Source: a virus
DNA length: 64,000 nucleotides
Reading direction: 5' to 3' (one strand)
IMG/VR virus record: IMGVR_UViG_3300032053_004772
Coordinates: 1-64,000 of that record
The position numbers were made by a program, and so were the translations under genes. The notes beneath the pieces were generated by a model that was not told where the DNA came from, made no database searches, and was given only the letters and a program-made list of their open reading frames with translations. Below, piece after piece: positions 1 to 64,000 of the stretch (positions are counted from its first letter, which is position 1; each line of letters opens with the position of its first letter).

Positions 1-23
1 AGTAGGAATGCGGTAATTCTTTC

Positions 24-341
24 ATGAACGAAATTACCGTTACGAAAGACGACTTTGAGTACTGGAAAGAAGTAGAGAGGGGTTACATCCGAGAGATGAC
101 TCACGTGGTTATTCAGGTGAGTCACGAGAGGGATGCAGTTCGTACTGAGGTAACGCATCTTAGAGACGGCTACGAACACGTGAAGAAGTTGTTGAGGATG
201 CTCGTGAAAGATCAGGAAAGAGCGAACTATCCAAACGGAGTTACCGTGATCAACTCACTGTGTTCCTTCATCGACTTCGTGCTGCAGACTACCGGTGATA
301 AGGCACGAGAGTTTCTTGACTCTCTAACGTTTGAGGAGTAG
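24..341 (+). CDS. Hypothetical protein, 105 aa
   Basis: A charged, probably helical 105-residue protein beginning at ATG 24. It has no signal peptide, membrane segment or catalytic motif I can recognise. An AGGA lies well upstream at 4-7, so the ribosome binding site is weak and the true start could lie outside the window. It opens a run of small genes leading to the portal gene, two bases before the next start. Function unknown. Confidence 0.7.
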   Translation: MNEITVTKDDFEYWKEVERGYIREMTHVVIQVSHERDAVRTEVTHLRDGYEHVKKLLRMLVKDQERANYPNGVTVINSLCSFIDFVLQTTGDKAREFLDSLTFEE

Positions 342-343
342 AG

Positions 344-517
344 ATGGAACAGAATCAGAAACAGAAGGCTGGTCGGAAGATTGGTACCAACAGACGGAAG
401 TGTGATCGGTATCGGATGACGAACCGTCTGGAGAGGAACAAACGGCGTGAACAAGAAAAACGAGAGAGACACCTCGCGAGACTCGCTGCGAAACGTGGTG
501 AAGCAGCAAGCGCGTAA
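344..517 (+). CDS. Small basic protein, 57 aa
   Basis: A short Arg/Lys-rich protein whose ATG follows the previous stop by two bases, with GAGGAG upstream as ribosome binding site. The N-terminal half carries the pattern AGRKIGTNRRKCDRY, a type of small basic protein seen repeatedly in phage genomes without assigned function. Its last 70 bases overlap the next gene in another frame. It could bind nucleic acid because of its charge, but this is only inference. Confidence 0.6.
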   Translation: MEQNQKQKAGRKIGTNRRKCDRYRMTNRLERNKRREQEKRERHLARLAAKRGEAASA

Positions 518-638
518 AGGTATCCATCGTATCTGGGATGCTATCCGAAACAACCCGACTCTGATCGAAGCCACTCGAGCTCTGGAGAGAGAACTGATCG
601 CGTTCTCTCGGAAGGAAGAGCTTGTTCATCGCGAATGA
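447..638 (+). CDS. Hypothetical protein, up to 63 aa
   Basis: Starts at GTG 447, with GAGG about ten bases upstream, or alternatively at a GTG at 498. The downstream part uses codons like its neighbours (ATC, CTG, GAA, CGT), which supports real coding. It overlaps the preceding small basic gene by up to 70 bases, and its end overlaps the next start at 622. The C-terminal half looks alpha-helical. Function unknown. Confidence 0.5.
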   Translation: MNKKNERDTSRDSLRNVVKQQARKGIHRIWDAIRNNPTLIEATRALERELIAFSRKEELVHRE

Positions 639-858
639 CGTAAAGAAGGAGCATGCGGAACTTACTCAGTTCTTGACGCATCAACTCGTTGAGAAGTTCG
701 GTGCAACTCGTATCATGCTGAGCTACGCGATCTCGAATCCAGATGCACATCGCGTTGGAGAGGAAGTTACTTTCCATACGGAGTTTGCTGTTGAGGGCAA
801 CTTCTCAGATATGCGCGATCGAGTTGCGAAGTACTGGAAAGATCATCCAGTTGTATAG
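622..858 (+). CDS. Hypothetical protein, 78 aa
   Basis: Begins at TTG 622, chosen because GGAAGAG sits just upstream and no in-frame ATG is available near the start. The 78-residue product mixes acidic helices with a possible short beta hairpin (EVTFHTEFAVEG). It overlaps the previous gene by 17 bases, suggesting translational coupling. No family recognised. Confidence 0.6.
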   Translation: MFIANDVKKEHAELTQFLTHQLVEKFGATRIMLSYAISNPDAHRVGEEVTFHTEFAVEGNFSDMRDRVAKYWKDHPVV

Positions 859-870
859 GAGGATAGAGAT

Positions 871-1125
871 ATGGTAGGCGTTGGCAAGTTCTCTGGTGGT
901 GAGCCCGAGATTTCAGACGAGACTCCTCGGGTTGTACATACCGGAGAAGTAAAAGATGGCTCGCAGAACGACGGAGTAGTTCGTAACGAGCGCATCCAGA
1001 TGCAGGATACAGGAATCGGACGGTCTGCAGAGGTCCCTCCTTTGTATTCATACAAAGACGATCTCGGCGTGAAGTCAGCCGGAGGTAAGAAGCAGGGTGC
1101 GCTCAAACCGAAGGAGAAGAAGTGA
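871..1125 (+). CDS. Hypothetical protein, 84 aa
   Basis: ATG 871 has a good GGAGG ribosome binding site at about 859. The protein is polar, rich in Gly, Asp and Lys, and probably disordered, ending in a lysine-rich tail (KEKK). Its stop overlaps the next ATG (TGATG). No function can be assigned. Confidence 0.65.
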   Translation: MVGVGKFSGGEPEISDETPRVVHTGEVKDGSQNDGVVRNERIQMQDTGIGRSAEVPPLYSYKDDLGVKSAGGKKQGALKPKEKK

Positions 1126-1322
1126 TGAACGGAGAACAACCGAAATCAGAAGCGGAGTGGAAAGCGTACAACGACGCTATGACACTCATGAATGCGCAGG
1201 CGATCATGAACGACGATGTGAGGTACCGGGCTGCGCTAGTTCAAGCAAAGAAGATCGCGAAGGAGAAGGAAGCAGAGCTCACCGGGATCCTCGCGATTAT
1301 CGATGAAGAAGAGGAAAGGTAG
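1125..1322 (+). CDS. Hypothetical helical protein, 65 aa
   Basis: Begins at ATG 1125, overlapping the previous stop by one base, with AAGGAG upstream. It is a short, highly charged helical protein (KKIAKEKEAEL) ending in a run of glutamates. It may form a coiled coil. No homolog recognised. Confidence 0.6.
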   Translation: MNGEQPKSEAEWKAYNDAMTLMNAQAIMNDDVRYRAALVQAKKIAKEKEAELTGILAIIDEEEER

Positions 1323-1333
1323 GAGACGGAAGC

Positions 1334-1549
1334 ATGTCAGACGAGATGTCACTAGTGGAGTGGCAGAGAAGGATGGATAACGCCCGAAGCGAATCGGAGA
1401 TCCAAGACCTTCTTCGGCGGAAGCCGAAAGCTGCAGGCGTACATGCCGGTGAAGCGAATCTGGGAGCCATTCATCCTGGTCTCGCTTCCGAAGGAGAATC
1501 CGGAGAAGGATTGCCGTTACTGGACAAGCTTCGAGGTCCCGGAAGGTAG
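1334..1549 (+). CDS. Small ORF with possible frameshift before its end
   Basis: ATG 1334 follows GGAGACGGAAGC. The first ~32 codons (to about 1430) look like normal protein. After that, the +1 frame reads much more like protein (rich in W, F, Y, V and P, ending at a stop at 1569-1571), while the annotated frame becomes Gly/Leu/Ala-rich. Either the gene is frameshifted near 1425-1432 by sequencing error or recoding, or a 42-aa gene starts at ATG 1443 inside it. Function unknown. Confidence 0.45.
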   Translation: MSDEMSLVEWQRRMDNARSESEIQDLLRRKPKAAGVHAGEANLGAIHPGLASEGESGEGLPLLDKLRGPGR

Positions 1550-1571
1550 CAGAGTTCGCTACCCACAGTAG
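1443..1571 (+). CDS. Alternative-frame small ORF, 42 aa
   Basis: Lies in the +1 frame over the end of the preceding ORF. The frame is open from about 1356 and continues past the other frame's stop to TAG 1569-1571. Its residues (RIWEPFILVSLP, YWTSFEVPEG) look like a folded protein. It is probably the true C-terminus of the gene at 1334 rather than a separate gene. Confidence 0.35.
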   Translation: MPVKRIWEPFILVSLPKENPEKDCRYWTSFEVPEGSRVRYPQ

Positions 1572-1583
1572 GAGTGTCTCAAC

Positions 1584-3344
1584 ATGTATTCTCGAGATTC
1601 CGATCATGAAAAGCGCAAGCTGAATTACCAGCGGTACAAGAAGCTTTGCGAACGCGGTTACTCTATCTCGGAAGAGACGGCTAGTACCGCGTTGTACATG
1701 ATCAACGAGGATCCCTTTGGTCGAGCGTATTACCAGAAGTCGCTAGGAGAGGTAGCAGTTCGCGATCCTCTCACAGGACGAGAGTTCACTCAGGAAGAGT
1801 GGGCAACCAAAGAGTTCATCGTTGACAACAAGACGCAGTTGATCGCGAAGGTCTCTGCGGATCTGGTCTGTGGAAAGAAGCTTTCTATCACGTTCCCGAA
1901 GGATCAAAAACCCTCTCCTGATGATGAAACGTGGTTAGAGGCGTTTCTGAAGAAGCACAAACTGCACACAGTTCTGTACGAGGCTGCGATACGGAACAGT
2001 GCTCTTGGAGATCAGTTCTTCGAAGTTTGCGTTGCAGAAGATGAGATCGAGATTCCCTATCGCGATCCCTTCTTTGTATACATCGAGCACGACGGAGATA
2101 AGGTTACTGCCTACGAGCTGTGCTGGGAGATCGAGATCAAGGAAGAAATTCGTCGTCTGCTCTCCAAAGAGGTTCGGAAACGAACTCTTGTGCAGAAGAA
2201 GATCCATTTGAAGGGAAAGATCCGGTACGAACTCTGGGAGATCAAGGGAGCAGATACCGAGAAGGTTCCGATGATAACGAATCCAGCGAACGTTGCGCTT
2301 GTAGAGAAGGCTCTCACGTCTTCGTGGATGGAGTGCTACCTCGTCAAAGAGGGAGAGATCGAAACCGAGACTACAGATGTCGCTCAAGTATACGTGATCG
2401 AGGAGAACACTGGGATTGACGCAATCCTCGTGATTCATTGGCCGAACTATCGCATGTTCGATATTTACGGGGTCTCTGATGCGGGAATGATAGAGGGATT
2501 GCAGAACGCACTCAACCTTCGCGAGACTCAGATGAACGATGTGTTGGATAAGCATGCCGATCCAGCGATGTACGGTCCTGATGACTTCCTAGATCCGAAC
2601 GGCAACTTGGTGATGACCGGTGGTGGAGGTCGATACTTTCCCGTATCTACAGGAGCAACCGGGACCTCTGTCGGTTACCTCGAGTGGCAAGGACACCTAG
2701 ACGATGCGAAGCTCGAGATCGAGCGCATTTACAAGGCGATTCTCGATAACACCGAGACTGCCGCTGCGTTACTCGGAATAGACTCTGGTGGAGTGGAGTC
2801 TGGACGAGCGCTGATGTACAAACTGATCCGTTCTCTAGCGATGGCTACGCGGAAGTTCTCGTACATGAAGCAGGCGTTGATCGATCTAATCTCTACCGCT
2901 CAGAAAATGAGGATTGTGTGGATCGACGGACCCGGAGTGACATCCTTTGATGAGGAACTGACGACTGATTGGAAAGATCAGATCAAGGAACCGACGATCG
3001 AGGTAATGAGCTCTCTTCCGACGGATGTTACCGAATCCATTACACAGGTGACGTCTTTGGTAGGTAGCGGACTTATCAGCAAGGAAACTGGGTTGGAGAT
3101 CATCGCGAAACTGTTTGACGAGATCGATATTGAGCAGGAGAAGAAGCGTCTCGATGCTCAGGAGAAGAAGGATCTAGAGAAGCAACTGGCTCAGTTCCCT
3201 GACTGGATGGCCGCTGTTCCTACAGAAGAGGGTGGAGAAGGAACTCCTGCTGCCGGTGAAGAAGCGAACGTAGGAGAAGAGGGTGCTGCTCCACCTCCTG
3301 CTCCGAAAGCAACTCCGATTCCAGCTCCGGGAGTTGCTAAGTAA
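1584..3344 (+). CDS. Portal protein
   Basis: A 586-residue portal protein of the SPP1-gp6-like type, forming the dodecameric DNA-entry vertex and head-tail junction. Recognition rests on overall organisation: an N-terminal domain with a GRAYYQKSLG-type stretch, a beta-rich middle, and a helical region near residues 400-440 (ESGRALMYKLIRSLAMATRKF in two parts) typical of portals. An acidic, coiled-coil-prone region follows, then a Pro/Ala-rich disordered tail. Length fits the family. The next gene begins immediately after its stop. The usual upstream neighbour, the large terminase, is outside this window. Confidence 0.85.
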   Translation: MYSRDSDHEKRKLNYQRYKKLCERGYSISEETASTALYMINEDPFGRAYYQKSLGEVAVRDPLTGREFTQEEWATKEFIVDNKTQLIAKVSADLVCGKKLSITFPKDQKPSPDDETWLEAFLKKHKLHTVLYEAAIRNSALGDQFFEVCVAEDEIEIPYRDPFFVYIEHDGDKVTAYELCWEIEIKEEIRRLLSKEVRKRTLVQKKIHLKGKIRYELWEIKGADTEKVPMITNPANVALVEKALTSSWMECYLVKEGEIETETTDVAQVYVIEENTGIDAILVIHWPNYRMFDIYGVSDAGMIEGLQNALNLRETQMNDVLDKHADPAMYGPDDFLDPNGNLVMTGGGGRYFPVSTGATGTSVGYLEWQGHLDDAKLEIERIYKAILDNTETAAALLGIDSGGVESGRALMYKLIRSLAMATRKFSYMKQALIDLISTAQKMRIVWIDGPGVTSFDEELTTDWKDQIKEPTIEVMSSLPTDVTESITQVTSLVGSGLISKETGLEIIAKLFDEIDIEQEKKRLDAQEKKDLEKQLAQFPDWMAAVPTEEGGEGTPAAGEEANVGEEGAAPPPAPKATPIPAPGVAK

Positions 3345-3725
3345 ATGAAAAGCGTTTTTAAGCCGGAAAAATCTTTCGGGGAGCGTTTCTCTAAAACCTC
3401 GTACGTGATCGTTGCAAGGAAGATGAAGATCGATCCGATCCGAGAAGGAGCTCAACTGAAGGTTACACTTCAGAAGTTGCTTTCTCCGATGAAACTGCTG
3501 AAGGTAGAAGATAGACGAACTCGTGAGAAGCAAGCGAACGCGATGATCGAACGTTTCGGTCAGAGATCTCGGAAGTTCTGGCGTACGTATCAGCAGTACG
3601 TGTTCTTGCGAGGGGAGTTACGAGGATTGGCTTCACTAGAGAAGTTCGATCCGAATGCAGAGAAGGAATCGCAGAGGCTGCGAAAGGAATTGAAGGAGCC
3701 TCAAAATGCCGAGGGGAGGGGGTAA
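3345..3725 (+). CDS. Hypothetical basic protein, 126 aa
   Basis: Begins directly after the portal stop. It is a strongly basic, helical protein with many Lys and Arg residues and no membrane segment. Its end overlaps the following small gene by 20 bases, indicating coupled translation within the head module. It may be a minor structural or DNA-contacting protein, but nothing in the sequence proves this. Confidence 0.65.
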   Translation: MKSVFKPEKSFGERFSKTSYVIVARKMKIDPIREGAQLKVTLQKLLSPMKLLKVEDRRTREKQANAMIERFGQRSRKFWRTYQQYVFLRGELRGLASLEKFDPNAEKESQRLRKELKEPQNAEGRG

Positions 3726-3858
3726 GAGCTACACACGATCGCATCAGCAGATGAAGTACCTATTTGCGAACAGGATTACGTTTCACAATCCAGCGCACAC
3801 AGGTAAGCTCTATTCTGCTGCTCCTACGAAGAAGAGAGGAAGAAAGAGGAAGAAGTGA
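3706..3858 (+). CDS. Small basic protein, 50 aa
   Basis: ATG 3706 is preceded by AAGGAG. The 50-residue product starts with a glycine-rich stretch and ends in a polybasic tail (KKRGRKRKK). It overlaps its neighbours at both ends. Such short basic proteins are common beside phage head genes. Role unknown. Confidence 0.55.
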   Translation: MPRGGGKSYTRSHQQMKYLFANRITFHNPAHTGKLYSAAPTKKRGRKRKK

Positions 3859-4172
3859 ATCCGAACGTCGCGATGAATGTGCTAGGAGTTCTTGACTTTA
3901 TTGCGCAGATCAACAGAGCAGTCTCGTTCGAGCAAGCTCAGCGGATTCTGGAAGAGCAGAAGGTACGAGTTAAGAGAGCGTATCGTCAGAAGGCGAAACT
4001 ACTACATCCAGATCTCGCTGGTGACCACGATCGGATGGTTGAGTTGAACCAAGCCAAGGCGGTATTACTAGATGTGAAAATAAGACCGCCGAGACCACAG
4101 CCGATCATTGTGACGTTCGCGTACAACTATTCGACGTACTCTGCGAACGTGACATCGACTGTGAATTGGTAA
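3855..4172 (+). CDS. J-domain (DnaJ-like) protein
   Basis: A 105-residue protein starting at GTG 3855, overlapping the previous stop (GTGA). Residues 36-75 match a J domain: a basic helix (RAYRQKAKLLHPD) followed by the HPD tripeptide at residues 51-53, then the helix III pattern MVELNQAKAVLLD. J domains stimulate the ATPase of Hsp70/DnaK. No Gly/Phe or zinc region is present, so this is a minimal co-chaperone. It may recruit host DnaK for capsid assembly or replication (inference). The 40-residue C-terminal tail is beta-prone and unassigned. It sits just before queD. Confidence 0.75.
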   Translation: MNPNVAMNVLGVLDFIAQINRAVSFEQAQRILEEQKVRVKRAYRQKAKLLHPDLAGDHDRMVELNQAKAVLLDVKIRPPRPQPIIVTFAYNYSTYSANVTSTVNW

Positions 4173-4182
4173 GGAGAAACAG

Positions 4183-4524
4183 ATGAACTACCGGATCAAA
4201 CTGAGCTTCGACGCAGCTCACTGGCTTCCACACTACAAGGGGAAGTGTGTAAACTTGCACGGTCATACCTGGCACGTCGAGTTCTATGTTAAGGTACCGA
4301 CTGAACTAGATAAATCCGGAATCGGAATCGACTTTAAAGAGTTGAAGAGAGTGTTGACAGACATCCTTCCGGATCACATGCTAGTGAACGATGTAGTCAC
4401 ACCTCCGTCAGCAGAGAATCTAGTGCAGTATCTGATCAAGCAAGCACACAGACGAGAGGTGTCGGTCACCAAGATAGTGCTGTGGGAAACAGACGACAAC
4501 GGAATCGAATTGGAGGTAGAGTGA
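4183..4524 (+). CDS. queD: 6-carboxy-5,6,7,8-tetrahydropterin synthase (QueD)
   Basis: QueD converts 7,8-dihydroneopterin triphosphate to 6-carboxytetrahydropterin, the second step from GTP to preQ0. The 113-residue length fits the family. The sequence shows the zinc ligands His13, His26 and His28 (FDAAHWLP and HGHTW), catalytic Cys22, the PSAENL motif and the closing LWET. AAGGAG precedes the ATG. Its last bases overlap the start of queE (GTGA), so queD, queE, folE and the methyltransferase form one coupled operon. The pathway is completed by queC and dpdA some 50 kb downstream. Confidence 0.95.
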   Translation: MNYRIKLSFDAAHWLPHYKGKCVNLHGHTWHVEFYVKVPTELDKSGIGIDFKELKRVLTDILPDHMLVNDVVTPPSAENLVQYLIKQAHRREVSVTKIVLWETDDNGIELEVE

Positions 4525-5093
4525 ACTTTCCGGTCGTCGATATCTTCGAGAGCATTCAGGGAGAGGGTTACTGGGTAGGTACCCCCTCCCTTTTTATTCG
4601 TCTTGCGGGATGCAATCTTGAGTGCACCTTCTGCGATACGAAGTTTGACGTGTACGAGGAGTGGTCGCTAGAACGGATTCTAGAGCGAGCAAAGAAGACG
4701 CTAACGACACACGTTGTGATCACGGGAGGAGAACCTACGATCCAACCGAACCTGCATCTACTCGTGCGAGCGTTGCGAGCACGCGGAAAGTACGTAGCGA
4801 TCGAAACGAACGGAACACAGGAGGGGTGGTTCGAAGCGAACTGGCTTACAGTATCCCCGAAGTCGATGGTGACTCGCGAAGATGTTGCGAGCGAGTTGAA
4901 GGTGCTGTGGATCTCTCCGCAGTTTGTAGAGAAGTGGTCAAAACGGAAGAGTCCTCGAGTACAACACAGATACGTGCAACCAGTGGAGATCGGAGGGAAG
5001 TTCATGGAGGTTCCAGCGATTCTGGAGTGGCTACGAAAGAATCCCGATTGGAGGTTATCCGTGCAGATTCACAAGGTACTGGGAATCAAATGA
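4521..5093 (+). CDS. queE: 7-carboxy-7-deazaguanine synthase (QueE)
   Basis: A radical SAM enzyme that rearranges 6-carboxytetrahydropterin to 7-carboxy-7-deazaguanine. Of the possible starts I chose GTG 4521, which overlaps the queD stop and gives a 190-residue protein beginning with the family-typical FPVVDIFESIQGEG. The [4Fe-4S] cluster cysteines are C31, C35 and C38 (CX3CX2C), followed by the SAM-binding VITGGEP. Length is normal for the family. The gene overlaps folE by ATGA. Confidence 0.95.
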   Translation: MNFPVVDIFESIQGEGYWVGTPSLFIRLAGCNLECTFCDTKFDVYEEWSLERILERAKKTLTTHVVITGGEPTIQPNLHLLVRALRARGKYVAIETNGTQEGWFEANWLTVSPKSMVTREDVASELKVLWISPQFVEKWSKRKSPRVQHRYVQPVEIGGKFMEVPAILEWLRKNPDWRLSVQIHKVLGIK

Positions 5094-5662
5094 CGACAGA
5101 ACACAAACTGCAGAACGTGCGGAATCTTCTTCTCGCGATCGGAGAGGATCCGGATCGGGAAGGTTTGAGGGATACACCGAAGCGAGTAGTACGATCGTGG
5201 AAAGAGCTTTTTGGAGGTTACTCGCAGGATCCTATGAGAGTGTTATCTCGAACGTTCTCCTCTGGTGGCTACGATGAGATGATCATACTACGTGAGATTG
5301 AGTTCTACTCTTGCTGCGAACACCACATGCAAGTTTTTTCAGGAAGAGCCTCGATTGCTTACGTACCGAAGGATCGAGTAGTCGGTGTATCCAAACTTGC
5401 TCGGGTGGTAGACATCTACGCTCGTCGGTTACAGATCCAGGAACGGTTGACGGTACAGATCGCGGATGCGATCGAGAAAGCGCTGGAACCGCAGGGTGTG
5501 ATGGTTGTGCTCGAAGCTCAACACCTTTGTATGCGAGCTCGCGGTGTGAAGCAGCAGCACTCACTAATGACGACCTCCGCTATACGAGGGATCTTTCGAG
5601 AGAATCCAGAGGTTCGGGAAGAGTTCTTGGATCTGCTGAAACGGGGAGAAGGAGAGCACTGA
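5090..5662 (+). CDS. folE: GTP cyclohydrolase I (FolE)
   Basis: Opens the GTP ring to make 7,8-dihydroneopterin triphosphate, the precursor consumed by QueD. The 190-residue protein has the zinc ligands Cys76 and His79 (CCEHHM) and Cys147 (CMRARGVKQ), plus the QERLT helix. The frame is open well upstream, but ATG 5090 is the right start because it overlaps the queE stop (ATGA) and yields family length. A phage copy avoids dependence on the host folate pool for making preQ0. Confidence 0.95.
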   Translation: MTTEHKLQNVRNLLLAIGEDPDREGLRDTPKRVVRSWKELFGGYSQDPMRVLSRTFSSGGYDEMIILREIEFYSCCEHHMQVFSGRASIAYVPKDRVVGVSKLARVVDIYARRLQIQERLTVQIADAIEKALEPQGVMVVLEAQHLCMRARGVKQQHSLMTTSAIRGIFRENPEVREEFLDLLKRGEGEH

Positions 5663-6264
5663 TGGATATGCACTTTCCTGCCGGAACGAACGCCGGGACG
5701 ATCATAATGGAAGCCAGACAGTACGCTCCGTTACTCGTGGATGGAATAAGCAGTCGAGTTCTGGATGTAGGCGCTCACATCGGAGCCTTCGCTCGCTTAG
5801 CGTATCCCAGACAAACGTTGTGTGTTGAACCGGATTCTCGAAATCTGCAGTATCTACGAATGAACGTTCCTGATGCGCTGATCGTTCCTGGTGCTCTCAC
5901 CGATCATCCGGAGATGCTGCAACGGGGGTTCGCATACTTGCGGCAGACTCTAAACACGGACGCGTGCAGGTTGTTTCCGGAGGAGTACCCTGAGACTGTT
6001 CCGGTGTATGTATACTCGTTCTGGGGGTTGGTAGTTTGGTATAAACCGAACGTGATCAAGGTGGATGCGGAGGGTAGTGAGCAGCACTTTGACTTTCACC
6101 AACTACCGGATTCCGTTCGTCGGATGTTTGTGGAGTGGCATCCCTACGAGAAAGTTGACTTCAGCGAGTTGAAGAGGAATCACGGAGTTATCGTGCAGCA
6201 GGGTTTCAAAGCTGATTGGGAACCGCATCCGGACCGCTGTATCGGATCGTTCTATTCTCGCTAA
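5662..6264 (+). CDS. FkbM-type SAM-dependent methyltransferase
   Basis: A 200-residue class I methyltransferase. Motif I is VLDVGAHIGAF at residues 33-43, the acidic SAM-ribose site is CVEPDSRN, and VIKVDAEGSE is characteristic of the FkbM family, which methylates small molecules and sugars. Its ATG overlaps the folE stop, making it the fourth gene of the queD-queE-folE operon. That position suggests it acts on a 7-deazaguanine intermediate or modified base, though a glycan target cannot be excluded. The gene ends inside a weak terminator hairpin. Confidence 0.8.
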   Translation: MDMHFPAGTNAGTIIMEARQYAPLLVDGISSRVLDVGAHIGAFARLAYPRQTLCVEPDSRNLQYLRMNVPDALIVPGALTDHPEMLQRGFAYLRQTLNTDACRLFPEEYPETVPVYVYSFWGLVVWYKPNVIKVDAEGSEQHFDFHQLPDSVRRMFVEWHPYEKVDFSELKRNHGVIVQQGFKADWEPHPDRCIGSFYSR

Positions 6265-6281
6265 AAACGGGAGCGATTTTT
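6258..6281 (+). terminator. Weak intrinsic terminator after the que operon
   Basis: A 5-bp stem (TCGCT 6258-6262 with AGCGA 6272-6276) with a 9-nt loop, followed by five T residues. It contains the stop codon of the methyltransferase gene. The stem is short but the position, just upstream of promoter P1, fits. Confidence 0.45.
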
Positions 6282-6335
6282 GCTTCAAAAAAGAACTAAT
6301 AAAGGAAGAAAAAAAATTAAAAATATTTTTCAAAA

Positions 6336-6396
6336 CCTCTTGATTTTTCTTTCAATCTATATTATAATATAATTGTAGACTAAGAAGAAAGAGAAG
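6336..6396 (+). promoter_or_regulatory. Promoter P1 (sigma70-like), repeated as P2
   Basis: TTGATT at 6340-6345, a 17-bp spacer and a perfect TATAAT at 6363-6368, with an A-tract-rich upstream region like an UP element. The 61 bases 6336-6396 are identical to 45382-45442, and a divergent third copy is at 52529-52557. It reads into the gene at 6421. The 156-base gap 6265-6420 holds nothing else recognisable. Confidence 0.9.
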
Positions 6397-6420
6397 AAAG
6401 AGAAGAGAGAGGAGAAAACG

Positions 6421-6783
6421 ATGAAGAGTACGTACACGGACGGAGTACAGAGGGTGGAGGTAAAGAACAAATACGCGTACCATTACAACAAGGCAGGGTC
6501 GTGCATCGGACGGTCGCGCTTCGATCACCGCAGAGAGTTCATCGATAGGTTGTACGCTATCGGATTCAAGCGGAACGAGCAGGAGTTAATCGTAATGGAA
6601 CGCAAGCAGTACAAACTCACAGACGAGAGCGGTCAGATCTACGACGTACGCACGATGGACTCTATCGATCTCGAACGAGCGCAGTTCGTAGCTTTGGAGA
6701 GCACAGACGGTGTTCGCTCTTGGGTTCCGATGACGGGAGAGGAGTTGATTTGCAAGTTGTTTCCGATGGAGAAGACGAGATGA
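6421..6783 (+). CDS. Hypothetical protein, 120 aa, first gene after P1
   Basis: The first gene downstream of promoter P1, with GGAG upstream of its ATG. The 120-residue soluble protein has a basic, Tyr-rich N-terminal half (YAYHYNKAGSCIG) and a beta-prone second half. No catalytic motif is visible. Its promoter suggests expression by unmodified host RNA polymerase, probably early. It overlaps the next ATG by ATGA. Confidence 0.7.
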   Translation: MKSTYTDGVQRVEVKNKYAYHYNKAGSCIGRSRFDHRREFIDRLYAIGFKRNEQELIVMERKQYKLTDESGQIYDVRTMDSIDLERAQFVALESTDGVRSWVPMTGEELICKLFPMEKTR

Positions 6784-6941
6784 GCGTTTGCACTTGGGAT
6801 AGAGAGAATCGGAAGTGCCTCTATTTGCAGGAGTGCGAAGATGCGATGATCCATCAGAGGGCTTCCTTCTATGAGGTATGCCTTCCGAAGTGCGAACGGA
6901 TGATCGAGTGGCAAAAGAGGGAGGAGAGAAATGACGAGTAA
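6780..6941 (+). CDS. Small Cys-rich protein, 53 aa
   Basis: ATG 6780 overlaps the previous stop. Four cysteines (C4, C13, C19, C34) plus a fifth in CLPKCE could bind metal, but spacing does not match a known finger. The C-terminus is strongly charged and overlaps the next gene by 11 bases. Function unknown. Confidence 0.6.
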   Translation: MSVCTWDRENRKCLYLQECEDAMIHQRASFYEVCLPKCERMIEWQKREERNDE

Positions 6942-7410
6942 GGAACTAGTCAAGGTATTCGAGCAGTTCGTTCGGAATACAGGGAAGGTCAAAACGTTAC
7001 ACGCCTTTGTTAAAACGGATCCTACTAAAGGAGAGGAGATCAGGGTTAACGTTGCTATGGAGTACGGCTTTCAGCCGGGTACTCACAGAGTAGAGGAGCC
7101 GTTCACTCCTGCAGCGGAAGTAGTTGGGGTCACGATCCTTCAAGTCTGGGGACTCTCGATCGAGCTACGGTCCAAGTACCTTGGAAAGATCTCCGGGTAC
7201 TTCGAGGACGAGAAGTGGACCAGCATCACGACCGAGGGTGTTCGACTTGGTTGCGCTACCGTGAAGGACGCGTTCAGAAAGGAACTGGTTCGCTTCGAGA
7301 ACGTTCTCAGACGGCTCGTTTTCGAAGGGATCTGGGGAGTAGAGAAGGACCACTGGAAGCGAGAGGCGCCCGGTGTGGAGATGAACTCTGCGATTCACGG
7401 AGGTGCGTGA
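6931..7410 (+). CDS. Hypothetical protein, 159 aa
   Basis: A soluble mixed alpha/beta protein with good ribosome binding site AGGGAGGAG. I recognise no motif. It is coupled to the TOPRIM gene that follows (the stop TGA shares bases with ATG 7410), so it may work with it, but that is inference from position only. Confidence 0.7.
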   Translation: MTSKELVKVFEQFVRNTGKVKTLHAFVKTDPTKGEEIRVNVAMEYGFQPGTHRVEEPFTPAAEVVGVTILQVWGLSIELRSKYLGKISGYFEDEKWTSITTEGVRLGCATVKDAFRKELVRFENVLRRLVFEGIWGVEKDHWKREAPGVEMNSAIHGGA

Positions 7411-8294
7411 TGAAGGAAAGGTTTCTCGACTGGAAACCTTCGAAGGAGTCTGCAGGACTCTTTGTGCACATCGATAAGATCCTTGACTCTTATGAGAAGC
7501 AAGGATATCGTCTCACTCTCCGGCAGTTGTACTACCAGTTGGTCGCCAGGGATCTGATTCCGAACTCGACCAAGTCGTACGACAGACTCGGGAACATCAC
7601 TAACCGAGGTAGACTTGCAGGGTACATCGACTGGGCGATGATCGAAGATCGCGCTCGAACTCCGCGGGTGAATCCGCACTGGGATTCACCTAAGGATATC
7701 GTGCTCTCCGCAGCAAAGCAGTACTACGAGGCACGTTGGCCAGATCAAGAGTGGTACATAGAGGTTTGGTGCGAGAAAGACGCAGTCAGCAACATTCTGA
7801 ACCCGGTCTGTCGTCGGTGGGACGTGCTATTCTTAGCCAACCGCGGTTACAACTCGCAGACAGCGATGTACGATAGCTCAAAAAGGTTCCAGGAAGCGTT
7901 GGACGATAACAAATCGGTTCGCGTTCTATACTTCGGTGATCACGATCCTTCTGGGATCGATATGTCGGAAGACATTCAGAGGCGGTTGGGGTTGTTTCTT
8001 CAGGGTCCGGACGAGCTCTTCGAGAGTCTCGATCGCGTCGCACTGACGATGGAACAGATACGCCAGTATCGACCGCCTGAGAATCCAGCAAAGGAGGTTG
8101 ATCCTCGTTATGCGAAATACGCTGCGAAGTACGGAGAATCCTCTTGGGAGCTTGACGCTCTCGAACCAAGCGTGCTAGCTGCGCTGACCGAAAGTGCGAT
8201 TCAGCAGTACGCAGACGATACGATTTTCGAACAGGTTCAGGAAAGAGAGGAGAGTCGGAAGCAGCAGATTCGTAAGCTCGCTGAGAGTCTATAG
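7410..8294 (+). CDS. Spo11/topoisomerase VI subunit A-like TOPRIM protein
   Basis: A 294-residue protein with the two-part layout of the Spo11/topo VI-A family. The N-terminal winged-helix part has TLRQLYYQLV, placing a candidate catalytic tyrosine at Y41 or Y42. It is followed by a TOPRIM domain with the glutamate motif CEKDAVSNIL (E122) and the acidic pair GDHDPSG (D177, D179). These are the residues used for DNA transesterification and Mg2+ binding in that family. No B-type ATPase subunit is seen nearby, so it may act alone as a nuclease or nickase. Start ATG 7410 overlaps the previous stop. Confidence 0.75.
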   Translation: MKERFLDWKPSKESAGLFVHIDKILDSYEKQGYRLTLRQLYYQLVARDLIPNSTKSYDRLGNITNRGRLAGYIDWAMIEDRARTPRVNPHWDSPKDIVLSAAKQYYEARWPDQEWYIEVWCEKDAVSNILNPVCRRWDVLFLANRGYNSQTAMYDSSKRFQEALDDNKSVRVLYFGDHDPSGIDMSEDIQRRLGLFLQGPDELFESLDRVALTMEQIRQYRPPENPAKEVDPRYAKYAAKYGESSWELDALEPSVLAALTESAIQQYADDTIFEQVQEREESRKQQIRKLAESL

Positions 8295-8312
8295 TAGAGA
8301 GGAGAGTGGGAG

Positions 8313-8507
8313 ATGGAAAAGGTAAAACCGGTTGTAGAACTCGCAGGTAAGGACGGCAACGCGTTTGCGATTCTCGGATGCGTCCGGAGGGTTTTGAAGG
8401 AAGCTGGATACACTCCTACAGAAATCGAGGAGTTTTCGAAGCAGGCTATGAGTGGAGACTACGACCATTTGTTGCGGGTGTGTATGCAGTGGGCAACGAT
8501 CAAGTAA
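8313..8507 (+). CDS. Small conserved-type protein, 64 aa
   Basis: ATG 8313 follows GGAGAGTGGG. The N-terminal pattern KDGNAFAILG is one I associate with small proteins of phages and plasmids of unknown role. The rest is helical, with two cysteines. No catalytic motif is visible. Confidence 0.65.
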   Translation: MEKVKPVVELAGKDGNAFAILGCVRRVLKEAGYTPTEIEEFSKQAMSGDYDHLLRVCMQWATIK

Positions 8508-8553
8508 AGGATCTCCGTTGGAGACCGGTAATATCTAGAGTAGGAGGAATCGA

Positions 8554-8718
8554 ATGAAGATCAAGATTTTCAAGGGCTCTGCTCCGATCGTGGAAGAGAA
8601 GGTCAACGCGTTTCTCGAGGCGAATCCGCAGTTGGAGATGAAGAACTGCAAGGTTCAGGTCGCGACGAGGAACACCGAGAAGTCGGACGTTCTCGTCCTT
8701 CTGAAGTTTCCGGACTGA
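8554..8718 (+). CDS. Small hypothetical protein, 54 aa
   Basis: ATG 8554 has a strong AGGAGG ribosome binding site. The short product has a beta-alpha-beta pattern (KIKIFKG, helix, VQVATRNTEKSDVLVLLKF). Codon use agrees with its neighbours. Function unknown. A GC-rich non-coding tract begins directly after it. Confidence 0.6.
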   Translation: MKIKIFKGSAPIVEEKVNAFLEANPQLEMKNCKVQVATRNTEKSDVLVLLKFPD

Positions 8719-8833
8719 AAAGGTCGGTGAGCGTGACCGATGTAACACGCGGGCGCAGGCAGCGATCGAGACTGTGCGCAAAGAGAGTGGGGGTAGGGGC
8801 TCTCTCAGGTCGGTTGGAAGGCCGGCCACCCTT
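8719..8833 (+). ncRNA. GC-rich structured non-coding tract
   Basis: No reading frame fits this 115-base stretch, which is visibly richer in G and C than its surroundings. Four successive hairpins can be drawn: 8724-8728/8736-8740, 8753-8758/8772-8779 (2-nt bulge), 8782-8787/8800-8805 with a G-rich 12-nt loop, and 8808-8813/8822-8827 (one G-T pair). It directly abuts tRNA-Cys and may be co-processed with it. No known RNA family recognised. Confidence 0.4.
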
Positions 8834-8905
8834 GCGCTGTTGGTGAAGTGGGAACACGTCGGTCTGCAAAATCGGTACGAGGGAGTTCAATCCTCCCACA
8901 GCGCT
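8834..8905 (+). tRNA. tRNA-Cys (GCA)
   Basis: A complete cloverleaf can be folded: 7-bp acceptor stem (8834-8840 with 8898-8904), short D arm (8843-8857), 5-bp anticodon stem around the loop 8864-8870 with anticodon GCA at 8866-8868, and a 5-bp T stem (8881-8885/8893-8897) with loop TTCAATC. The discriminator base 8905 is T, as expected for cysteine tRNAs. CCA is not encoded. It is the only tRNA found in the window. Confidence 0.92.
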
Positions 8906-8918
8906 TAGGAGGAGAACG

Positions 8919-9113
8919 ATGGACCACGATGCGAAGATCTCTGAGGTGTTTCAGCTGCAAAAGCTTAAGACGGATTGGCTCGGACTAGAACATGCTCTCC
9001 GAGAAGTTCTTCGTGGTTACAGACACAACGAGTTCTCTTCCGTGAACGCCATGAAGTACATCGACGGGTACATCGGAGCGTACACCCTTCGCGGACAGGA
9101 GCTACCGGAGTAG
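8919..9113 (+). CDS. Small hypothetical protein, 64 aa
   Basis: ATG 8919 has AGGAGG upstream and follows tRNA-Cys by 13 bases. The product is helical and charged, ending in a short Tyr/Gly-rich part. No family recognised. Confidence 0.6.
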   Translation: MDHDAKISEVFQLQKLKTDWLGLEHALREVLRGYRHNEFSSVNAMKYIDGYIGAYTLRGQELPE

Positions 9114-9155
9114 ACTTTCGTCTCTGTGACACGGTATTACTAGTAGGAGGAAGAG

Positions 9156-9542
9156 ATGTCAGAGAAACGCTTCCAGAGGATGATCCGTCGGAAGACGTGG
9201 ACATCTATCACGATAGTTCTGCTGGTACTCGGAGTTGTGGTACTCGGAGGATACGCTGTTCTGAGAGTCTTTGAGTTTGCGTTAGGTAGTTTTCCGGTGG
9301 TCTTCACCATCTACCTGATTCTCTCCGTAGTTAACGTGTTAACCGTCTGGGCATTCCGAGGTATCGGTCGTCAGGACGACTTCTACTCTATTGTGAGAGA
9401 GTACTCTGTATCACAGCTCGAACGGTTTCGCAGCGAAATCGACAACGCGATCGAGGAGTTGAAGGCAGAGGAGATGATTTCGCAGTCCTCTCTTAACGCG
9501 GGTCTTCGCGTAGCAAGACAGGAAGCAGGAGAAGCAAAATGA
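9156..9542 (+). CDS. Two-helix membrane protein, candidate holin
   Basis: A 128-residue protein with two predicted transmembrane helices (about residues 15-38 and 47-69) separated by a very short turn. A cytoplasmic-type, charged, coiled-coil-prone tail follows. It overlaps the M15 peptidase gene by four bases, so it probably forms a lysis pair with it, permeabilising the inner membrane. Topology fits a class II holin, but the long tail is unusual and another membrane role is possible. Confidence 0.6.
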   Translation: MSEKRFQRMIRRKTWTSITIVLLVLGVVVLGGYAVLRVFEFALGSFPVVFTIYLILSVVNVLTVWAFRGIGRQDDFYSIVREYSVSQLERFRSEIDNAIEELKAEEMISQSSLNAGLRVARQEAGEAK

Positions 9543-10120
9543 TCCCACTGAGAGACGTTCCTCACGGTCTTCGAGCTATTAAGGCTCGATACGGTGATCC
9601 AGACGTAGACAGTGACCTCATCGGTGATGACACGTTCTGGAACGAGAAACTAGTCGTTCGCTCTCTTCCGTTTAAGATGAAGAACTCGTGGAACGATGTG
9701 ATGGTGTCGAAGGTTCGTGTTCACGTAGACGTGTGGCCGTCACTGGAGGATGCACTTTACGAGATCTTGATGCAGGCAGGAGAGAGGTATCTCGCAGAGC
9801 GCAACTTTCGGGTAGATGAAGGAGTAGCTCTAGAAGACGCTCTTCGAGTTGCTGGTGAAGCGTATCTGATCGCGAACGGCTATCACGTACTCGGTGGGAT
9901 CTACAACTTCCGACAGATGAGAGGGTATCCTGCTCTCTCCACTCACTCGTGGGGTATCGCAATCGACATCAATCCTCACCTTGCTCCGTTTAAGGAGAAG
10001 CCGAATCAACCGAAGTTTATCGTAGACATCTTCAAGACTCGAGGATGGAATTGGGGCGGTGACTGGTATCCCAAGTACAACTACGACGGGATGCACTTTC
10101 AGGCGTGCACAGGATATTGA
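9539..10120 (+). CDS. M15-family peptidoglycan peptidase (endolysin)
   Basis: A 193-residue enzyme with the zinc-peptidase M15 signature: STHSWGIAIDINP supplies His136 and Asp143, and YDGMHFQ supplies the third ligand His186. The family cleaves peptide cross-bridges in peptidoglycan (L-Ala-D-Glu or D-Ala-D-Ala bonds). There is no signal peptide or cell-wall-binding domain, so export would need the adjacent membrane protein. The N-terminal 100 residues are not recognised. A virion-associated role is possible because a head gene follows. Confidence 0.85.
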   Translation: MIPLRDVPHGLRAIKARYGDPDVDSDLIGDDTFWNEKLVVRSLPFKMKNSWNDVMVSKVRVHVDVWPSLEDALYEILMQAGERYLAERNFRVDEGVALEDALRVAGEAYLIANGYHVLGGIYNFRQMRGYPALSTHSWGIAIDINPHLAPFKEKPNQPKFIVDIFKTRGWNWGGDWYPKYNYDGMHFQACTGY

Positions 10121-10129
10121 GGAGGTAAG

Positions 10130-10360
10130 ATGAGCGGTCTTACGGAAGTCGGAAAACAGTGGGTTTTGAAGTCGATTCCTTCTCTTAAAGGAGAGGTTCA
10201 GATTTCTGTTGTCGGCATCGAGCAAAAGTTCGTGCGTATCTGCTTTGAGCTGTGTGGTGTAGACGGATGTTTGTTTCGATCTGAAGAAGTGAGGCTGCGC
10301 GTCGGAGAGTCCGCCCGTCTTGCGGGATCTGCTTTGACGTTGTCTCTTAAGGTTATCTAA
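10130..10360 (+). CDS. Hypothetical protein, 76 aa
   Basis: ATG 10130 has a GAGGAGG site. The protein is beta-rich with three cysteines and no membrane segment. Its stop overlaps the minor capsid start by one base. It may be a small structural component, inferred only from its position. Confidence 0.6.
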   Translation: MSGLTEVGKQWVLKSIPSLKGEVQISVVGIEQKFVRICFELCGVDGCLFRSEEVRLRVGESARLAGSALTLSLKVI

Positions 10361-11208
10361 TGCCTGACATCGAATGGTACGTTAACGGACTAGACAAACT
10401 ACTCGGGAACTCCATTGGGGAGATGCAGGACTTCACTGCTCGATACCTTCGTGATATGGGTACCGTGATGCAGGCAGAAGATATCCTTTCTGCGATTGAT
10501 ACTCGGAAGTACTCTATCGACGAACTTACGGATATGATCGCGAAGAAGATCCGTGAACTCAATCTGACAGACCCGAACCGGCTCGGAAAGCTTCCGATCG
10601 TGTGCAAAGACGGAATTACGAGGTACTACGATCCGGATTGGTGGAGTCAAACTATTGCTCGTACTCGTGCGATGACCCTCAACGAAGAGGGTCTGCATAA
10701 CGAGATGCTGCGCTCTGGATACGATTTGGTGATCGTCTCTATTGGCGGTTCTGGAGACGAGTGCAGGAACTGGGAGGGTAAGATCCTCTCACTTACAGGG
10801 AAGACTCCTGGATTTCCTACCGTAGAGCAAGCAAGACGATCGGGTGAGATCTTTCACGTGAACTGCGTTCATTCGTCTTCACCCTTTATCGTAGCGGGTC
10901 CTCAAGAAGCTCAAGAGATTTGGGGTCGAGACGATCTACCTTCTGCTGCGATAGAACAACTAAAGACGATTACGAAGTTTCAAGACCTCGTTGCTCAGAT
11001 GGTTGAAGCTTCTTTAGTACGAGCAGCAGCGACACGAGTTATGACTTTAGTAAGTGGAGAGACCGTTCAGGTAGGAGATGCAGTACTAGCTCTTCGGAAT
11101 TCTCGTTGGGTAACCGCTCAGATCGTAGAACTTGAGAGTGCTGAACGCGCTTTGGTATCTAAGGAGGGTGTGAGTTGGCTCGTATCTCGATATCAGATTA
11201 GGAGGTAG
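10360..11208 (+). CDS. Minor capsid / head morphogenesis protein
   Basis: A 282-residue protein resembling phage minor capsid proteins of the Mu gpF / min_cap2 kind. An N-terminal helical half is followed by RTRAMTLNEEG and then the typical motif set ECRNWEGKILSLTG, a Pro-containing linker, GEIFHVNCVHS, where conserved Asp, Cys and His cluster. The last 60 residues add a small beta domain. It usually works with the portal during head assembly or DNA ejection. Here it is separated from the portal by about 7 kb of que and accessory genes. Confidence 0.75.
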   Translation: MPDIEWYVNGLDKLLGNSIGEMQDFTARYLRDMGTVMQAEDILSAIDTRKYSIDELTDMIAKKIRELNLTDPNRLGKLPIVCKDGITRYYDPDWWSQTIARTRAMTLNEEGLHNEMLRSGYDLVIVSIGGSGDECRNWEGKILSLTGKTPGFPTVEQARRSGEIFHVNCVHSSSPFIVAGPQEAQEIWGRDDLPSAAIEQLKTITKFQDLVAQMVEASLVRAAATRVMTLVSGETVQVGDAVLALRNSRWVTAQIVELESAERALVSKEGVSWLVSRYQIRR

Positions 11209-11210
11209 AG

Positions 11211-11381
11211 ATGGCTAAACAACCGATTCAAAAGGCTCGCGCTGTTGAAGCAGGTCCAACTTCTGTACAGTTGGATCCGATCCTTCGACAACTCGGACTA
11301 GCCGACATCCGAATCAACAAGATGTCGGTCTCCGAGAAGATCTCGTACATCAAGAAGCTCGGTTTACCGGTTCCGAAGTGA
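11211..11381 (+). CDS. Small hypothetical protein, 56 aa
   Basis: ATG 11211 follows AGGAGGTAG, two bases after the minor capsid stop. The protein is basic and helical, with the phrase LRQLGLADIRINKMS. Likely translated with the head gene. Function unknown. Confidence 0.6.
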   Translation: MAKQPIQKARAVEAGPTSVQLDPILRQLGLADIRINKMSVSEKISYIKKLGLPVPK

Positions 11382-11426
11382 GTCGGTATTTCTTTTATTA
11401 AGTAGGTCTCAGAGAAAGGAGACAAG

Positions 11427-11837
11427 ATGACGACAGAGATTGCGATTAGGGTCGGAAATGGATCAGTCGAAAATCGGCAACTAACCGATGAGCAGGCTGA
11501 CAAGTTGCAGAACTACAAGACTTTCGCGAGTCACAGCTCTCTAGCGATTGCCGTGATCGAGATCGTCTCGTGGTTTTGTCGAGACTGGTCGAGGCGAACG
11601 CTGCTAACGCCGGAAATTCGGAGTTTAGCTAGAAGCACTAGTCAGACACCTCAACAAGTCGCCGAGCGTCTCGGATGTGCGGAGTCGTACGCTCGTACGT
11701 TGATGAGTTCCGGAGAGATTCCGAGCAAGAACGTTGGATCCGGATCGTTGAAGAAACACTGGGTAACAACTCTCGAAGCGGTCCTTGAGTATCAAGAGAA
11801 AGCGACGTCACCTTCAGAGCCATTTAAAGCCATTTAA
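11427..11837 (+). CDS. Helix-turn-helix DNA-binding protein
   Basis: A 136-residue protein with AAAGGAG before the ATG. Residues 75-125 look like an excisionase/MerR-type winged helix: TPQQVAERLGCAESYARTLMSSGEIP, quoted here in parts, gives helix, turn, recognition helix and the I-P wing. The N-terminal half is not recognised. With no integrase in the window, a transcription-regulator or DNA-packaging role is more likely than excision, but this is inference. Confidence 0.6.
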   Translation: MTTEIAIRVGNGSVENRQLTDEQADKLQNYKTFASHSSLAIAVIEIVSWFCRDWSRRTLLTPEIRSLARSTSQTPQQVAERLGCAESYARTLMSSGEIPSKNVGSGSLKKHWVTTLEAVLEYQEKATSPSEPFKAI

Positions 11838-11901
11838 GAACACACCTAGTCGTGAGATGCATATCACGACGTGAACTTCACACCTCAGGAAGGAGGAACG
11901 A

Positions 11902-12297
11902 GTGAAGAGACTGCTACTGTTTCTGTTGGCGGTAGTTTTCCTACTCGTTGGCACTTTCGGATTTGGGCAGATCAATCGATTCGTGAGGGTGGACAGCCCG
12001 ACGGTCGAAGCGATCATCGCCCTCGGAGTGTCCGATGGGAAGACCGTCCTCGCTACTGTAGATCGCGAGTCCCCTATCTCGTTGATCCAGTGGGGAGTCA
12101 CCTTCGATGCCGTAACCTATTGTTTGCTGAACACTCGGAACGACCTCTATGATTCTTTCGAGATCGTCGTTCCAGACTTCAGTCTCGGTTCGGTCATCGA
12201 ACAATCGTTAGGACTCGATACACGGTGGCAGGATTATCCTCTCCTGCTGATTCAAGAAGGCCCCGGTCAGGGGGCCCTACAAGTGCTGACCATATAA
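11902..12297 (+). CDS. Exported protein with signal peptide
   Basis: Starts at GTG 11902 after GGAAGGAGG. The N-terminus is a clear Sec signal (MKRLLLFLLAVVFLLVG) with a possible cleavage after FGFG at about residue 22, leaving a ~110-residue beta-rich periplasmic or secreted domain. A single uncleaved anchor is also possible. An exported phage protein may act in superinfection exclusion or host-surface change. A terminator follows directly. Confidence 0.65.
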   Translation: MKRLLLFLLAVVFLLVGTFGFGQINRFVRVDSPTVEAIIALGVSDGKTVLATVDRESPISLIQWGVTFDAVTYCLLNTRNDLYDSFEIVVPDFSLGSVIEQSLGLDTRWQDYPLLLIQEGPGQGALQVLTI

Positions 12298-12320
12298 TGA
12301 GGATGACTTTGTGAGTGTAG

Positions 12321-12349
12321 GGAGCCTGTCTTTGGACGGGCTCCTTTTT
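12321..12349 (+). terminator. Intrinsic terminator
   Basis: Stem GGAGCC-GTC paired with GAC-GGCTCC (12321-12344, one internal mismatch) around a TTTG loop, followed by five T residues. It closes the transcription unit that starts at P1 and separates it from the scaffold/capsid genes. Confidence 0.85.
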
Positions 12350-12368
12350 CCATCAACAGAGGGTAGAG

Positions 12369-12662
12369 ATGAGCGTAATCGATCCTGTTTTGACGAATCC
12401 GAGTATCGTTGCGTATCAGAGAGAGATTCGCAAACTTCGAGAGTTGCTGGAAGCGAGAGATTCTGAGCATCACAGTTCCACTAAGTCGATCGATCTTTTA
12501 GATGAAGCTTGCGACGACGCAGAGATGCGAGCAACGACAGCAGAGAAGAAGCTCACTCGAATTCGAGATCAGGTGTTTCTTGCAATAGGTTACGCTCGAG
12601 TAGGAGCACACGATCAAGTGTGGCTCTGCCTTCAACGAATCCAGAACGCAGTAGTGAGGTAA
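12369..12662 (+). CDS. Coiled-coil hypothetical protein, 97 aa
   Basis: Begins at ATG 12369 shortly after the terminator. Residues 18-70 form a charged heptad-like helix (EIRKLRELLEARD, TAEKKLTRIRDQ). No membrane segment. It may be a small accessory of head assembly given the following genes, which is inference. Confidence 0.6.
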   Translation: MSVIDPVLTNPSIVAYQREIRKLRELLEARDSEHHSSTKSIDLLDEACDDAEMRATTAEKKLTRIRDQVFLAIGYARVGAHDQVWLCLQRIQNAVVR

Positions 12663-12665
12663 CGT

Positions 12666-12833
12666 ATGCCGAAACAATACGGTCGAGATAAGAAAGGTGC
12701 TTGGGTGAAGTGGGGAGCTCACGGAAAGAAGTACCACTACAAGGCATCAAGTAAGTCTGCAAGAGCACGAGCTGTAAAGCAGGCAAACAAGCAAGCCTCT
12801 GCAATTTACGCTTCCGGATATAAAGGAAGATAA
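12666..12833 (+). CDS. Small basic head-region protein, 55 aa
   Basis: Very basic 55-residue protein, W/Y-rich at the start and ending IYASGYKGR after a Lys/Ala/Arg helix. Short proteins ending in an xAIYASGY phrase occur beside phage capsid genes, but their role is not established. No obvious ribosome binding site apart from GAGGTAACGT. Confidence 0.55.
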   Translation: MPKQYGRDKKGAWVKWGAHGKKYHYKASSKSARARAVKQANKQASAIYASGYKGR

Positions 12834-12916
12834 TCCTCTTTCTTCCGTTTACTTCCGTTCTCCAACCCTTTATTTCTAGAAAGATCTATTTTCTCGTTAC
12901 GGAGGAAAAGAGTAAC

Positions 12917-13630
12917 ATGAATATGGACGAGTTCCAGAAGGTTCATCTTCAGTGGTTTGCTGAAGAGGAAGCTGCAGAAGAAGGCGAAGAAGAGGGGGCT
13001 GAGAGTAAGCCGAAGTCGGGTACTCAGCAGGATGAGCTTGATACTCTCACAGTAGACGGACTCTCGGAAGAAGAACTGAAGGCTTTAGTTCGGAAACTGG
13101 GAGAGAGTAACAAGAAACTCTCACTGAAGTCTCGTGAGCTACTTCGTGAAGTGATGGAGAAGAAGACCAAACTTCGCGACGTGGAGAAAAGGGATGAGGA
13201 AGCTCGCGAGAAAGCTCTTAAGGAGAAAGAGGAGTTCAAAAAGCTCTTTGAGGATCTCAAACCCAAGTACGAGATTCTCGCTGGAGACGTCGCGAAGACT
13301 CTTTCTCACTTCGAGACCGAGCTTATAGAGCTCAAAGCGCAGTTACCTGAGCAGTATCACAAGTTGATACCGAAGGTAGACGTGCGTGATCAAGTCCTGT
13401 GGATTCGCGAGTTCGTGCAAGCGATTCCGGCTGCTGCACCTGTCGCTGCGGGAGCACCTGGATCTGCACCTGAGAAGAAGACCGTCGGTGCGGCAGGTAG
13501 CCCTCCGGGTAAACCTGTCACTGGTAAGGATGCGGGTGTGAAAGCGATCGAGGATCAAATTCGCAACTGCAAGAGTGCAGACGAACTTGCTAAACTTCTA
13601 CGTTCACATGGCGGTAGCCCAAACGTCTGA
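12917..13630 (+). CDS. Scaffolding protein
   Basis: A 237-residue, highly charged protein immediately before the major capsid gene. It begins with the LQWFAEE phrase that commonly opens phage scaffold or capsid precursors, then an acidic region, a long coiled coil (about residues 60-120) and a Pro/Ala/Gly-rich linker. It ends in a helical segment that could bind capsid protein. Scaffolds direct procapsid assembly and then leave. The call rests on composition and position, not on a conserved catalytic motif. GGAGG lies upstream of ATG 12917. Confidence 0.75.
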   Translation: MNMDEFQKVHLQWFAEEEAAEEGEEEGAESKPKSGTQQDELDTLTVDGLSEEELKALVRKLGESNKKLSLKSRELLREVMEKKTKLRDVEKRDEEAREKALKEKEEFKKLFEDLKPKYEILAGDVAKTLSHFETELIELKAQLPEQYHKLIPKVDVRDQVLWIREFVQAIPAAAPVAAGAPGSAPEKKTVGAAGSPPGKPVTGKDAGVKAIEDQIRNCKSADELAKLLRSHGGSPNV

Positions 13631-13707
13631 TGATAGAGTCTGCGGTATTGCAGCACGGTAATGTCCTGTGTCGGACACGGTAAACACCAAATACAGAGAG
13701 GAACAAG

Positions 13708-14658
13708 ATGGCTGAAACTTCTACCACCACGCTTACCGGTCTAGTAAAGACTGCGTATAGCAAAGCGGTTGAGTTCGCTTTCCAGCCCCAGTTGTTCTTT
13801 GCGCAGTTTGCGCAGAGTAAGAGCTGGTCGATTGCGGACCGCGACCCGATGCCGGGCGATACTGTCAGCTTCACCATCTTCGGCAATCTCGCTGTAGCCA
13901 CCGGTGCTCTGTCGGAGACGGGTGATCCGACTGCGGCCTCGATGTCCAAGACTCAGAAATCGATAACGATGTATGAGTACGGACAGCGGGTGACCACCAC
14001 GCAGAAACTTCGGACTCTGTCCTTCGCGAACATTGACATGGCTGCCGCGCGCGTTGTCGGAGACTCCATGGGGAAGTCTGTCGACCTTATCGCTCGTGCT
14101 GCTTTCGACGCCGGCACCGCTGCTGCGTACATCAAGTACGCCTCCGGTACTCAGGCATCTCACGTCCTGGACTCCGCAGGGAGCCGTCTGACCGCTGTTG
14201 ACGTTCGCTATGCCTTCAACCGGCTAGCAAGAAATAACGTCATCAAGCCGGACGGTCGATTCTATATCGCAGTTGTGCACCCGGATGTCGTGCATGATCT
14301 GCGAGCAGAGACCGGAGCTGGGTCTTGGCGGAATCCTAAGGAGTACGTCGAGCCTGCTCAGATCTACAACGGTGAAGTTGGAGAGTTCGAGGGTTTCCGG
14401 TTCATCGTTACCACGAACTCTAAGGTCGAGAACGGTGGAGCTTCCGGTGCCGTGGATCTGTACACCTGCTACTTCTTCGGGTATCAGGCGGTAGGGTTCG
14501 CGGAAGGTATCGCTCCAGCGATGGGAACCTCCGGACCGTTCGATGCCTTACAGCGGTTGGTGAACGTCTACTGGTACGGACTGATGGGATTTGGACCGCT
14601 CCGTGTTGAGTCGGTCTTCAAGTTCTATTGTTCCTCCAGCGTAGGCGATAACACCTAA
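13708..14658 (+). CDS. Major capsid protein, N4-gp56 family type
   Basis: A 316-residue protein resembling the N4-gp56 family of HK97-fold major capsid proteins: the N-terminal phrase TTLTGLVKTAYSKAVEFAF, a PGDTVSFTIFGNL strand, the YEYGQRVTTTQKLR region and VVHPDVVHDLRAE in the P domain. It is the expected abundant shell protein, and its codons look more optimised (GC-ending) than its neighbours, as for highly expressed genes. It follows the scaffold by 77 bases and is closed by a strong terminator. Confidence 0.85.
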   Translation: MAETSTTTLTGLVKTAYSKAVEFAFQPQLFFAQFAQSKSWSIADRDPMPGDTVSFTIFGNLAVATGALSETGDPTAASMSKTQKSITMYEYGQRVTTTQKLRTLSFANIDMAAARVVGDSMGKSVDLIARAAFDAGTAAAYIKYASGTQASHVLDSAGSRLTAVDVRYAFNRLARNNVIKPDGRFYIAVVHPDVVHDLRAETGAGSWRNPKEYVEPAQIYNGEVGEFEGFRFIVTTNSKVENGGASGAVDLYTCYFFGYQAVGFAEGIAPAMGTSGPFDALQRLVNVYWYGLMGFGPLRVESVFKFYCSSSVGDNT

Positions 14659-14682
14659 TTCGCTGCGTGACGAGACAAAAGA

Positions 14683-14721
14683 GAGGCGGCAGAATCTTCG
14701 GACTCTGACCGCCTCTTCTTT
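14683..14721 (+). terminator. Intrinsic terminator after the capsid gene
   Basis: Seven-bp GC stem GAGGCGG/CCGCCTC (14683-14689 with 14709-14715), extended inward by CAGA/TCTG with one bulged base, then TTCTTTTATT. It would end the scaffold/capsid transcript. Confidence 0.9.
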
Positions 14722-14940
14722 TATTAGGTCCTAAGGTCCTAAGGACCGAAGGTAAAGTGGTCTCGATGACAAGCGGTATTTCTCTTGAAAGGAACCGAGT
14801 GGCATTATCGCCGTCAGAACGCGGACGCAAGAAGTGCCACCGAAAATACCATCTCTTGAAAAAGGATACTGAATTAGAAGGCTATGGTTTCTACGAAACT
14901 TAGCATAGGGTATACGTCTCTTTAGAAGGAGAAACTGACC
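14722..14940 (+). promoter_or_regulatory. Structured leader before the glycosylation genes
   Basis: This 219-base gap has no plausible gene. It contains a GGTCCTAA direct repeat forming a hairpin (14727-14747) and a long-range stem GGTATTT/AAATACC (14775-14781 with 14844-14850). Inside that stem are GTGGCA/TGCCAC (14799-14804 with 14835-14840). A further hairpin lies around GTTTC-TAC-GAAAC near 14887-14899. TCTCTTGAAA occurs twice (14781, 14852). It could be a regulatory leader or small RNA. No known family or convincing promoter recognised. Confidence 0.4.
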
Positions 14941-17040
14941 GTGGATAGTCAGAAGAGAGCAACTGTATCTGTTTGTATTATTGCCAAGGATGAGGCAGCG
15001 ACAATCCAGCCGAGTCTGGAGAGTATTCGAGATCAAGTAGATGAAATCGTTGTCCTGGTGGACGACAGCACTACGGATGGTACTCTCTCGCTTGCGAAGA
15101 AGTATGCGGATGTAGTAAGCACGTTTCACTGGGAGAACGACTTCGCGAAGGCTAGAAATCTAGCGATCTCTCGCTGTACGAAGCAGTGGGTTCTCTCGAT
15201 GGATGCTCATGAGGTGTTGCATCCGAAATCGAAGCAGGTTCTTTCGGATCTGTTGAAAAGAGTTCTACCCGGTCTAGATCTCGCAGATACTCAGGTGTTC
15301 AGTGCTATGATCTACATGAACCCGGAAGGTACTGACATCGAGAGGTTGATTCCGACTACGTTCTTCTTGCAACCTCGACTGTTTCTGAACAACGGTAAGC
15401 ACAAGTACTACGGGCGAGTACATAACTGGTTGAACTCTGATCCGGACAGCGGATTGAAGCGCCCCGTGAACGAGCTCGTATTTGTTCACAAGAGGACGGA
15501 AGAAAACAGCGAAGTTCGGAAGAAGCAACGCGCTGTGATCAACATTCCGCAACTTCTTCTTGATGTCGAAGACATTAAGCGTGATAACGTTCCGAAGACG
15601 GATCCGAGGTATTCTCGTCCGTACTTCTATCTTGCGCAGACCTACTACGAGGTCGACGATCTAGATAACGCCTTAAAGCACTACAAGTTGTACTTGCAGA
15701 GATCGACATGGTTCGCGGAGCGAGCTCACGCCTATCTAATGCTTGGAGCGATCTATCAGCAGAGAAAGGATTATAAGAGCGCTCGTCAAGCGTTTCTGGA
15801 TGGTATGAAAGAGGACTGGGAGAGAGCGGAGTTTCCGTTGTCTCTCGGAAACATCTCGTGGGAACAGAAGGATTTGTATCAAGCGGAGCACTGGTGGAAA
15901 GCAGCTACCGAGATGAAGCCTCCGATGAACGGAATGTTCCTTGTCGGAGCTGCTTACACGTACGAACCGTACATGAAGCTCGCGATGCTGTACTCTACCG
16001 TGGGAGAGTGGTTCGAAGCAATTCAATCGGCTCAGAAAGCGATCTCTCTTGGTTGTACCAATCAAGACATGATCGGGAAGATCGACGTCTGGAAGACAAA
16101 AGCAGGGATGAAGCCGAACGCGAAGAACGTCATTCTGTACGATGAGAACAACGCGTTCACTTTTCTCGGAGGGATTCAATCTCATCTGAGTGAAAAAGGT
16201 TATAACGTAGCAACCTCGATAGTGTTCGATTCCGATGCCTCCAAGTGGGCCGATGTGATCTGGATTGAGTGGTGTGCCGCGAATCTGATGGAAGCTACCG
16301 CTCGAGAAAAGCCGGCGAATCAGAAATGGATCTGTCGATTGCATGGCTACGAGATCTTCAGCTCTACAAGAATGCTTCACACCGACTGGAGTAAGTTGGA
16401 TGTGTTGATGTTCGTTGCAGAGCACATTCGGCAAAGGTTTCTAGAGGTTTACTGGCTTCCAGACTCTGTGAAGACGGTCGTGATTCCGAACGGAATCGAT
16501 GTGAAGAGATGGAGTTTCGCAAAGCGAGAGTACTCCGACTCTAAGAATATCGGTATCGTGGGAATTCTTACAGATAAGAAGGGTCCTCAGATTCTTGCAA
16601 AGGTTATTCGACACTTCGCTGAGAAGCATCCAGAGTACAAGTTCTTGCTGCGATTCGATATACCACATCAACCGAGTGTAGAAGAGGGCGTGCTTCGATA
16701 CGATCTTCGCGACCTCCGAAATTGGGAATGGGTTCCTCGACAGGAATCTATGAACGTATGGATGGAGGATCTGAAGTACCTGATCTCTACTAGTACGTTG
16801 GAGAGCTTCAGTTACGTCGTCGGTGAGGCGATGACGAAGGGTATCAAACCCTTGATTCACGACTTCATGGGATCAAGAGATCTCTGGCCTCACGAGCTTA
16901 TCTGGAGAGATATAGAAGAGCTCGAGAAAGTGATTGCTGCTCCGTACGAATCTGACAAGTATCGACAGTGGGTAATCGATAAGTACTCTCTCGATAAGCA
17001 GATCGACAAGATCGTAGAACTGATCGAGGAGACGAAGTGA
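14941..17040 (+). CDS. Two-domain glycosyltransferase (GT2 + TPR + GT4-like)
   Basis: A 699-residue enzyme starting at GTG 14941 after AGAAGGAG. Residues 1-230 are a GT-A (family 2) domain with VSVCIIAKDEAATI, the LVDDSTTDGT nucleotide loop and SMDAHEVL where the metal-binding acidic motif lies. Residues about 220-370 are TPR-like helical repeats (YLAQTYYEVDDLDNALKHYK). From about 390 a GT-B (family 4-like) domain follows with VIPNGIDVKRW, GIVGILTDKKGPQ and a glutamate-containing SFSYVVGEAM donor site. It could add two sugars in sequence to a virion protein or glycan. First of six coupled genes. Confidence 0.8.
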   Translation: MDSQKRATVSVCIIAKDEAATIQPSLESIRDQVDEIVVLVDDSTTDGTLSLAKKYADVVSTFHWENDFAKARNLAISRCTKQWVLSMDAHEVLHPKSKQVLSDLLKRVLPGLDLADTQVFSAMIYMNPEGTDIERLIPTTFFLQPRLFLNNGKHKYYGRVHNWLNSDPDSGLKRPVNELVFVHKRTEENSEVRKKQRAVINIPQLLLDVEDIKRDNVPKTDPRYSRPYFYLAQTYYEVDDLDNALKHYKLYLQRSTWFAERAHAYLMLGAIYQQRKDYKSARQAFLDGMKEDWERAEFPLSLGNISWEQKDLYQAEHWWKAATEMKPPMNGMFLVGAAYTYEPYMKLAMLYSTVGEWFEAIQSAQKAISLGCTNQDMIGKIDVWKTKAGMKPNAKNVILYDENNAFTFLGGIQSHLSEKGYNVATSIVFDSDASKWADVIWIEWCAANLMEATAREKPANQKWICRLHGYEIFSSTRMLHTDWSKLDVLMFVAEHIRQRFLEVYWLPDSVKTVVIPNGIDVKRWSFAKREYSDSKNIGIVGILTDKKGPQILAKVIRHFAEKHPEYKFLLRFDIPHQPSVEEGVLRYDLRDLRNWEWVPRQESMNVWMEDLKYLISTSTLESFSYVVGEAMTKGIKPLIHDFMGSRDLWPHELIWRDIEELEKVIAAPYESDKYRQWVIDKYSLDKQIDKIVELIEETK

Positions 17041-18026
17041 TGAAGTTCACCATCGGGTTCGATCAGAGCGATCGTGCGAAACTCTTCGGTTACTGGACGG
17101 ATATCCTTAACACTCATCAGTGGAGTGGAGGAAAGTACTGTGCTCTCTTTGAAGAGAAGTGGTCGAAGTATACAGAGGTTCCGTCCGTAGCATTAGCGAA
17201 TTGGAGTAGCGCTGCCAAGATTCTGGTAGACTACTTTGGATTGAAGGGAAAGACGGTACTTGTGCCGTCGAACACGTTTATGGCTACCGCTGCGTGTTTC
17301 CTTAAAGAAGGTTGTCAAGTCGAGTTCGTCGATTGCAACAAAGACGATCTGTGTATGTCACTTGACGATCTAGGTAGGAAGAACCGGCAGTTCAAAGCCG
17401 ACGCAGTTGTAGTTGTGCACATCGGCGGACACATCGCGTTCCAGATCGCAGAGATTGCACAGTGGTGCAAAGAGAGAGGTGTGTTGCTGATTGAGGATTG
17501 CGCTCACGCTCACGGTGGTTTGTACCATGGAAAACGAGCCGGTTCGTGGGGTGATTGCGGAATCTACTCCTTCTATGCAACCAAGACGATATCCACCGGA
17601 GAAGGTGCGATGTTAGTCTCCTTTCGGAACGATCTACTCGAGTACGCTCGTGTTTATCGAGATTACGGTAAACCGACGTACGAGTTCCTGGGACTGAACT
17701 GCAGGATTTCGGAGTTCAACTGCGCACTGGGTTGTGTCGCGACGGACTCTCTGCAGAACATAGTCGACTGGAAGAACGAGTACGCGATCAAGCACTTGAA
17801 CGCTCAGTTTCCCAACCGTCTGATACTCCCTTCAGGAATGGTGTCGGGTCTGTACAAGTACATCGTATTCCAACAGATTGAGAAGTCGACCGGAAAGGTG
17901 TACTCGGACCCCTGTCACTTCTACATCAAGAAACCGTACGAGCTACCCAACACCGACTGGGTTTCTAAGAATCACTGGTGTGTACCTCTCTATTTTCGAG
18001 GTGAAGAAATGAGAGGTGACGCATGA
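17040..18026 (+). CDS. DegT/DnrJ/EryC1-family sugar aminotransferase
   Basis: A 328-residue PLP enzyme that transaminates nucleotide-linked keto-sugars to amino sugars. Visible features are NWSSAAKIL near the phosphate site, VPSNTFMATAACF, IEDCAHAHGG (the PLP-ring-binding Asp/His region) and YSFYATKTISTGEGAM, containing the Schiff-base lysine. It is somewhat shorter than the usual ~370 residues, with a reduced C-terminus. ATG 17040 overlaps the preceding stop. It supports synthesis of an amino-sugar donor for the neighbouring glycosyltransferases. Confidence 0.88.
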   Translation: MKFTIGFDQSDRAKLFGYWTDILNTHQWSGGKYCALFEEKWSKYTEVPSVALANWSSAAKILVDYFGLKGKTVLVPSNTFMATAACFLKEGCQVEFVDCNKDDLCMSLDDLGRKNRQFKADAVVVVHIGGHIAFQIAEIAQWCKERGVLLIEDCAHAHGGLYHGKRAGSWGDCGIYSFYATKTISTGEGAMLVSFRNDLLEYARVYRDYGKPTYEFLGLNCRISEFNCALGCVATDSLQNIVDWKNEYAIKHLNAQFPNRLILPSGMVSGLYKYIVFQQIEKSTGKVYSDPCHFYIKKPYELPNTDWVSKNHWCVPLYFRGEEMRGDA

Positions 18027-18946
18027 AGATTCTAGTTACTGGTGGAGGCGGTTTTATCGGTTCGCATCTCGTGGATAAGCTTCTAGCTCGCGGCAACGAG
18101 GTGTTCGTATTCGATCGCTCTATTCCTCCGAAGCCTCAATTCGGTGTGAAAGATTGGGGTCATAAAAACTGGTGGTATGGAGATCTGCTAACTGCGGAAT
18201 CGGTGCTACAGTGTGTAGAGGAACACAATCCTGATGTGATCTATCACCTCGCTGCGATTGCAGACGTGAATGAGGTGTTCGCGAAACCGGTAGAAGCTAC
18301 TCGGGTGAATGTGTTGTGTACTCAGCACATTCTAGAGGCTGCTCGAGCGGTGAAAGCTCACGTGATCTACGCAAGTACGATCTGGGTTTACAGCGACACG
18401 ATCGAATCGTCTGTAGATGAGTCTTCTCCGATATCGTTTCCGAGTCATCCGTATACCGTTGGGAAGTACGCTGGAGAGATGCTATGTCACGCGTACTTAA
18501 AGACGTACAACGTTCCGTACACGATCCTGCGCTTCGGCATTCCGTACGGTCCTCGAGCTCGTTCAGCAGCTGTGATCCCTTCTTTCGTTGCTAAGGCGTT
18601 CTCTGGACAGAACATCTCTATTACGGGAGATGGTTCGCAGTGGAGAGAGTTTGTTTACGTTGAGGATCTCGCGGACGGATGCGTTGCTGCTTTACGCTCT
18701 GAAGCAGTGAATGAGGTCTTCAACCTCAGTGGATCCGAGCGAACAACGATCCGAGATCTTGCGTTAATGGTTCAACATCTTGCTCCTTCTCCAATTCAGG
18801 TGTTCTTTACGGAGAGTAGGGCAGCCGACTTTAGGGGTGTGAAGGTCAGTAACTTCAAAGCAGAGAGGTTGCTAGAGTGGAAACCTCACACACCGTTTGT
18901 TGAGGGATTGCAGAAGTACATTGACTGGTATCGCGAGACACTTTAA
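18023..18946 (+). CDS. NAD-dependent nucleotide-sugar epimerase/dehydratase
   Basis: A 307-residue extended short-chain dehydrogenase. The Rossmann motif TGGGGFIGSH is at residues 7-16, and the catalytic YxxxK appears as YTVGK after ASTIWVYSD. The substrate-side IPYGPRARSAAVIPSF segment is typical of UDP-glucose 4-epimerase-like enzymes. It likely makes or interconverts the keto-sugar used by the preceding DegT enzyme. It overlaps its neighbours by 4 bases and 1 base respectively, so it is translationally coupled. Confidence 0.88.
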   Translation: MKILVTGGGGFIGSHLVDKLLARGNEVFVFDRSIPPKPQFGVKDWGHKNWWYGDLLTAESVLQCVEEHNPDVIYHLAAIADVNEVFAKPVEATRVNVLCTQHILEAARAVKAHVIYASTIWVYSDTIESSVDESSPISFPSHPYTVGKYAGEMLCHAYLKTYNVPYTILRFGIPYGPRARSAAVIPSFVAKAFSGQNISITGDGSQWREFVYVEDLADGCVAALRSEAVNEVFNLSGSERTTIRDLALMVQHLAPSPIQVFFTESRAADFRGVKVSNFKAERLLEWKPHTPFVEGLQKYIDWYRETL

Positions 18947-19827
18947 TGAAACTCGCGATTGTGTGTCGCGGTAATAGGCACTTTCTAGAGCCTCTTGAAA
19001 AACACTGGCGTCAGAAATACACTGTTGTAGAGGATCTGCAACTAGCTGATGTGGTCTATGTTGAGTGGGCAAACGAACAGTGCATTCGGGTTTCTCGAGA
19101 GGTTAACAAACGTAAGGTTGTCGTTCGAGTACTCGGCTCTGAGTACTATCAGTGGTTCTGGGCTAGATGCAATCGGGAGACGATTTACTCGTTTATCACA
19201 GAGAATCCTGAATGCGATCTATCGCCGTTTGACTCCGTGCACATTCCAGAGCCGATCAACACCGACTTCTGGATACCAACTGGTGACGCTGCAAAAAATA
19301 CCATAGTACATGTTGGTACTCTTGATCACAATAAAGGACAGTTGAACTTACTGCGAATTCTTGCTGAGAGATCTCGAGAATTTGACGAGGTACTGTTCGT
19401 AGGAAACTCGCAACCGAGAGATCCTGAGGGTGCTGTGAACGCTCGAAAGATTCTAACGCAGGTGATCTATCTAGCGAAAGACCTGCATCTTCTTAACGTT
19501 CGCTTCGTAGGACAGCTACCCCCCGATCGATTACGAGAGTTGTACAACTCTGCTCGAGTGGTAGTTAGTGTTTCGCAGAACGAGGGATGTCAGACCTCAG
19601 TGCAAGAGGCTTTGAGTTGCGGTCATAGTACGGTGTTGGTGCAAAACTGGATGGGTTCTCGGCAACTTTACCCTTCAGAGTGCATCTTCACAACCTCTTC
19701 GGAGTTCTGGAGGGTGATTGACCTGCCACAGCTTCGAAATCGACAGTGGGCTCTGGATCACTTCTCGTATCCGGTTGTTTTACCTAAATTAGACGCAGAA
19801 CTAGAGAGTGCGGCAAGCTGTTTATGA
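18946..19827 (+). CDS. GT4-like glycosyltransferase
   Basis: A 293-residue GT-B fold enzyme resembling the C-terminal domain of the 699-residue protein encoded upstream. Both share a VEW..N / IEWCAAN motif near the start, INTDFW / IDVKRW after the linker, and a MGSRxLxP phrase near the end. The donor-binding region reads HVGTLDHNKGQ and NEGCQTSVQEALSCG, whose glutamate is the usual sugar-nucleotide ligand. Probably arose by duplication within the cassette. Overlaps the radical SAM gene by four bases. Confidence 0.8.
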   Translation: MKLAIVCRGNRHFLEPLEKHWRQKYTVVEDLQLADVVYVEWANEQCIRVSREVNKRKVVVRVLGSEYYQWFWARCNRETIYSFITENPECDLSPFDSVHIPEPINTDFWIPTGDAAKNTIVHVGTLDHNKGQLNLLRILAERSREFDEVLFVGNSQPRDPEGAVNARKILTQVIYLAKDLHLLNVRFVGQLPPDRLRELYNSARVVVSVSQNEGCQTSVQEALSCGHSTVLVQNWMGSRQLYPSECIFTTSSEFWRVIDLPQLRNRQWALDHFSYPVVLPKLDAELESAASCL

Positions 19828-21062
19828 AAATTGCGTTCTTGTACATGAACATAGGTAGTGGAGTGGGAGTCGGATCTGGCTACGTATTCGCATCGATTCC
19901 CGACGAGCACGAGCGACACTTCTTCAACGTACCTCAATATCAGACTGCGTACGAGACTACGAGGTGGCTGCTGATTTCGAACTACGATCTGGTGATGATC
20001 TCGACGTCTACACTATTCGCTCCGCTCGCATTTCAAATTGCAGTTGCTGTACACTCTCACGTTCCTGTACTGCTTGGTGGCATTCACGCGATTATCTTCG
20101 GAGGTGAGCTGCTCCGAGATCATCCAGAATTGGATTACGTCTGTACTGGAGAAGGAGAGACCTTCGTTCAAGAGTTTCTGAAGAAGTGGAAAACTCCAGA
20201 GTTCTTCGAGATTCCAGGATTAGCCTATCGTAAAGGCACAGAGATCGTAGTAAATCCTGAAGGACCTCTAGAAGATCTCTCGAAGCTTCCTGAGTTTCCG
20301 TGGAAGGCCTTTCCGAAGTTGATGAACGAGCGCGGATTCATCTACTTTCACGTTGCTCGCGGTTGTAGATTCGCTTGTACTTACTGCGGAAACAGCGTCT
20401 GTCTTCGGAAGTACGGTCGCGCATACTTGCGACAGCGTCCTATCTCGAAAGTGATCGAGGAGATGCAGCACTTTCGAGACACCTATCATCCGAAGTTGTT
20501 CTTCTTTGAAGTTGAGGAGATGTTCTCCGAGCTCGATTGGGCTACGGAACTCTTTCAGGCGGTGAAGGATCAGGTAGGCGTACCGTACGGATGTATGGCT
20601 CGTTCGGAGAGCTTGAACGCGGATCTAGTCTCTTTCATGAAACGAACCGGCTGTGAGTACGTTGGAATTGGTGTAGAGTGCGGTGATGAGGACTATCGTC
20701 GATCTGTGCTGAAGCGATTTACGACTACGCAGGAAATCCTGGAGTCCTTCCGGCTTTGTAATGAGGCCGGCTTCCTTACGACCAGTTACAACATGATCGG
20801 TTATCCTACCGAACGAGATGAAGAAATCTGCCGGACTACGATTGCACTGAATCGAGAGCTGAATCCTGGAATCTTTCAGGTGACGTGGTTCTATCCGTTT
20901 CCAGGAACGGTGCTCGGTGATTACTGTCGAGAGAACAATCTGATCGACTTGAACAAGATTGGTCAGATGCACACTTATCACGGACAGGGTTCCGTGCTGA
21001 AAATGCATGGCGCAAAGCCAGCGGATCCACACGAATACCTTCGGTCACTAGGAGGATGGTAG
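19824..21062 (+). CDS. B12-binding-type radical SAM enzyme
   Basis: A 412-residue protein with an N-terminal cobalamin-type Rossmann domain (PVLLGGIHAI, CTGEGE; no clear DxHxxG, so B12 contact may be base-off) and a radical SAM core. Cluster cysteines are C181, C185 and C188 in ARGCRFACTYCG. The class commonly methylates unreactive carbons or makes C-C bonds on sugars, lipids and natural products. Within this cassette a sugar or glycan methylation/rearrangement is likely. Radical SAM enzymes other than QueE are uncommon in phages of this type. Confidence 0.85.
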   Translation: MKIAFLYMNIGSGVGVGSGYVFASIPDEHERHFFNVPQYQTAYETTRWLLISNYDLVMISTSTLFAPLAFQIAVAVHSHVPVLLGGIHAIIFGGELLRDHPELDYVCTGEGETFVQEFLKKWKTPEFFEIPGLAYRKGTEIVVNPEGPLEDLSKLPEFPWKAFPKLMNERGFIYFHVARGCRFACTYCGNSVCLRKYGRAYLRQRPISKVIEEMQHFRDTYHPKLFFFEVEEMFSELDWATELFQAVKDQVGVPYGCMARSESLNADLVSFMKRTGCEYVGIGVECGDEDYRRSVLKRFTTTQEILESFRLCNEAGFLTTSYNMIGYPTERDEEICRTTIALNRELNPGIFQVTWFYPFPGTVLGDYCRENNLIDLNKIGQMHTYHGQGSVLKMHGAKPADPHEYLRSLGGW

Positions 21063-21959
21063 ATGGGTGATTTGATCACAATCGTGATCCCAACGTATAA
21101 CGAGCGAGAAGACATGCTCAGAAAAGCGATTGAGACGGTTCTCAATCAGACGTATCCGGACATCGAACTGATTCTGGTAGATGACGGATGTACCGATAAC
21201 ACTCCAGAGATTCTGCAGGAGTATGCGGTAAGAGATAGTCGCGTTCGGGTGTTTCGTAGAGAACGAGATTCGGCCTTTCGCTCAATTGCTCAAGCCTTCA
21301 ATATCGGTTTAGAGAACGCTCGCGGTAAATGGTGGCATCACGATGCCGCTGACTGTTGGCACGAGTTAGATTGGGCGAAACGCTGTATGGACTTCATCAG
21401 AGGACGTGAGAATGAGGTTCTAGGTGTTCATACCAACTGGTGGGTGCATCACTTCGACGGAACAGTAGAGTTCGTTAACACCGGAGAGCGTTGGAGAGGC
21501 GATTGGTCGACCTTCCAGAACTATCAAGTGTACGACTCCTTCGGTGGAATGCTGTTCCGGATGGACGTCGCTAAGAAAGCAGGTCTTTGGGATCCTCGCT
21601 TTCCTAGACACCAAACTCGTGAGTGGACGTACAGAGTGTTGCGTCAGGGAGATCACGTCTACCTTCCGAGAGCGTTGTGGCACTTTGTCTTTCACGAACC
21701 GGATCAGATGAAACGTCGCGCATCTGTGAAGTATCGGATTCTCGCAGATCTGAAGAACGGCATCGATCCGGAGTGCGACCTTAGGATCTCTCTCGGTTCT
21801 GAGGACGGACGTTACGCGGTACTGGATGCGTGTAGAGCATTCTTCACCGATCCAGTTTGGGAGCCAGAACGTTTATCTGGAGTTACGAAGGATAGAATGG
21901 ATCGCTTGTTAGCGGTCTGTAACGAGGAGGCGAGTGAGTCGTGGCACAAGCAACCCTGA
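21063..21959 (+). CDS. Family 2 glycosyltransferase
   Basis: A 298-residue GT-A enzyme: TIVIPTYNERED, LVDDGCTDNTPEI for UDP-sugar binding, then HHDAADCWH in the place of the DxD metal site. The acceptor region FGGMLFRMDVAKKAGLWD and the catalytic-base segment HQTREWTYR follow. GGAGG precedes ATG 21063. Last gene of the glycosylation cassette; it overlaps the connector gene by 19 bases, showing the cassette is now fully integrated into the late operon. Confidence 0.85.
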   Translation: MGDLITIVIPTYNEREDMLRKAIETVLNQTYPDIELILVDDGCTDNTPEILQEYAVRDSRVRVFRRERDSAFRSIAQAFNIGLENARGKWWHHDAADCWHELDWAKRCMDFIRGRENEVLGVHTNWWVHHFDGTVEFVNTGERWRGDWSTFQNYQVYDSFGGMLFRMDVAKKAGLWDPRFPRHQTREWTYRVLRQGDHVYLPRALWHFVFHEPDQMKRRASVKYRILADLKNGIDPECDLRISLGSEDGRYAVLDACRAFFTDPVWEPERLSGVTKDRMDRLLAVCNEEASESWHKQP

Positions 21960-22363
21960 CCACTGTTGATTTACTCAAGCGCGATCTTCCGATGTTGAAG
22001 GATACTCCTGTCGGAGAAGCTGAACTTCAGAACAACATCGACGACGCTATCGATGTTGTCTACGACGACCTCTCAAAGTTCGTCGACTGGGATGAAGTCG
22101 AAGCTCTTTCAGCCGTTCCGCGTGTACTACAGCGTCTTGGACGCTATCAAGCAGCGATGCTTACGATCATCCGAAACTTTCACAGCGATGAGATCATGAT
22201 CGGAAGTGGTGAAGGCGAGAACTCCGTCTACAATCACTACAAGGGATTGTACACAAAGTTGCTCGAGCAGATCTCTTCCGGGGATATACGAATCCTTGAC
22301 GCAGAGAACGAGGAGTTGGAGCCGGAGGTACATCGACCACTCGGACCAGGGAGAATCATCTAA
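21941..22363 (+). CDS. Putative head-tail adaptor protein
   Basis: A 140-residue helical protein starting at GTG 21941. It has an N-terminal TTVDLLKRDLP segment and helices around ALSAVPRVLQRLGRYQAAML, like small connector proteins that bind under the portal. It is placed first in a connector / completion / terminator / tube order. No catalytic motif, so the function is inferred from position and size. Confidence 0.6.
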   Translation: MAQATLTTVDLLKRDLPMLKDTPVGEAELQNNIDDAIDVVYDDLSKFVDWDEVEALSAVPRVLQRLGRYQAAMLTIIRNFHSDEIMIGSGEGENSVYNHYKGLYTKLLEQISSGDIRILDAENEELEPEVHRPLGPGRII

Positions 22364-22825
22364 GTGGTCTCGGTTTCCGTAAACCTGAATGCTACTCCAG
22401 CGATGCTGAATTCGTTACGGAGTATTGTAACGAATCAACGTACGTACGGATTGTTTCGGAGCATGGCAAATCTGCTCTTTACAACGTGGTGGGCTGAGAC
22501 GTTTCGGAAGCAGGGTGCCCGGAGAGGCCATACTGCGTGGGTTCCTCTGAAGCCGGCGTACCAACGATGGAAGGTCGCTCATAAACGATCTCCGAAGATC
22601 ATGCAGTACTACGGACACTTACAACGTAGTGTTCAAATTCTTGAGGAGACCGCTACAACTCTTGTCTGGGGAACGAAGATTCCGTACTCTGAATATCATC
22701 AAGCTCCTACCGTGAAAGGACGACCCCCAAAACGCGAGTTAGTCTTCATCACAGATCAGGATACTCGCGAGATGGAGAGATTTATCGTAAAGTTCGCTGA
22801 GGCAATTCTGAACTCGAAGAGGTAA
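22364..22825 (+). CDS. Virion morphogenesis protein (Mu gpG-like head completion)
   Basis: A 153-residue basic protein starting at GTG 22364, immediately after the previous stop. The pattern of a tryptophan/leucine segment (WVPLKPAYQRWK), a GHLQRSV turn, YSEYHQAP and GRPPKRELVFI is characteristic of Mu gpG-like proteins, which complete the head or tail junction. Size and order support the call. Confidence 0.75.
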   Translation: MVSVSVNLNATPAMLNSLRSIVTNQRTYGLFRSMANLLFTTWWAETFRKQGARRGHTAWVPLKPAYQRWKVAHKRSPKIMQYYGHLQRSVQILEETATTLVWGTKIPYSEYHQAPTVKGRPPKRELVFITDQDTREMERFIVKFAEAILNSKR

Positions 22826-22828
22826 TCG

Positions 22829-23308
22829 ATGTCTAGTGCTACTCGTCGATGGATGGAAGATACGCTTACTACGGTCAAGGATTACTTTGATCGTTATCTC
22901 GATGTGAAGATCGATGTGATCGCGAACGAGCGTCAAGCTCAAGTTCCTCACATTCAGCACACTAACATCGGCGAGACAAAGACGATGGCGTTTCCTCGCA
23001 TCGAGCTTCTTCCTGATCGAACAGAGCATGATTACGGTTTTCCAAATCAGCCGCTGACTTATCCGTGGCTGAGTCATAACTTGGTCGTTTGGGTAGAGTA
23101 CTCGTCCGGGAGTCTGGAGTCGGTGAGATCGACACTGATGCGGATCGTTGAAGCGATTAACCGAATCACAGAGGACGATGATACGTATGGCGGACAGATT
23201 GTAGACGTCAGATTAGGTGTAGAGGACTACACACCGATGATGGAGGATCAAGAGAACAAGAAGATGATCCAGGGAGTATCTATTCAACTCACGTGTCGTA
23301 CACGTTGA
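22829..23308 (+). CDS. Putative tail terminator protein
   Basis: A 159-residue alpha/beta protein between the morphogenesis gene and the tail tube gene, where the tail terminator normally lies. The middle shows alternating strands (NLVVWVEYSSG) followed by a helix (STLMRIVEAINRI) and a final strand pair, compatible with the gpU-like fold. No motif is decisive, so the call is positional. Confidence 0.6.
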   Translation: MSSATRRWMEDTLTTVKDYFDRYLDVKIDVIANERQAQVPHIQHTNIGETKTMAFPRIELLPDRTEHDYGFPNQPLTYPWLSHNLVVWVEYSSGSLESVRSTLMRIVEAINRITEDDDTYGGQIVDVRLGVEDYTPMMEDQENKKMIQGVSIQLTCRTR

Positions 23309-23324
23309 GTAGGAGGAAAATAGG

Positions 23325-24605
23325 ATGCCCAGCATTAATAATATCAAGCTGACGGTTGGTGTAGAGGCAACCGCTGGTCTACCTGTTTCCCGATCCAAGG
23401 TCGTTCCGATCAGTGGTGTTGTGACCGTTGATCGTAAGGCGAACACGGGAGAAGACCCTGCGATCGTTGGAAACAACATGTCCACTGGCGAGTATATCCT
23501 CTTTGCTGACGTTGGCGGAGATATCCCGCTTACCGTACGACCTGTCGGCGGGTTTGCCATGTTAGTCAAATCTGCCCTCGGTTCGGAGGAAGCTGCTCCT
23601 AAGCAGATCGCGGGCTGTCTTCGGATTCGCTATACGGGCGCCTCAGCGAACTCGTATCTGAAAGCGACCGCACCGAGCTCTCTGATACACTACAAGGGTA
23701 CTAGGGGTGCCGAGACAGCGGACACCAACTTCGGTACCGGAGGTACCTTGACTCTGACCGGAACCCTTGGCGCGATCGTTGCCACGATCGAAGCGTATAC
23801 AGACATCGAGTGCGAGAAGGTGCTCGGTTTAGACTCTCTGGATATCGCTACTGCAGTGGTAGCGTTCGTTTCTAGGGAGTCGAAGAACACTTGGGCGTAC
23901 GTGTGGTTCACAGGTACGTCTGGTGCTTATCGTCACGTCTTCACTGCCAATATGACCAGTACCGAGCGGCCGACTCTCACGCTTCAGAAGGACGGTTACC
24001 AGGATAACTTCCTGTACGCAGGTTGCGTGGTAGATCAACTGAACATCTCAGGTGCTCTGAAGGCGATGATCGAGGGTTCTGCTTCGATTTTGGGGTTCAC
24101 GGAGACAGGTAGTCAGAATCCGAGTGCGTTGAACTTGGATGACTACGAGCCGTGTATCTTCTACAACGGAGACTTCTCTATCGGCGCTCACGAGTACAGC
24201 TACATCCGGAACTTCGAGTTGACCTTTCAGAACAACTCGAATCCGGACGGATACGGAGTCGGAACTCTGGATCGGCAGTATCATCAGAAGGGAATGACGG
24301 GTGTTACCGGAAACGTGAACGTTCGTCTGGACTCTAACTCCTTCGCTGAACGCGCGAAGATCTTCGCTAATACGAAGGTTGCTCTCGTGTTCTATATGAA
24401 GGGTGGTATCATCAACGCTACTGCAACCGTTCCGGAGTTGATTCTGATCGAGCTGCCGTACTGCAGTTTACAGACGTTCGACTTCGCAGAAAATGCGGGA
24501 GTGTTCGACGCTCAGATCGCGTTCCGGGCAGTGAAGCCCAAAGGTACGCTTTACAGTGAACCGATTACGATCACGATGCTGAACTCAGACGTGAGCGTGT
24601 ACTAA
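23325..24605 (+). CDS. Major tail tube protein
   Basis: A 426-residue beta-rich protein with AGGAGG upstream. It starts like long-tailed phage tube subunits (SINNIKLTVGVEATAGL), has immunoglobulin-like Thr/Gly-rich strands in the middle, and ends with the typical FDFAENAGVFDAQIAFRAV tube strand pair. Codons are of the highly expressed type, like the capsid gene. It is longer than minimal tube proteins (~200-300 aa), suggesting an added surface domain around residues 110-230. Confidence 0.8.
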   Translation: MPSINNIKLTVGVEATAGLPVSRSKVVPISGVVTVDRKANTGEDPAIVGNNMSTGEYILFADVGGDIPLTVRPVGGFAMLVKSALGSEEAAPKQIAGCLRIRYTGASANSYLKATAPSSLIHYKGTRGAETADTNFGTGGTLTLTGTLGAIVATIEAYTDIECEKVLGLDSLDIATAVVAFVSRESKNTWAYVWFTGTSGAYRHVFTANMTSTERPTLTLQKDGYQDNFLYAGCVVDQLNISGALKAMIEGSASILGFTETGSQNPSALNLDDYEPCIFYNGDFSIGAHEYSYIRNFELTFQNNSNPDGYGVGTLDRQYHQKGMTGVTGNVNVRLDSNSFAERAKIFANTKVALVFYMKGGIINATATVPELILIELPYCSLQTFDFAENAGVFDAQIAFRAVKPKGTLYSEPITITMLNSDVSVY

Positions 24606-24631
24606 ATCCGCGATTCTAGGAGGATAGGGTA

Positions 24632-25102
24632 ATGGCGAGTTGGGAAGAGGAAGCCAGAAGGGTACAGAGGGAGAATAAGCGAGAGCTTACGTCCCTCAAA
24701 GGACACTGGGTCATCGTTCGGAAGTTCACGATCAAAGCGCAAGAGAAGTTGAACGCGATGCGTCAACTCGTTGACGTGGACGTAAAGGGTATTCCGAAAG
24801 TCAAGAAAGAGGGAGATCTGGCAGAGTTCATCGTGTTCGTCTTGAAGAACGGTGTTCTTGAGTCCAGTCTTAAGAAGACGGATGAAACTCCTGAGAGCTT
24901 TCAGGATGATGAGTTCTTGACTAAGCTGCTCGAGTACGCGGAAGTAGCGGATGAGATCTACATGTCCGTACTGGAGTTCAACCGCCCTTTAGAGAGGAAG
25001 AAAGACGAGTCCTCACAGACTGCGTCGAGTGGTTCTACCGAGGAACCCAATTCACCGCAGGACAAACCCTTCCCGACGGAACAGACCCAGGTAAAGAGTT
25101 AG
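24632..25102 (+). CDS. Tail assembly chaperone, short form
   Basis: A 156-residue acidic protein between tail tube and tape measure, the standard place of the gpG-type chaperone that coats tape measure during tail assembly. It has an ordered helical part to about residue 120 and a disordered Ser/Thr/Pro-rich tail. The tail is only read when ribosomes do not shift at the slippery site 24985-24991. Confidence 0.8.
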   Translation: MASWEEEARRVQRENKRELTSLKGHWVIVRKFTIKAQEKLNAMRQLVDVDVKGIPKVKKEGDLAEFIVFVLKNGVLESSLKKTDETPESFQDDEFLTKLLEYAEVADEIYMSVLEFNRPLERKKDESSQTASSGSTEEPNSPQDKPFPTEQTQVKS

Positions 25103-25347
25103 CCAGGTGGCGTCCGTTCATCGTTGAATGTTCCCGATTTCTGGATAGTGAAGGCACGTTTCGGCACTGGAAGTATCCAGGACCGTATTCAAATCAACCC
25201 GCTGTAGATATGGAAGTCTACGACGTGATTCGGCTGAAACTGATTCAGTTGAAGAATGAGGACATTAAGAAGAAAATGCCCTCAGGTCACGGATTCACTC
25301 CTGTACATCGGACGCCTCCTCGGTTCTCCAGCAGACGACGGAGGTAG
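24632..25347 (+). CDS. Tail assembly chaperone, frameshifted long form
   Basis: Predicted 238-residue fusion: 120 codons of the short form, then a -1 shift at 24991 and 118 codons of the new frame. The extension contains W and aromatic-rich stretches (VEWFYRGTQF, ARWRPFIVEC, FRHWKYPGPY) and a basic C-terminus (RFSSRRRR) ending beside the tape measure ribosome site. In known phages the long form recruits tape measure protein. No separate start codon with a ribosome site exists for the second frame, supporting frameshifting. Confidence 0.75.
24985..24991 (+). other. -1 ribosomal frameshift site CCCTTTA
   Basis: A heptanucleotide of XXXYYYZ form read as C CCT TTA in the chaperone frame. The -1 frame after it stays open to TAG 25345-25347 and reads as a plausible protein. 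This is the arrangement of lambda G/GT chaperones. A short downstream structure was not worked out. Confidence 0.75.
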
Positions 25348-25351
25348 CATC

Positions 25352-28129
25352 TTGGCTGTTCGGACCGGTGTTGACATAGAGCTAAGAACTCGCGATCTTG
25401 CTACACAAGACATAGGCAAGGTTGACAAGGGTCTTGAGAATCTGGCTAAGACCGGAACCCAGAAAACCGGCGTTCAGCTTGTAGCTGCCTTCGCAAAAGT
25501 AGGAGGTGCTATCGCTGGCGCCGGTTTTGCGTTAAAGAAGGCTTTCGATGCTGCTCAGTATACTGCTCAGGTTGGACAGATACAGATGGCTTTTGATTCC
25601 ATTACTACAAAGGCAGGTCAAGTATCTCGAGATGTTCTAAATTCGATGAGAGATATGTCTGCTGGGACAATCTCCTCGATGGATATGATGCTCTCAGCTA
25701 ACAGAGCATCACTGCTGGGTATTCCAGTCGATAAGTTTGACGATTTAATGAAAATTGCGAGAGCATCAGCTGCTGCTACTGGAGCTTCCGTGACTGATAT
25801 GTTCAACGACATCGTTGTCGGTATCGGTCGGTCTTCACCCATGATCTTGGATAACCTCGGTATCATCGTGAAGGAAGGAGAGGCCAACGAGAAGTGGGCG
25901 AAAGCGATGGGAAAGACTGTTCAGCAGATGACTGAGGTAGATAAGCGAGCGGCGTTACTGAACGCGGTTCTTGCACAGGGCGAGAGTATTATGGAACGCG
26001 TAGGTAAGGCCGGTCGTCAAGTAACGGATGCTCAGTTATTTCAGCAGATGACAGCAGCTGCAACTGATCTTACTGTTCAGATCGGCAAGCTTCCTCTTTT
26101 CTTCATTCGAGAGTTGCTTCCCGCAGCAACGCAGATCTTACGTACTCTCGCTGGATGGGGAGAAGCACTTGAAGCTGCAGCTAAAAAGGCGAAAGAAGTT
26201 GTTGTTGCTGTTGCACTGGAAACAATTCGAAAGGAATTCGTCCTTCCGACGTTTGAGTTTTTTGCGCTAGATCAAGATATTCGCAGTTACGGTGACAAGT
26301 TGAAGACACTATACCTAGATATGATCAAGACTGGCGCTAAGATGATCGATATTGAGACTGCTCATCGTGATGTAGTCAAACAAGTAATGGATCGGATCAA
26401 CAAGATTCTGAAGGATCAGCAAGAAATAGCGGCGATGGGTCCGGAGAACGTGAGACGTTTGAAGGATGAACTGAAGTATTTGGAAGGACAACTTGCGTTA
26501 AGAAACAAGGGCATCGCAGCCGCGAAAGCAGAGGCTGAAGCAACGGAGAGGACGCGGAAAGCGTTAGAGGCTCAAACTAAACTTCGAGAGCAACTTTCTA
26601 GTATCTACGGTAAGATGCTGGACTTCTATCCGGAAGAGATGCAGAAACTGCTTAAGTCGCGACAGCAGATCGAAGACAATATCTCTGATCTGAAGAACAT
26701 GCTACTAAAGCCGATACCTCCTGTCATTCAGAAGGCTATTGCGGAATCTCTAGGATTTCAAGAAAACGAGCTACGTCGAGTAATTGAGAGAATTGAGAGC
26801 ATGTACCTCTCAGGTGCTGCTTCCTTTGCAGATGCAGCGAAAGAGATTGAAAAAGGTCTGGGAGATATCATCGCCGGATTTCCGCAAGTCGACATGGCAC
26901 AGTTGATGGAGATGTCTGGTCTCGGGGGTGGTTTCGCTGCTATGGAACAGGCGATCATCGCCGGTATGCAGGGGAGAGAGATTAAGGTCTCTATTCCTGC
27001 TGGTGCTGTGAAGTTAGATCTGGACTTCGGCTTCCTGAAAACCCTTACGGACTCGTTGTACGACTTCGGAAACTTCTTCGTGAATCTTGGACCTGGTATC
27101 ACCGGGTTCTTTCAGTCGATGTGGACGGCTTTATCAAACCCAGTTCAGTTGCTGCTGAATATGGGTGACGCTGCGATCAACGGATTTCGAGCATTTACAG
27201 ATGCGTTGAAGAAGGGAGCGGAGAGTCTCGCGAACTTCGCCATTCAAGGATTGATGAAGTTCGGTCAGTGGATTTTGAACATGGTTATGTCTGCAGAGCC
27301 ATTACAGAAGGTGTTTACTGATCTCTCTGCGCTGATGCAAACCGTGATCAACGTAGCGATCGCTCCTCTGATCGAAGCCTTGAGTCCTGTGATCGAAATT
27401 ATTAAGGAGCTGTTCCTTACCCTCGGTTCGTACCTCATTCCAATCTTTCAGATCTTCGGTATGCTGATCAAGGCTTTAGAGCCGCTCTGGAAGGCGATCG
27501 CAAGCATATTAGGAGTCGTGTTTAAGATTCTCTGGCAACTTGCTCCCATCTTTGCGGTCGTTGCCCAGATTATCGGAAACGTGATAACACCTATCCTACA
27601 AATGCTAACTCCGATCCTGGAGATGATTTCTCAGTTGTTTACAGCCCTAATGCCTGTGATTGAGATCTTGCTGAAGGCGTTAGATATTCTCTCTCGTCCA
27701 GTGGAGATTGTCGGTTTGATCATCGGGTGGTTAGCGACGAAGTTGATCGCGCTCGGTCAGTTGCTCATTTACATCATCACTTTTCAGTGGGGGAAGATCA
27801 AGAACATCGATTGGGGGATGACTGTTGGTCAGTTATGGAACGCGATCAGTGACATCCTAACTCGTCCACTGGTAGATATTGGCGCGTATGAGACTGAGGT
27901 AACTCCAATTACTCTTCCGGAAGGTACTACTCCTGGAGGTGCAGCTCCCGGAAGTGAAACAACTGTTGAACGTGTACCTGATATTTACATCTATCAAACC
28001 TTCACTGGAAACGTGATTGGAGACGGTGGAATGGCTGCGGTTGGCAGATTTACAGCAGATGCCTTGCGAGTACATGCGGGTCTGGGTGGCGTGATTCATA
28101 TCGAAGAAGCGATCGTACCAATTGCCTAA
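25352..28129 (+). CDS. Tape measure protein
   Basis: A 925-residue protein setting tail length and lining the tube. I place the start at TTG 25352 because GGAGG lies eight bases upstream and it follows the long chaperone form by four bases. An in-frame ATG at 25256 would overlap the chaperone extension and lacks a site. The order is a variable N-terminus with TRDLATQDIGKV and a conserved MDMMLSANRA / GIGRSSPMILDNLG region typical of tail tape proteins, then coiled coils (about 350-480). Several hydrophobic helices follow between 610 and 840. The C-terminus is Pro/Gly-rich. Confidence 0.85.
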   Translation: MAVRTGVDIELRTRDLATQDIGKVDKGLENLAKTGTQKTGVQLVAAFAKVGGAIAGAGFALKKAFDAAQYTAQVGQIQMAFDSITTKAGQVSRDVLNSMRDMSAGTISSMDMMLSANRASLLGIPVDKFDDLMKIARASAAATGASVTDMFNDIVVGIGRSSPMILDNLGIIVKEGEANEKWAKAMGKTVQQMTEVDKRAALLNAVLAQGESIMERVGKAGRQVTDAQLFQQMTAAATDLTVQIGKLPLFFIRELLPAATQILRTLAGWGEALEAAAKKAKEVVVAVALETIRKEFVLPTFEFFALDQDIRSYGDKLKTLYLDMIKTGAKMIDIETAHRDVVKQVMDRINKILKDQQEIAAMGPENVRRLKDELKYLEGQLALRNKGIAAAKAEAEATERTRKALEAQTKLREQLSSIYGKMLDFYPEEMQKLLKSRQQIEDNISDLKNMLLKPIPPVIQKAIAESLGFQENELRRVIERIESMYLSGAASFADAAKEIEKGLGDIIAGFPQVDMAQLMEMSGLGGGFAAMEQAIIAGMQGREIKVSIPAGAVKLDLDFGFLKTLTDSLYDFGNFFVNLGPGITGFFQSMWTALSNPVQLLLNMGDAAINGFRAFTDALKKGAESLANFAIQGLMKFGQWILNMVMSAEPLQKVFTDLSALMQTVINVAIAPLIEALSPVIEIIKELFLTLGSYLIPIFQIFGMLIKALEPLWKAIASILGVVFKILWQLAPIFAVVAQIIGNVITPILQMLTPILEMISQLFTALMPVIEILLKALDILSRPVEIVGLIIGWLATKLIALGQLLIYIITFQWGKIKNIDWGMTVGQLWNAISDILTRPLVDIGAYETEVTPITLPEGTTPGGAAPGSETTVERVPDIYIYQTFTGNVIGDGGMAAVGRFTADALRVHAGLGGVIHIEEAIVPIA

Positions 28130-28139
28130 GGAGTAGATA

Positions 28140-31100
28140 GTGTCGTTCTTCGTTCCTACTACCATAGAGTTTGATGCCGCGACAAGAGATCGAACCTCCG
28201 TTCGATGGCTCAAAGTCTTTGTTGATACCGACGGTGACGGCGATCTTGAAGACATTACGAGTTATCTAGACTTATCAAAGGGTGGTGTTTCCGGAGGTGG
28301 CACAACTGACGAAGATCGAGGTATAGCGACAAAGTCTTATCAAGTACAGCTCCGAAATATCGATGAGACTCTTGTAGCAGGAGCGTGGGCTAACCGAAAG
28401 TGTGCCATCGAAGCAAAGGTCGGACTTACTGAGTACATTCGTTTTTTTACAGGGTATATTGATGAGTCCGGACTCTCTCGAGACAAGAGAAATCTTTCCT
28501 CTGACTTTTTCTCCTTCCGAGCGTATGATCCCTCGAAGCGTTTGGGTATGCGTACTCAAACAAAGTCTGCTATTTATCTTAACTTCAAGATATGCGATAC
28601 TGTCTCTCCGTCTGCCTCACTCTTTCATGCTCTTGCTCTCGGACTAGGTCTCTCCGGTTCCGTGGATATAGAGACTGTTTCCGTCAATCATACTAAGGAC
28701 TATCTTCCTGTTAATAGAGGTGTAAATCTTTGGAAAGAACTTCAAGAACTTAACTCACAGTATATTGGTCATCTCGGGTTTCGCTATGATGGGAAGCTGA
28801 GATTTGTTTCTCGTCATCAGACTGGGTGGACTCCTCCGACATCAGAGTGGACCTTTCAAGGATACGGATCTGACTCCGAGTATAACATTCACTCGTATTC
28901 TGAAGCTAGAGAGTCTCTCATTTGCAACAGATGTAAGACAGAGTTCGATCTCTATCAAGCGGTCACCGTTAGCGGTGTTATTTACAAGAATACCGATAAC
29001 TGGGACTCGGTAAATCAGCGATGTCAAATCACGTTAGCTGCTGGAGCGTACTGGCCAGGACCTAACGCTGGTGATGTAGCTCGCTTACGATTTAAGGATC
29101 CTACTTCTGGAGAAGGATTTCCAGTAGGAGCGAGTATCATAACTCCTACGATCGGAGCTGATGGAGCGAGTACGGATATAGAGTCCTCAGGAGGACTTGC
29201 TACACTGATCAGTTTCAACGGTTCTCCTACTGATGCTACCCGACAGAATGCCGATAGTGCTGAGATCATTCTAAAGAATAACAACGGCGGATCTATTACG
29301 CTTCACAAACTTACGATTCGTGGAACAGCGTATCGAGTTCAGAAGAAACTGACTATCGAAGACGTGGACGCGACCGTTACAAATGAGTGGGATTACGTTG
29401 ATAAGGAGCTCCCTGGAAAGTACGCCGTCTCGGATACACAAGCGCACATGTCTACACTTCGTTGGATTGAGTTTGGGAAGATAGCTCGAGAGCGGTTCTC
29501 GATTATTACGGACTGGATTCCTCAAATTCAAGAGGGAGCGGTTGTCACTCTAAAACCGGATGTGTCAACTACTCTCTCATGTATCGTATCGAATTACTCG
29601 CATATGTGCAGTGGTCAGTACACGAGATGGCGAACGACTATTACTCTTCGTGAATTGGAGAGTTTTACTGTTACCGGTTCTCCGAATGTAATTGTAGACA
29701 CTTCAGGGAATGCTGCTCCTGAATCTCTATCGCAACTTCCTACCTTCACGGATTTGATTGAGGGCTTTGATGCTGGTGGAGGAACAACGACTCCGACAGC
29801 TCCTACGATTGCCGTTTGCAAAGGTGCATATCGCGCTATCAGCTTGAAATGGGATAAGCAGCTCAATCTCACGAACTTCGATCACTACGAGATTCAAGTG
29901 TCTGCCGATCAGGCGAGCTGGTATTCCCTCAAGTTCGACGGGACCGATTGGAAGGACACACTCGGAGCAGTGACTGCCTGGACTGCAGAGATTTTGATTC
30001 ACACCATGATTCCGAATGGTGGGACTGTCGATGTTCCAACAGCAGTTACACTTTACTACCGTGTACGACGAGCTATAAAAGTAGGAAGTCCTGGAAGTTG
30101 GAGTGCTAACGCTTCAGCGACGACGGTAGTTATTGGAACAGGCGATCTGGGTGCAGCGGCAGTCAATTTTCCGAAAATGGCAGGCGGGTATGGGTTGAAC
30201 ATGTTGCCCAACGGAGATTTCTCCGTCATGAACGACGCAGGAACCTGGCCGAAGGACTGGTCTCGGTATTACAGCAACGCGGGGTTCGCTGCTGATAGTT
30301 TTGGCGTTAATCTGTCCGCCGATTGGTCTTTGATGGGGAACGTGGACGCCTTCAATCGTCTGTATGCGAACACTCTCTGGTTGTCGCAAGGTGCTCCTCT
30401 CGGACTTCCAAACGACTTTGACGAGTATTACTTCCTGATGATGCCTGTTATTCCTGGTCATAGATATTGTTTGAGTGTCTACACCGGGGCACATCGGTGC
30501 AAGGTTGGAGTTGCTATTGAGTGGTTTAATGCTGCTTTTGGTGGTCTCGGTGCATCGTCTCTTGGTGATCCATTCAACGATGAGGCAGCTGCAGGTGGAA
30601 AGGTTCTCTCGGGATATAAGCGTATCTATACCTATGGCGATGCCCCTACTGGTGCTGCTTTCGGTCAGATTGCCATAAAAAAGTTTGACACTAAGCCTGG
30701 GCAGACCTCAAGTTACATGTTCCTCTGTCGTGCTGCCTTCGAGGAGATAGGGTCGAACGCCACCGTTCCCGGCCTCTGGATGCCTCCCCCGACTAACATC
30801 GTGACCGCAGGGATGATCTTAGCTGGTGCTGTGATCGCCGGTAAGATTGGAGCATTGGCAGTAGACACGGCTCAACTTGCAGCCTTGGCCGTGACTGCCG
30901 CCAAGATTGCAGCTAACACGATAACTGCTAACGAGATCGTTGCCGCTTTTCTCAGCGGTGCGTTCGCCAAGTTTACTGGTGAGCTTGCAGTAGGTCAGGA
31001 CTACACGGGCAGCCCACCTGCGGGTGCGCAACGTATCGTGATCGACGGCAACGAACTTAGACTCGACGAGTGGGATGGGTCCGCCTGGCAGGTGATCTTC

Positions 31101-33143
31101 CGCATAGGTGGAGATGATGCGCTCAAGTGGTACCTCCAGGCTCGCGGGTTGATCAAGACCGGAACTGATATTTCGGGGCTGGAGATTGGGGATGGAGCGC
31201 CGAGTGGCTCTCAGGTTTTCGACTTCGAGAACGACTACCAAGACAAAACTGGCGCGGACCCCTGGGATACGAAACTCGATCTGGCATTTTCTGTGTTGGA
31301 AAAGTTTGGGTCCTACGCATTGAGCGCATCGGCGGCTACAGGGCGATTGACTGATAACGTTGCGTTGGGAATCTCTGCTGTGGACTTTGGCCTTTCCTTT
31401 TGGCACTATAAGCCGGCACGAACTGAAGACCGAATATTATTCCAAGCAGTCAAAACGAGTAAGCAAATCGGTTCGGGTTTGCCCATCGCGGGGATAGGAA
31501 TGGCTGCTTTAGCAAGATTAAACGCTACTGATGTAGCCTTTATTGATTCTACCATAGAAGAGCTTCGGACCTATCATTGGAATGGTTCTGCCTGGTCGCT
31601 GCTTGGTACGGGTTTGTCAATTGCGGGGATATATCGTCCTGCTCTGACCGCACTAAACGCAACCGATGTCGCCTATATTGATAATACCTTAGATGAACTC
31701 AGAACGTATCGCTGGAACGAGTCTACATGGTCGATGCTCGGGTCCGGTTTATCGATTCCGACAGCCGGTTATCATGCCCTCACAAAGTTGAATGCTACCG
31801 ACATCGCCCTTTTCGATTCCGGCGCAGATGAGCTTCGTACTTATCGCTGGAGTGGATCATCCTGGTCGCTGATCGGTTCAGGCTTCTCGATCGTGGGGGC
31901 TGCAACCCCTGCTCTGACCGCACTAAACGCAACCGATGTCGCTTTCATCGATGAAGCTTTAGATGAACTCAGAACGTATCGCTGGAACGGGTCTACATGG
32001 TCATTGGAAGGTACAGGTTTGTCGATTTCTGCAACCGGAACCCCCTGTTTGGCCGGATTGAATGCGACGGATGTTGCTTATATCGATTCTTCTATAGAGC
32101 AACTTCGTACTTATCGCTGGAGTGGATCATCCTGGTCGCTGCTTGGTACGGGTTTGTCAATTGCGGGAATCGGGGTTCCCGCTCTGGCCGCTTTGAATAC
32201 GACTACTGTTGCTTTTATCGATGATATTTTGGATGAGCTTCGGACGTATTCTCTCGTTGGTATGGTGCTGTATGAAACTGCTACCGGCTACAAACTCATC
32301 GTTGATGGCACTGTCGAGCAGACGCGCAATGCCGCCGAGGCTCAGTGGCACCACGTGGGGCTCACCAGCCGGGACGTGGCCGGGCAGAAGAAATGGGGAT
32401 TGGCTGTCGATGCCTGGAGTGTCGAGACCAACATCGCTGCCTATCCGGTCGTGACCGGTTCTTGGTTGGACATCCTTTTAGATGCGAATACGCGAATTGA
32501 CGACTTGGCCGTACTTACTTCCTCTGCCTTGTTAAGCTTGGCAGAGATGTTATCTCACTATGCCATCGGGCAACCCTGGGTCGACGCCTCTACCGGGATC
32601 GATATGCTGTTGGACCTAATCCTCATGGCCAAGAGCGGTGGGAAGATCAAGTTGCTCAGCCCGACAGATGCCTCCGGCGGATTGGCTTGGCCGCTACTCT
32701 ACATCGAGGACCAGAAAGCATCGGGCACGAGCGGCGGTGATTCTGTTGCGGGTGCCTGGACTCAACGGGTTTTAAATACGGTTCTGCTAAACTCGATCAG
32801 TGGCGCGAGTCTTGCGTCAAATAGGATCACCCTGCCGGCCGGCACATACTTTGTGGAGGCATCTGCTCCTGTGCATCGGGGGGACAACCATAAATTGAAA
32901 TTGTATAATTACACCGATAGCACGGACATTCCCAATTTGATGGGGAGCAGCGAACAAGCTGCTGCGGCAGATAATTCCACGACAAGATCCTTCGTGAAGG
33001 GTGTTTTTACTTTAGCTACTCAAAAAACGGTAGAACTGCGACATCGCGTTGCGACAGCGGTTGCGACTTATGGGTTCGGTGTAGCGAGTAGTATGTCAGT
33101 GATCGAAGTGTACGCGCAAATCGAGATTAGGAAGATCGCATGA
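28140..33143 (+). CDS. Giant tail hub/receptor-binding protein with LamG domain and tandem repeats
   Basis: A 1667-residue tail-tip protein. Residues 1-520 are beta-rich and resemble a hub region (LWKELQELNSQYIGHLGFRYDG), followed by a fibronectin-III-like module (about 560-650). An alanine-rich helical linker lies near 920-960, then a concanavalin/LamG-type domain beginning at about 1025 (FDFENDYQ, FGLSFWHYKPA) and finishing after 1380 (WHHVGLTSRD). Five exact-period 45-residue repeats plus one partial (1127-1384) interrupt that domain. The C-terminal 150 residues resemble a fibre tip (LPAGTYFVEASAPVHRGDNHK). Base composition varies along the gene, suggesting mosaic exchange. Confidence 0.75.
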   Translation: MSFFVPTTIEFDAATRDRTSVRWLKVFVDTDGDGDLEDITSYLDLSKGGVSGGGTTDEDRGIATKSYQVQLRNIDETLVAGAWANRKCAIEAKVGLTEYIRFFTGYIDESGLSRDKRNLSSDFFSFRAYDPSKRLGMRTQTKSAIYLNFKICDTVSPSASLFHALALGLGLSGSVDIETVSVNHTKDYLPVNRGVNLWKELQELNSQYIGHLGFRYDGKLRFVSRHQTGWTPPTSEWTFQGYGSDSEYNIHSYSEARESLICNRCKTEFDLYQAVTVSGVIYKNTDNWDSVNQRCQITLAAGAYWPGPNAGDVARLRFKDPTSGEGFPVGASIITPTIGADGASTDIESSGGLATLISFNGSPTDATRQNADSAEIILKNNNGGSITLHKLTIRGTAYRVQKKLTIEDVDATVTNEWDYVDKELPGKYAVSDTQAHMSTLRWIEFGKIARERFSIITDWIPQIQEGAVVTLKPDVSTTLSCIVSNYSHMCSGQYTRWRTTITLRELESFTVTGSPNVIVDTSGNAAPESLSQLPTFTDLIEGFDAGGGTTTPTAPTIAVCKGAYRAISLKWDKQLNLTNFDHYEIQVSADQASWYSLKFDGTDWKDTLGAVTAWTAEILIHTMIPNGGTVDVPTAVTLYYRVRRAIKVGSPGSWSANASATTVVIGTGDLGAAAVNFPKMAGGYGLNMLPNGDFSVMNDAGTWPKDWSRYYSNAGFAADSFGVNLSADWSLMGNVDAFNRLYANTLWLSQGAPLGLPNDFDEYYFLMMPVIPGHRYCLSVYTGAHRCKVGVAIEWFNAAFGGLGASSLGDPFNDEAAAGGKVLSGYKRIYTYGDAPTGAAFGQIAIKKFDTKPGQTSSYMFLCRAAFEEIGSNATVPGLWMPPPTNIVTAGMILAGAVIAGKIGALAVDTAQLAALAVTAAKIAANTITANEIVAAFLSGAFAKFTGELAVGQDYTGSPPAGAQRIVIDGNELRLDEWDGSAWQVIFRIGGDDALKWYLQARGLIKTGTDISGLEIGDGAPSGSQVFDFENDYQDKTGADPWDTKLDLAFSVLEKFGSYALSASAATGRLTDNVALGISAVDFGLSFWHYKPARTEDRILFQAVKTSKQIGSGLPIAGIGMAALARLNATDVAFIDSTIEELRTYHWNGSAWSLLGTGLSIAGIYRPALTALNATDVAYIDNTLDELRTYRWNESTWSMLGSGLSIPTAGYHALTKLNATDIALFDSGADELRTYRWSGSSWSLIGSGFSIVGAATPALTALNATDVAFIDEALDELRTYRWNGSTWSLEGTGLSISATGTPCLAGLNATDVAYIDSSIEQLRTYRWSGSSWSLLGTGLSIAGIGVPALAALNTTTVAFIDDILDELRTYSLVGMVLYETATGYKLIVDGTVEQTRNAAEAQWHHVGLTSRDVAGQKKWGLAVDAWSVETNIAAYPVVTGSWLDILLDANTRIDDLAVLTSSALLSLAEMLSHYAIGQPWVDASTGIDMLLDLILMAKSGGKIKLLSPTDASGGLAWPLLYIEDQKASGTSGGDSVAGAWTQRVLNTVLLNSISGASLASNRITLPAGTYFVEASAPVHRGDNHKLKLYNYTDSTDIPNLMGSSEQAAAADNSTTRSFVKGVFTLATQKTVELRHRVATAVATYGFGVASSMSVIEVYAQIEIRKIA
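31518..32192 (+). repeat. Five 135-bp tandem repeats in the tail protein
   Basis: Each unit is 135 bp (45 residues) and starts LNATDVA(F/Y)ID, continues ELRTYRW(N/S)GS and WSL.G(T/S)GLSI. A sixth, decayed unit follows to about 32265. The length is constant, so expansion or contraction would stay in frame. Confidence 0.9.
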
Positions 33144-33223
33144 CGGACGCGACGCACAGAAACGGCAACATACGGTGGCTCATCGGACTTGGCTTCGCGG
33201 TCGCTCTTGAAAAGACAGGTTAG
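33140..33223 (+). CDS. Tiny possible ORF, 27 aa
   Basis: ATG 33140 overlaps the stop of the giant tail gene (ATGA) and encodes 27 residues with a hydrophobic centre (WLIGLGFAVAL). It could be a coupled small membrane peptide, but it is short and unsupported by homology. Confidence 0.3.
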   Translation: MTDATHRNGNIRWLIGLGFAVALEKTG

Positions 33224-33231
33224 GAGTCAGC

Positions 33232-33627
33232 GTGGATGAGCTTGAAGAACGTGTGCTACGCCTCGAAATCTGGAAAGGCGAGAATGGAGCTCATGGTGCA
33301 GAAGATAGGATCTGTAGCATCGAGGGTAGACATGAAACCTGCATGATTGAACGACTGCCTGTCAGAGTGGATGAACTCGAGAAGACAGTTGGAAATCCGA
33401 CTCGGATCGTTAAGATCGTGAAGGAGGCTGGGTTTATGACCGAAGCAGATGCTACGAAGATCGCAAGTGCAGCCGTAGATAGTGCGTTCGACAGAATCAA
33501 GAACGAGAAGTTGACTGGAATCGAGCGGCTCAAAGCTGCAGCTCCGATTATAGTTGCAGCGTTTGCCCTGGCTGGTACAATAGCAGCACCGTTCATAGCT
33601 CGCGCTTTGTATATGCCAAAGCCGTAA
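33232..33627 (+). CDS. Coiled-coil protein with C-terminal membrane anchor
   Basis: Starts at GTG 33232 after TTAGGAG. The 131-residue protein has an N-terminal heptad region (LEERVLRLEIW), a middle with two further helices, and a C-terminal transmembrane helix (about residues 106-126, IIVAAFALAGTIAAPFIA). It sits directly before the holin, so a lysis accessory or membrane-tethered role is plausible. Confidence 0.6.
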   Translation: MDELEERVLRLEIWKGENGAHGAEDRICSIEGRHETCMIERLPVRVDELEKTVGNPTRIVKIVKEAGFMTEADATKIASAAVDSAFDRIKNEKLTGIERLKAAAPIIVAAFALAGTIAAPFIARALYMPKP

Positions 33628-33646
33628 ACCGTAAAAAGGAGAAATT

Positions 33647-33907
33647 ATGACTATCGATTGGATGCAGGTTCTGGTGAGTGTCGTCGTGGTAGTAGGTGTC
33701 TTACAGTGGCTTAAGACGTTCGTGAAAGCACCCTGGATATTGAGTATTGCATCCTTCCTACTATCGTTCGGAGTAGCCGCAGCGATAATGTATCTTCCTT
33801 CGTGGGTGAGATTGGGAATGCTTGTACTCGCTCTCGGACAGTTGGGGTATGAAAACATCATTCAACTGGTTCGTCGCAAACTAGACTCAGTAGGAGGTCC
33901 GAAATGA
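33647..33907 (+). CDS. Holin, three-helix type
   Basis: An 86-residue protein with AAAGGAG upstream and three hydrophobic segments (about 5-24, 28-48, 52-72), then a basic tail, as in small holins. It overlaps the following peptidase-like gene by four bases and stands at the head of a lysis cluster. A second candidate holin with two helices lies at 9156. Confidence 0.7.
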   Translation: MTIDWMQVLVSVVVVVGVLQWLKTFVKAPWILSIASFLLSFGVAAAIMYLPSWVRLGMLVLALGQLGYENIIQLVRRKLDSVGGPK

Positions 33908-34416
33908 ACAGTGGTACGCTTGCGCTTTGGCGAGTCACAAAAGACTCCAAGTGGATGGCGAAAGCTATTGCCTTCTTTACAGGAAAGCCGTACAGTCACG
34001 CGGCAGTGATTCATGATAAGGATACCTATGAAGAAGATGTTCATGGAGCACAAAAGACTCAAGGTATCAAGCACGCTGATGAGTATTGGGAACCAGATGT
34101 TCCTCCGACACCCGAGGAGTCGATGCGCGGTCTCGTGTACTTGCAGGTGACAACGGGAATGGGAATTCGTCGACCGTGGCCATACAACTTTCTATTAACC
34201 GGTATCAAGGCGATCGTTTACCCGACACGCTGGTTCTGGAACTGGATCAGATGGGTTCCATTCTCTTCACAGTTCTACGGTGTCAACTGCTCAGTGTACT
34301 GTGATCTGTATTGGAAGTACGCGGGTCGTGATATCAAACCAAAGTGGATGGAGTATCTAAGTGCTCCGGGTGATCTCGCCGGGTTGCCCGGGTTCCATCT
34401 GGTACCGGGGGCATAA
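33904..34416 (+). CDS. Permuted NlpC/P60-like cysteine peptidase
   Basis: A 170-residue protein with KPYSHAAVI near residues 28-36 (candidate catalytic His32) and YGVNCSVYCD near residue 128 (candidate catalytic Cys). His before Cys is the order of circularly permuted NlpC/P60 (YiiX/YaeF-like) enzymes, which act on peptidoglycan or lipids. Between holin and spanin-like genes it is best read as a cell-wall hydrolase, though enzymes of this shape can also be amidases or acyltransferases. No signal peptide. Confidence 0.6.
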   Translation: MNSGTLALWRVTKDSKWMAKAIAFFTGKPYSHAAVIHDKDTYEEDVHGAQKTQGIKHADEYWEPDVPPTPEESMRGLVYLQVTTGMGIRRPWPYNFLLTGIKAIVYPTRWFWNWIRWVPFSSQFYGVNCSVYCDLYWKYAGRDIKPKWMEYLSAPGDLAGLPGFHLVPGA

Positions 34417-35015
34417 TGTGCAGGTCAAAGTTCGTTGGCTTCTTCTCTCAACTTTCATCGCGCTGTTGGCTGGTATCGGTCTTGGTGCTGGCCTTGTTGT
34501 TCGGTGCGTCGTTCGTCCACTCCGAGACTCTGCTGCCGCCGACGCCCGAAGAGCCGACGCTGAATCTACAGCTCGAAGAGCTCTTGAGTTTGCCCTTGCC
34601 GACACTGCTCGACGACTCGATGCTACTCGTGATCAGGTTGCGCGAGCGGAAACTACAGGCCGAGAACTTGCTGGAAAGCTTGAGAGAAGCAGGTGGGAAG
34701 CTGCCTTACTCAGTAGAGCTATCGCAGACCTTGGAGCAGCTCTTGAACGAAGCATCACCTCTGCTACAGAGCTTACAGACGGACTTGATGGAGATCTCCT
34801 CCTCGCTGAGCGGATTGCAAGTGGACTTCAGCAAGTTGTCGACGTCTATAACCGAGTACGTCGGTTTGATGCAGGATCAGGTCCGTGACCTGAAGAGTGA
34901 GCGTGATGCAGCAAAACTGCAAGCTCGAGTTTGGCGTCTCGGAGCCCTAGTGGGTGGAGGAGTCGCAGTGATAGGTGTTATAGTACTAGTTACCGTGCTA
35001 ATTGCACGAAAGTAG
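34416..35015 (+). CDS. Spanin-like protein, frame 1 (signal + C-terminal anchor)
   Basis: 199 residues from ATG 34416, which overlaps the previous stop. There is an N-terminal signal/anchor (about 18-36, WLVSVLVLALLFGASFVHS; no lipobox cysteine), a long Leu-rich coiled coil, and a C-terminal transmembrane helix (about 174-196). Two anchors joined by a periplasmic coil is the layout of unimolecular spanins. It shares a ribosome site (GGGGG) with a second frame starting two bases later. Confidence 0.6.
   Translation: MCRSKFVGFFSQLSSRCWLVSVLVLALLFGASFVHSETLLPPTPEEPTLNLQLEELLSLPLPTLLDDSMLLVIRLRERKLQAENLLESLREAGGKLPYSVELSQTLEQLLNEASPLLQSLQTDLMEISSSLSGLQVDFSKLSTSITEYVGLMQDQVRDLKSERDAAKLQARVWRLGALVGGGVAVIGVIVLVTVLIARK
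34418..34888 (+). CDS. Spanin-like protein, frame 3 (Rz-type), fully nested
   Basis: 156 residues from GTG 34418, completely inside the neighbouring gene in another frame. It has an N-terminal membrane helix (about 6-28, LLLSTFIALLAGIGLGAGLVV), then an Ala/Arg/Glu-rich coiled coil to the end: the inner-membrane i-spanin (Rz) plan. Codons (CGA, CTT, GCT, GAC) are as natural as those of the overlapping frame, so both are probably expressed. Confidence 0.55.
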   Translation: MQVKVRWLLLSTFIALLAGIGLGAGLVVRCVVRPLRDSAAADARRADAESTARRALEFALADTARRLDATRDQVARAETTGRELAGKLERSRWEAALLSRAIADLGAALERSITSATELTDGLDGDLLLAERIASGLQQVVDVYNRVRRFDAGSGP

Positions 35016-35030
35016 ATTAGGAGGAAGACT

Positions 35031-35429
35031 ATGGCTTTCGTACTTGTTAACCGTGGAGAAGTTGCGGGTCTGAAGAGACTGATCAATCAGAGAACGCCAG
35101 ACGATTGCAAACTTCGTCTGTACTCGAATGACTTGACCCCGGTAGAGGGAACTTTGCTCTCCGGTGTCACAGAGTTGGTGCAAGGTGGATATGCTGCGAA
35201 GACGCTCACTGGAGCGAACTGGGCAGTAACGATGGTAGGGGCTACTGCTCGTGCCACCTACGCTCAGTACACGTGGAACCTGACTGGTGCGTGCACCTCG
35301 TACGGTTACTACTTGACCTGCTCTGGTGACGCAGTTCTGCTGCTCGCGGAGAGGTTCACGTCTGCACCGTTCGTTCTGCCGTCGGGTGGTGGTTCAATCA
35401 AAGTGACACCACTGATCGATATGGACTAA
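35031..35429 (+). CDS. Putative virion structural protein, 132 aa
   Basis: AGGAGG precedes ATG 35031. The protein is beta-rich with Gly/Thr-rich strands (GGYAAKTLTGANW, YAQYTWNLTG), typical of small structural or fibre-attached proteins that often follow tail genes. No catalytic motif. Confidence 0.6.
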   Translation: MAFVLVNRGEVAGLKRLINQRTPDDCKLRLYSNDLTPVEGTLLSGVTELVQGGYAAKTLTGANWAVTMVGATARATYAQYTWNLTGACTSYGYYLTCSGDAVLLLAERFTSAPFVLPSGGGSIKVTPLIDMD

Positions 35430-35442
35430 TCGGAGGGTACAC

Positions 35443-35598
35443 ATGAACACCGAGAGAGATACTCTGGAGAAGAGAGAAGCCCCGGAAGGGGCTCAGGAAG
35501 ACTCCTCGAAGACAGAGGTGAAGAAGAAGTCGGTCGTGATAGATCTACCTTGTCTAAGTGCCGGAGGCGTTCTTAAGCCTCTGAGAAGGCAGGAATAA
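35443..35598 (+). CDS. Small hypothetical protein, 51 aa
   Basis: ATG 35443 follows CGGAGGG. The product is charged and probably disordered in its first half, with a short hydrophobic SVVIDLP segment. It ends one base before the next gene. Function unknown. Confidence 0.5.
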   Translation: MNTERDTLEKREAPEGAQEDSSKTEVKKKSVVIDLPCLSAGGVLKPLRRQE

Positions 35599-36030
35599 AT
35601 GGCGAGTGGACTTTACAACATCTTCTTTTATCGACAAGCAATCGCACAAATGAACTTTCAGACTAACGATCTTTGTAAGGTTGCTCTAGTTGATGATACC
35701 TACGTTTTCGATAAGGATCACGATACCTGGGAAACAGGTTCAGATCCTTTCAATTCGGAGGTGGTTGGTGCCGGGTACGCTGCTGGCGGAGTGACTTTAG
35801 GTCAGGGTACTGTAACACAAGTAGATGCGAGCGATCTTGTAAAACTGGACGCACCGAACACCGTTTTTTCCGGTATCACAGTTACCGCGAGATTCGCAAT
35901 TGTGTATATCGTATCCGGTGTGTACCTAGTGTTCTGCTTCGATTTCGGTTCGAATCAGACAGTCTCTGACGGCGATCTTACTCTCAACTACAACGCTGCA
36001 GGAATTGTTACTCTTGCACAGGTAGCGTAA
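35599..36030 (+). CDS. Putative virion structural protein, 143 aa
   Basis: A 143-residue beta-rich protein beginning SGLYNIFFYRQAIAQ, with the layout (helix, then strands with VVGAGYAAGGVTLG and TARFAIVYIVSG) common to phage head/tail decoration proteins of unknown role. It lies in the accessory tail region. No enzyme motif. Confidence 0.65.
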   Translation: MASGLYNIFFYRQAIAQMNFQTNDLCKVALVDDTYVFDKDHDTWETGSDPFNSEVVGAGYAAGGVTLGQGTVTQVDASDLVKLDAPNTVFSGITVTARFAIVYIVSGVYLVFCFDFGSNQTVSDGDLTLNYNAAGIVTLAQVA

Positions 36031-36074
36031 GTAAAGAATCTTATCACAGTTGCTCAGGGAGACTTACAAACCCG

Positions 36075-36290
36075 GTGAAGAAGATCAAGAAACTGCTAAT
36101 CGACCTGTTGCGCATCATGTTTCGTGGAGTTCTACATAAGACCGCAGGTAAGAATGAAATGGTTATACCACATGACGCTGGCTCAGGCGTAGGGGAATCC
36201 GGTCTGATGACCGGAAAAATAAAGGGAGAATACTCGTATGAGCGAGGCAAATGCCATTGTCGATATTGCACTTGGTTGAGGAAGAAGTAG
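36075..36290 (+). CDS. Small Cys-containing protein, 71 aa
   Basis: Starts at GTG 36075. It has a hydrophobic basic N-terminus (KKIKKLLIDLLRIMF, possibly amphipathic) and a C-terminal CHCRYC cluster that might bind metal. It lies directly before an AT-rich island. Function unknown. Confidence 0.5.
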   Translation: MKKIKKLLIDLLRIMFRGVLHKTAGKNEMVIPHDAGSGVGESGLMTGKIKGEYSYERGKCHCRYCTWLRKK

Positions 36291-36608
36291 ATGGCTGAGA
36301 TTCTAGTATTCGCTCGGGATTCTACCCATCCCGATCCAAAAAAGGATAAGAACATAATGTATAAGCGAGGTGATCCCATTGTTGCAAAATCAGATGGACA
36401 TAAATGGGGAAAAATGGAATGTCTTCCTGATTTTGTCGTATTGAAAATTCCCGATATTCATGTGAAAGATGTGGAATCCTATTGCCATACAAAATATCAA
36501 GGAATGGAGATTATCTTGCGTCGGGAATATAAAATTGATTTAGATGATCTATTATTAGATACAAAAATTAAATCTAAAAATCTACAAAATATTTTTAGGA
36601 AAAAATAA
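36291..36608 (+). CDS. AT-rich hypothetical protein, 105 aa
   Basis: Start of a block whose codons end mostly in A or T, unlike the rest of the window. The 105-residue protein begins MAEILVFARDS and ends in a lysine-rich stretch. Two cysteines are scattered. No known motif. It shares an AT bias with the beta-helix genes that follow, so these may have been acquired together. Confidence 0.55.
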   Translation: MAEILVFARDSTHPDPKKDKNIMYKRGDPIVAKSDGHKWGKMECLPDFVVLKIPDIHVKDVESYCHTKYQGMEIILRREYKIDLDDLLLDTKIKSKNLQNIFRKK

Positions 36609-37552
36609 TGGCTTCAGTTAGTATAATTGATACAGATGGCACTGGTGATTATACCACTATAAGTGCATGGATAGCAGCAAAAGCTGGTGTTTTATCTGGA
36701 GTCACCGAGGGCCAGTGTCGAGGTGCTGATCTTTTGACGGAAACTGCTCAAATAGATATAACTGGATTCTCTAGCAATAGTGCAGCTAATTATGTGAAAC
36801 TTACTGTATTGACAGGTTCTCGGCACAACGGAGTTCCCGGTGCTGGATTCAGAGTAACCGTATCTTCTGGAAACTATGTTTTGATTAACAGAGAGGCTTA
36901 TACAAGAGTTGAATATTTAGAATTGTATGGAGGTTTGGAAGGAGCTTTATATCCCGATGTGGGTGGAGCTACAAATGTACAAGTTAGTTATTGTTTGGCA
37001 AAAGGTGGAAATTCAGGAGTTTATTATTCTGAGGCTGCTGGTTCGGTGACTTTCATAAATTGTATTGCTTATGATGGTATACAAGGATTTGCTTTAATAG
37101 CTGCTGGAGCATGGACTCTTTATAATTGTACTACTGTAGATATCACCAATGTCGGTTATCGATTAAATGATGCTAGCGGCACAATGGTTGTTATGAATTG
37201 TATTGGGTATAACTCGACTAATTATGATTTTTTAGAAACCGCAGGAATGATGACGACAAGTTATTGTTTGAGCAAAGATGCTACAGCAGATGATAATGGA
37301 GCAACAGGAGCGCAAATTAATAAAACACTTACGTTCAATAATGCCGCGGCTAATGACTTCAGACTGGCATCTACCGACACAGATGCAATAAATAATGGTG
37401 TTGATACACCGAAGACTATATTCACTGACGATATTGATGGAACAGCTCGACCAGTTGGTGCATGGGATATTGGAGCGGATGAATATGCTGCGGCAGATAG
37501 TTCTGTGGTTCCTCAAGCAATGTCTTATTATAGGAGACTGCGGAGCGTGTAA
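36608..37552 (+). CDS. Beta-helix (pectate-lyase-like) protein, 314 aa
   Basis: The repeated short strands with N-C-T/I ladders (VTFINCIAY, WTLYNCTTV, MVVMNCIGY) predict a right-handed parallel beta-helix. The final GTARPVGAWDIGADEY phrase is a C-terminal motif often following such helices in secreted or surface proteins. Probably a tailspike-like or receptor-interacting virion protein. Codons are AT-rich. ATG overlaps the previous stop; its own stop overlaps the next ATG. Confidence 0.7.
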   Translation: MASVSIIDTDGTGDYTTISAWIAAKAGVLSGVTEGQCRGADLLTETAQIDITGFSSNSAANYVKLTVLTGSRHNGVPGAGFRVTVSSGNYVLINREAYTRVEYLELYGGLEGALYPDVGGATNVQVSYCLAKGGNSGVYYSEAAGSVTFINCIAYDGIQGFALIAAGAWTLYNCTTVDITNVGYRLNDASGTMVVMNCIGYNSTNYDFLETAGMMTTSYCLSKDATADDNGATGAQINKTLTFNNAAANDFRLASTDTDAINNGVDTPKTIFTDDIDGTARPVGAWDIGADEYAAADSSVVPQAMSYYRRLRSV

Positions 37553-38994
37553 TGGCAACATATTATGTAGACTTTGCAACCGGAGTAGATACCAATAATG
37601 GTACTTCCACCGAGACTCCGTGGGAACACTGTCCAGGAGATGTAAATGCTACAAATAATGCTGCTATAACTCTATCTGTGGGAGACATTATTTATTTCAA
37701 AGGTGGTATTTCTTATGTGGGGAAAATAAGTACAAATGCGAATGGTACTGCTCTAGCATATATTCAATATCTATCAGGAGACTTGGTATCTTGGGGAACT
37801 GGTCGTGGGAAAATAGATAGCGGGAATACTCTCATTCATGGATTCTTCATTAGTCATGCTTATTTAAGATTCAAAGGATTAGAAGTTTGCAATGTAGCAT
37901 ATACTGCCGATTCAAGTTCGGCATTTTTTCTCAATTCAGGAGGAAGTCCGTCCTATATTGAAATCCAAGAAAACTATATTCATGACATTCCCCGCGCTCC
38001 CGGAAATTCCGATACGGGTTATGGAGTTGAAATTGATGCTGGGCATCATATTCTAGTAGAAAAAAACATTATTGAGGATTGCGGGGAGAAAGCAATTGAG
38101 GCAACGTATAATTGTACCTATGTAACTATTCGATACAATTATATCTCAGGAGGTTATTCTCACAGTATAGTAATTAGCGGTCAACATTGTGACACATATA
38201 ATAATATTATTACTCTAAATGGTTCAACGGAAACACAAGCATATGGAATAAAATTGGATTCCGGGACGAATGCCAGTGAATATAATAAAGTTTATAATAA
38301 TATCATCTATGATTGCCGATGCGGTATTGGGATTCTTAATGGTCGATTGAATGAGATTTATCATAATATCGTTTTTTATACAAGTCAAGGAACTCGACAT
38401 ACAGCAGAAGCTGACGCCGTAGGATTATCAATGTATGATGATGGCACAAGTGCAATAGATGTAGAAAACAATAAAATATACAACAACATATTTTATTATT
38501 CTGGGAAAATGAATGGAACAGATGCTGTGGAAATGTTTTTCAAATCAAATATTGGAAATAATAATGAGGTGAAAAATAATATATTTTATTATGATGCTTC
38601 TGATACTGATACCTTATTTCGTTATAATGATGGTTCATATTCCTATCATGATTTAACATGGTTTGAGGGAACGAATGGATTTTCTGCGGTGGGAACGGGC
38701 AATATAGCAAGTGGTAATAGAGTGTCGGCTCCAGGCTTTGTTGGGGGAACTGGGGCAACATTATTTGCTGTTTGTCCGACTGGTTTCGCAATTGATTGGA
38801 CTCCCAATAATGACAATTTGCAGTTATTGGTGGACTCGTCCGCAATAGATGCAGGACTTGCATTGGCGGCCGATTTCAATATAGATATCGACGGCATCAT
38901 TCGTCCCCGGGGCGCTGATTGGGATATCGGCGCGTATGAATATGATAGCGGAATAACTCCTACCTTTAAGCAAGGAACGAGATTGAGATTCTAG
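37552..38994 (+). CDS. Beta-helix protein, 480 aa, paralog of the preceding gene
   Basis: 480 residues with N-x-I/V-Y-N ladder repeats (YNKVYNNIIYDC, NNKIYNNIFYYS), implying a long parallel beta-helix. The start MATYYVDFATGVDTNNG resembles polysaccharide lyase/hydrolase tailspike beginnings, and the same RPRGADWDIGAYEYD ending is shared with the preceding gene. It could bind or degrade host polysaccharide. No active site can be assigned. The strong AT bias suggests recent transfer. Confidence 0.7.
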   Translation: MATYYVDFATGVDTNNGTSTETPWEHCPGDVNATNNAAITLSVGDIIYFKGGISYVGKISTNANGTALAYIQYLSGDLVSWGTGRGKIDSGNTLIHGFFISHAYLRFKGLEVCNVAYTADSSSAFFLNSGGSPSYIEIQENYIHDIPRAPGNSDTGYGVEIDAGHHILVEKNIIEDCGEKAIEATYNCTYVTIRYNYISGGYSHSIVISGQHCDTYNNIITLNGSTETQAYGIKLDSGTNASEYNKVYNNIIYDCRCGIGILNGRLNEIYHNIVFYTSQGTRHTAEADAVGLSMYDDGTSAIDVENNKIYNNIFYYSGKMNGTDAVEMFFKSNIGNNNEVKNNIFYYDASDTDTLFRYNDGSYSYHDLTWFEGTNGFSAVGTGNIASGNRVSAPGFVGGTGATLFAVCPTGFAIDWTPNNDNLQLLVDSSAIDAGLALAADFNIDIDGIIRPRGADWDIGAYEYDSGITPTFKQGTRLRF

Positions 38995-39005
38995 GAGGAA
39001 CAAAA

Positions 39006-39308
39006 ATGTTAAAATTAGCTCTAAATACGGCGGCGACTTTCCGTATCGGTCCATTCCTAGATGAAACCACCGGTAAAGATGCAGAAACAGCGCTATCGAT
39101 TTTACAAGCGAATATCCGTCTAAGCAAGGTCGGAGGAGACTTTGCCCAGGTAAACCATGCCCAGGGAGGGGTGGCTCTAGTACACGATGAGAATGGTTGG
39201 TACATCATGGATGTTAATACCACGGATACAAATACCGCCGGGAATCTGGAAATAGCCATCCATGTAACCGGAGCGCTTCCTGTATGGAAAAAGTATAAGG
39301 TAGAATGA
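39006..39308 (+). CDS. Tail accessory protein, copy 1
   Basis: A 100-residue beta-rich protein with AGGAGG upstream. Its core (FRIGPFLD, LSILQA.IRLSK, GGDFAQVNHAQGGVALVHDE, GWYI) is repeated almost exactly in the next gene, so the pair arose by tandem duplication. This module type occurs near phage fibre genes and is probably a structural adaptor. Role otherwise unknown. Confidence 0.65.
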   Translation: MLKLALNTAATFRIGPFLDETTGKDAETALSILQANIRLSKVGGDFAQVNHAQGGVALVHDENGWYIMDVNTTDTNTAGNLEIAIHVTGALPVWKKYKVE

Positions 39309-39309
39309 T

Positions 39310-39651
39310 ATGCCCGATCTTGTGATAGGATCAGGATTCACCTTTCGGATAGGTCCATTCCTGGATGATGCAGACGCTAAGACTCCCATAACAGATCTAT
39401 CGATTTTGCAAGCGGATATTCGACTGAGCAAAGACGGAGGAGACTTTGCTCAGGTGAATCATGCTCAGGGTGGTGTAGCGTTGGTACATGATGAAGATGG
39501 TTGGTACATTCTTAACTTAGATAGCACAGATACAAATGTCGTGAGAAATCTAGAAATAGCTATCCATATATCTGGCGCTCTTCCGTGGTGGGAAGAAAAC
39601 GAGATGTTTGACCCCTGGACTCCGCACACGCACAGGACGCTGGTGTTTTGA
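39310..39651 (+). CDS. Tail accessory protein, copy 2
   Basis: A 113-residue paralog of the preceding gene starting one base after its stop. It has the same GPFLD, LSKDGGDFAQVNHAQGG and EIAIH segments but a different, aspartate-rich C-terminus (EENEMFDPWTPHTHRTLVF), which may have been replaced when the following fibre gene was acquired. Confidence 0.65.
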   Translation: MPDLVIGSGFTFRIGPFLDDADAKTPITDLSILQADIRLSKDGGDFAQVNHAQGGVALVHDEDGWYILNLDSTDTNVVRNLEIAIHISGALPWWEENEMFDPWTPHTHRTLVF

Positions 39652-39701
39652 AGGTGTAAATGATGATCATCTTTATCGCTCGCGCTTCTAGAGGAGTGTA
39701 A

Positions 39702-42548
39702 ATGGCGATCACCAGACTAGCCGGCGCCTGGGCTAATGGATCTATTTCCTGCACTCCATCCTTGCCCTCAACTCCACAGGCGGGGGACCTCCACGTCATC
39801 TACATCGGCGGCAAGCCCTATAGCATCACGATTGCCGAGCTGGCCGGCTGGACTCTCATCCCTGGAACCGACGGGCAGAACGGCACGGTAGCGAGCGGTA
39901 CGGATGTTGGCTCGGTTCGGTGGGCGGCATTTTACCGATATTGGCAGTCGGGCGACGATGAAACGCCGACCTTCACAGTCACCGGAGGGAACGTAGTCCT
40001 TGGGGTGGCTGTACGTTTCCGCCCGACGGCTGGCTATAGCATCGATACGCCCGTAGGCTGCAAGGGCTGGGATAACACCAGCGGACTCGATTACTTGGCG
40101 ACGATGGACGCCAACCCGGGGATCACCACCGCCGATGTCTTGAACAACTTCACTACAATCGCAGGAAACAACGCGACTTTCACCGTCCCAACGATCACAG
40201 CAACCGGGGCCACGATAGGAGCGGTCACCGAGAGTCCGGCGACGGAAGGCACTACCACCACCGGGAACGACCTGGAGGCTTCCGCGTCCACCGCCGTGGT
40301 TTCTTCGGGAAACGCATCCGCCGCGCCTGTGGTGGGCTGGACTCTTGTTTCCGCATCGCAGACCGGAGGCGGGGCATTTGTTCGAGTCCGAGAAATTCTA
40401 ATTCTAATTTATGCCGGTTCTGGCAAGATTCAAACGTCAGGTAGTGCTACTGTTACTACTACTGCTGATTATACCTTCGCTGCTTCAGGGAAGATTCAGA
40501 CTTCTGGTTCAGGAGCTTCATCTCTTTCGCAAACTGTTAATCTCGCGGTATTACAGGGTGCGGGAACCTTCTACGGTACACTTCAATCGGTTCAAGTTAG
40601 CGTTACTCTTGATCAATCAGCTCCGATTGCTGGCGGTGGTACACTTCAAACGCCAACTGTTGAGATTGAGACTGCATACGTCTACGGTGGATCCGGTCAG
40701 ATCCGAGCGTCAGGTGCAGGTTCAGCAATCCTTTCGAGTATCTACGAAGTAAGTGGTCAAGGTCTGATAAGCACTTCCGGTGCTGCTACTACTCTTTGCA
40801 CGGCAATCTTTTCTGAGACAGGATCCGGTATAATTCAAACTAGCGGCGCAGGAAGTTTCACTTTTTCTTCTATTTTCGTTCATTCGAGTGAAGGAACTAT
40901 TCTCATATCTGGAAGTGCAGACTGTTCTTTCGTCGGAGAGAATAGTCAGATTGGTTCCGGATTAGTTGAAGTTAGCGGTACTGCGGCAGTTTCCGTATCT
41001 GCTATCATTAATCTAGAGACACTTCTGAGTGGCGGAACCTTCTATGGTACGCTACAATCGGTACAGATTAGTGTCACTCTTGATCAATCTAATCCTTTAC
41101 CTGGCGGCGGTACACTTTACGCTCCTGCGGCTGAGATTACAGGATATACCTACGTTGGATCTGGCAAGATTCAGACGTCAGGTAGTGCCTCAGCATCTGT
41201 TGAGAGTGAGGCTACTTGTGTAGGATCCGGTAAGATTCAACTCTCTGGTTCCGCTATCGTAAACCTCTCTGCTATCGTCAATTTAGCGGCACTGCAAGGA
41301 ATCGGAACCTTCTACGGTACTGTAGTCGGAATCGATATCGATCTTTCTGCTGATGGTCCTTTGACCGGTGGTGGTACTCTACACGCATTAACCGTTGAGA
41401 TTAGTAAGAGTCTGGTAGGTTCTGGTCTTGTTCGTATACAAGGAGCAGGTGTATGCTCGTTCACTTCAATCTACGCTGTATCTGGCGGCGGTTTAATTCA
41501 GGTTCAAGGAACGAGTCCTTCGCTGTATGTTCCGGATTTTACTCAAATAGGTTCTGGTCTTGTTCAGCTTCTCGGAAGCGCTGCCACTGAGATTGGTCAG
41601 AAGTTCTTCCTCTTCTCTAGCAGCGGACTTATATCCGTTACCGGGAGTGCGGATATCTTCGTATCCGGAGATAACTCTCAGGTTGGATCAGGCCTTGTAA
41701 GTCTGTCGGGTTCCGCTGCTAGCGAAATTGGTATCGCTCACTTTATCTACACACCTACCGGTCTAATTGTACTCTCCGGTGTCGGTGCGTCTCAGCAAGT
41801 GCACACTTTCTTAGTGAGTGGATCCGGACTCGTTCAAGCGTTGGGTCAAGCGGTATCAGAGTATACTCATACGTTCTCGCAGATCGGTTCTGGTTTAGTT
41901 CAGTTACTGGGGTCTGCTGTCACACTAATCGGTTCGAAGGACTTCGTCTACACCGGTTCCGGTTTGATCTCATTACTCGGGGCTGCTGAGTATCAGCTCT
42001 CGGGAATAACGGTATATTCCGGAAGTGGTCTAATTCGTCTTTCCGGAACCGCTTTGACTGAGTATTCGACGATTATGAGCTTCATCGGTAGCGGTTTAGC
42101 TCGTCTGCAAGGATCAGGGATTGGTGTACAGACGTTTGTCTATCCGTTTAGTGGATCGGGACAGATACGCACTTTCGGATCAGGACAGATTGATTACACG
42201 AAGATCTTTGAGGTCGCTGGTACCGGGTTGATACAACTTCTCGGTGGATCTTCGTCTCTTTATACCGCAATCTTCTCAGCTGACGGTAGCGGTATCTTCA
42301 TAGTAACCGGAACGTTCGATGCGTATGCCGCCTTAAGAGAATACGAGTGCATTTTCCAGGGAGTTATCTCTGTAAGCGGTGCTGCGGAAGTTACGGTGTT
42401 ATATCCTCCAACGGTAGAGTTGTGGTTCTATACTCCAGTAACGACCGTTGCAGAAATTCAATCTCGTGTTACAACGCTGATGAAGCTTTTCACGAAGGTT
42501 TCTAAGCAAGTGGACGTAGATACTAAGATCGAGGTGAGGCATGGCTGA
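39702..42548 (+). CDS. Repeat-rich tail fibre, 948 aa
   Basis: The N-terminal ~230 residues are a globular beta domain encoded by distinctly GC-richer DNA. From about residue 236, roughly two dozen 22-residue repeats follow with the consensus GSG(L/K)(I/V)Q.(S/L)GSA. They are interrupted three times by a ~45-residue insert (GTFYGTLQSVQVSVTLDQS... GGGTL). This predicts a long solenoid or beta-helical shaft. The final ~50 residues are helical and may contact other proteins. The compositional break near 40400 suggests that head and shaft come from different sources. Confidence 0.7.
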   Translation: MAITRLAGAWANGSISCTPSLPSTPQAGDLHVIYIGGKPYSITIAELAGWTLIPGTDGQNGTVASGTDVGSVRWAAFYRYWQSGDDETPTFTVTGGNVVLGVAVRFRPTAGYSIDTPVGCKGWDNTSGLDYLATMDANPGITTADVLNNFTTIAGNNATFTVPTITATGATIGAVTESPATEGTTTTGNDLEASASTAVVSSGNASAAPVVGWTLVSASQTGGGAFVRVREILILIYAGSGKIQTSGSATVTTTADYTFAASGKIQTSGSGASSLSQTVNLAVLQGAGTFYGTLQSVQVSVTLDQSAPIAGGGTLQTPTVEIETAYVYGGSGQIRASGAGSAILSSIYEVSGQGLISTSGAATTLCTAIFSETGSGIIQTSGAGSFTFSSIFVHSSEGTILISGSADCSFVGENSQIGSGLVEVSGTAAVSVSAIINLETLLSGGTFYGTLQSVQISVTLDQSNPLPGGGTLYAPAAEITGYTYVGSGKIQTSGSASASVESEATCVGSGKIQLSGSAIVNLSAIVNLAALQGIGTFYGTVVGIDIDLSADGPLTGGGTLHALTVEISKSLVGSGLVRIQGAGVCSFTSIYAVSGGGLIQVQGTSPSLYVPDFTQIGSGLVQLLGSAATEIGQKFFLFSSSGLISVTGSADIFVSGDNSQVGSGLVSLSGSAASEIGIAHFIYTPTGLIVLSGVGASQQVHTFLVSGSGLVQALGQAVSEYTHTFSQIGSGLVQLLGSAVTLIGSKDFVYTGSGLISLLGAAEYQLSGITVYSGSGLIRLSGTALTEYSTIMSFIGSGLARLQGSGIGVQTFVYPFSGSGQIRTFGSGQIDYTKIFEVAGTGLIQLLGGSSSLYTAIFSADGSGIFIVTGTFDAYAALREYECIFQGVISVSGAAEVTVLYPPTVELWFYTPVTTVAEIQSRVTTLMKLFTKVSKQVDVDTKIEVRHG
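40411..42400 (+). repeat. 22-residue repeat array in the fibre gene
   Basis: About 24 degenerate repeats of ~66 bp encoding GSGLIQ-type units, with three longer inserts near 40555, 41035 and 41305. Divergence between copies suggests the array is old compared with the 135-bp repeats at 31518. Confidence 0.75.
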
Positions 42549-42852
42549 ACTATTTCAAGATGGTCAAATCTATAAGAATCAAACGAAACTTCGTATTCGA
42601 TGTGAGTGCGGCGATATTCTTGGAGCAGCTTCGGCTCTTGTGGGTTTTAAGGATCCAGACGGCCTCTTCGGTTCGTGGACAGGTGTAATCGAGGATATGA
42701 CACCGACTGGACATGTGTATAAGGATATTACCGCGACTGGGCAACTAAACGTGAGTGGGGAGTGGAGATTCTGGCCTATCGTCACGTTTAGTGATGGAGG
42801 TGTTGCGCCAGGTAAGGCGATCAGGTTAAGGATCTACGATCAGGGGGAGTAA
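42541..42852 (+). CDS. Small fibre-associated protein, 103 aa
   Basis: Overlaps the end of the fibre gene by eight bases. The 103-residue beta-sandwich-like protein (YKDITATGQLNVSGEWRFWP, SDGGVAPGKAIRLRIYD) looks like an immunoglobulin-type module, as found in tail-tip accessory subunits. Possibly a cap or adaptor for the fibre. No enzyme motif. Confidence 0.6.
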   Translation: MAELFQDGQIYKNQTKLRIRCECGDILGAASALVGFKDPDGLFGSWTGVIEDMTPTGHVYKDITATGQLNVSGEWRFWPIVTFSDGGVAPGKAIRLRIYDQGE

Positions 42853-42859
42853 TACCTCT

Positions 42860-43465
42860 ATGGGAAAGATTCTGTTCATCGGGGCTCACACAGATGACGT
42901 GGAATTCGGTTGCGGTGGTACAATCGCAAAGATGATCGAGCGCGGAGAGGAAGTATCTGTCGCTGCTCTCTCTTGGGGATCCTCTCTGTATCCTGAGATG
43001 CACCTAGATCAGGAGTTTCAGAACTCGATGCAGATTTTCGGTGTGAAGGCGACGTTTCTAGGAGACTATCAGATTCGTCTCTTTCCACTTAGTCGACATA
43101 AGATTCTGCAGCATTTGCTGCTAACTCGAGAGCAGGTGCAGCCGGACGTTGTGTTCTTTCCATCCGTTGTCGATATACATCAAGATCATCAGACAGTTTA
43201 TCAAGAGAGTCTTCGAGCGTTTAAGAGAGTCACACACTTCAACTACGAGTTGTTCTGGAACTGTCCAGACTTTCACCCTCAGTACTACGTCGAGTTGAGC
43301 GAGGAGAACTTCACGACTAAAGTGAGAGCGCTGGAGTGTTACGTCTCACAGAAGAATCGTGACTACTTTGATCTGCACAAGATTCGGGTGTGGGCTGAGT
43401 TTCGAGGAGCACAAGTAGGTAAGCAACTTGCCGAAGCGTTTGAAGTAGGAAAGCTTCTCGGATGA
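42860..43465 (+). CDS. PIG-L/LmbE-family deacetylase
   Basis: A 201-residue metal-dependent N-deacetylase. AHTDDVEFGCGGT at residues 8-20 is the family form of the metal-binding AHPDDE motif (with Thr for Pro and Val-Glu following), and DIHQDHQTVY near residue 100 supplies further ligands. Family members remove acetyl groups from GlcNAc-type sugars and related molecules. First of three coupled enzymes with an ATP-grasp and a PHP protein, so it may prepare a free amine that is then ligated. Confidence 0.8.
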   Translation: MGKILFIGAHTDDVEFGCGGTIAKMIERGEEVSVAALSWGSSLYPEMHLDQEFQNSMQIFGVKATFLGDYQIRLFPLSRHKILQHLLLTREQVQPDVVFFPSVVDIHQDHQTVYQESLRAFKRVTHFNYELFWNCPDFHPQYYVELSEENFTTKVRALECYVSQKNRDYFDLHKIRVWAEFRGAQVGKQLAEAFEVGKLLG

Positions 43466-44520
43466 AACTGCCTCGAGTCTTAATCACGGGGGTAGGTGCT
43501 CCCGGTACTAGGGGTACGATCTTCTGTCTTCAGAAGAACTTCGATCGGCAGAAGGTGTTTATCCTTGGTACAGACTCCGACGTTAGCGCAGTAGGTCGAC
43601 ACTTTGTGGATAGGTTCTTCACGATTCCGTATGCTGAGACTGGAATGCGATATCTGAAAGCTCTGCAGGAGTTATGTGAAGAGCATCGAGTTGACGTGAT
43701 ACTTCCTCAGAACACTGCGGAGTTGCTCATCCTTGCCTGTCATCGAGAGTCATTCAAAAGAACTCGCATCTGTGTTTCTAGCGGTGATGCGATCTGTAAG
43801 TCGAACCACAAGATTCGACTGTTACAGGAGTTTCAGAGGGCGAGTCTTCCTTTTCCGACGTACACAGTTGTTACAAATGAAGCCGAGTTGATACAGGGTT
43901 TAGCCGGATTAAGCTACCCGAGAGAGCAAGTCGTAGTAAAGATTCCAGACGGTTCTGGAGGAAGAGGTGTTCGAATTATTTCGTCTCGACCTTATAACTG
44001 GCACAGTTTCGTGCATGAGAAGCCGAACGCTCTAGAGTGGAACTTAGATCAGCTACTTAAAGTTGCGCGTGAAGGTTTTCCTTCTCCTCTCTTACTAACA
44101 GAGTACCTTCCTGGGAGAGAGTACTCTGTTGACGTGTTTAGAGGACTGAGTACAGAGATTGCGATACCTCGAGTTCGACTACGAATCCGTAGTGGTATCA
44201 CGTTTGACACTGAGATCGTTCGGCACGAAGAGATCGAGCGACAGTCTTTGATTGCTGCTCGTGCAATCGATCTTCGGTACGCGTTCGGCTTTCAGTTTCG
44301 AGAGAATGCTCAAGGTAAAGCGCGTGTCATAGAATGCAATCCGAGAGTGCAGGGTACGATGGTAGCCAGTTACTTTGCAGGTGCAAACATTCCGTGGATG
44401 GCAATACGAGAGGCTCTCGGTCTTACGCAGCATCCAGAGGTTCAGATTCAGACTGCGCGTTTCACTCGATATTGGGGAGGAGTTGGACTTGTCCACAACG
44501 AACGGCCGATCAGTATCTAG
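43462..44520 (+). CDS. ATP-grasp ligase (carbamoyl-phosphate-synthase-like)
   Basis: A 352-residue protein with an N-terminal pre-ATP-grasp Rossmann part (VLITGVGAPGTRGT). The ATP-grasp domain proper follows: VVVKIPDGSGGRGVRII (glycine-rich loop), LLTEYLPGREYSVDVF and VIECNPRVQGTM with the Mg2+-binding Glu/Asn. The class forms an amide or peptide bond through an acylphosphate. It overlaps the deacetylase by four bases. Likely substrates are a sugar amine or peptide, but none is proven. Confidence 0.82.
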   Translation: MKLPRVLITGVGAPGTRGTIFCLQKNFDRQKVFILGTDSDVSAVGRHFVDRFFTIPYAETGMRYLKALQELCEEHRVDVILPQNTAELLILACHRESFKRTRICVSSGDAICKSNHKIRLLQEFQRASLPFPTYTVVTNEAELIQGLAGLSYPREQVVVKIPDGSGGRGVRIISSRPYNWHSFVHEKPNALEWNLDQLLKVAREGFPSPLLLTEYLPGREYSVDVFRGLSTEIAIPRVRLRIRSGITFDTEIVRHEEIERQSLIAARAIDLRYAFGFQFRENAQGKARVIECNPRVQGTMVASYFAGANIPWMAIREALGLTQHPEVQIQTARFTRYWGGVGLVHNERPISI

Positions 44521-45130
44521 CGTTTTCGGTAGGAGATACCTGTTTCATGTACACTCTCAGTTTGCAGATGGATCGGCTTCCGTGGAGGACTACCTTCGAC
44601 TCGCACAAGCGCACGATCTAGAGACCGTCACGATTTTGGAACATGCACGTCGCATACCGTCTTACAGTGTACAGCGATATGCAGACACCATTCGAGAGAC
44701 CTCGAATCGGTTAGGGATCAGAGCGCTAGTAGGATTTGAGGTTAAGCTGGATTCGGATGGTTCGTTGGACATCAACGATGAGACACTGGCTCTCGCGGAT
44801 GTAGTGGGATTAGCGGTTCACAAGTTTCCGAATGACTTCATGATGTTTATGAAGGCGTTCTCCTCGGTACTACGATTGTGCAGCGACAAGATTCGAGTGT
44901 GGGTTCATCCGGGACTATGGTTCGTTCGGAGGGGAATTCTCGAGGAGAAGTTTTTGGTGTATACAGCGATGTTGAATATCGCTGTAAGTGAGGGTTGGTT
45001 TATAGAGTACAATCTGAAGTACAACTTGATCCCGAGATCGTGGCGGAAACTTGTACATCGGAGTAAGTTGGTAACCGGCGTTGATGCTCACTCTATAGAT
45101 GATGTAAGAAAGCATATTCATCTACTATAG
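44489..45130 (+). CDS. PHP-domain metal-dependent phosphoesterase
   Basis: Start set at TTG 44489 because GGGGAGG lies eight bases upstream; an upstream in-frame ATG would overlap the ATP-grasp gene heavily. The 213-residue product opens with FHVHSQFADGSAS, the PHP motif 1 (normally DLHxHTxxSDG), and has VGFEVKL, VWVHPG and a final GVDAHS, matching later metal ligands. Such proteins hydrolyse phosphoesters or phosphates of nucleosides and sugars. Last gene before terminator T45183. Confidence 0.7.
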   Translation: MSTTNGRSVSSVFGRRYLFHVHSQFADGSASVEDYLRLAQAHDLETVTILEHARRIPSYSVQRYADTIRETSNRLGIRALVGFEVKLDSDGSLDINDETLALADVVGLAVHKFPNDFMMFMKAFSSVLRLCSDKIRVWVHPGLWFVRRGILEEKFLVYTAMLNIAVSEGWFIEYNLKYNLIPRSWRKLVHRSKLVTGVDAHSIDDVRKHIHLL

Positions 45131-45182
45131 CTCTTTATAACTTATCTCTCAGTGGCTTGTACTATTATTACCGGGAGAAACT

Positions 45183-45213
45183 CAGAGATGTTAACAAACA
45201 TCTCTGTTTTTTT
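45183..45213 (+). terminator. Strong intrinsic terminator before P2
   Basis: A perfect 10-bp stem (45183-45192 with 45197-45206, CAGAGATGTT against its complement) closed by an AACA tetraloop and followed by seven T residues. It ends the late transcript. The rest of the gap 45131-45452 holds promoter P2 and a stretch 45214-45340 that may be a decayed gene. Confidence 0.93.
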
Positions 45214-45381
45214 GGTTATCGGGTGAGGGATCGTCTCGGTAATATCTTCGTGGTACAAAAAGTGAATGTGTCGGGTCGCTCTATTCACCTTGAATTGCTA
45301 AAGCCAGGGTGTTACTATGGTAAATATAAATATAGCGGTTTCGATAGAAAACTTAGAAAAAATAAAAATAATTCTTCTTTT

Positions 45382-45442
45382 CCTCTTGATTTTTCTTTCA
45401 ATCTATATTATAATATAATTGTAGACTAAGAAGAAAGAGAAG
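45382..45442 (+). promoter_or_regulatory. Promoter P2 (sigma70-like), copy of P1
   Basis: TTGATT at 45386-45391, 17-bp spacer, TATAAT at 45409-45414. The 61 bases 45382-45442 are identical to 6336-6396. It drives the amidoligase operon and lies directly downstream of a terminator. Confidence 0.9.
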
Positions 45443-45452
45443 AGGGAGAGCG

Positions 45453-46340
45453 ATGAAGGTAGAGTTCAACAAAGATAGGACGTTCGGAGTAGAGTTCGAA
45501 GTGATCGGAAACTACGACGCTGCGCGCTATCAAGTGTTGCAAGGGATCAAGAAACTCTATCGGGAAGGGCGCATCACTCACGACGTTGAGGATATCGGTT
45601 GCTACGAGCACACAGGAAGCGGGAACGTTAAGTGGGTTATTAAGAACGACACCAGCTTACACGGACACGACAGGGTCGGGTTCGAGGTGGTTACGCCGGT
45701 CCTTAAGGGGTTGGAGGGACTGTACGAGCTCGAGCAAGTAGCAAAGGTGCTTAACAAGCACTCGCACATAGAGCAGTGCTGCGGTGGGCACGTACATCAC
45801 GGTGTGAGCGATCTCAATAAGCAGGCGTTCAAGAACCTATACGGTCTGATGAAGAAGTACGAGAGAGTGGTGGACTACTTCGTAGCACCCAGCCGGAGAC
45901 GCAATCAGTATTGCAGCCACCTTCCAGAGGCGGACGTGTTTTTCAGAGACACCAGTGCAGAGCGGCTCTATCATCAGTACGATGCCGAGCGGTTCTATCG
46001 AGCAGTGATTAGCAGGCTCGGGCGGAGAGCAGTGAACTTCAGCTCCTATGCGATCAGAGGAACGATAGAGTTTCGGCAGCACCAGGGGACGGTGGACTTT
46101 GTGAAGATCAAGCAGTGGATCACTCTGACGCAGGCGTTTATTGAGACGGCCAAGCGGAGGAGCAGTGTTCAGTATCAGGTGCGCGACGCACTCTCGATCG
46201 ACAATCTCTTTGCGGATCTCAATTGGGTGAAGGTCTCTGTGACGGACGAGATCAGTGAGGAGATCGTTCAGGCGCGGACGTTCCTGCGGGAGCGCTATCG
46301 GACGTTCAGGCAGGCCGGCGCGACAGAAGCGGTCGCGTAA
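45453..46340 (+). CDS. Amidoligase-family enzyme
   Basis: A 295-residue protein matching the phage/bacterial amidoligase (COOH-NH2 ligase, glutamine-synthetase-like) family: the opening TFGVEFEVIG strand, CGGHVHHGV in the middle and YAIRGTIEFRQHQGTVD near residue 205, where conserved Glu, His and Arg would bind metal and ATP. These enzymes join a carboxylate to an amine. It is first under promoter P2 and sits two genes from a class II glutamine amidotransferase, an association known for this family. Substrate unknown. Confidence 0.82.
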   Translation: MKVEFNKDRTFGVEFEVIGNYDAARYQVLQGIKKLYREGRITHDVEDIGCYEHTGSGNVKWVIKNDTSLHGHDRVGFEVVTPVLKGLEGLYELEQVAKVLNKHSHIEQCCGGHVHHGVSDLNKQAFKNLYGLMKKYERVVDYFVAPSRRRNQYCSHLPEADVFFRDTSAERLYHQYDAERFYRAVISRLGRRAVNFSSYAIRGTIEFRQHQGTVDFVKIKQWITLTQAFIETAKRRSSVQYQVRDALSIDNLFADLNWVKVSVTDEISEEIVQARTFLRERYRTFRQAGATEAVA

Positions 46341-46345
46341 GGAGG

Positions 46346-46582
46346 ATGAAGTTGAAGATTCGGTGGAAAGATCATACGATCAAAGGTACGCCAGAGGAGA
46401 TCGTGCGAACGTTGAGAACGGAGATTGCTTGGGACGCACCAAAGACGGATCAGAGGTATATGAACGAGGTTGCCGATCGGGTGCTCTATTTGTACGGAAT
46501 GATGATACCGACCGACGATCCAGAGGAGTTTCTGCAGGCGCTGGCAGCGATCCAAGAGGTGAAAGTGAAGGAGGACGAGTAG
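46346..46582 (+). CDS. Small acidic protein between amidoligase and GATase
   Basis: A 78-residue protein. AGGAGG abuts ATG 46346 too closely, so TTG 46352 (76 aa) is the likelier start. Acidic, helical, ending in KVKEDE, with W and G near the start. It has no recognised fold, but its position and high acidity make it a candidate acceptor or carrier for the amidoligase (inference). Confidence 0.6.
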   Translation: MKLKIRWKDHTIKGTPEEIVRTLRTEIAWDAPKTDQRYMNEVADRVLYLYGMMIPTDDPEEFLQALAAIQEVKVKEDE

Positions 46583-47338
46583 ATGTGCGGAATCACTGGC
46601 TTTGTTAAGACCGCCGATCGAACGTACGCAACTGAGCCGGTGCTGCGCTCCGTGTTTGAGGTGATGCAGATTCGTGGAGAGCACGCTAGTGGAATCGCTG
46701 CGTTGATGGGAAGCAAGAAGAAGCGAGAGATCGGAGTTGCTAAGGGTAACGTTCCGTCGACCGAGTTCGTACAGAGAGACGAGTGGAAGGAGTTCGTTCC
46801 TCGCGCGAACGTGCTGATCGCGCATACGAGATACGCTGTCTACGGGAATCCGTCCGACAACATTAACAACCATCCGCACAGCACCGACGACTACAAGTAC
46901 TCGTTGATCCACAACGGAATAGTGCACGATCGACCTAAGAGCGTTCGAGGGTTGCTTAAGAGCAAATGTGACTCTGAGATACTCTTACGGTTGCTCGAAA
47001 AGAACGGAGTTGTGAAGGGATTCCGAAAGATCGCGCATATGAAGCGTTCCTCTGTAGCAGTGCTAGTGATCAAGGCCGACACTGGAGTACTTTATGCGTA
47101 TCGGAACGAACACTCGCCGCTGGTGTACTGCGATCTGACGACCGAGATCGGAGGGTTGCTCTTTGCTAGCACGGCCGAGTTGATGGTAGAAGGTATTCGA
47201 AAGGCCGGATTCGATTTCGGAGATATCGAACGGCGCTGTGCTCCTATAATTCCAAACGTGGTGTACGCGTTCACAACTAAGCGCAGGTATCCGAAGACGA
47301 AAGTTCTTACGGAGAGCGTTGTTCAGACAGTGACGTAG
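46583..47338 (+). CDS. Class II glutamine amidotransferase (stand-alone)
   Basis: A 251-residue Ntn-hydrolase amidotransferase domain. It begins MCGITGF, whose Cys2 becomes the N-terminal nucleophile, and has IAHTRYAVYG, NNHPH, YSLIHNGIVHD and CDSEILLRLL in family order. It releases ammonia from glutamine for a partner. No synthase or phosphosugar domain is attached, so a partner is needed. Candidates are the adjacent amidoligase or QueC, since archaeal GAT-QueC fusions use this domain type to make archaeosine. Confidence 0.9.
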   Translation: MCGITGFVKTADRTYATEPVLRSVFEVMQIRGEHASGIAALMGSKKKREIGVAKGNVPSTEFVQRDEWKEFVPRANVLIAHTRYAVYGNPSDNINNHPHSTDDYKYSLIHNGIVHDRPKSVRGLLKSKCDSEILLRLLEKNGVVKGFRKIAHMKRSSVAVLVIKADTGVLYAYRNEHSPLVYCDLTTEIGGLLFASTAELMVEGIRKAGFDFGDIERRCAPIIPNVVYAFTTKRRYPKTKVLTESVVQTVT

Positions 47339-47349
47339 GAGGTGAGGTG

Positions 47350-47547
47350 ATGAGCTTTCGCTGTGAAATCTGTAAGCAACCACAACCGGATCATACGAAG
47401 CCGGTTCGGGTTGTCACAGAAGAGAGAGAGAAGATCTATCCTCCGAGATATCGGAGTGATAGAACTCTCATCGATGAGGGTGGGGTTGGTACAGAGATCG
47501 TAAAGGAAAAGAGTCTCTGTCAACCTTGTGCGAGGAGGTTACAGTAG
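47350..47547 (+). CDS. Small zinc-finger-like protein, 65 aa
   Basis: ATG 47350 follows AGGAGG. Two CxxC pairs (CEIC at 6-9 and CQPC near the end) flank a charged middle and should bind one zinc. It overlaps the next start by one base. Function unknown, possibly DNA or protein binding. Confidence 0.65.
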   Translation: MSFRCEICKQPQPDHTKPVRVVTEEREKIYPPRYRSDRTLIDEGGVGTEIVKEKSLCQPCARRLQ

Positions 47548-48338
47548 TGAACGAACACGACTTCGAGGTGGTACGAGAGCCACTGCCTCTCTCGGACGGA
47601 ATCGACACTATGCACGACGCGATTGTGAGAGCTGACAATCGCACTGTAATGGGTGTTGTATCACGTGACTATCAGCTCGTGAAGCACGTTGAGGCAATCG
47701 ACTTTGTGCGGTCGATGTTTCCGGCAGAGACGTACAAGACGCAGGAGAAGATCGTTAGCTACGCCGGTGGTAAGAGGCTCGATTACACTCTCACGCTACC
47801 GACGATGCGCGCTCTAGTGGTTGGAGAGGAGTTCGATCCGATGATCACGGTGAGGAACTCCTACGATCTTTCCAGCTCGTTCTCACTGTGGTTCGGAGTC
47901 AAGAAGCTCTCGTGTGAGAACGGAGCGTACGTTACAAAGAGAGCGTATGCGGTGCGTCTTAATCACGCGTATCACAACATCGAGTTCGATCGGATCCGAC
48001 AACCAGTACTGACCAAGCTTGAGACTGTGGTAAGTCGTCTCTCCGATCGGTTGTCACAGATGGGCACCAAAGACGGTCTTGCGTATCTCGTACCTTTCAT
48101 CTTTGAGAGCGTCGTTGCTACGAAGTACAAAGAAGCGGTTCTCGCAGTTGAAGAGATGCGAGGCAAGATCGAGGTCGTTCGGGACGATCAGGATCGGATC
48201 ACGGAGATCAAACCGACTAGGGATCTGTTGACGGCCTACGTGGTGTGGAACGCTCTAACGTTCGTCGCGACACACAAGGTCGAGGCGATGCAGGTTCGGC
48301 GAGATATAGACGCGGAGATCGCGCGACTCTTCTTTTAG
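47547..48338 (+). CDS. DUF932-family phage/plasmid protein
   Basis: A 263-residue protein starting at GTG 47547, where GAGGAGG gives good spacing. The start LPLSDGI, GVVSRDYQLVKH, the middle GEEFDPMITVRNSYDLSSSFSLWFG and the cysteine-containing LSCENGAYV match the DUF932 family of phages and plasmids, seen near recombination and anti-restriction genes. Its exact biochemical role is not established. It precedes a hairpin that may weaken transcription. Confidence 0.75.
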   Translation: MNEHDFEVVREPLPLSDGIDTMHDAIVRADNRTVMGVVSRDYQLVKHVEAIDFVRSMFPAETYKTQEKIVSYAGGKRLDYTLTLPTMRALVVGEEFDPMITVRNSYDLSSSFSLWFGVKKLSCENGAYVTKRAYAVRLNHAYHNIEFDRIRQPVLTKLETVVSRLSDRLSQMGTKDGLAYLVPFIFESVVATKYKEAVLAVEEMRGKIEVVRDDQDRITEIKPTRDLLTAYVVWNALTFVATHKVEAMQVRRDIDAEIARLFF

Positions 48339-48354
48339 GAAGAGGGTTACCTTT

Positions 48355-48380
48355 GCCGGTCTTTGTGAGAGACCGGCTTT
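48355..48380 (+). terminator. Hairpin, weak terminator or attenuator
   Basis: A perfect 8-bp GC stem (GCCGGTCT 48355-48362 with AGACCGGC 48370-48377) but only three T residues after it. It lies 16 bases past the DUF932 stop and before a small membrane peptide gene, so it may attenuate rather than end transcription. Confidence 0.5.
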
Positions 48381-48402
48381 GGGAACTGGTGAAGGAGGAA
48401 CT

Positions 48403-48489
48403 ATGAAGTGGTACGGGGTACTGCTGATAGCCTACGGTGCCTTCCTGCTGGGCTTCTTTTTCGCGGCGCTATTTCGGGCGAGTAGGTAG
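48403..48489 (+). CDS. Tiny membrane peptide, 28 aa
   Basis: ATG 48403 has a strong GAAGGAGG site. The 28 residues form one transmembrane helix (VLLIAYGAFLLGFFFAALF) with a short basic end. The good ribosome site argues for expression. Possible role at the host membrane is unknown. Confidence 0.5.
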   Translation: MKWYGVLLIAYGAFLLGFFFAALFRASR

Positions 48490-48547
48490 AGTAATAAGGT
48501 AAAGTTGAAAGAGTTCTTTCGGTATTATTACTGTGATGGAGGTTTAG

Positions 48548-48775
48548 ATGGCTAAATTACTTCGGCAGGTGACGTTGCGAAAGGACGCGACTGAGTACGA
48601 TAGTGCGTTGACGCTTTCGATCTCAGCGAACTGGCTTACTCGGACGGGTTTGAAGAGAGGAGACTTCATCAATATCTATGAAGAGGATGCAAAAACGCTG
48701 CGCGTTACAGCAGAACGAAATCCCTTCGGAACGCCGGAAGAGATTCCACAACCCGGTCGTCGGAAGAGTGAGTAG
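48548..48775 (+). CDS. AbrB/MazE-like swapped-hairpin DNA-binding protein
   Basis: A 75-residue protein with GGAGG upstream. The pattern VTLRKDATEYDSALTLSISANWLTRTGLKRGDFINIYEED (quoted only in outline here: strand, LTLSIS, helix, GLKRGD turn, final strand) fits the AbrB-type fold of transcription regulators and antitoxins. No toxin gene is adjacent, so a regulator is more likely. The operon from P2 ends at the following terminator. Confidence 0.6.
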   Translation: MAKLLRQVTLRKDATEYDSALTLSISANWLTRTGLKRGDFINIYEEDAKTLRVTAERNPFGTPEEIPQPGRRKSE

Positions 48776-48832
48776 TTTACTAACGTCACCCGGAAACCGA
48801 AACTTCGTATATCTCTCTTCTTTCTTTTGTCA

Positions 48833-48882
48833 GCGAGCCCGAGATGTTCTCCTCCCACTCTCATCCGGGCTCGCGTTTTTTT
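48833..48882 (+). terminator. Intrinsic terminator
   Basis: A 9-bp GC-rich stem (GCGAGCCCG 48833-48841 with CGGGCTCGC 48866-48874), 24-nt loop and seven T residues (48876-48882). It closes the amidoligase operon immediately before the replication genes. The gap 48776-48888 holds only this. Confidence 0.85.
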
Positions 48883-48888
48883 ACGTAT

Positions 48889-49335
48889 ATGATAACGCGG
48901 ATTCGTATTGAACTTAACACCGAAAGCGGACGCGTAGTACAGATAAGTGGAGCGCGACATCTTCTTCCTATGACACCCGCTGAGCGAATTCTGGCGTACT
49001 TCAACAAGGTTACCGGGAAGAAGTTGCGCACAACAACAAAGGAGAACATGCAACTTATCGAGGCACGACTTCGGGAAGGTTATACGGAGGCGGACTTTCG
49101 GCACGTCATCGATGTTAAGCAACTGGAGTGGAGGGGAACAGAGATGTATCGCCACATGCAACCACCGACTCTGTTCATTCCCTCACACTTCGATAACTAC
49201 TTGAACACACGGTTGGAGGATGTGCGACCTCAACGACAACGTGTCTTCGGAGACACGCTCACGTGTTCGAACTGTCATAATATTGTGTATCAACACGACA
49301 CTGTTTGTAGAACCTGCGGAAAGGAGCTCGAGTGA
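48889..49335 (+). CDS. Phage replication protein with zinc ribbon
   Basis: A 148-residue protein. ATG 48889 lies just past the terminator and has no clear ribosome site, so the mRNA may come by read-through or be leaderless. Residues 27-105 (AERILAYFNKVTGKKLR, FRHVIDVKQLEW, PTLFIPSHFDNYLN) match the conserved C-terminal domain of phage replication initiators. A zinc ribbon CSNC..CRTCG ends the protein. It would load or guide the helicase. It overlaps the next gene by four bases. Confidence 0.75.
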   Translation: MITRIRIELNTESGRVVQISGARHLLPMTPAERILAYFNKVTGKKLRTTTKENMQLIEARLREGYTEADFRHVIDVKQLEWRGTEMYRHMQPPTLFIPSHFDNYLNTRLEDVRPQRQRVFGDTLTCSNCHNIVYQHDTVCRTCGKELE

Positions 49336-50201
49336 AGATCGAGAATCCGAATCACGTGGGTGAGCATACTCTCTACCTTATTGGAGGACAACGAGTCTGT
49401 GGTAGTTGTCGCCGATCTCTTCTTAATACGGAGAAGTGTCCTTTCTGCGGTGCTACGTACGATGAAGAGGAAGAAGTCGATAGCACAACAAGAATCACCA
49501 GAGAGCTTTTCGACAGACTCTTTCCGCAGGATGCTTCTTTAGATGTAGAGAGCGACTTTCGCACTCACGCTCTTCTCGTTCATCACTCTCAGGACTCTGT
49601 GAGTCCGAGCTCTGCACAATTAGATCGGGAGCTAAAACGTCAGCAGGCTGATCTGTTAAGTACATCAGGGATTCCTCGCTGCTTTCACGCCACACCCTGG
49701 GAACAGTATGTTTTGCATCCTGAGATGATAGAACCGGTTAGGTGGCTGCGCAGTTACGCTATGAGACCAGTACCGATGACGATTCTATTATTCGGCCCCA
49801 ACAACTGTGGCAAAACGATGTTAGTGAGTATGCTGTTGCGAGACATGCTACTTCAATTCGGTCCGGTGATCGGTGGTTACTTTCTAACGCCGTCCGAGAT
49901 CGTAAACGTTACGATGAATGCGTGGAAGGATACGAAGTCACAAGAACGATTGGATTACATTCGAATTGCATCCGTTGTAGCGATTGATGATATGTTCGAT
50001 ACTGAGAAAGCGTGGATACGACTAGAGGGACCTGCTTTGCCTCTACTCGATGACTTTCTTAGGTTGCGTATTCACAATCAACTTTCAACGTTGATCACGA
50101 CGAATAAATTGCCTCTGACGTTAGAGGAGACACCTGCGTTTAGAGGAATGATGTTTCTTTTGCGAAAGACGAACTTTCGAATTGTTGAGGTGTACCGTTG
50201 A
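49332..50201 (+). CDS. DnaC/DnaI-like helicase loader with N-terminal zinc ribbon
   Basis: A 289-residue protein: an N-terminal zinc ribbon (CGSC..CPFCG), a linker, and a AAA+ domain with Walker A GPNNCGKT and Walker B SVVAIDDMFD. LITTNK near the end is the sensor 1 region. This is the plan of helicase loaders that open DnaB rings onto DNA. Overlaps both neighbours by four bases. Confidence 0.85.
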   Translation: MKIENPNHVGEHTLYLIGGQRVCGSCRRSLLNTEKCPFCGATYDEEEEVDSTTRITRELFDRLFPQDASLDVESDFRTHALLVHHSQDSVSPSSAQLDRELKRQQADLLSTSGIPRCFHATPWEQYVLHPEMIEPVRWLRSYAMRPVPMTILLFGPNNCGKTMLVSMLLRDMLLQFGPVIGGYFLTPSEIVNVTMNAWKDTKSQERLDYIRIASVVAIDDMFDTEKAWIRLEGPALPLLDDFLRLRIHNQLSTLITTNKLPLTLEETPAFRGMMFLLRKTNFRIVEVYR

Positions 50202-51670
50202 GTGATCTCTTCGCGCTAAGTCGAGACGAAGACAATGAGCGGGTGGTGTTGAGTGGAGCTTTACGAGACGTTCTGTGCTACAAACTGTTCGTGGATTTAG
50301 AGGCGAAGGACTTCTTTGATGCTAAAAATCGTTGTGTAGCTGAAGCGCTGTTGCAAGCAGGACAACCGAGTTCTCTAGATCTTATTCTTGCGCTCTGTCG
50401 AAAGACTGTATATACGCAACCTACTCGAGAGGAACTTATCGCGTTGTACGGAACTGTACGCGCGTCTGTTGCCGAGTATAAGAAGCACATCGAGTTGATC
50501 AAGTCGGACTCTCGCAAGCGAACGATAGAAGACGAGTTGTTGCCTGAGTTGGTTGAGAGTCTAGCGACTCGTTCGATTGAGATCAGTCGAGTATCAGATG
50601 TTGCATTACGCATCAAAGATATCGCTGATGTGGGAGCGGGAAAGTCGTTGATCTCTACTGCAGCAGACGCACTTGAACAGTACGCTGCGGTAGAAGAGGC
50701 CCGACTAAACAAGCAGTACTTTCGAGGTACCGGATTCGCTAGGATCGATCAGCATCTAACGAGAGGATTCTTTCCCGGTGGTATAACCGTTCTTGCAGGT
50801 CGACCAGGAATGGGAAAGAGTGCAGCTGTAATCAACTCGATACTGCGTCTCGGAATTGGTAAAAATAGTGTTCCGGGAATCCTCTTCTCGTTAGAGATGA
50901 GTCTGGTCTCTGTACTAGATCGGGTTCTGGCGAGATTGGCTGGTATCCCGTTTGTTCGTATCGCGAAGCACTTTTCGGAACTAACTCCTACGGAACGACA
51001 GCAGTACGAGAGTGCGAAAGTGCAACTAAGAAAGAACACTCACGTTCACTTCTGTGATACTGCAGGAGTGTCACTTCAGTTTATTCGAGAGCAGATTCGT
51101 AGATTTCAAGTACGAACAGGACAGCAGTTCTGCGTTGCGTACGTAGATTTGTTCGGAAAGATTCGAGATCTACGAGAGGACTTTCTTGCGCAGAGTTATG
51201 AGCGAAGTCTGAATCAGATGCAGGCTATCGCTCGGGAACTCGGAGTACACTTCGTACTTGTAGCTCAGATTCGACGCGACGCCGAGGGTGGAAGAAAAAG
51301 CATCTGGAAAAATAGGCCAAGTCTGAACGACATTAAGAACTCCGGAGCGTGGGAGGAAGTCGCAGACTTGGTTTTGTTTTTGTTTCGCGCAAAGTACTAC
51401 AATCCGGAACTTGAAGATGATGTGCTAGAGATGCATGTGGCGAAGCAACGCGATGGATTGGCGAATGTTACGGAGTACTTTCGATTCTCAGCGGAGTATT
51501 CGATGATTCTTGATGAGGAGGGGTTGTTACCCTATGATAGACGGGAGTACTCGGAGCAAAATCGGTCGGCTGCTCGTACGCAGTCTTCTCAAGAGACACG
51601 AGCACAGCTCAGTAACCTTAGACGTAGAAGGTTGGCTGACGACGGAGCTTCGAGCAGAGCAAGTTCGTAA
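50198..51670 (+). CDS. DnaB-like replicative DNA helicase
   Basis: A 490-residue RecA-fold helicase with an N-terminal helical domain (primase-interacting) and a core starting near residue 180. Walker A is AGRPGMGKS, followed by LFSLEMS, the Walker B stretch VAYVDLFGKI and VLVAQIRRDAEGG. It unwinds DNA ahead of the polymerase. The C-terminal ~45 residues are a polar tail that overlaps the primase gene by 137 bases in another frame, and may be dispensable. Confidence 0.92.
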   Translation: MSDLFALSRDEDNERVVLSGALRDVLCYKLFVDLEAKDFFDAKNRCVAEALLQAGQPSSLDLILALCRKTVYTQPTREELIALYGTVRASVAEYKKHIELIKSDSRKRTIEDELLPELVESLATRSIEISRVSDVALRIKDIADVGAGKSLISTAADALEQYAAVEEARLNKQYFRGTGFARIDQHLTRGFFPGGITVLAGRPGMGKSAAVINSILRLGIGKNSVPGILFSLEMSLVSVLDRVLARLAGIPFVRIAKHFSELTPTERQQYESAKVQLRKNTHVHFCDTAGVSLQFIREQIRRFQVRTGQQFCVAYVDLFGKIRDLREDFLAQSYERSLNQMQAIARELGVHFVLVAQIRRDAEGGRKSIWKNRPSLNDIKNSGAWEEVADLVLFLFRAKYYNPELEDDVLEMHVAKQRDGLANVTEYFRFSAEYSMILDEEGLLPYDRREYSEQNRSAARTQSSQETRAQLSNLRRRRLADDGASSRASS

Positions 51671-52508
51671 ACTCGATGATCGCTGGTGGGAGTTGAAGTG
51701 TCTGAATCCCACCCACAGCGATAACAATCCAAGTATGGGGTACAATCAAGAGACCGGATCGTGGAACTGCTGGAGTTGTGGAGTCTTTGGATCTGGACCG
51801 ATTGCGTTAACCGTTCTCGCGTTAGAGACGAGAGAGGAGGAAGCACTCGAACGCGTTCTACCGTATGTACTAGCGTACGACTCGGAGCGGAGAGAGCGAA
51901 AGGTCGTACGACGACATCTGCTACCGGAGATGGAATTATTGGGACTTGTTCCTCTTCCCGAAACCGCTCAGAAGTATCTTCGTGAACGTGGAATACCTCT
52001 CGAGTTCGCAGAACGCAAGGGAGCGAGGTGGTCGATGGAAAACAGACGACTGATCGTTCCTGTAGAAACCGATTGGTGGGTCGGTCGTCGAATTGTCGAA
52101 GATCCTATGAGGCCGAAGTATCTCTTTCCGAAGTTCTTTCCTCGTACGACGATCCTTTACAACTATCAAGAGTACTCACAGAGTAAGGAAGTAGCGGTTG
52201 TGGAAGGAGTGTTCGACGCGTGGAAGGTAGAGTTAGCCGGATACCCGTGCGTAGCGACTTTCGGTAGCGCGGTAACAAAACTACAGTTGGAGCTTTTGAG
52301 AGCGTTTCATAGTGTTATCGTCGTACCAGATAACGATCTAGGTGGACAGACGTTCTCGAATGCTCTTTCAAAACTGCAGGTAGCCGAACTATGGACGGTT
52401 CTTCCGTTGAGGAAGAAGGATATCGGAGAATATGATGTGGAAGAAGTGTGCTCTATCCTTGCGACTAAGAAGCGATTTTGGGAGGTGCACGGAAGAATCT
52501 TTCGTTAA
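51534..52508 (+). CDS. DnaG-like DNA primase
   Basis: A 324-residue primase with an N-terminal zinc-binding domain (CLNPTHSDNNPSM..CWSCG) and a TOPRIM core (VVEGVFDAW, VVPDNDLGG), the catalytic acidic residues for primer synthesis. It is shorter than bacterial DnaG (~580) and lacks the helicase-binding C-domain. Start ATG 51534 is my choice (ATG 51513 is an alternative). Either start lies inside the helicase gene, so helicase and primase frames overlap for over 130 bases. Confidence 0.88.
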   Translation: MIDGSTRSKIGRLLVRSLLKRHEHSSVTLDVEGWLTTELRAEQVRKLDDRWWELKCLNPTHSDNNPSMGYNQETGSWNCWSCGVFGSGPIALTVLALETREEEALERVLPYVLAYDSERRERKVVRRHLLPEMELLGLVPLPETAQKYLRERGIPLEFAERKGARWSMENRRLIVPVETDWWVGRRIVEDPMRPKYLFPKFFPRTTILYNYQEYSQSKEVAVVEGVFDAWKVELAGYPCVATFGSAVTKLQLELLRAFHSVIVVPDNDLGGQTFSNALSKLQVAELWTVLPLRKKDIGEYDVEEVCSILATKKRFWEVHGRIFR

Positions 52509-52528
52509 AAATATTTCGCTAAAGCCTC

Positions 52529-52557
52529 TTGATTTTCTTGAGTGAGTATATTATAAT
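52529..52557 (+). promoter_or_regulatory. Promoter P3 (sigma70-like)
   Basis: TTGATT at 52529-52534, a 17-bp spacer and TATAAT at 52552-52557, preceded by A/T-rich DNA. The -35 and -10 and the flanking CCTCTTGATTTTC match P1 and P2, but the spacer differs. It drives the regulator and que/dpd genes. Confidence 0.88.
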
Positions 52558-52605
52558 TTGATTGAGGAGAGAAGAGACGGATTACAAAACAGAGTAGGAG
52601 GAGAG

Positions 52606-53127
52606 ATGAGCCCAACACAGGAGATTAAGTTCTTAGAGATCCGCAGACAGTATCTTCCGTTTCGATGTAAGACCGCGAGAAAGAATCGATCGCTCGAATT
52701 TGAGGATGGTATACAGGAAATAGATTACGAGATGTGGAAGACGTTCTCGCACGATCCTGAAGATCCTCACGTGGTGACCTATATGATTCGACACGCTCGC
52801 TGGTACTTGCAAGATCTATCTGTAGCTGCTCAAGAGAAGTACTCTTCTAGTCTAGAGGATGTCTCAGAGATGTCCTCACCGAGATTGGTTCATGAGGATG
52901 ATTTCGTAGAGCGTATCCTAATGCAGGATGTTGTCGATCGAGTGAGAGACTCCTTTCTCAAGGATCGAGCCGACAAGATTATGATGCGCTGTGCAAAGAT
53001 TATCGATCTGCTGCGAGAAGGTTACACCTCTGCAGCTATCGCTCGTGAGTGTGGCGTTTCCGCATCAGAGATCTCGATGGAGATCCGAGACTTTATTCAG
53101 CCAGCGTTTCGTGTAGCACTGTGCTGA
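52606..53127 (+). CDS. Sigma-like or helix-turn-helix regulator
   Basis: First gene under P3, 173 residues with GTAGGAGGAG upstream. A helical middle (HVVTYMIRHARWYLQDLS) recalls sigma region 2, and the C-terminal part is a helix-turn-helix (IIDLLREGYTSAAIARECGVSASEI), as in sigma region 4. It may redirect host RNA polymerase to later phage promoters or regulate this operon. Region 2 is a weak match, so a general DNA-binding protein is possible. Confidence 0.6.
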   Translation: MSPTQEIKFLEIRRQYLPFRCKTARKNRSLEFEDGIQEIDYEMWKTFSHDPEDPHVVTYMIRHARWYLQDLSVAAQEKYSSSLEDVSEMSSPRLVHEDDFVERILMQDVVDRVRDSFLKDRADKIMMRCAKIIDLLREGYTSAAIARECGVSASEISMEIRDFIQPAFRVALC

Positions 53128-53537
53128 AACCGATGCTCTCCTGGTGCTCTTTGCGTCAGGGTGAGTATGATTGGCGAAGGTGTTGGAACTGCTTTGCGCG
53201 TGCTGAAGCTCGGATTCGCACGTTAGAGTGTAAAGTCTTGCATATGTCCCGTTACCGTCTGTTTTCTTTATACAGAGGTAATGGAGTCCCAGAGGCGTTC
53301 GGTTATTATAATCGTCTATTAGTAGGCTATCGTCAGTTGGGTATCGTTGTGAGACGACCGAGAAAGATCGTTGCTTTCAGGCTTCCGCGTACACTGGAGA
53401 CCTACGATGAAGAAACCGATTCAGAGGGGATTTATCCAGATCAACAAGGATTTGAAGATTCCGGCGATTCGGATCTGCAAGTATCGGAAGCTGGCAGATC
53501 CGACGCTGTCTCAAGAGCTGAAGAGGAAGAGTCGTAA
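53121..53537 (+). CDS. Cys-containing hypothetical protein, 138 aa
   Basis: Starts at GTG 53121, overlapping the previous stop (ATG 53133 is an alternative). Residues 9-25 hold CSLRQGEYDW..CWNCF, a possible zinc site, followed by Arg/Tyr-rich middle and an acidic tail. No recognised family. The acidic tail overlaps a second small ORF (53407) in another frame. Confidence 0.6.
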   Translation: MLKPMLSWCSLRQGEYDWRRCWNCFARAEARIRTLECKVLHMSRYRLFSLYRGNGVPEAFGYYNRLLVGYRQLGIVVRRPRKIVAFRLPRTLETYDEETDSEGIYPDQQGFEDSGDSDLQVSEAGRSDAVSRAEEEES

Positions 53538-53574
53538 TACGCGTAGACATTTGCGTCAAAAACTAGGAGGTTGA
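53407..53574 (+). CDS. Small basic overlapping ORF, 55 aa
   Basis: ATG 53407 has GGAG seven bases upstream and encodes a very basic 55-residue protein ending RQKLGG, immediately before queC. It overlaps the preceding gene in another frame for 131 bases. Both frames have normal codons, so I cannot tell which is real. Perhaps both are. Confidence 0.45.
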   Translation: MKKPIQRGFIQINKDLKIPAIRICKYRKLADPTLSQELKRKSRNTRRHLRQKLGG

Positions 53575-53575
53575 A

Positions 53576-54235
53576 ATGCGTCGGGTCGTCTTGATTCTGT
53601 CGGGTGGAATGGATTCCACGACTCTTCTTGCTGTGTTGAAGTCAGAACACGATGAGGTGCGTACGCTGACGTTCAACTACGGTTCGAAGCATAACGAACG
53701 AGAGAATTACGCCGCGGATTTGCTTTCAACTACGTACGGCGTAGCAAACAATCTGATCTCTCTGCCGTTTATCGACAAGCTGTTCAGCTCCGATCTATTG
53801 AAGAGCGGAGAAGACGTTCCGAGCGGACACTACACCGATGAGTCACAGCGTCGGACAGTAGTGCCTTTTCGAAACGGAATCATGCTGTCGATCGCGGTTG
53901 GTTTCGCTGAGTCGATTGGTTTCGACTACGTCGCGTTTGCGAATCACGCCGGTGATCACGCGATCTATCCTGACTGTAGAGAGAGATTCGTCTCCGCGCT
54001 GGATGCGGCCGCACAAGCGGGAACGTATCTTGGAGTGAAGGTGGTCTCTCCGTTCTTGATGAAGACGAAGACGGACATCGTTCGGATAGGACATCGTATC
54101 GGAGTTCCTTATCATCTCACGTACTCATGCTATCGCGGAGGTGTTAAACACTGTGGTACGTGTGGCACGTGTACAGAGCGGAAGGAAGCGTTTCGAGATG
54201 CCGGCGTGAAGGATCCGACGGAGTATATAGTATGA
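53576..54235 (+). CDS. queC: 7-cyano-7-deazaguanine (preQ0) synthase QueC
   Basis: QueC converts 7-carboxy-7-deazaguanine to preQ0 using ATP and ammonia. The 219-residue protein has the PP-loop SGGMDS (residues 9-14), VVPFRNGIMLS, and a zinc site of C185, C193, C196 and C199 (CGTCGTC). GGAGG precedes the ATG. The four preQ0 genes are split between this operon and the one at 4183. It overlaps the aminotransferase gene by ATGA. Confidence 0.95.
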   Translation: MRRVVLILSGGMDSTTLLAVLKSEHDEVRTLTFNYGSKHNERENYAADLLSTTYGVANNLISLPFIDKLFSSDLLKSGEDVPSGHYTDESQRRTVVPFRNGIMLSIAVGFAESIGFDYVAFANHAGDHAIYPDCRERFVSALDAAAQAGTYLGVKVVSPFLMKTKTDIVRIGHRIGVPYHLTYSCYRGGVKHCGTCGTCTERKEAFRDAGVKDPTEYIV

Positions 54236-55215
54236 TTCGTTTGCACAAGAACGAGTACTCTGGAGAGTATCCGGATTCATCGTTTGAAGTGTTAAGACAT
54301 TACTGCGATGGAACACAACTGAAGAAGCAATTAGCGAAGTACTTCGGAGTGTTGGAGGAGTGGGTCGCTCTGGAACAAGGAGCGACTCTTGCTCTTGAAA
54401 GAATATTCTCGGAGTTTAAGGAGTCTCCGATTCAGATTCCGGCTGACGTGTGGCCGACGTATTTTACGATCTTAGAACACACTCATAGAAACAAGATCGT
54501 GCGTTTGCGTGATGTGTATCTGTCGATTGAGATTACGAGAAGGTTTGTGCAAACTCCTCCACGTCTAACGCCTCTGATGAGGGATGGATTGTTTGTGATT
54601 ACCTCTCCAAGTAATCCAGATGGAAGTTTCGTTCCGCAGTCAGAGATTGAGTATCTGTGTAACGAGAAGCGAGAACTTACTGTGTTGTTGGATATTGCGT
54701 ATCACGACTACGCAACGACGCCCTACGATATCTCAACGCTGCTGGCACGGCACTCGAATTTGATCCTGGTGTGGTCGTTCTCAAAGACGTTTGGTTTAGC
54801 GGGTGCGAGAGTTGGAGTAATTCTTTGCTCAGATAAAAAATTGCTAGGTAGTCTTTTTCTCTCTCCACTCGGTATTAACTCCTATAGTGAACTGCTGTGC
54901 TTGCAGGCGTTAGAGAAGCGTGAGTTCTTTGTAGAACAGGTTCAGCGTTTGCGAGGGAGACGCGATCGGTTTATCGACACCGTGAATCAGGAGATGACTT
55001 CATTTACAGCATACTACTCGGAGGGAAACTTCTGTCTGTTGAAACCACACTCTATGAGATCAGAAGACGCACAAAGCCGACTGCGCGCGCGAGGTGTAGC
55101 GGTCAGACACTTTCCTTCGACGATTTGGGATAAGTATTTGAGAGTAACGATCGGAACCGAAACAGAGATGGTGTATCTCGTTCATCAGCTGGAGGAGCTA
55201 GATGGAAGAGTTTAG
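54232..55215 (+). CDS. PLP aminotransferase/decarboxylase in the deazaguanine cluster
   Basis: A 327-residue fold-type I PLP enzyme starting at ATG 54232 (overlapping the queC stop); a longer in-frame reading is out of place. It resembles HisC/CobD enzymes: the LHKNEYSGEYP start, SPSNPDG (N128), LLDIAYHDY (D154, Y157) and SFSKTFGLAGARVG with Schiff-base Lys185 and phosphate-site Arg193. All active-site residues are present. Located between queC and the ArcS-core gene, it may supply or act on an amino group for base modification. Not part of any deazaguanine pathway I know. Confidence 0.8.
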   Translation: MIRLHKNEYSGEYPDSSFEVLRHYCDGTQLKKQLAKYFGVLEEWVALEQGATLALERIFSEFKESPIQIPADVWPTYFTILEHTHRNKIVRLRDVYLSIEITRRFVQTPPRLTPLMRDGLFVITSPSNPDGSFVPQSEIEYLCNEKRELTVLLDIAYHDYATTPYDISTLLARHSNLILVWSFSKTFGLAGARVGVILCSDKKLLGSLFLSPLGINSYSELLCLQALEKREFFVEQVQRLRGRRDRFIDTVNQEMTSFTAYYSEGNFCLLKPHSMRSEDAQSRLRARGVAVRHFPSTIWDKYLRVTIGTETEMVYLVHQLEELDGRV

Positions 55216-55822
55216 GTATCTCAGGGGTACGAGTCACGAGTGCGTAGACGCGTTCGAGGATCTCTGGTTGAAGACGATGCGGAAGTTTCGTCCGATTAGT
55301 AAGATCGCGTTGTTCGTGCCGTGTTCGTGGGGAAAACCCTATAGTCAGTCGTACATTCACTTCTTTATCAATCGAGAGTTACACAAGTTGGGTTTGCTGC
55401 ATCGGATCGATCGATGGCATGTGTCGAACGCCGGTATCATTCCAGCGTCCGCTGAACTAGATGGTATATCGAACGACGTTGGATTCTTTGCATACGATTG
55501 GGATTCTCGCTTTCAAACGGAGGAAGAAGAGAAGTATCACGTGCGGAGTACTTCTGAGAGACTATTGATGTGGAAGTCCTTCGTCGGAAGCAAGTATCCG
55601 ATCAAGTTTTCTTATCTGCGTCCTGGATCAAAGGGACTTCGAGCAATACAGGCAACACTTTCGGAAGTGACCAATCTTGCTCCGAATCCAAACAGACCGA
55701 GTGATCTTCCTCCACAGTGTGTTCACGATCCTGATACCGTCTTGATTAGTGCTATCAACTTGCAGTTTTTGGGAACATCTATCGAGCGCGCTTTGAAGGG
55801 AGAAAAGAAGTGGGACGACTGA
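55202..55822 (+). CDS. ArcS-core (archaeosine-synthase-like) protein
   Basis: A 206-residue protein whose PCSWGKPYSQSYIH (residues 40-53) is the signature of archaeosine synthase ArcS core domains (PCS..KPY..S..H). In archaea ArcS attaches lysine to the preQ0 nitrile in tRNA. Here it stands alone, without TGT or PUA domains, next to DpdA and queC. ArcS-core proteins may thus modify preQ0 in phage DNA. The FDxDW-like AYDWDSRFQTEEEE region is also shared. Overlaps its neighbours by 14 and 13 bases. Confidence 0.75.
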   Translation: MEEFRYLRGTSHECVDAFEDLWLKTMRKFRPISKIALFVPCSWGKPYSQSYIHFFINRELHKLGLLHRIDRWHVSNAGIIPASAELDGISNDVGFFAYDWDSRFQTEEEEKYHVRSTSERLLMWKSFVGSKYPIKFSYLRPGSKGLRAIQATLSEVTNLAPNPNRPSDLPPQCVHDPDTVLISAINLQFLGTSIERALKGEKKWDD

Positions 55823-56424
55823 TTGCAGTGGAGGGCGCTGATTGCACTGGAAAGAGCATACTCGTGGAGAGACTGCTTCAAATGCGACCGGAGTTGTGTC
55901 ACACGGTTGAAGACCATCCGATCGATACGCACTTAGACGCTGTGGCAGATTGGTACGTGAATCCTGAGGATGAACACGTGAAGTTTTATCTATATCTTGC
56001 GGAGACAGTGCATCTGAGTGTACAGCATCGGAGTTTGTTACAGAAGTATCCGGGAAAGCATGTCATTCTAGATCGTAGTGCTTTTTCGATGCTGGCGTAC
56101 TCAGAGATGTTTACATTACCGATGTCGAGAGAGTGTGCAGATAAAATCCTTCGGACGTTCATCTCTACGATTCAGATGCCAGACGTCATTCTGTATCTTT
56201 ATGCTTTATCGGGTACGATCGAGCGACGATTAAGTGCTCGAGGTGATCGATCGGGAGTTTATGAGAAGAGGGCTCGGACGGATTCGTCGTTCTGGAATCG
56301 CTTACATCTCGCGTATCGAAAGTGGTTCGATCTAACGTCTGTAGCTGTAATACCGATTGATACCGACTCGTTAAGTATTCCGGACGTTTATAATCAGGTC
56401 GTTGCTATTTTGGAGGGTTTATGA
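55810..56424 (+). CDS. dNMP (thymidylate-type) kinase
   Basis: A 204-residue P-loop kinase from GTG 55810, overlapping the ArcS-core gene by 13 bases. Walker A is EGADCTGKS, followed by a DRS motif (VILDRSAFS) and a lid segment with ERRLSARGDRSG. Resembles phage thymidylate or deoxynucleotide kinases. Its place between ArcS-core and DpdA genes raises the possibility that it phosphorylates a modified precursor, but general dTMP kinase is the simpler reading. Confidence 0.78.
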   Translation: MGRLIAVEGADCTGKSILVERLLQMRPELCHTVEDHPIDTHLDAVADWYVNPEDEHVKFYLYLAETVHLSVQHRSLLQKYPGKHVILDRSAFSMLAYSEMFTLPMSRECADKILRTFISTIQMPDVILYLYALSGTIERRLSARGDRSGVYEKRARTDSSFWNRLHLAYRKWFDLTSVAVIPIDTDSLSIPDVYNQVVAILEGL

Positions 56425-57203
56425 GAGTGTGCTTCATTACTCCTCGGAAATACTTTCGTGAGTTTTGCTCCCGATACAGTGACTACTATCTGTTACTCTC
56501 TCACTGGATTGAGTCTGAGCGAGACTTGACACCCTTTCGTGATCGTTATGTGATCCTAGATAACGGCGCGTACGAGAACGGGAAGCCTCATGAGATCGAT
56601 CGATACGTTCAACTCATCGAACGCCTTCGACCTGACGAGATTGTTACTCCTGATGTACGCTTTGATGCGCAAGCTACCATCACAGCAACGTGTCAGTTTC
56701 TGAAGGATCATCATGAGTCTCGTTACAAGTATCTAGCGCCGGTACAGGGAACTAACTGGGAGGAGTGGACTCACTGCTACCGAACCTTTCTGGACGATCC
56801 AAAAGTAGATGTGATCGGGATCACGGATGTACCTGTAGAGAAGACTGTTCTGAGCTACGCATACGATAAACTACCAGCAGCGTTCTCTCGCGTGTACGCG
56901 ATGGAGTACTTGGATCGTTTAGGTCTGCTACAGAAACCTATTCACATTCTGGGATCGGTTGATCCGGCAGAATTGCCGTGGCTGCGATACTTCAGACACG
57001 CACGAAGTACGGATTCGAAGATCGCGTTCTGGAACGGGGTTTCGAACGATCGATTGCATCCAACCTCCGGTCTGAGACGAGGTTCGATCAAGATTGAGAG
57101 TATGACATGGGATTGGAGTGGTCAACTAACGCTGCGTCAGCGGCGTAATATCTTATACAACATAGCGGTATTTAAGGCATTAGCCGGAGGAGGCAAAAAA
57201 TGA
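56421..57203 (+). CDS. dpdA: DpdA-type DNA guanine transglycosylase
   Basis: A 260-residue TGT-fold protein of the phage DpdA type, which exchanges guanine for preQ0 in DNA. ILDNGAYENG (Asp47) and TPDVRFD (Asp78) provide the two conserved aspartates of TGT-like barrels; LAPVQGTN and IHILGS follow. The TGT zinc motif CxCxxC is absent, as in phage DpdA. It overlaps the kinase by four bases. Together with queC/D/E and folE this makes DNA 7-deazaguanine modification very likely. Confidence 0.85.
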   Translation: MRVCFITPRKYFREFCSRYSDYYLLLSHWIESERDLTPFRDRYVILDNGAYENGKPHEIDRYVQLIERLRPDEIVTPDVRFDAQATITATCQFLKDHHESRYKYLAPVQGTNWEEWTHCYRTFLDDPKVDVIGITDVPVEKTVLSYAYDKLPAAFSRVYAMEYLDRLGLLQKPIHILGSVDPAELPWLRYFRHARSTDSKIAFWNGVSNDRLHPTSGLRRGSIKIESMTWDWSGQLTLRQRRNILYNIAVFKALAGGGKK

Positions 57204-57724
57204 GCCGAGTGCTCAAGACGGAACCCGTACAGGTGATTCAGTGGTACTGTCCGCAGTGTGGTAACGTGGTTACCGCGAAGGACGAGAAATGTCCTCACTG
57301 TAACGTGGTGTTCGCTCCGATAGACAATCTGTCGGAAGAGGAGCAGCGTATTCAGGAGATCAAGGACAAGATCGAGGCCGGACTGAAGGATGGAGCGAAG
57401 ACTCCTTCTCCAGAAGCGGTTGTGGCAGAGGCTTCCGCTCCCGTGGAAGTACAGACTACTCGTGTGGCGGTACCCGCGAAACCTGCTGCGGAGAAGAAAG
57501 TACCGGGTGTGTACAAACCGCAGACTGGTACGCGTGTAGCTCTGACGTACGAGAAGCTGCAGGGTGAGGGAGCTGCGTTCGGAGACATCGTTAAGGAGAT
57601 GATGAGCAAGTTCTCTCTCGACGAAGCGAAAGCGACTCTTACCGTGAAAACTAACATCGACGAGCTAAAGAAGGCGCGTCAGCTTCCGATCGTGGAAGAG
57701 AACGGTAAATGGCGGATCAAGTAG
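57200..57724 (+). CDS. Zinc-ribbon protein, 174 aa
   Basis: Starts four bases before the dpdA stop. An N-terminal zinc ribbon (CPQC..CPHC, residues 18-36) is followed by a Pro/Ala/Val-rich linker and a C-terminal ~60-residue helical domain (TYEKLQGEGAAFGDIVKEMM). It overlaps the dUTPase gene by 16 bases. The ribbon is like those in the helicase loader and SSB, so it may contact DNA or the replisome. Function unknown. Confidence 0.65.
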   Translation: MSRVLKTEPVQVIQWYCPQCGNVVTAKDEKCPHCNVVFAPIDNLSEEEQRIQEIKDKIEAGLKDGAKTPSPEAVVAEASAPVEVQTTRVAVPAKPAAEKKVPGVYKPQTGTRVALTYEKLQGEGAAFGDIVKEMMSKFSLDEAKATLTVKTNIDELKKARQLPIVEENGKWRIK

Positions 57725-58152
57725 TTCGATTTAAACTGCTGAGTTCGACCGCGCACGCTCCTACTCGAGCTCACGCCGACGATGCCGGTTGGGATCTGTA
57801 CGCTTCTAGTAATGTCGAGATTGCGTCCTTCTCTTACGGTGAGATACCGTTTGATATCGCTATTGAGCTTCCAAAACCGTTTGATGGTTGGATCTGGGAA
57901 GCGCACATTCGACCGCGCTCTGGTACGCGACGTAAAGGTTTGTTCGCTACCTTCGGTACTATAGATCAAGGGTATCGAGGACCACTCAGTGCGATCGTGA
58001 TTAACATGAATCCGAATCCATTTCTCATTCAAGAAGGTGATCGGATTGCACAACTAGTCGTGGTCGCGATTCCGACGGTGTTCTTTGAGGCTGCCTTAGC
58101 TTTGAGTGAGTCTTTCCGAGGGGAGAGGGGATTCGGAAGTAGTGGCGTATGA
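57709..58152 (+). CDS. dut: dUTP diphosphatase (dUTPase)
   Basis: A 147-residue trimeric dUTPase fold. Its five motifs are visible: ADDAGWDLYA, RPRSGT, GTIDQGYRGPL (uracil pocket), GDRIAQLVV and RGERGFGSSG at the C-terminus. It hydrolyses dUTP to dUMP, preventing uracil incorporation and supplying dTMP synthesis. Its overlap with the UDG-polymerase gene links two anti-uracil functions in one operon. Confidence 0.92.
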   Translation: MADQVVRFKLLSSTAHAPTRAHADDAGWDLYASSNVEIASFSYGEIPFDIAIELPKPFDGWIWEAHIRPRSGTRRKGLFATFGTIDQGYRGPLSAIVINMNPNPFLIQEGDRIAQLVVVAIPTVFFEAALALSESFRGERGFGSSGV

Positions 58153-60596
58153 GAGTACTCAAGAGAGAGTGTAACTGCGCTTTGTGCGAGGATAGCGTTT
58201 CCAACTCAGGAGTGAGACGCTGTAAGATTGAGGGTACCGGACCGAAGAACGCGAAGGTGATGATTGTCGGTCAGTGTCCTGGTTCTGATGAAGTGGAACG
58301 AGGAGAGAACTTCGTTGGAAGAGCTGGCGAGTTGTTGAACGACATGCTACGAGAGGCTAATATACCTCGAGAAGAACTGTACTTTGCGAATGTAGTCAAG
58401 TGTCGACCGAGTGTGATCTCGGAAACTCGTCGAGTTGATCGAGATCCGAAACCGCAAGAGATTAACGCGTGTCTTCCGTTGTTGATAGATGAGATACGCA
58501 CAATTCGTCCTGCCGTGATTGTATCCGTGGGAAACATTCCGATGCGAGTTCTGACCGGAATCTCCGGAGTGATGACGTGGCAGACGTGTGTAATGTTTCA
58601 TCGACTGTTTCAGTGCTGGGTTGTACCGATGATTCATCCAAGTGCGTTATTGCGTTGGGGAGCGACTCAGGGATTAGACTTTGATCTATCCGTGATAGCT
58701 CTCTCTACAGCTTGGGAGTATCGGGATCGTCGAGTACGAATCACGCGCGTGACTAGACATTTTGTACAAGATGCGAGTGAGGCTGAGGAGATTGTTGTAC
58801 AGTGTGTGCAGCACGATGCCTTTGCTTTTGACTTTGAGACGTATCTGAACGGATCGCTTCGTGGATTGGGTCTATGTTGGCGTTTCTGTGAAGCATACTA
58901 TATTCCAGCGAAGTTTTTGACGAGCGCGCTGGTGAGTCGACTTGCAAGAGATGGGCGAGATTCTATGAAGATCGCTCACAACGTTGCGTTCGATCGAAGT
59001 GTTGCTCGATGGACGTGCGGTGTTGAACTGGGTCCGAAGGTCTTCGACACGATGATTGCTCATCATTTGTTAGAGGAGGAGATGCCGTACGGTCTCAAGG
59101 ATCTGGAGTGGTTGTATACTGATAAGGGTGGTCGTGCTGACTTGATCAAACCACATTACGGTAAGCCAACTTGGGACCGATTACCAGAGGATGTTGTTGG
59201 TGAGTACTGTTGCGACGATGTGGAGAGCACGTTTCGGCTCTATCATCGATTCAAGAAGGAGCTTGCTCGAGAGGGGCTTGAGTATCTGTTCGAGAACGTC
59301 TCGATGCCGACTACTCGCGTTGTAGAGGAGCTTGAACATAACGGAGTTCCGATCGATGAGAGCGCTATGACTGCAGTAACAGATCGATGTCTCGAGTTGG
59401 AGGAACTCTCTGTAACACGCGTACGAAAGATTGCCGGTGACTTCAACGTTAACTCTGGTCAGCAGTTAGGTGACATACTCTACGTGAAATTGAAACTTCC
59501 GGAACAGCATACCAAGACAAAGAGGTGGAAGACGGATGGAGAGACGTTAAAGAAGCTGAAACCTCTCGATCGTTCTGGTATTATCGACGAAATCTTGAAT
59601 ATCAAAAAGCAGAGAAAGATTCTGTCGACGTATATAAAAGGCACTCGAAAAAGGATGCGTAACGGACGAGCATACTACAGTTTCTTGCAACCTGGAACTG
59701 TAACGGGAAGACTCTCTAGCGCCTTTCATACCTTTCCGAGGAATGCGGCAATTCGTAGGATTATAGGAGCTTCTTCGGGGAGGAAACTGATCGATGCAGA
59801 CTTCGATCAGATTGAGTTGCGTATAGGAGCCTCTCTCTCGGGTGATCCTGAGATGATCAGAGTTTTCCGAGAGGGCGGAGATATCCACAACGAGGTGGCA
59901 TGTACTCTCTACGGACTGGAGCCTGGAAGTGAAGTAGACGTTGAGCAGCGAAATACTGCGAAGGGATTTGACTTCGGTGTTTTCTTCGGGCGAGGAGCTC
60001 AGTCGGTTGCTGATGAGATGGGAGTTTCGTTACAAAAAGCACAGGAATGGATTGATCGTTTTGCTCGTCGTTTTGCAGTGCTGTGGCAGTGGATTGATCA
60101 GCAGCATGTGTTTGTTAGGGAGCATTTATACGTGCGAAATCTCTACGGAAGAAGACGTCAGTTGAAGCATGCGATAAATCCAGATACGAATATGCAAGCG
60201 GAGGCTGAACGACAAGCCGTGAACGCTCCTATTCAGGGTGGCGCAAACGATATAGCGTGTATCGCGTGGGAACGAATTCGAGAACGAGCTCAACGTGAAA
60301 AGCTAGATGCGAAACTGTGCGGGATTGTACACGACGAGATCTTGGTAGAGACGGACGACGCGAGTGCAGAGTACGTAGCTCTGTTAATGAAAGAGGAGAT
60401 GGAAAAACCGTATCCGAGATTGTTAGTACCTATGACAGCGGACGTTCATATTGTGCAGAACTGGTACGAGCATAAGGCATCTAAGACTATTGTGGATCCT
60501 ACCGATGAGGAACTGCAGGATGACGAAGAGATAGATGGCGTTGATCGAGTTCTTGAATTGGTAGATTGGTCAGTTGAGCCTCCGGAGGTAATATGA
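58149..60596 (+). CDS. Uracil-DNA glycosylase fused to family A DNA polymerase
   Basis: An 815-residue fusion. Residues 1-190 are a family 4/5-type UDG: GQCPG (41-45), ENFVGRAGELL (53-63), HPS (163-165), and cysteines C10, C13, C85 and C108 spaced like its [4Fe-4S] ligands. Residues 220-370 are a 3'-5' exonuclease (AFDFET, NVAFDRS, YCCDD). The polymerase follows with motif A DFDQIELR (D551), motif B R601..K605..FDFG and motif C VHDE (728-730). No 5'-3' exonuclease. It likely replicates the genome while excising uracil. Motif B has F613 where Tyr is usual. Confidence 0.92.
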   Translation: MRVLKRECNCALCEDSVSNSGVRRCKIEGTGPKNAKVMIVGQCPGSDEVERGENFVGRAGELLNDMLREANIPREELYFANVVKCRPSVISETRRVDRDPKPQEINACLPLLIDEIRTIRPAVIVSVGNIPMRVLTGISGVMTWQTCVMFHRLFQCWVVPMIHPSALLRWGATQGLDFDLSVIALSTAWEYRDRRVRITRVTRHFVQDASEAEEIVVQCVQHDAFAFDFETYLNGSLRGLGLCWRFCEAYYIPAKFLTSALVSRLARDGRDSMKIAHNVAFDRSVARWTCGVELGPKVFDTMIAHHLLEEEMPYGLKDLEWLYTDKGGRADLIKPHYGKPTWDRLPEDVVGEYCCDDVESTFRLYHRFKKELAREGLEYLFENVSMPTTRVVEELEHNGVPIDESAMTAVTDRCLELEELSVTRVRKIAGDFNVNSGQQLGDILYVKLKLPEQHTKTKRWKTDGETLKKLKPLDRSGIIDEILNIKKQRKILSTYIKGTRKRMRNGRAYYSFLQPGTVTGRLSSAFHTFPRNAAIRRIIGASSGRKLIDADFDQIELRIGASLSGDPEMIRVFREGGDIHNEVACTLYGLEPGSEVDVEQRNTAKGFDFGVFFGRGAQSVADEMGVSLQKAQEWIDRFARRFAVLWQWIDQQHVFVREHLYVRNLYGRRRQLKHAINPDTNMQAEAERQAVNAPIQGGANDIACIAWERIRERAQREKLDAKLCGIVHDEILVETDDASAEYVALLMKEEMEKPYPRLLVPMTADVHIVQNWYEHKASKTIVDPTDEELQDDEEIDGVDRVLELVDWSVEPPEVI

Positions 60597-61225
60597 AGAA
60601 AGTGGTCTCATTCGACGGTCACGGAACTCTGTTCGAGGAAGCTCCTGATCACTATCGGAAGATTGCGCAGATGCTTAACACGGAGGAGAGTACTGTACGA
60701 GCAGCTTATTCGCGCATCGTTTCTCATCGTCTTCGAGGATATCCTGAGCTTGTTAGAGATGACATTATTCAGACGTTCTGGTTGAGCGTGTATCAAGAGA
60801 TAGCCGGTTTCGTGACAACATTTCGACAGACGAATCTCGGCAAAATGATTCTCGACTACGCGATGACTAAGGAAGCGTGGGTTCCGAAACTATTAGGAGT
60901 TCGTTTTCTGAAGTATGCGAGTAAGCTGGGTTTTCGCTGCATTCTGTGTTCCGAGTGGGATAGTTGGATCGCTGCTTTGCTAGAGCACTTCGGTTTGAAC
61001 AAGTTGTTCGATGAGATGTATATCACAGGTTTGCAGGGTCACGCAAAGTGGACTCCGATGTTTTGGAGTTATGTGCTGTCTGAGGAAGCTCTCTCTCATC
61101 CGTCGCGATTGTTGCACGTCGGAAATGATCCTCTTACAGATGAGAAGATTCCGAGAGGTTTAGGAATTGAGACATTCTCAATACGCGCCTCCTTTATGGA
61201 GTTTCGGGTTAAGTTGGAATCGTAA
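60593..61225 (+). CDS. HAD-superfamily protein with altered catalytic motif
   Basis: A 210-residue HAD-like hydrolase. Motif 1 reads VSFDGHGTLF: the nucleophile Asp8 is present, but the general-acid Asp two residues on is His10, which often reduces or changes activity. GFRCILCSEWDSW and HVGNDPLTDEKIPRGLGI are the usual motifs II and IV. It overlaps the polymerase stop by four bases. It may bind or slowly dephosphorylate nucleotides. Confidence 0.7.
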   Translation: MKKVVSFDGHGTLFEEAPDHYRKIAQMLNTEESTVRAAYSRIVSHRLRGYPELVRDDIIQTFWLSVYQEIAGFVTTFRQTNLGKMILDYAMTKEAWVPKLLGVRFLKYASKLGFRCILCSEWDSWIAALLEHFGLNKLFDEMYITGLQGHAKWTPMFWSYVLSEEALSHPSRLLHVGNDPLTDEKIPRGLGIETFSIRASFMEFRVKLES

Positions 61226-61253
61226 TTGCTGGTATTATTAGTGTGAGGGGTAA

Positions 61254-61778
61254 ATGGCTGAAGAGTTAATGGCGTGGTTGCTGGAGAAGCATCACGAACT
61301 CGTTGAGAAGACACGAGTTGCTCACGGAGGTGAAGTCTCCTTCGCGGAACTTAATCAACGGATGGCCGAATACGGAGGAGATTATGCGTGGGCCATTTCC
61401 GAGGATGCTATTGCTCAAGCAGCATATCGTCGTCGGAAGCTCGCGTTCGATGAGTGGTATAATCGATTGTTCACGATCGCTAAGAACTTGCTTCCTGCAG
61501 GTAGCTCCGTGAAAGCGATCGAGGCTCAGATCGCCTCTGATAACAGAGTGGAGTGGCAGAAGTGGCAGGATGAACTGTTGCAACTGGAACTTCAACAGAA
61601 CGTTCGGGCACAGTTCTTGAAGGTGTGGAGCAGCTTGAAGGATATCTACGTCGAGTTGGCTCGAAATATGAGATCGGACTATCAGACTGCTGGAGGTCTA
61701 TCCGTCGGACAGACTGAGAGCGGAGCGGAGCGAATAGAGAGAATTAAACGTCTGAGAAGACTGAGCGGAAAGGAGTAA
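61254..61778 (+). CDS. Hypothetical helical protein, 174 aa
   Basis: A 174-residue predominantly helical protein beginning MAEELMAWLLEKHH, with a middle dominated by W, Q and L (EWQKWQDELLQLELQQN). No finger or membrane segment. Located between a HAD protein and the putative SSB, it may be part of the replication or repair module. A GGTATTATTA element lies just upstream (61231). Confidence 0.65.
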   Translation: MAEELMAWLLEKHHELVEKTRVAHGGEVSFAELNQRMAEYGGDYAWAISEDAIAQAAYRRRKLAFDEWYNRLFTIAKNLLPAGSSVKAIEAQIASDNRVEWQKWQDELLQLELQQNVRAQFLKVWSSLKDIYVELARNMRSDYQTAGGLSVGQTESGAERIERIKRLRRLSGKE

Positions 61779-61781
61779 TTG

Positions 61782-62852
61782 ATGGATCTAGAGAAGATTC
61801 GTCAGATGCGTGCTAAGATAGAGGAGAGACAGTCCGAGGGTGGCAGCTTCTCCTCTGAGCACAAGTACGTGATCCAGAGCGCACCCGCTACGAACGTGAT
61901 GCGCGTCGTAGGCGATCCTGAAGTGTGCTTGCGGTCGTGGATCAAGGTCGGTGAAGCAAAACCGATGCCGTTCGTAATCGATCCGAACGGACCGCTATTC
62001 AAGCTGATCCGACACGTTCTGGATTACACGTTGAAGCAGGTCGACAACAAGTGGATTCGAGAGTACGTTCACGCACAGAAGCATCCCGAGATCTTTAAGA
62101 TGGTATTCGGAGGAGAGGGTCGAAACTCTTGGGAGCCAAGAGAGACGTACTTGCTAAACTGCATTCCGCGCGAACCTCAGAAGAACGAAGCAGGACAGAT
62201 GGTGCTGCTTGCGAAGGAGAAAAAGCACACTCTACTGCTTGCGCAATCGAACTCGGACGTCGGAGTCGGACCGATGGCATTTAACGAGTTCGGAAAAGTC
62301 GCGGAGAACTACGGAGATGCGGAAGGGTACGACGTAGTCTTCTCTCGTACAGGTACGACGTGGCAGAACACGAAGTACTCCTGCATGCAAGCGGTACGAA
62401 CGAATCCGACCTACGGAGTGAAGGTAGTCGAAGGACCTCTGACTGCAGAGGAGCTGGCGTACGAACGGTACGATCTGAAGACGCTCATAAAGCCGACGTC
62501 CTCTCTGGGTATCGTTTCCGCTCTCGGATCTACAATCGCGCAGATAGATGCTACTTTAGGTACTTCCTATCTAGCGGAACTACAGGTTCTCGCTGAGAAG
62601 GAACCGAAGGAAGCGGAGAAGACATCCGAGGGAGGTACTCCTTTGGGGAGACCGTTACCCGCTCAAACGAGTTCGGTTGCTGCACCTCAAACGGAACAGC
62701 CTCATCGCAGAAGTCTAGCACCGGAAGCGGATCCGATCGTTGCAACCTTTCCTGTCGGAGCTACATTAGCACCTTGCGATAAGTGCAAGAAGCCGTTCCC
62801 AGACAACTGGAATACATGTCCATACTGTCAAGCAAAATATGCTGTAAGCTAA
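61782..62852 (+). CDS. Putative single-stranded DNA-binding protein
   Basis: A 356-residue protein; ATG 61782 follows a GGAG. A Glu/Arg-rich N-terminal helix (DLEKIRQMRAKIEERQ) precedes a beta-rich core with GEGRNSWEPRETYLL and DVVFSRTGTTWQNTKYS, resembling phage gp32-like SSB cores. A long Pro/Ser-rich linker leads to a C-terminal zinc ribbon (CDKC..CPYC). The call is by pattern and replication context only, so moderate confidence. Confidence 0.55.
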   Translation: MDLEKIRQMRAKIEERQSEGGSFSSEHKYVIQSAPATNVMRVVGDPEVCLRSWIKVGEAKPMPFVIDPNGPLFKLIRHVLDYTLKQVDNKWIREYVHAQKHPEIFKMVFGGEGRNSWEPRETYLLNCIPREPQKNEAGQMVLLAKEKKHTLLLAQSNSDVGVGPMAFNEFGKVAENYGDAEGYDVVFSRTGTTWQNTKYSCMQAVRTNPTYGVKVVEGPLTAEELAYERYDLKTLIKPTSSLGIVSALGSTIAQIDATLGTSYLAELQVLAEKEPKEAEKTSEGGTPLGRPLPAQTSSVAAPQTEQPHRRSLAPEADPIVATFPVGATLAPCDKCKKPFPDNWNTCPYCQAKYAVS

Positions 62853-62856
62853 AATC

Positions 62857-63054
62857 GTGAAAACAAAGGAGCTTACGTTCGCGTACTCTTACACGGTTCA
62901 AATTCACAATAACGACTACGTGAAAGTGGCATTCGACAAACGAGTAGAGCTCGAGTCGAGTGACGACGAAGATGAAGCTCGAGAGTTGCTTGCTGCAGAT
63001 GTCATCGACTTTGTACATACAAAAATGACAGAGACACTGGAGAAGTTGAGGTGA
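62857..63054 (+). CDS. Small hypothetical protein, 65 aa
   Basis: Starts at GTG 62857, five bases after the SSB stop, with no strong ribosome site. A beta-rich first half (LTFAYSYTVQIHNNDYVKVAF) is followed by a very acidic helix (SSDDEDEARELLAADVIDF). It overlaps the SbcD gene by four bases. Function unknown. Confidence 0.6.
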   Translation: MKTKELTFAYSYTVQIHNNDYVKVAFDKRVELESSDDEDEARELLAADVIDFVHTKMTETLEKLR

Positions 63055-64000
63055 GACTAGGTATCACAGCAGACTGGCATCTCGGTAAAAATGTCGATGG
63101 TACTGCAAGTTTCGATCGTTCGGAAGAGGTGTTACAACAGATCGGTCATGCAGTCTCAGTCTTTCGAGAGAAGAAGGTAGATGCGATTGCAGTGTTAGGA
63201 GACGTTAGTCACTCCAATCATCCGTCGATTAGAACAAATGTACACATTCGTAACGCTCTTGAGATGCTGGACAAAACTGGTGTTCCTGTTCTAGTGATTC
63301 CAGGAAATCATGATAGCACTCACGAGGGAAATCACGCCTTACAACCGTTCATGCACGGTCACTGGCAGAATGTGGAGATTCATGACGATCTTTGTGTTTG
63401 GCAAAAGTTTGCGGTAGTTCCTCATCTTCCTCGCTCTCGATTTTTCGATCCTGAGCAATACGTAACCCTAGCTCATACTGTGTATGAGGATATGGCGAGG
63501 AACAGTGGTTGTCAAATTCTGTTGACGCACGCGCAAATCGCCGGTTGCACAGTCGGTCGAGATTACGTGATGGAGAGCGGCGCGATCGAGCTGCCTCAGT
63601 TAGATGCAGCCTACGTAAAACTGGTGTTGGCCGGGGATGTTCATAAGCGTCAATCGTATATGCTTGGAGAGGTCGCTGTTCTCTATCCAGGAAGTCTTAC
63701 ACAAACTGACTACGGAGAACGAGAAGAGATCAAGGGTGTCTGTATCGTTGATACAGAGAATAACTCCGTCGAGTCGATCGAGGTACCCGGATACGTTAAG
63801 TATCACGCGATTGTCGTATCGACTGAGCGAGAGCTTGACGATCTTCCCGCAGATACGTGGGACGGGATTGTGGATATAACTGTGAGAGATAAGACGCGTC
63901 TGACTCTTGTAGAGAACTCCGCGTACGGGAAGAATCCGAAGTCGATTCGAGGAATTCGTTCGATCGATGAGGTCGCGACCGTCGGAGGAGATAAGCATTA
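63051..64000 (+). CDS. sbcD: SbcD/Mre11-like nuclease, partial at window end
   Basis: Open from GTG 63051 to the window edge, about 316 codons, so the C-terminus is missing. Metallophosphatase motifs are in order: ITADWHLG (D8, H10), LGDVSHSNH, IPGNHDS, LLTHAQIAG and LAGDVHKRQ. SbcD/Mre11 forms with the SbcC ATPase a DNA end-processing nuclease complex used in phage recombination and repair. SbcC would be expected next, beyond the window. Confidence 0.88.
   Translation, partial: MRLGITADWHLGKNVDGTASFDRSEEVLQQIGHAVSVFREKKVDAIAVLGDVSHSNHPSIRTNVHIRNALEMLDKTGVPVLVIPGNHDSTHEGNHALQPFMHGHWQNVEIHDDLCVWQKFAVVPHLPRSRFFDPEQYVTLAHTVYEDMARNSGCQILLTHAQIAGCTVGRDYVMESGAIELPQLDAAYVKLVLAGDVHKRQSYMLGEVAVLYPGSLTQTDYGEREEIKGVCIVDTENNSVESIEVPGYVKYHAIVVSTERELDDLPADTWDGIVDITVRDKTRLTLVENSAYGKNPKSIRGIRSIDEVATVGGDKH

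Follow-up and report, generated by a model that had tools for sequence, protein, structure and literature searches.

The 64,000-nucleotide window analysed here (positions 1 to 64,000 of the virus record IMGVR_UViG_3300032053_004772) carries, between the major capsid gene and the gene in the connector position, a six-gene cassette that is probably an island for protein glycosylation in the cytosol, with a virion protein as its target, the major capsid protein being the likeliest. On sequence comparison, the best reading of the cassette is that of a relative of flagellin glycosylation islands. The earlier note had proposed that the capsid could be decorated. A protein acceptor, and probably one in the virion, is supported indirectly: by GmaR/SunS homology, by flagellin-linked homologues in bacteria, by inheritance of the cassette together with the capsid gene, and by its absence from phages with a different head. 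The capsid would be the leading candidate.

Gene content of the locus

The features of the locus (the interval between the capsid gene and the connector-position ORF is called the slot below) were as follows.

13708..14658, + strand: major capsid protein, 316 aa (phrog_1357 major head protein, 5e-56)
14677..14722, + strand: intrinsic-terminator-like bulged hairpin with U-rich tail, directly 3' of the capsid gene (sequence and fold)
14723..14940, + strand: remainder of the intergenic leader (alignment with L002)
14941..17040, + strand: GT2-TPR-GT4 fusion, 699 aa, first slot gene (Pfam GT2, TPR and GT4)
17040..18026 (ORF as listed, 17037-18026), + strand: DegT-type PLP aminotransferase (PF01041, 1e-52)
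18023..18946, + strand: extended SDR nucleotide-sugar epimerase/dehydratase/decarboxylase (PF01370, 1e-55)
18946..19827, + strand: GT4 glycosyltransferase (Pfam)
19824..21062, + strand: radical SAM enzyme (PF04055, 5e-17)
21063..21959, + strand: GT2 glycosyltransferase, last slot gene (PF00535, 1e-27)
21941..22363, + strand: connector-position ORF, downstream flank of the slot (placed by position)
42860..43465, + strand: PIG-L deacetylase, outside the slot (PF02585)

All six ORFs of the cassette were found where the earlier note had placed them, and their enzyme classes (GT2-TPR-GT4, DegT, epimerase/SDR, GT4, radical SAM and GT2) were borne out by Pfam, with the GT4 part of the fusion just under the Pfam cut-off (24.8 vs 26.4 bits). 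The genes overlap or abut (junctions TGATG, ATGA, TAATG, ATGA and TAGATG), and the last GT2 gene runs into the connector-position ORF with an overlap of 19 nt. The DegT start is more likely the ATG at 17040, as judged from the alignment with relatives. The radical SAM gene had been described as B12-type; the radical SAM assignment stands (PF04055, 5e-17), whereas the B12-binding match was below the cut-off (24.7 vs 32.1 bits). The ORF at 21941-22363 is called the connector by position only, since it had no PHROG or Pfam match; the next gene, two downstream of the cassette, encodes a Neck1/tail-completion protein (phrog_26). The GC content of the cassette genes (0.476-0.508) is inside the range of phage genes (TMP, 0.479; polymerase, 0.484; MTP, 0.529); therefore, foreign composition or recent acquisition is not indicated. 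A search of phage records at the DNA level gave no near match.

Conservation of the slot

The comparison covered nine distinct phages whose capsid gene is related (65-75% identity) and whose sequence continues past it. The GT2-TPR-GT4 gene was next after the capsid gene in all nine, and a GT2 gene stood immediately before the connector in 9 of the 10 loci that reach it (46-65% identity to the last GT2; duplicated in L009). The slot middle was empty in three phages, and in the others was drawn from DegT, epimerase, GT4, radical SAM, PIG-L deacetylase and formyltransferase genes: the separate GT4 gene recurred in the slots of L009, L016, L019 and L099, and a PIG-L gene was inside the slot of L003. 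The insertion into the head module, previously regarded as unusual, is constant within this phage group, where the first and last genes of the slot are conserved.

The distances of the capsid and GT2-TPR-GT4 proteins were correlated (r 0.70, Mantel p 0.001), in keeping with co-inheritance of the two; one clade was recovered (SH-aLRT 97). The earlier note had suggested looking for phages with the same head genes and no cassette; all nine capsid relatives had at least the first cassette gene, and distant capsid relatives lacked the cassette. The cassette was also absent from phages with a related neck and tail but a different head, although its linkage to the head is here confounded with kinship, because the phages lacking it are also more distant relatives. 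In phages of an unrelated capsid family, the same kind of fusion gene was found, separated from the capsid gene upstream by a few small genes. The cassette probably decorates the phage's own particle, since its position is the same in all the relatives that were compared, and it is built like a flagellin island.

A tail, fibre or neck protein could be the acceptor in place of the capsid, a variant of the same explanation to which we give a minor share of the probability. The slot does lie between head and connector genes, and mycobacteriophages glycosylate capsid and tail tube alike (PMC12363180, PMC12619734); against it, the cassette is missing from phages whose Neck1, tail terminator and tail-tube-like proteins are homologous but whose head is a different one, although these phages are more distantly related.

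Capsid-cassette intergenic region

A terminator after the capsid gene had been noted, and a hairpin with a T-run was indeed found at the equivalent position in 11 of 11 relatives (a strict scan detected 8; the other 3 are bulged). The hairpin at 14677-14722 is likely a partial terminator. The 287-nt intergenic strand folded better than 200 of 200 shuffles (z -3.3), and a generic promoter/terminator scan, which missed the bulged hairpin, did no better than on shuffles. The earlier note had also placed a structured leader ahead of the cassette; as a conserved part it was not upheld: position is conserved for the terminator only, and the leader beyond it varies. The stretch 14723-14940 is not a conserved element, because about 140 nt (about half of the leader) are missing from L002, whose capsid protein is 99% identical; the leader is short in most relatives. 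An Rfam search of the leader gave no family at or above the gathering score (one chance miRNA match was far below).

Putative protein glycosyltransferase

In profile searches the GT2-TPR part of the fusion hit GmaR (3.7e-25) and SunS (1.9e-22), and a GT2 domain homologous to both is followed by TPRs, as in GT2-TPR protein glycosyltransferases. Foldseek matches were SPY, OGT, SunS and ThuS (with a query model of moderate quality). With the SunS family model TIGR04195 the fusion scored 58 bits, far below the equivalog cut-off of 350. The order of a GT2 catalytic domain and TPR-like helices is that of GmaR of Listeria and of the peptide S-glycosyltransferases SunS and ThuS, which the phage protein differs from in its extra GT4 domain. 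The GT2 and GT4 folds act on polysaccharides too. GmaR is a flagellin GlcNAc transferase whose GT domain GlcNAcylates flagellin (PMC9638930), and in FlmG it is the TPR that binds flagellin and on which efficient glycosylation depends (PMC7591256). We propose that the fusion both binds the acceptor, through its TPR domain, and would put the first sugar on side chains with its GT2 domain. Its GT4 domain, together with the separate GT4 and GT2 enzymes, may extend or cap the chain; chain extension is proposed for the separate GT4 enzyme, which resembles the C-terminal part of the fusion. Late transcription may read past the capsid terminator at a lowered level, which would give few enzymes per many capsid subunits.

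Proposed sugar-making and tailoring genes

The DegT gene at 17040-18026 is the sole one in the genome; its catalytic Lys region (SFYATKTISTGEG) is conserved in an alignment of four slot homologues, and the protein is nearer to PseC/LegC models and other sugar transaminases than to WbpE. The best PDB match of the epimerase was UDP-glucuronate decarboxylase (1.7e-43). The radical SAM protein has the CxxxCxxC motif and an N-terminal domain that is weakly B12-binding-like; its best matches were AprD4 (6.6e-13) and HpnJ (1.4e-30, below the cut-off), and its predicted model was poor (pLDDT 47). A homologue was found in the slot of only one other relative (L099, 25% identity), and a scan of viral contigs with this protein gave no relative. 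Glycan or sugar tailoring is the role proposed for it. Outside the slot, the genome adds genes for an NDP-sugar dehydrogenase, a Gfo/Idh/MocA protein and an acetyltransferase (closest to 3mqg, WlbB-type, 2e-39).

A sugar amine made by DegT and epimerase and altered by the radical SAM enzyme had been put forward. This is possible, but three phages have neither DegT nor epimerase, the radical SAM gene is in the slot of one other relative only, and the dehydrogenase, Gfo/Idh/MocA and acetyltransferase genes elsewhere in the genome point to another possible sugar. Assignment of one definite sugar was rejected: all four enzyme classes of the UDP-2,3-diacetamido-uronate pathway (WbpA/B/D/E) are in the genome, though the DegT is not closest to WbpE, but in other phages DegT and this epimerase are paired with NeuB or sulfotransferase genes, in L003 DegT is paired with a formyltransferase, and related phages have only partial sugar-gene sets. 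An amino sugar may be made and tailored by DegT, epimerase, radical SAM enzyme, NDP-sugar dehydrogenase, Gfo/Idh/MocA protein, acetyltransferase and PIG-L. Swapping of the middle genes, with the end transferases kept, would change the glycan between related phages, and the glycan probably differs from phage to phage. A fuller version, which we hold tentatively and at somewhat less than even chance, is that of a capsid glycosylation island with a fixed locus, invariant end transferases, an interchangeable sugar-making middle and the enzyme stock of flagellin islands, giving differing capsid glycans (capsid serotypes) that include a radical-SAM-modified amino sugar.

Comparison with flagellin islands and other systems

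Flagellin genes adjoin bacterial homologues in six loci (Pfam-confirmed in two), and two of the six share the set of dehydrogenase, Gfo/Idh/MocA, acetyltransferase and DegT genes with the phage; many other homologues, e.g. those of the Bacillus licheniformis group, have no flagellin gene next to them. Like the flagellin islands of Geobacillus (PMC5109656) and the Brevibacillus and Paenibacillus loci (L107, L102), the phage has GT2-TPR and GT4 homologues and DegT, epimerase, NDP-sugar dehydrogenase, Gfo/Idh/MocA and acetyltransferase genes, and its cassette, which varies in content from strain to strain, adjoins a gene whose product is a structural protein present in very large amounts. The cassette itself holds the GT2/GT4 transferases, DegT and epimerase of such an island. 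It differs in location, the neighbour being the capsid gene, in the fusion of GT2-TPR and GT4 in one protein, in the dehydrogenase/MocA/acetyltransferase trio lying elsewhere in the genome, and in the radical SAM gene.

The same homologues in flagellin islands, and the PHROGs label of the GT2 relatives ('GtrB-like O-antigen conversion'), would also fit modification of the host surface (flagellin, S-layer or polysaccharide) in infection, e.g. blocking superinfection; the acceptor could then be flagellin or a surface protein of the host. We consider this rather unlikely. A hydropathy scan of the cassette proteins gave no convincing membrane segment (the radical SAM protein had a single borderline window), unlike the membrane flippase and membrane-anchored transferase of gtrABC-type O-antigen conversion; no polytopic flippase, oligosaccharyltransferase or GtrA-like candidate was identified, and the fixed head-operon place behind the capsid terminator and the co-inheritance with the capsid gene also argue against it. 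Hypermodification of phage DNA bases with sugars as anti-restriction is very improbable: phage glycosyltransferases are able to glycosylate DNA according to literature cited in PMC12619734, and GTP cyclohydrolase, amidoligase and GAT genes are in the genome, but the record, possibly incomplete, has no thymidylate-synthase-fold gene (the source of hydroxymethylated pyrimidine), the cassette is in the head module and not among replication genes, and the homology is of GmaR/SunS type.

Glycosylation of a virion protein, the reading preferred here, is already known in phages, and the cassette would be a variant of it. Virion glycosylation in the mycobacteriophages Che8, Corndog and Myrna is reported by Freeman et al. 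2023, as cited in PMC12363180; the phage studied shares with them phage-encoded glycosyltransferases and a proposed capsid or tail acceptor, and differs in the dedicated sugar-synthesis module in its head operon. In a comparison bearing on the transferases Che8 gp110 and Corndog gp38, no mycobacteriophage matches were found for the GT2-TPR-GT4 protein or the last GT2 (1e-5), and none were found for the radical SAM protein. Chloroviruses and Megavirinae likewise encode sugar-nucleotide pathways and transferases, with which they glycosylate capsid proteins (PMC9614988), but these are eukaryotic viruses.

Glycans on the particle are documented for a small number of phages, most of them mycobacteriophages, in which antibody recognition is affected (PMC12363180, PMC11256854). 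With its fixed ends and variable middle, the conserved slot would allow the purpose of phage glycans to be approached genetically, because natural two-gene and six-gene versions exist for comparison. A further suggestion is that enzymes of the flagellin-glycosylation type serve a second kind of self-assembling protein shell.

Sequence data and relatives

The IMG/VR virus record comprises 86,773 bases, of which the window covers the first 64 kb. Relatives were collected from IMG/VR by scanning with the capsid protein, the last GT2, the GT2-TPR-GT4 fusion protein and the tail-tube-like protein, with one added scan of bacterial and archaeal genomes. After near-identical contigs were collapsed, nine phages remained whose contigs carry a relative of the capsid gene and extend past it (window/L002, L003/L004, L005, L006, L008, L009, L010-L013, L021/L028 and L099; L numbers denote the loci or contigs compared). 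The connector was reached in ten loci, including L016 and L019, both of whose contigs begin within the fusion gene. The fusion profile was built from six sequences. Downstream roles without a family name were assigned by gene order.

Organization of the cassette

The six cassette genes lie at the coordinates given in the earlier note, and domain search confirmed the domains named there.

13708-14658, + strand: capsid gene (major head protein, phrog_1357)
14941-21959: cassette (GT2-TPR-GT4 fusion, DegT, epimerase, GT4, radical SAM, GT2)
14941-17040: fusion
21063-21959: last GT2
21941-22363: connector-position ORF

All six genes are translationally coupled, and the last overlaps the connector-position ORF, which is followed by a Neck1 protein, a tail-terminator-position ORF, a phrog_290 "minor tail" protein in the tail-tube position and the tape measure. 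The block is entirely on one strand, with a composition ordinary for this phage. Farther upstream, a GTP cyclohydrolase I domain is found on a longer ORF amid the head genes (4661-5662); L009 has one too.

Just 3' of the capsid gene, all 11 relatives read have a G+C-rich hairpin with a T-rich stretch after it; eight passed a strict terminator scan (shuffle rates 0-12%), and bulged stems were seen in the fold of the window, L002 and L003. The terminator sequences diverge and their position is constant, which would fit the ordinary demand for capsid protein well in excess of the products encoded downstream. The long structured leader is not conserved: L002, with a 99% identical capsid protein, is without about 140 nt of it (difference at 14746-14880).

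Conservation of the slot

The fusion is the next cassette gene after the capsid gene in 9/9 phages (a NUMOD3 endonuclease gene stands between them in L099), and a GT2 gene of the same family is directly 5' of the connector in nine of the ten loci reaching it, some 300 nt separating the two in L021. The exception is L006, where about 3 kb of small ORFs intervene. The middle is variable.

Genes in the middle of the slot
L005, L013, L021: empty
L008: DegT
L016: GT4
L019: GT4 and small ORFs
L009: GT4, epimerase, gene of no named family, second GT2
L003: DegT, PIG-L, formyltransferase, epimerase (contig ends there)
L099: DegT, radical SAM, GT4, genes of no named family

As the ends are kept and the middle varies, the cassette is a core of two stable genes around an interchangeable filling, and not the unusual insertion in the head module that had been supposed.

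The 88.7-kb L099 contig, binned in a Thermoplasmatota MAG, is probably viral; its capsid gene is broken in two near residue 277, with the NUMOD3 gene after it (L099:7476-9698), possibly by an intron or homing-endonuclease insertion. In L021 (922-5870), DNA methylase, sulfotransferase-like, SDR, AMP-binding and hexapeptide acetyltransferase genes are directly 5' of the scaffold and capsid genes.

Link to the head module

Pairwise identities of capsid and fusion were correlated (r 0.70, Mantel p 0.001), as were those of fusion and last GT2 (r 0.91), and the fusion proteins of the capsid group formed one clade in the tree of the GT4 region (SH-aLRT 97). Tail-tube-like relatives were found at 38-48%, several with recognisable neck or tail-terminator genes (L150-L155, L157, L158); no alignable capsid gene and no cassette-like glycosyltransferase was found in the region upstream in these eight. 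No glycosyltransferase is annotated at the corresponding place in Streptomyces phage FlowerPower (capsid 37% identical) or Bacteroides phage BS162P1 (29%). These cassette-less phages are more distant relatives, so that kinship confounds the comparison. In L033 and L037, with another capsid family (phrog_1005), a gene for a 32% identical GT2-TPR-GT4 protein is located about three small genes 3' of the capsid gene; the capsid-side placement thus recurs with a different capsid family, perhaps by independent recruitment.

The first enzyme and its bacterial homologues

The fusion profile matched the GT2 domain of GmaR (3.7e-25), SunS (1.9e-22), ThuS (7msk; 8.5e-15) and the TPR region of O-GlcNAc transferase. 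The predicted model was moderate (pLDDT 72, pTM 0.52), and Foldseek matched it to SPINDLY, OGT, SunS and ThuS; whole-chain TM-scores were low, which is not surprising when a multidomain model has such confidence. Flagellin receives GlcNAc from GmaR, whose TPR domain is a proposed flagellin binder (PMC9638930); the TPR domain of Caulobacter FlmG binds flagellins, and efficient cytoplasmic glycosylation depends on it (PMC7591256).

Among sequenced genomes, six loci that encode a homologue of the fusion, or of its GT4 half, also contain flagellin (Orenia, Paenibacillus, Brevibacillus, two Clostridia-type MAGs and one Thermotogae MAG). Pfam confirmed flagellin and FliD, with FlaG or FliS, in Brevibacillus and Paenibacillus, where the genes run flagellin, GT2-TPR, GT4, NDP-sugar dehydrogenase, Gfo/Idh/MocA, acetyltransferase, DegT, FlaG, FliD. 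Other homologues, mainly of the Bacillus licheniformis group, do not adjoin flagellin. Geobacillus flagellin glycosylation islands, between flagellin and flaG, contain genes for GT2, GT4, DegT and epimerase (PMC5109656). The phage cassette has a like layout, with the capsid gene in flagellin's place, and is in part homologous to flagellin islands.

Sugar pathway

Three genes of a nucleotide-amino-sugar pathway are located apart from the cassette, outside the window (genome 75886-80135; L088:1387-5636).

75886-76812: Gfo/Idh/MocA protein, closest to UDP-GlcNAc 3-dehydrogenase models
76805-77284: left-handed beta-helix acetyltransferase, closest to WlbB-type 3mqg
78831-80135: NDP-sugar dehydrogenase, passing TIGR03026

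With DegT, of which the slot copy is the only one in the genome, these represent all four classes of enzyme in the route to UDP-2,3-diacetamido-uronate. This DegT is closer to PseC/LegC than to WbpE, the nearest PDB match of the epimerase is UDP-glucuronate decarboxylase, and other phages combine such a pair with NeuB or sulfotransferase. The L021 record has the dehydrogenase, MocA and one acetyltransferase, with DegT absent, and the L009 record MocA and acetyltransferase; pathway matches in L099's MAG are on numbered contigs that may or may not belong with the phage-like contig. The sugar is likely of the amino sugar class. The radical SAM protein best matched AprD4 and HpnJ, all scores being under family cut-offs; both act on amino sugars, with which a role in tailoring would fit.

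In other phages, paired DegT and epimerase genes have sulfotransferase, NeuB, PIG-L or radical SAM genes next to them (L163:3338-16142, L164:3718-15851), forming nonulosonic-acid-like islands. Clustered PIG-L deacetylase, PylC-like ATP-grasp, amidoligase and class-II glutamine amidotransferase genes (window 42860-47338) look like a separate small-molecule or peptide-tailoring module. Two adjoining beta-helix proteins (36608-38994; GC 0.39-0.40 versus about 0.50) are likely exchanged tail or depolymerase-like genes.

Possible acceptors

Host flagellin, the protein beside which six of the homologous loci are found, may be the acceptor, though less probably than a virion protein. Conversion of the host surface polysaccharide normally requires membrane proteins; however, the hydropathy scan found no convincing membrane segment among the cassette proteins, where a window in the radical SAM protein was borderline at 1.77. 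Across the genome it brought up no polytopic candidate for a flippase or OTase; an unassigned 235-aa protein with four segments is encoded near 67.7 kb. DNA glycosylation is improbable; no thymidylate-synthase-fold enzyme was found in the record, which may be incomplete.

As for modification of the virion itself, phage-encoded transferases glycosylate the capsid and tail-tube proteins of mycobacteriophages Che8, Corndog and Myrna (Freeman 2023, cited in PMC12363180 and PMC12619734). No mycobacteriophage match to the fusion, last GT2 or radical SAM protein was found. On the basis of its island-like layout, with the capsid gene for flagellin, and the partial homology, we class the cassette with phage virion glycosylation, of which it would be a variant form with a putative acceptor.

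Follow-up and report, generated by a model that had tools for sequence, protein, structure and literature searches.

A phage preQ0 operon that pairs a HisC/CobD-family PLP enzyme with an ArcS core suggests a route to amine-derived deazaguanines in DNA

Phages that encode DpdA are known to carry the DNA 7-deazaguanines dPreQ0, dG+, dADG and dPreQ1 (Hutinet 2019, PMC6884629), and four further phage 7-deazaguanines have since been described (Cui 2023, NAR gkad657, as cited in PMC12783734). By 2019 some phages were known to encode ArcS homologues, whose role was left open (PMC6884629). What, then, would an ArcS core and a PLP enzyme contribute when both lie between queC and dpdA in a single phage operon? 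The window analysed here is a stretch of 64,000 nucleotides, positions 1-64,000 of a viral record of 86,773 bases (86.8 kb), and the five genes in question run from 53576 to 57203:

53576..54235, plus strand, queC (preQ0 synthase)
54232..55215, plus strand, HisC/CobD-family PLP enzyme, 327 aa (ATG at 54232)
55202..55822, plus strand, stand-alone ArcS core (DUF5591; motif PCSWGKPYSQSYIH), 206 aa
55810..56424, plus strand, dTMP/deoxynucleoside-kinase-like gene
56421..57203, plus strand, dpdA (DNA preQ0 insertase, TGT fold)

Consecutive genes overlap by 4, 14, 13 and 4 bases, and the five genes with overlaps of 4-14 bases described in the initial annotation are all present. QueC matches PF06508 at 206 bits and exceeds the equivalog cut-off of TIGR00364 (183.3 bits against 150.3). 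Elsewhere in the record are three more genes for preQ0 synthesis and a transporter, none of which had been listed in the initial annotation:

4183..4524, plus strand, queD (6-carboxytetrahydropterin synthase, PTPS family)
4482..5093, plus strand, queE (7-carboxy-7-deazaguanine synthase, radical SAM)
5090..5662, plus strand, folE (GTP cyclohydrolase I)
67734-68441 of the record, outside the window, queuosine-precursor transporter (YhhQ family)

QueD, located in a search of the whole record, scores 83.8 bits with PF01242. QueE matches PF04055 (E 3e-14) and, below the equivalog cut-off, TIGR04508 (E 6e-33); its real start is probably slightly downstream of 4482. FolE, whose open frame begins at 4661 and whose homology begins at about 5110, scores 238.6 bits with TIGR00063 (cut-off 181.6), and the transporter scores 110.7 bits with the TIGR00697 equivalog (cut-off 50.95). 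From their family membership, FolE, QueD, QueE and QueC would together make preQ0, which the transporter may also scavenge. The reported absence of queF holds across all 86,773 bases, the only match being a sub-threshold cross-match inside folE. No fused Gat-QueC was seen in this phage. We weighed whether a class II glutamine amidotransferase at 46583-47338 might supply one half of a split Gat-QueC, and dropped the idea because the gene recurs in only one other searched locus.

The dpdA product has no significant match in Pfam or NCBIfam, and its assignment comes from structure and context. Its AlphaFold model (pLDDT 92.6) matches TGT-family proteins throughout the PDB matches listed, with the DpdA crystal structure 7ui4 in third place (E 1e-6), and the putative catalytic aspartates D47 (in LDNGAYE) and D198 are invariant in 19 sequences. 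The gene shares its operon with queC, and many DpdA relatives adjoin queC, queD, queE and folE. Fold and operon context support the earlier identification of DpdA, which, judging by fold and family, would insert preQ0 into DNA.

The PLP enzyme belongs to fold-type I, class I/II, as indicated by an Aminotran_1_2 domain (E 6e-30) together with the PLP lysine and arginine motifs. An alignment with HisC chains of known structure shows that it keeps SPSNPDG, D-x-A-Y, SFSKTFGLAGARVG and a C-terminal R-x-T-I-G, bearing out its description as HisC/CobD-like. It falls below the equivalog cut-offs for both HisC (143.7 bits; TIGR01141, 276.55) and CobD (106.3 bits; TIGR01140, 290.55), and it is the only protein in the record above the Aminotran_1_2 cut-off. 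Neither the PLP nor the ArcS protein of the window retrieved a viral relative in protein-pattern scans, and the alignment searches A1, A2 and A4 matched only L007, a phage lineage considered below, or its record. Matches to the PLP enzyme in phage collections (Acinetobacter MD-2021a, faecal and Listeria records) were set aside, as they resemble host genes of the hisC type in records that are contaminated or lack annotation. In our searches no other phage had a HisC-type PLP gene linked to queC or dpdA, so the evidence for this exact gene comes from one genome.

The third gene encodes a stand-alone ArcS core. Pfam DUF5591 finds it weakly (E 8e-5, 22.9 bits, cut-off 26), while a profile built from archaeal proteins only scores 74 bits (E 4e-22), against 4.9 bits for the best of 1000 shuffles. 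The PCSxxKPYxxSxxH motif and the archaeal motif residues are kept. The region that lies upstream of the core in the sampled archaeal proteins is missing, and the full archaeosine synthase model NF040592 gives 18.4 bits against a cut-off of 440, indicating a core only. In its structural model, which is of moderate quality (pLDDT 77), the sole PDB match under E 0.001 is AF0587 (2q07; TMq 0.55), a protein also recovered from the core by sequence profile. Profile, motif and fold agree with the ArcS-core assignment made at the outset.

Are the PLP and ArcS genes parts of one function? A syntenic sister phage, L017, carries a sigma-like gene, queC, the kinase, dpdA, a Zn-ribbon gene and polA, with queC, kinase and dpdA in the same order as in the window, and both the PLP gene and the ArcS gene are missing from the locus. 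Because L017 lacks both within the same gene order, the two look like a single added two-gene cassette. As L017 also has the kinase, beside dpdA, we assign that gene to the plain preQ0 cluster and not to any extra chemistry. Among 54 viral loci found with the window's DpdA, none carries the PLP gene or ArcS.

Similar pairs occur in more distant phages. In four distant lineages (Yong-L2-223/Ssp-JY38, L007, L158 and L159) a class III aminotransferase, non-orthologous to the HisC-type enzyme of the window, lies directly upstream of, and overlaps, a HAD-ArcS fusion, with queE, queC, queD, folE and a TGT-like gene around the pair. Yong-L2-223 and Ssp-JY38 are isolated Synechococcus phages, the listed host of the former being the laboratory cyanobacterium Synechococcus sp. 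PCC 7002. L158 and L159 were retrieved with the aminotransferase as query, and both proved to be ArcS-linked (2/2). Of 50 viral records with queC or ArcS, 44 lack ArcS and none of these has a class III aminotransferase; the enzyme is present in 2 records, each with an ArcS core. Four of the six ArcS-bearing records in this count had entered it because they carry ArcS. The single PF00155 match among the 50 is a DegT-type sugar enzyme. The aminotransferase that follows queC in L071 was rejected as a DegT-type sugar enzyme in a sugar cluster. L074 encodes a protein with a weak likeness to ArcS (E between 0.017 and 7e-6, depending on the profile), which we do not treat as strong support. A search for plasmid relatives of the HAD-ArcS fusion found none.

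In the window no HAD domain is fused to the ArcS core. A separate HAD gene sits about 3.4 kb downstream of dpdA, and no similarity could be detected between it and the HAD-ArcS fusion found in the other phages:

60593..61225, plus strand, HAD-family hydrolase (REG-2-like; TIGR02252 E 8e-15, below cut-off)

It is a possible phosphatase partner of the PLP-ArcS module, although its membership is uncertain.

In a tree made without the out-of-frame archaeal row L149, the window's ArcS core and the aminotransferase-linked cores form one clade (98/99; 100/99 without divergent viral rows). The window's row has a long branch (about 2) and its exact place within the tree is uncertain. The ArcS cores of Vibrio phage nt-1 and L032, for which no PLP or class III-type aminotransferase partner was found, branch outside this clade. 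All aminotransferase-linked cores have I beside the motif histidine where the sampled archaeal cores have T; this substitution and the separate clade hint at a changed amine.

The initial annotation had linked the PLP enzyme functionally to the ArcS core. That link is strengthened by their joint absence from L017 and by ArcS cores of the same clade beside another aminotransferase elsewhere, but the HisC-type pairing itself comes from one genome. Linkage of the PLP gene to dpdA in relatives stands only in the broad sense that aminotransferase-ArcS pairs occur in other phages, the HisC-type gene being found with queC and dpdA in this genome only.

Given this, we propose that the phage would substitute preQ0 for some DNA guanines and then decorate it, with the aminotransferase supplying an amine that the ArcS core joins to the preQ0 nitrile, a reading that we consider about evenly poised between right and wrong. 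Synteny and the second, non-orthologous pairing suggest that the two proteins form an added module. The PLP enzyme is most likely an aminotransferase whose product is a small primary amine and whose substrate is plausibly a phosphorylated keto compound, because HisC-type enzymes take phosphate esters as substrates and a HAD-type domain is part of the version in other phages. By analogy with archaeal ArcS, the core would couple this amine to the nitrile, giving an N-substituted amidine akin to archaeosine. That the amine is made before coupling, and which amine it is, we infer. A bulky, probably charged base of this kind would shield DNA from host restriction. The wider claim is more tentative, and we rate it somewhat below even: N-substituted archaeosine-type 7-deazaguanines may form an undescribed class of DNA bases, made by an ArcS core with an aminotransferase-made amine, along a route for which different phage groups would have recruited two unrelated aminotransferases.

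The order of the steps could be reversed: the ArcS core would add lysine to preQ0 already in DNA, after which the PLP enzyme would transaminate or decarboxylate at the free alpha-amine of the bound lysine. PLP enzymes are thought to trim thymine-attached amino acids in this manner during thymidine hypermodification in other phages, and the window's core retains the archaeal motif residues. Archaeal ArcS uses L-lysine, which it joins to preQ0 nucleosides with no requirement for the L-shaped tRNA structure (PMC11298593). We nevertheless regard this order as unlikely, since a phosphorylated small molecule is what the HAD-type domain fused in other phages points to, small substrates are usual for enzymes of the HisC and acetylornithine types, and the I-for-T change and separate clade of the aminotransferase-linked cores hint at a changed amine.

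Could the product instead be plain 2'-deoxyarchaeosine (dG+), with ArcS and the PLP enzyme standing in for archaeal ArcS/RaSEA? No RaSEA was recognised in the record, where the one radical SAM protein found besides QueE is of the B12-binding type and belongs to a sugar cluster, and this would fit. However, release of the amidine from lysine is a C-N cleavage accomplished by the radical chemistry of RaSEA, and a HisC-type enzyme, which would work at the distant alpha-carbon, offers no simple route to it. Phage nt-1, with its ArcS core, does contain traces of dG+ besides dPreQ0 and dADG, yet phages have a simpler Gat-QueC route to dG+ (PMC6884629), and we think this outcome quite improbable. We doubt even more strongly that the DNA holds only dPreQ0 (or dADG), with an ArcS core that hydrates the nitrile or is idle and a PLP gene that is a metabolic passenger. 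L017 does manage with the plain preQ0 set, and nt-1 has mostly dPreQ0 despite its ArcS core (PMC6884629), but a passenger accounts neither for two unrelated aminotransferase classes beside ArcS cores of one clade nor for the joint absence of PLP and ArcS in L017.

The preferred reading, amine synthesis followed by coupling, predicts a branch of phage DNA chemistry in which an amine-derived side chain occupies the 7-position of deazaguanine. It gives a candidate role to the phage ArcS cores whose function was left open in 2019 (PMC6884629). If true, it would extend the list of candidate bases for evading restriction and bring to light an enzyme turning nitriles into amidines in DNA, and the same kind of module occurs in isolated Synechococcus phages.

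Compared with known systems, the PLP enzyme shares its family and motifs with histidinol-phosphate aminotransferase (HisC) and threonine-phosphate decarboxylase (CobD), but it lies far under both equivalog cut-offs and no histidine or cobalamin genes are seen beside it. The archaeal ArcS/RaSEA system, which acts on tRNA G15, likewise has an ArcS core with the PCSxxKPYSxSxxH motif; the window differs in having the core only, no recognised RaSEA, a PLP enzyme as partner and, presumably, DNA as target. Vibrio phage nt-1, with an ArcS homologue and DpdA2, also has a stand-alone core, there beside a QueD-like gene, folE and queC; that core is divergent (CTTTRPY, without the motif histidine) and branches apart, and the nt-1 record has no PF00155 or PF00202 protein. 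The Cui 2023 phages share with the window variants built on the 7-deazaguanine base, theirs reportedly arising from methyl, formyl and decarboxylation steps and not from an aminotransferase-ArcS pair. With the systems of Hutinet 2019 (PMC6884629) the present phage has in common folE, queD, queE, queC, a TGT-fold DpdA and a YhhQ-type transporter; Gat-QueC fusion and QueF are not seen in it, and the pair of PLP aminotransferase and ArcS core is its addition.

We found the five-gene deazaguanine operon of the initial annotation (queC, a PLP enzyme, an ArcS core, a dTMP-kinase-like gene and dpdA) to be intact, with all genes complete, in one direction, and overlapping by 4, 14, 13 and 4 bases. The queC product scores above its equivalog cut-off, and two further features lie in the 86,773-base IMG/VR virus record containing the window:

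4183-5662, queD, queE and folE, which thereby complete the preQ0 pathway
67734-68441 of the record, queuosine-precursor transporter, above its cut-off

The reported lack of queF was also confirmed, as a QueF search of the record gave only a sub-threshold cross-match within folE. A class II glutamine amidotransferase domain on its own, starting MCGITGF (46583-47338), was weighed as a split Gat-QueC partner. Elsewhere in the window are three consecutive open frames, two of them coding for a PIG-L de-N-acetylase and a PylC-like ATP-grasp protein (42860-45130), and, a little upstream of a virion gene, a sugar cluster of a DegT aminotransferase, an epimerase, two glycosyltransferases and a B12-binding radical SAM protein (17037-21959).

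No Pfam or NCBIfam model matched the window DpdA, and its identity therefore required further proof. Using tblastn, we recovered Flavobacterium phage proteins annotated as DNA guanine transglycosylase, and preQ0 genes adjoin dpdA in many relatives. A structure predicted with confidence from a 19-sequence alignment (pLDDT 92.6) gave PDB matches that, among those listed, were either tRNA-guanine transglycosylases or, in third place, the DpdA crystal structure 7ui4.

The PLP enzyme belongs to fold type I (class I/II) and is closest to HisC, followed by CobD, scoring well under both equivalog cut-offs. It aligns to solved HisC chains across the lysine motif SFSKTFGLAGARVG, D-x-A-Y and the C-terminal arginine motif, and no second protein of its kind in the record exceeds the cut-off. 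The Pfam match of the ArcS core (DUF5591) is weak, at 22.9 bits against a cut-off of 26. On a profile from eleven archaeal loci it scores 74 bits, and the best of 1000 shuffled copies scores 4.9; some caution is due because the archaeal sequences had themselves been retrieved using phage-alignment patterns. The PCSxxKPYSxSxxH residues and the downstream G, P and YD positions are retained. In a moderate-confidence structure model, the sole PDB match below E 0.001 was AF0587 (2q07), which the ArcS sequence profile also recovered.

The closest relative found, sister phage locus L017, has a sigma-like gene, queC, kinase, dpdA, a zinc-ribbon gene and polA in the window's order. Its kinase, which lies immediately 3′ of queC, belongs to the basic preQ0 set; the PLP and ArcS genes are both absent, so the pair looks like a single cassette gained or lost together. 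The dTMP-kinase-like gene stands near dpdA in three different phages (window, 55810-56424; L017, 1470-2075; L004, 7478-8002), where it perhaps acts on the modified or released nucleotide. In the window (58149-60596) and L017 (3424-5328), DNA polymerase A carries an N-terminal family 4 uracil-DNA glycosylase domain; a dUTPase adjoins the window gene.

In other phages, a class III aminotransferase gene is followed in every case by an overlapping gene in which a HAD-type domain is fused N-terminally to an ArcS core:

L003 7593-8582, HAD-ArcS fusion, Synechococcus phages Ssp-JY38 and Yong-L2-223
L007 9611-10567, HAD-ArcS fusion, IMG/VR viral locus
L158 9023-10003, HAD-ArcS fusion, IMG/VR viral locus
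L159 2965-3972, HAD-ArcS fusion, IMG/VR viral locus

The IMG/VR loci share the order queE, queC, aminotransferase, HAD-ArcS, QueD-type gene, folE and TGT-like gene. In the two Synechococcus phages, the aminotransferase is preceded at a distance of ~4-7 kb by queC, queD, folE and the TGT-like gene. An aminotransferase query retrieved L158 and L159, and both show the ArcS linkage. Pairwise identity is 43-68% for the fusions, which GenBank phage annotation calls acid phosphatase or hypothetical, and 34-54% for the aminotransferases. In the Synechococcus phages only, an RpiB-like sugar-phosphate isomerase directly follows the HAD-ArcS gene (L003 8582-9025) and might supply a ketose phosphate to the aminotransferase.

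As a background check, we searched 50 whole viral records carrying queC or ArcS. ArcS cores occurred in six (one weak) and class III aminotransferases in two, both with an ArcS core. The single PF00155 match was a DegT-type sugar enzyme. None of the 54 viral loci retrieved with the window DpdA has a PLP or ArcS gene. The pairing is therefore rare, yet in these phages aminotransferases of these kinds, where present, adjoin an ArcS core. The numbers behind this are low, part of the ArcS records had been selected for carrying ArcS, and the class III cases are related by descent. In the tree, the window core clusters with aminotransferase-linked cores (support 98/99, or 100/99 once divergent viral rows were omitted), although its long row makes its exact place uncertain. 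Cores of Vibrio phage nt-1 and viral locus L032, which lack these aminotransferases, fall elsewhere; that of L032 (10644-11735) lies immediately 3′ of queC and clusters with nt-1 (100/99). A DUF5591 protein also occurs in Sulfolobus virus STSV2 (L012 3061-4471, 71.6 bits), where an unknown 291-aa protein directly upstream could be a DpdA.

Lysine is the amine that archaeal ArcS joins to preQ0 nucleosides, with no requirement for the L-shaped tRNA structure (PMC11298593), and it is therefore plausible that the phage core would attach an amine to preQ0 in DNA. The aminotransferase would most likely provide that amine. The conserved DxDGT and the acidic pair further on in the fused HAD-type domain suggest a phosphorylated intermediate. 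Phosphate esters are also substrates of HisC enzymes. The window has a separate gene that may or may not serve in this role:

60593-61225, HAD gene

In an alternative order of steps, lysine could be attached first, with PLP chemistry following on the DNA. Overall, comparative genomics supports the proposed functional link between PLP enzyme and ArcS core, while we infer the chemistry of the modification. Four more deazaguanines were reportedly described in 2023. A literature search for ArcS-type adducts in DNA and for aminotransferases in such operons found none, which does not prove their absence from the literature. Phage DNA is already known to contain dPreQ0, dG+, dADG and dPreQ1, and phage ArcS homologues are known, with their function termed less clear (PMC6884629). 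The nt-1 values in that study refer to a fixed list of bases, and a heavier adduct may therefore have escaped notice. The most useful outcome is that a sister module is present in cultured Synechococcus phages. The archaeal system uses a full-length archaeosine synthase, whereas the window protein consists of the core alone.
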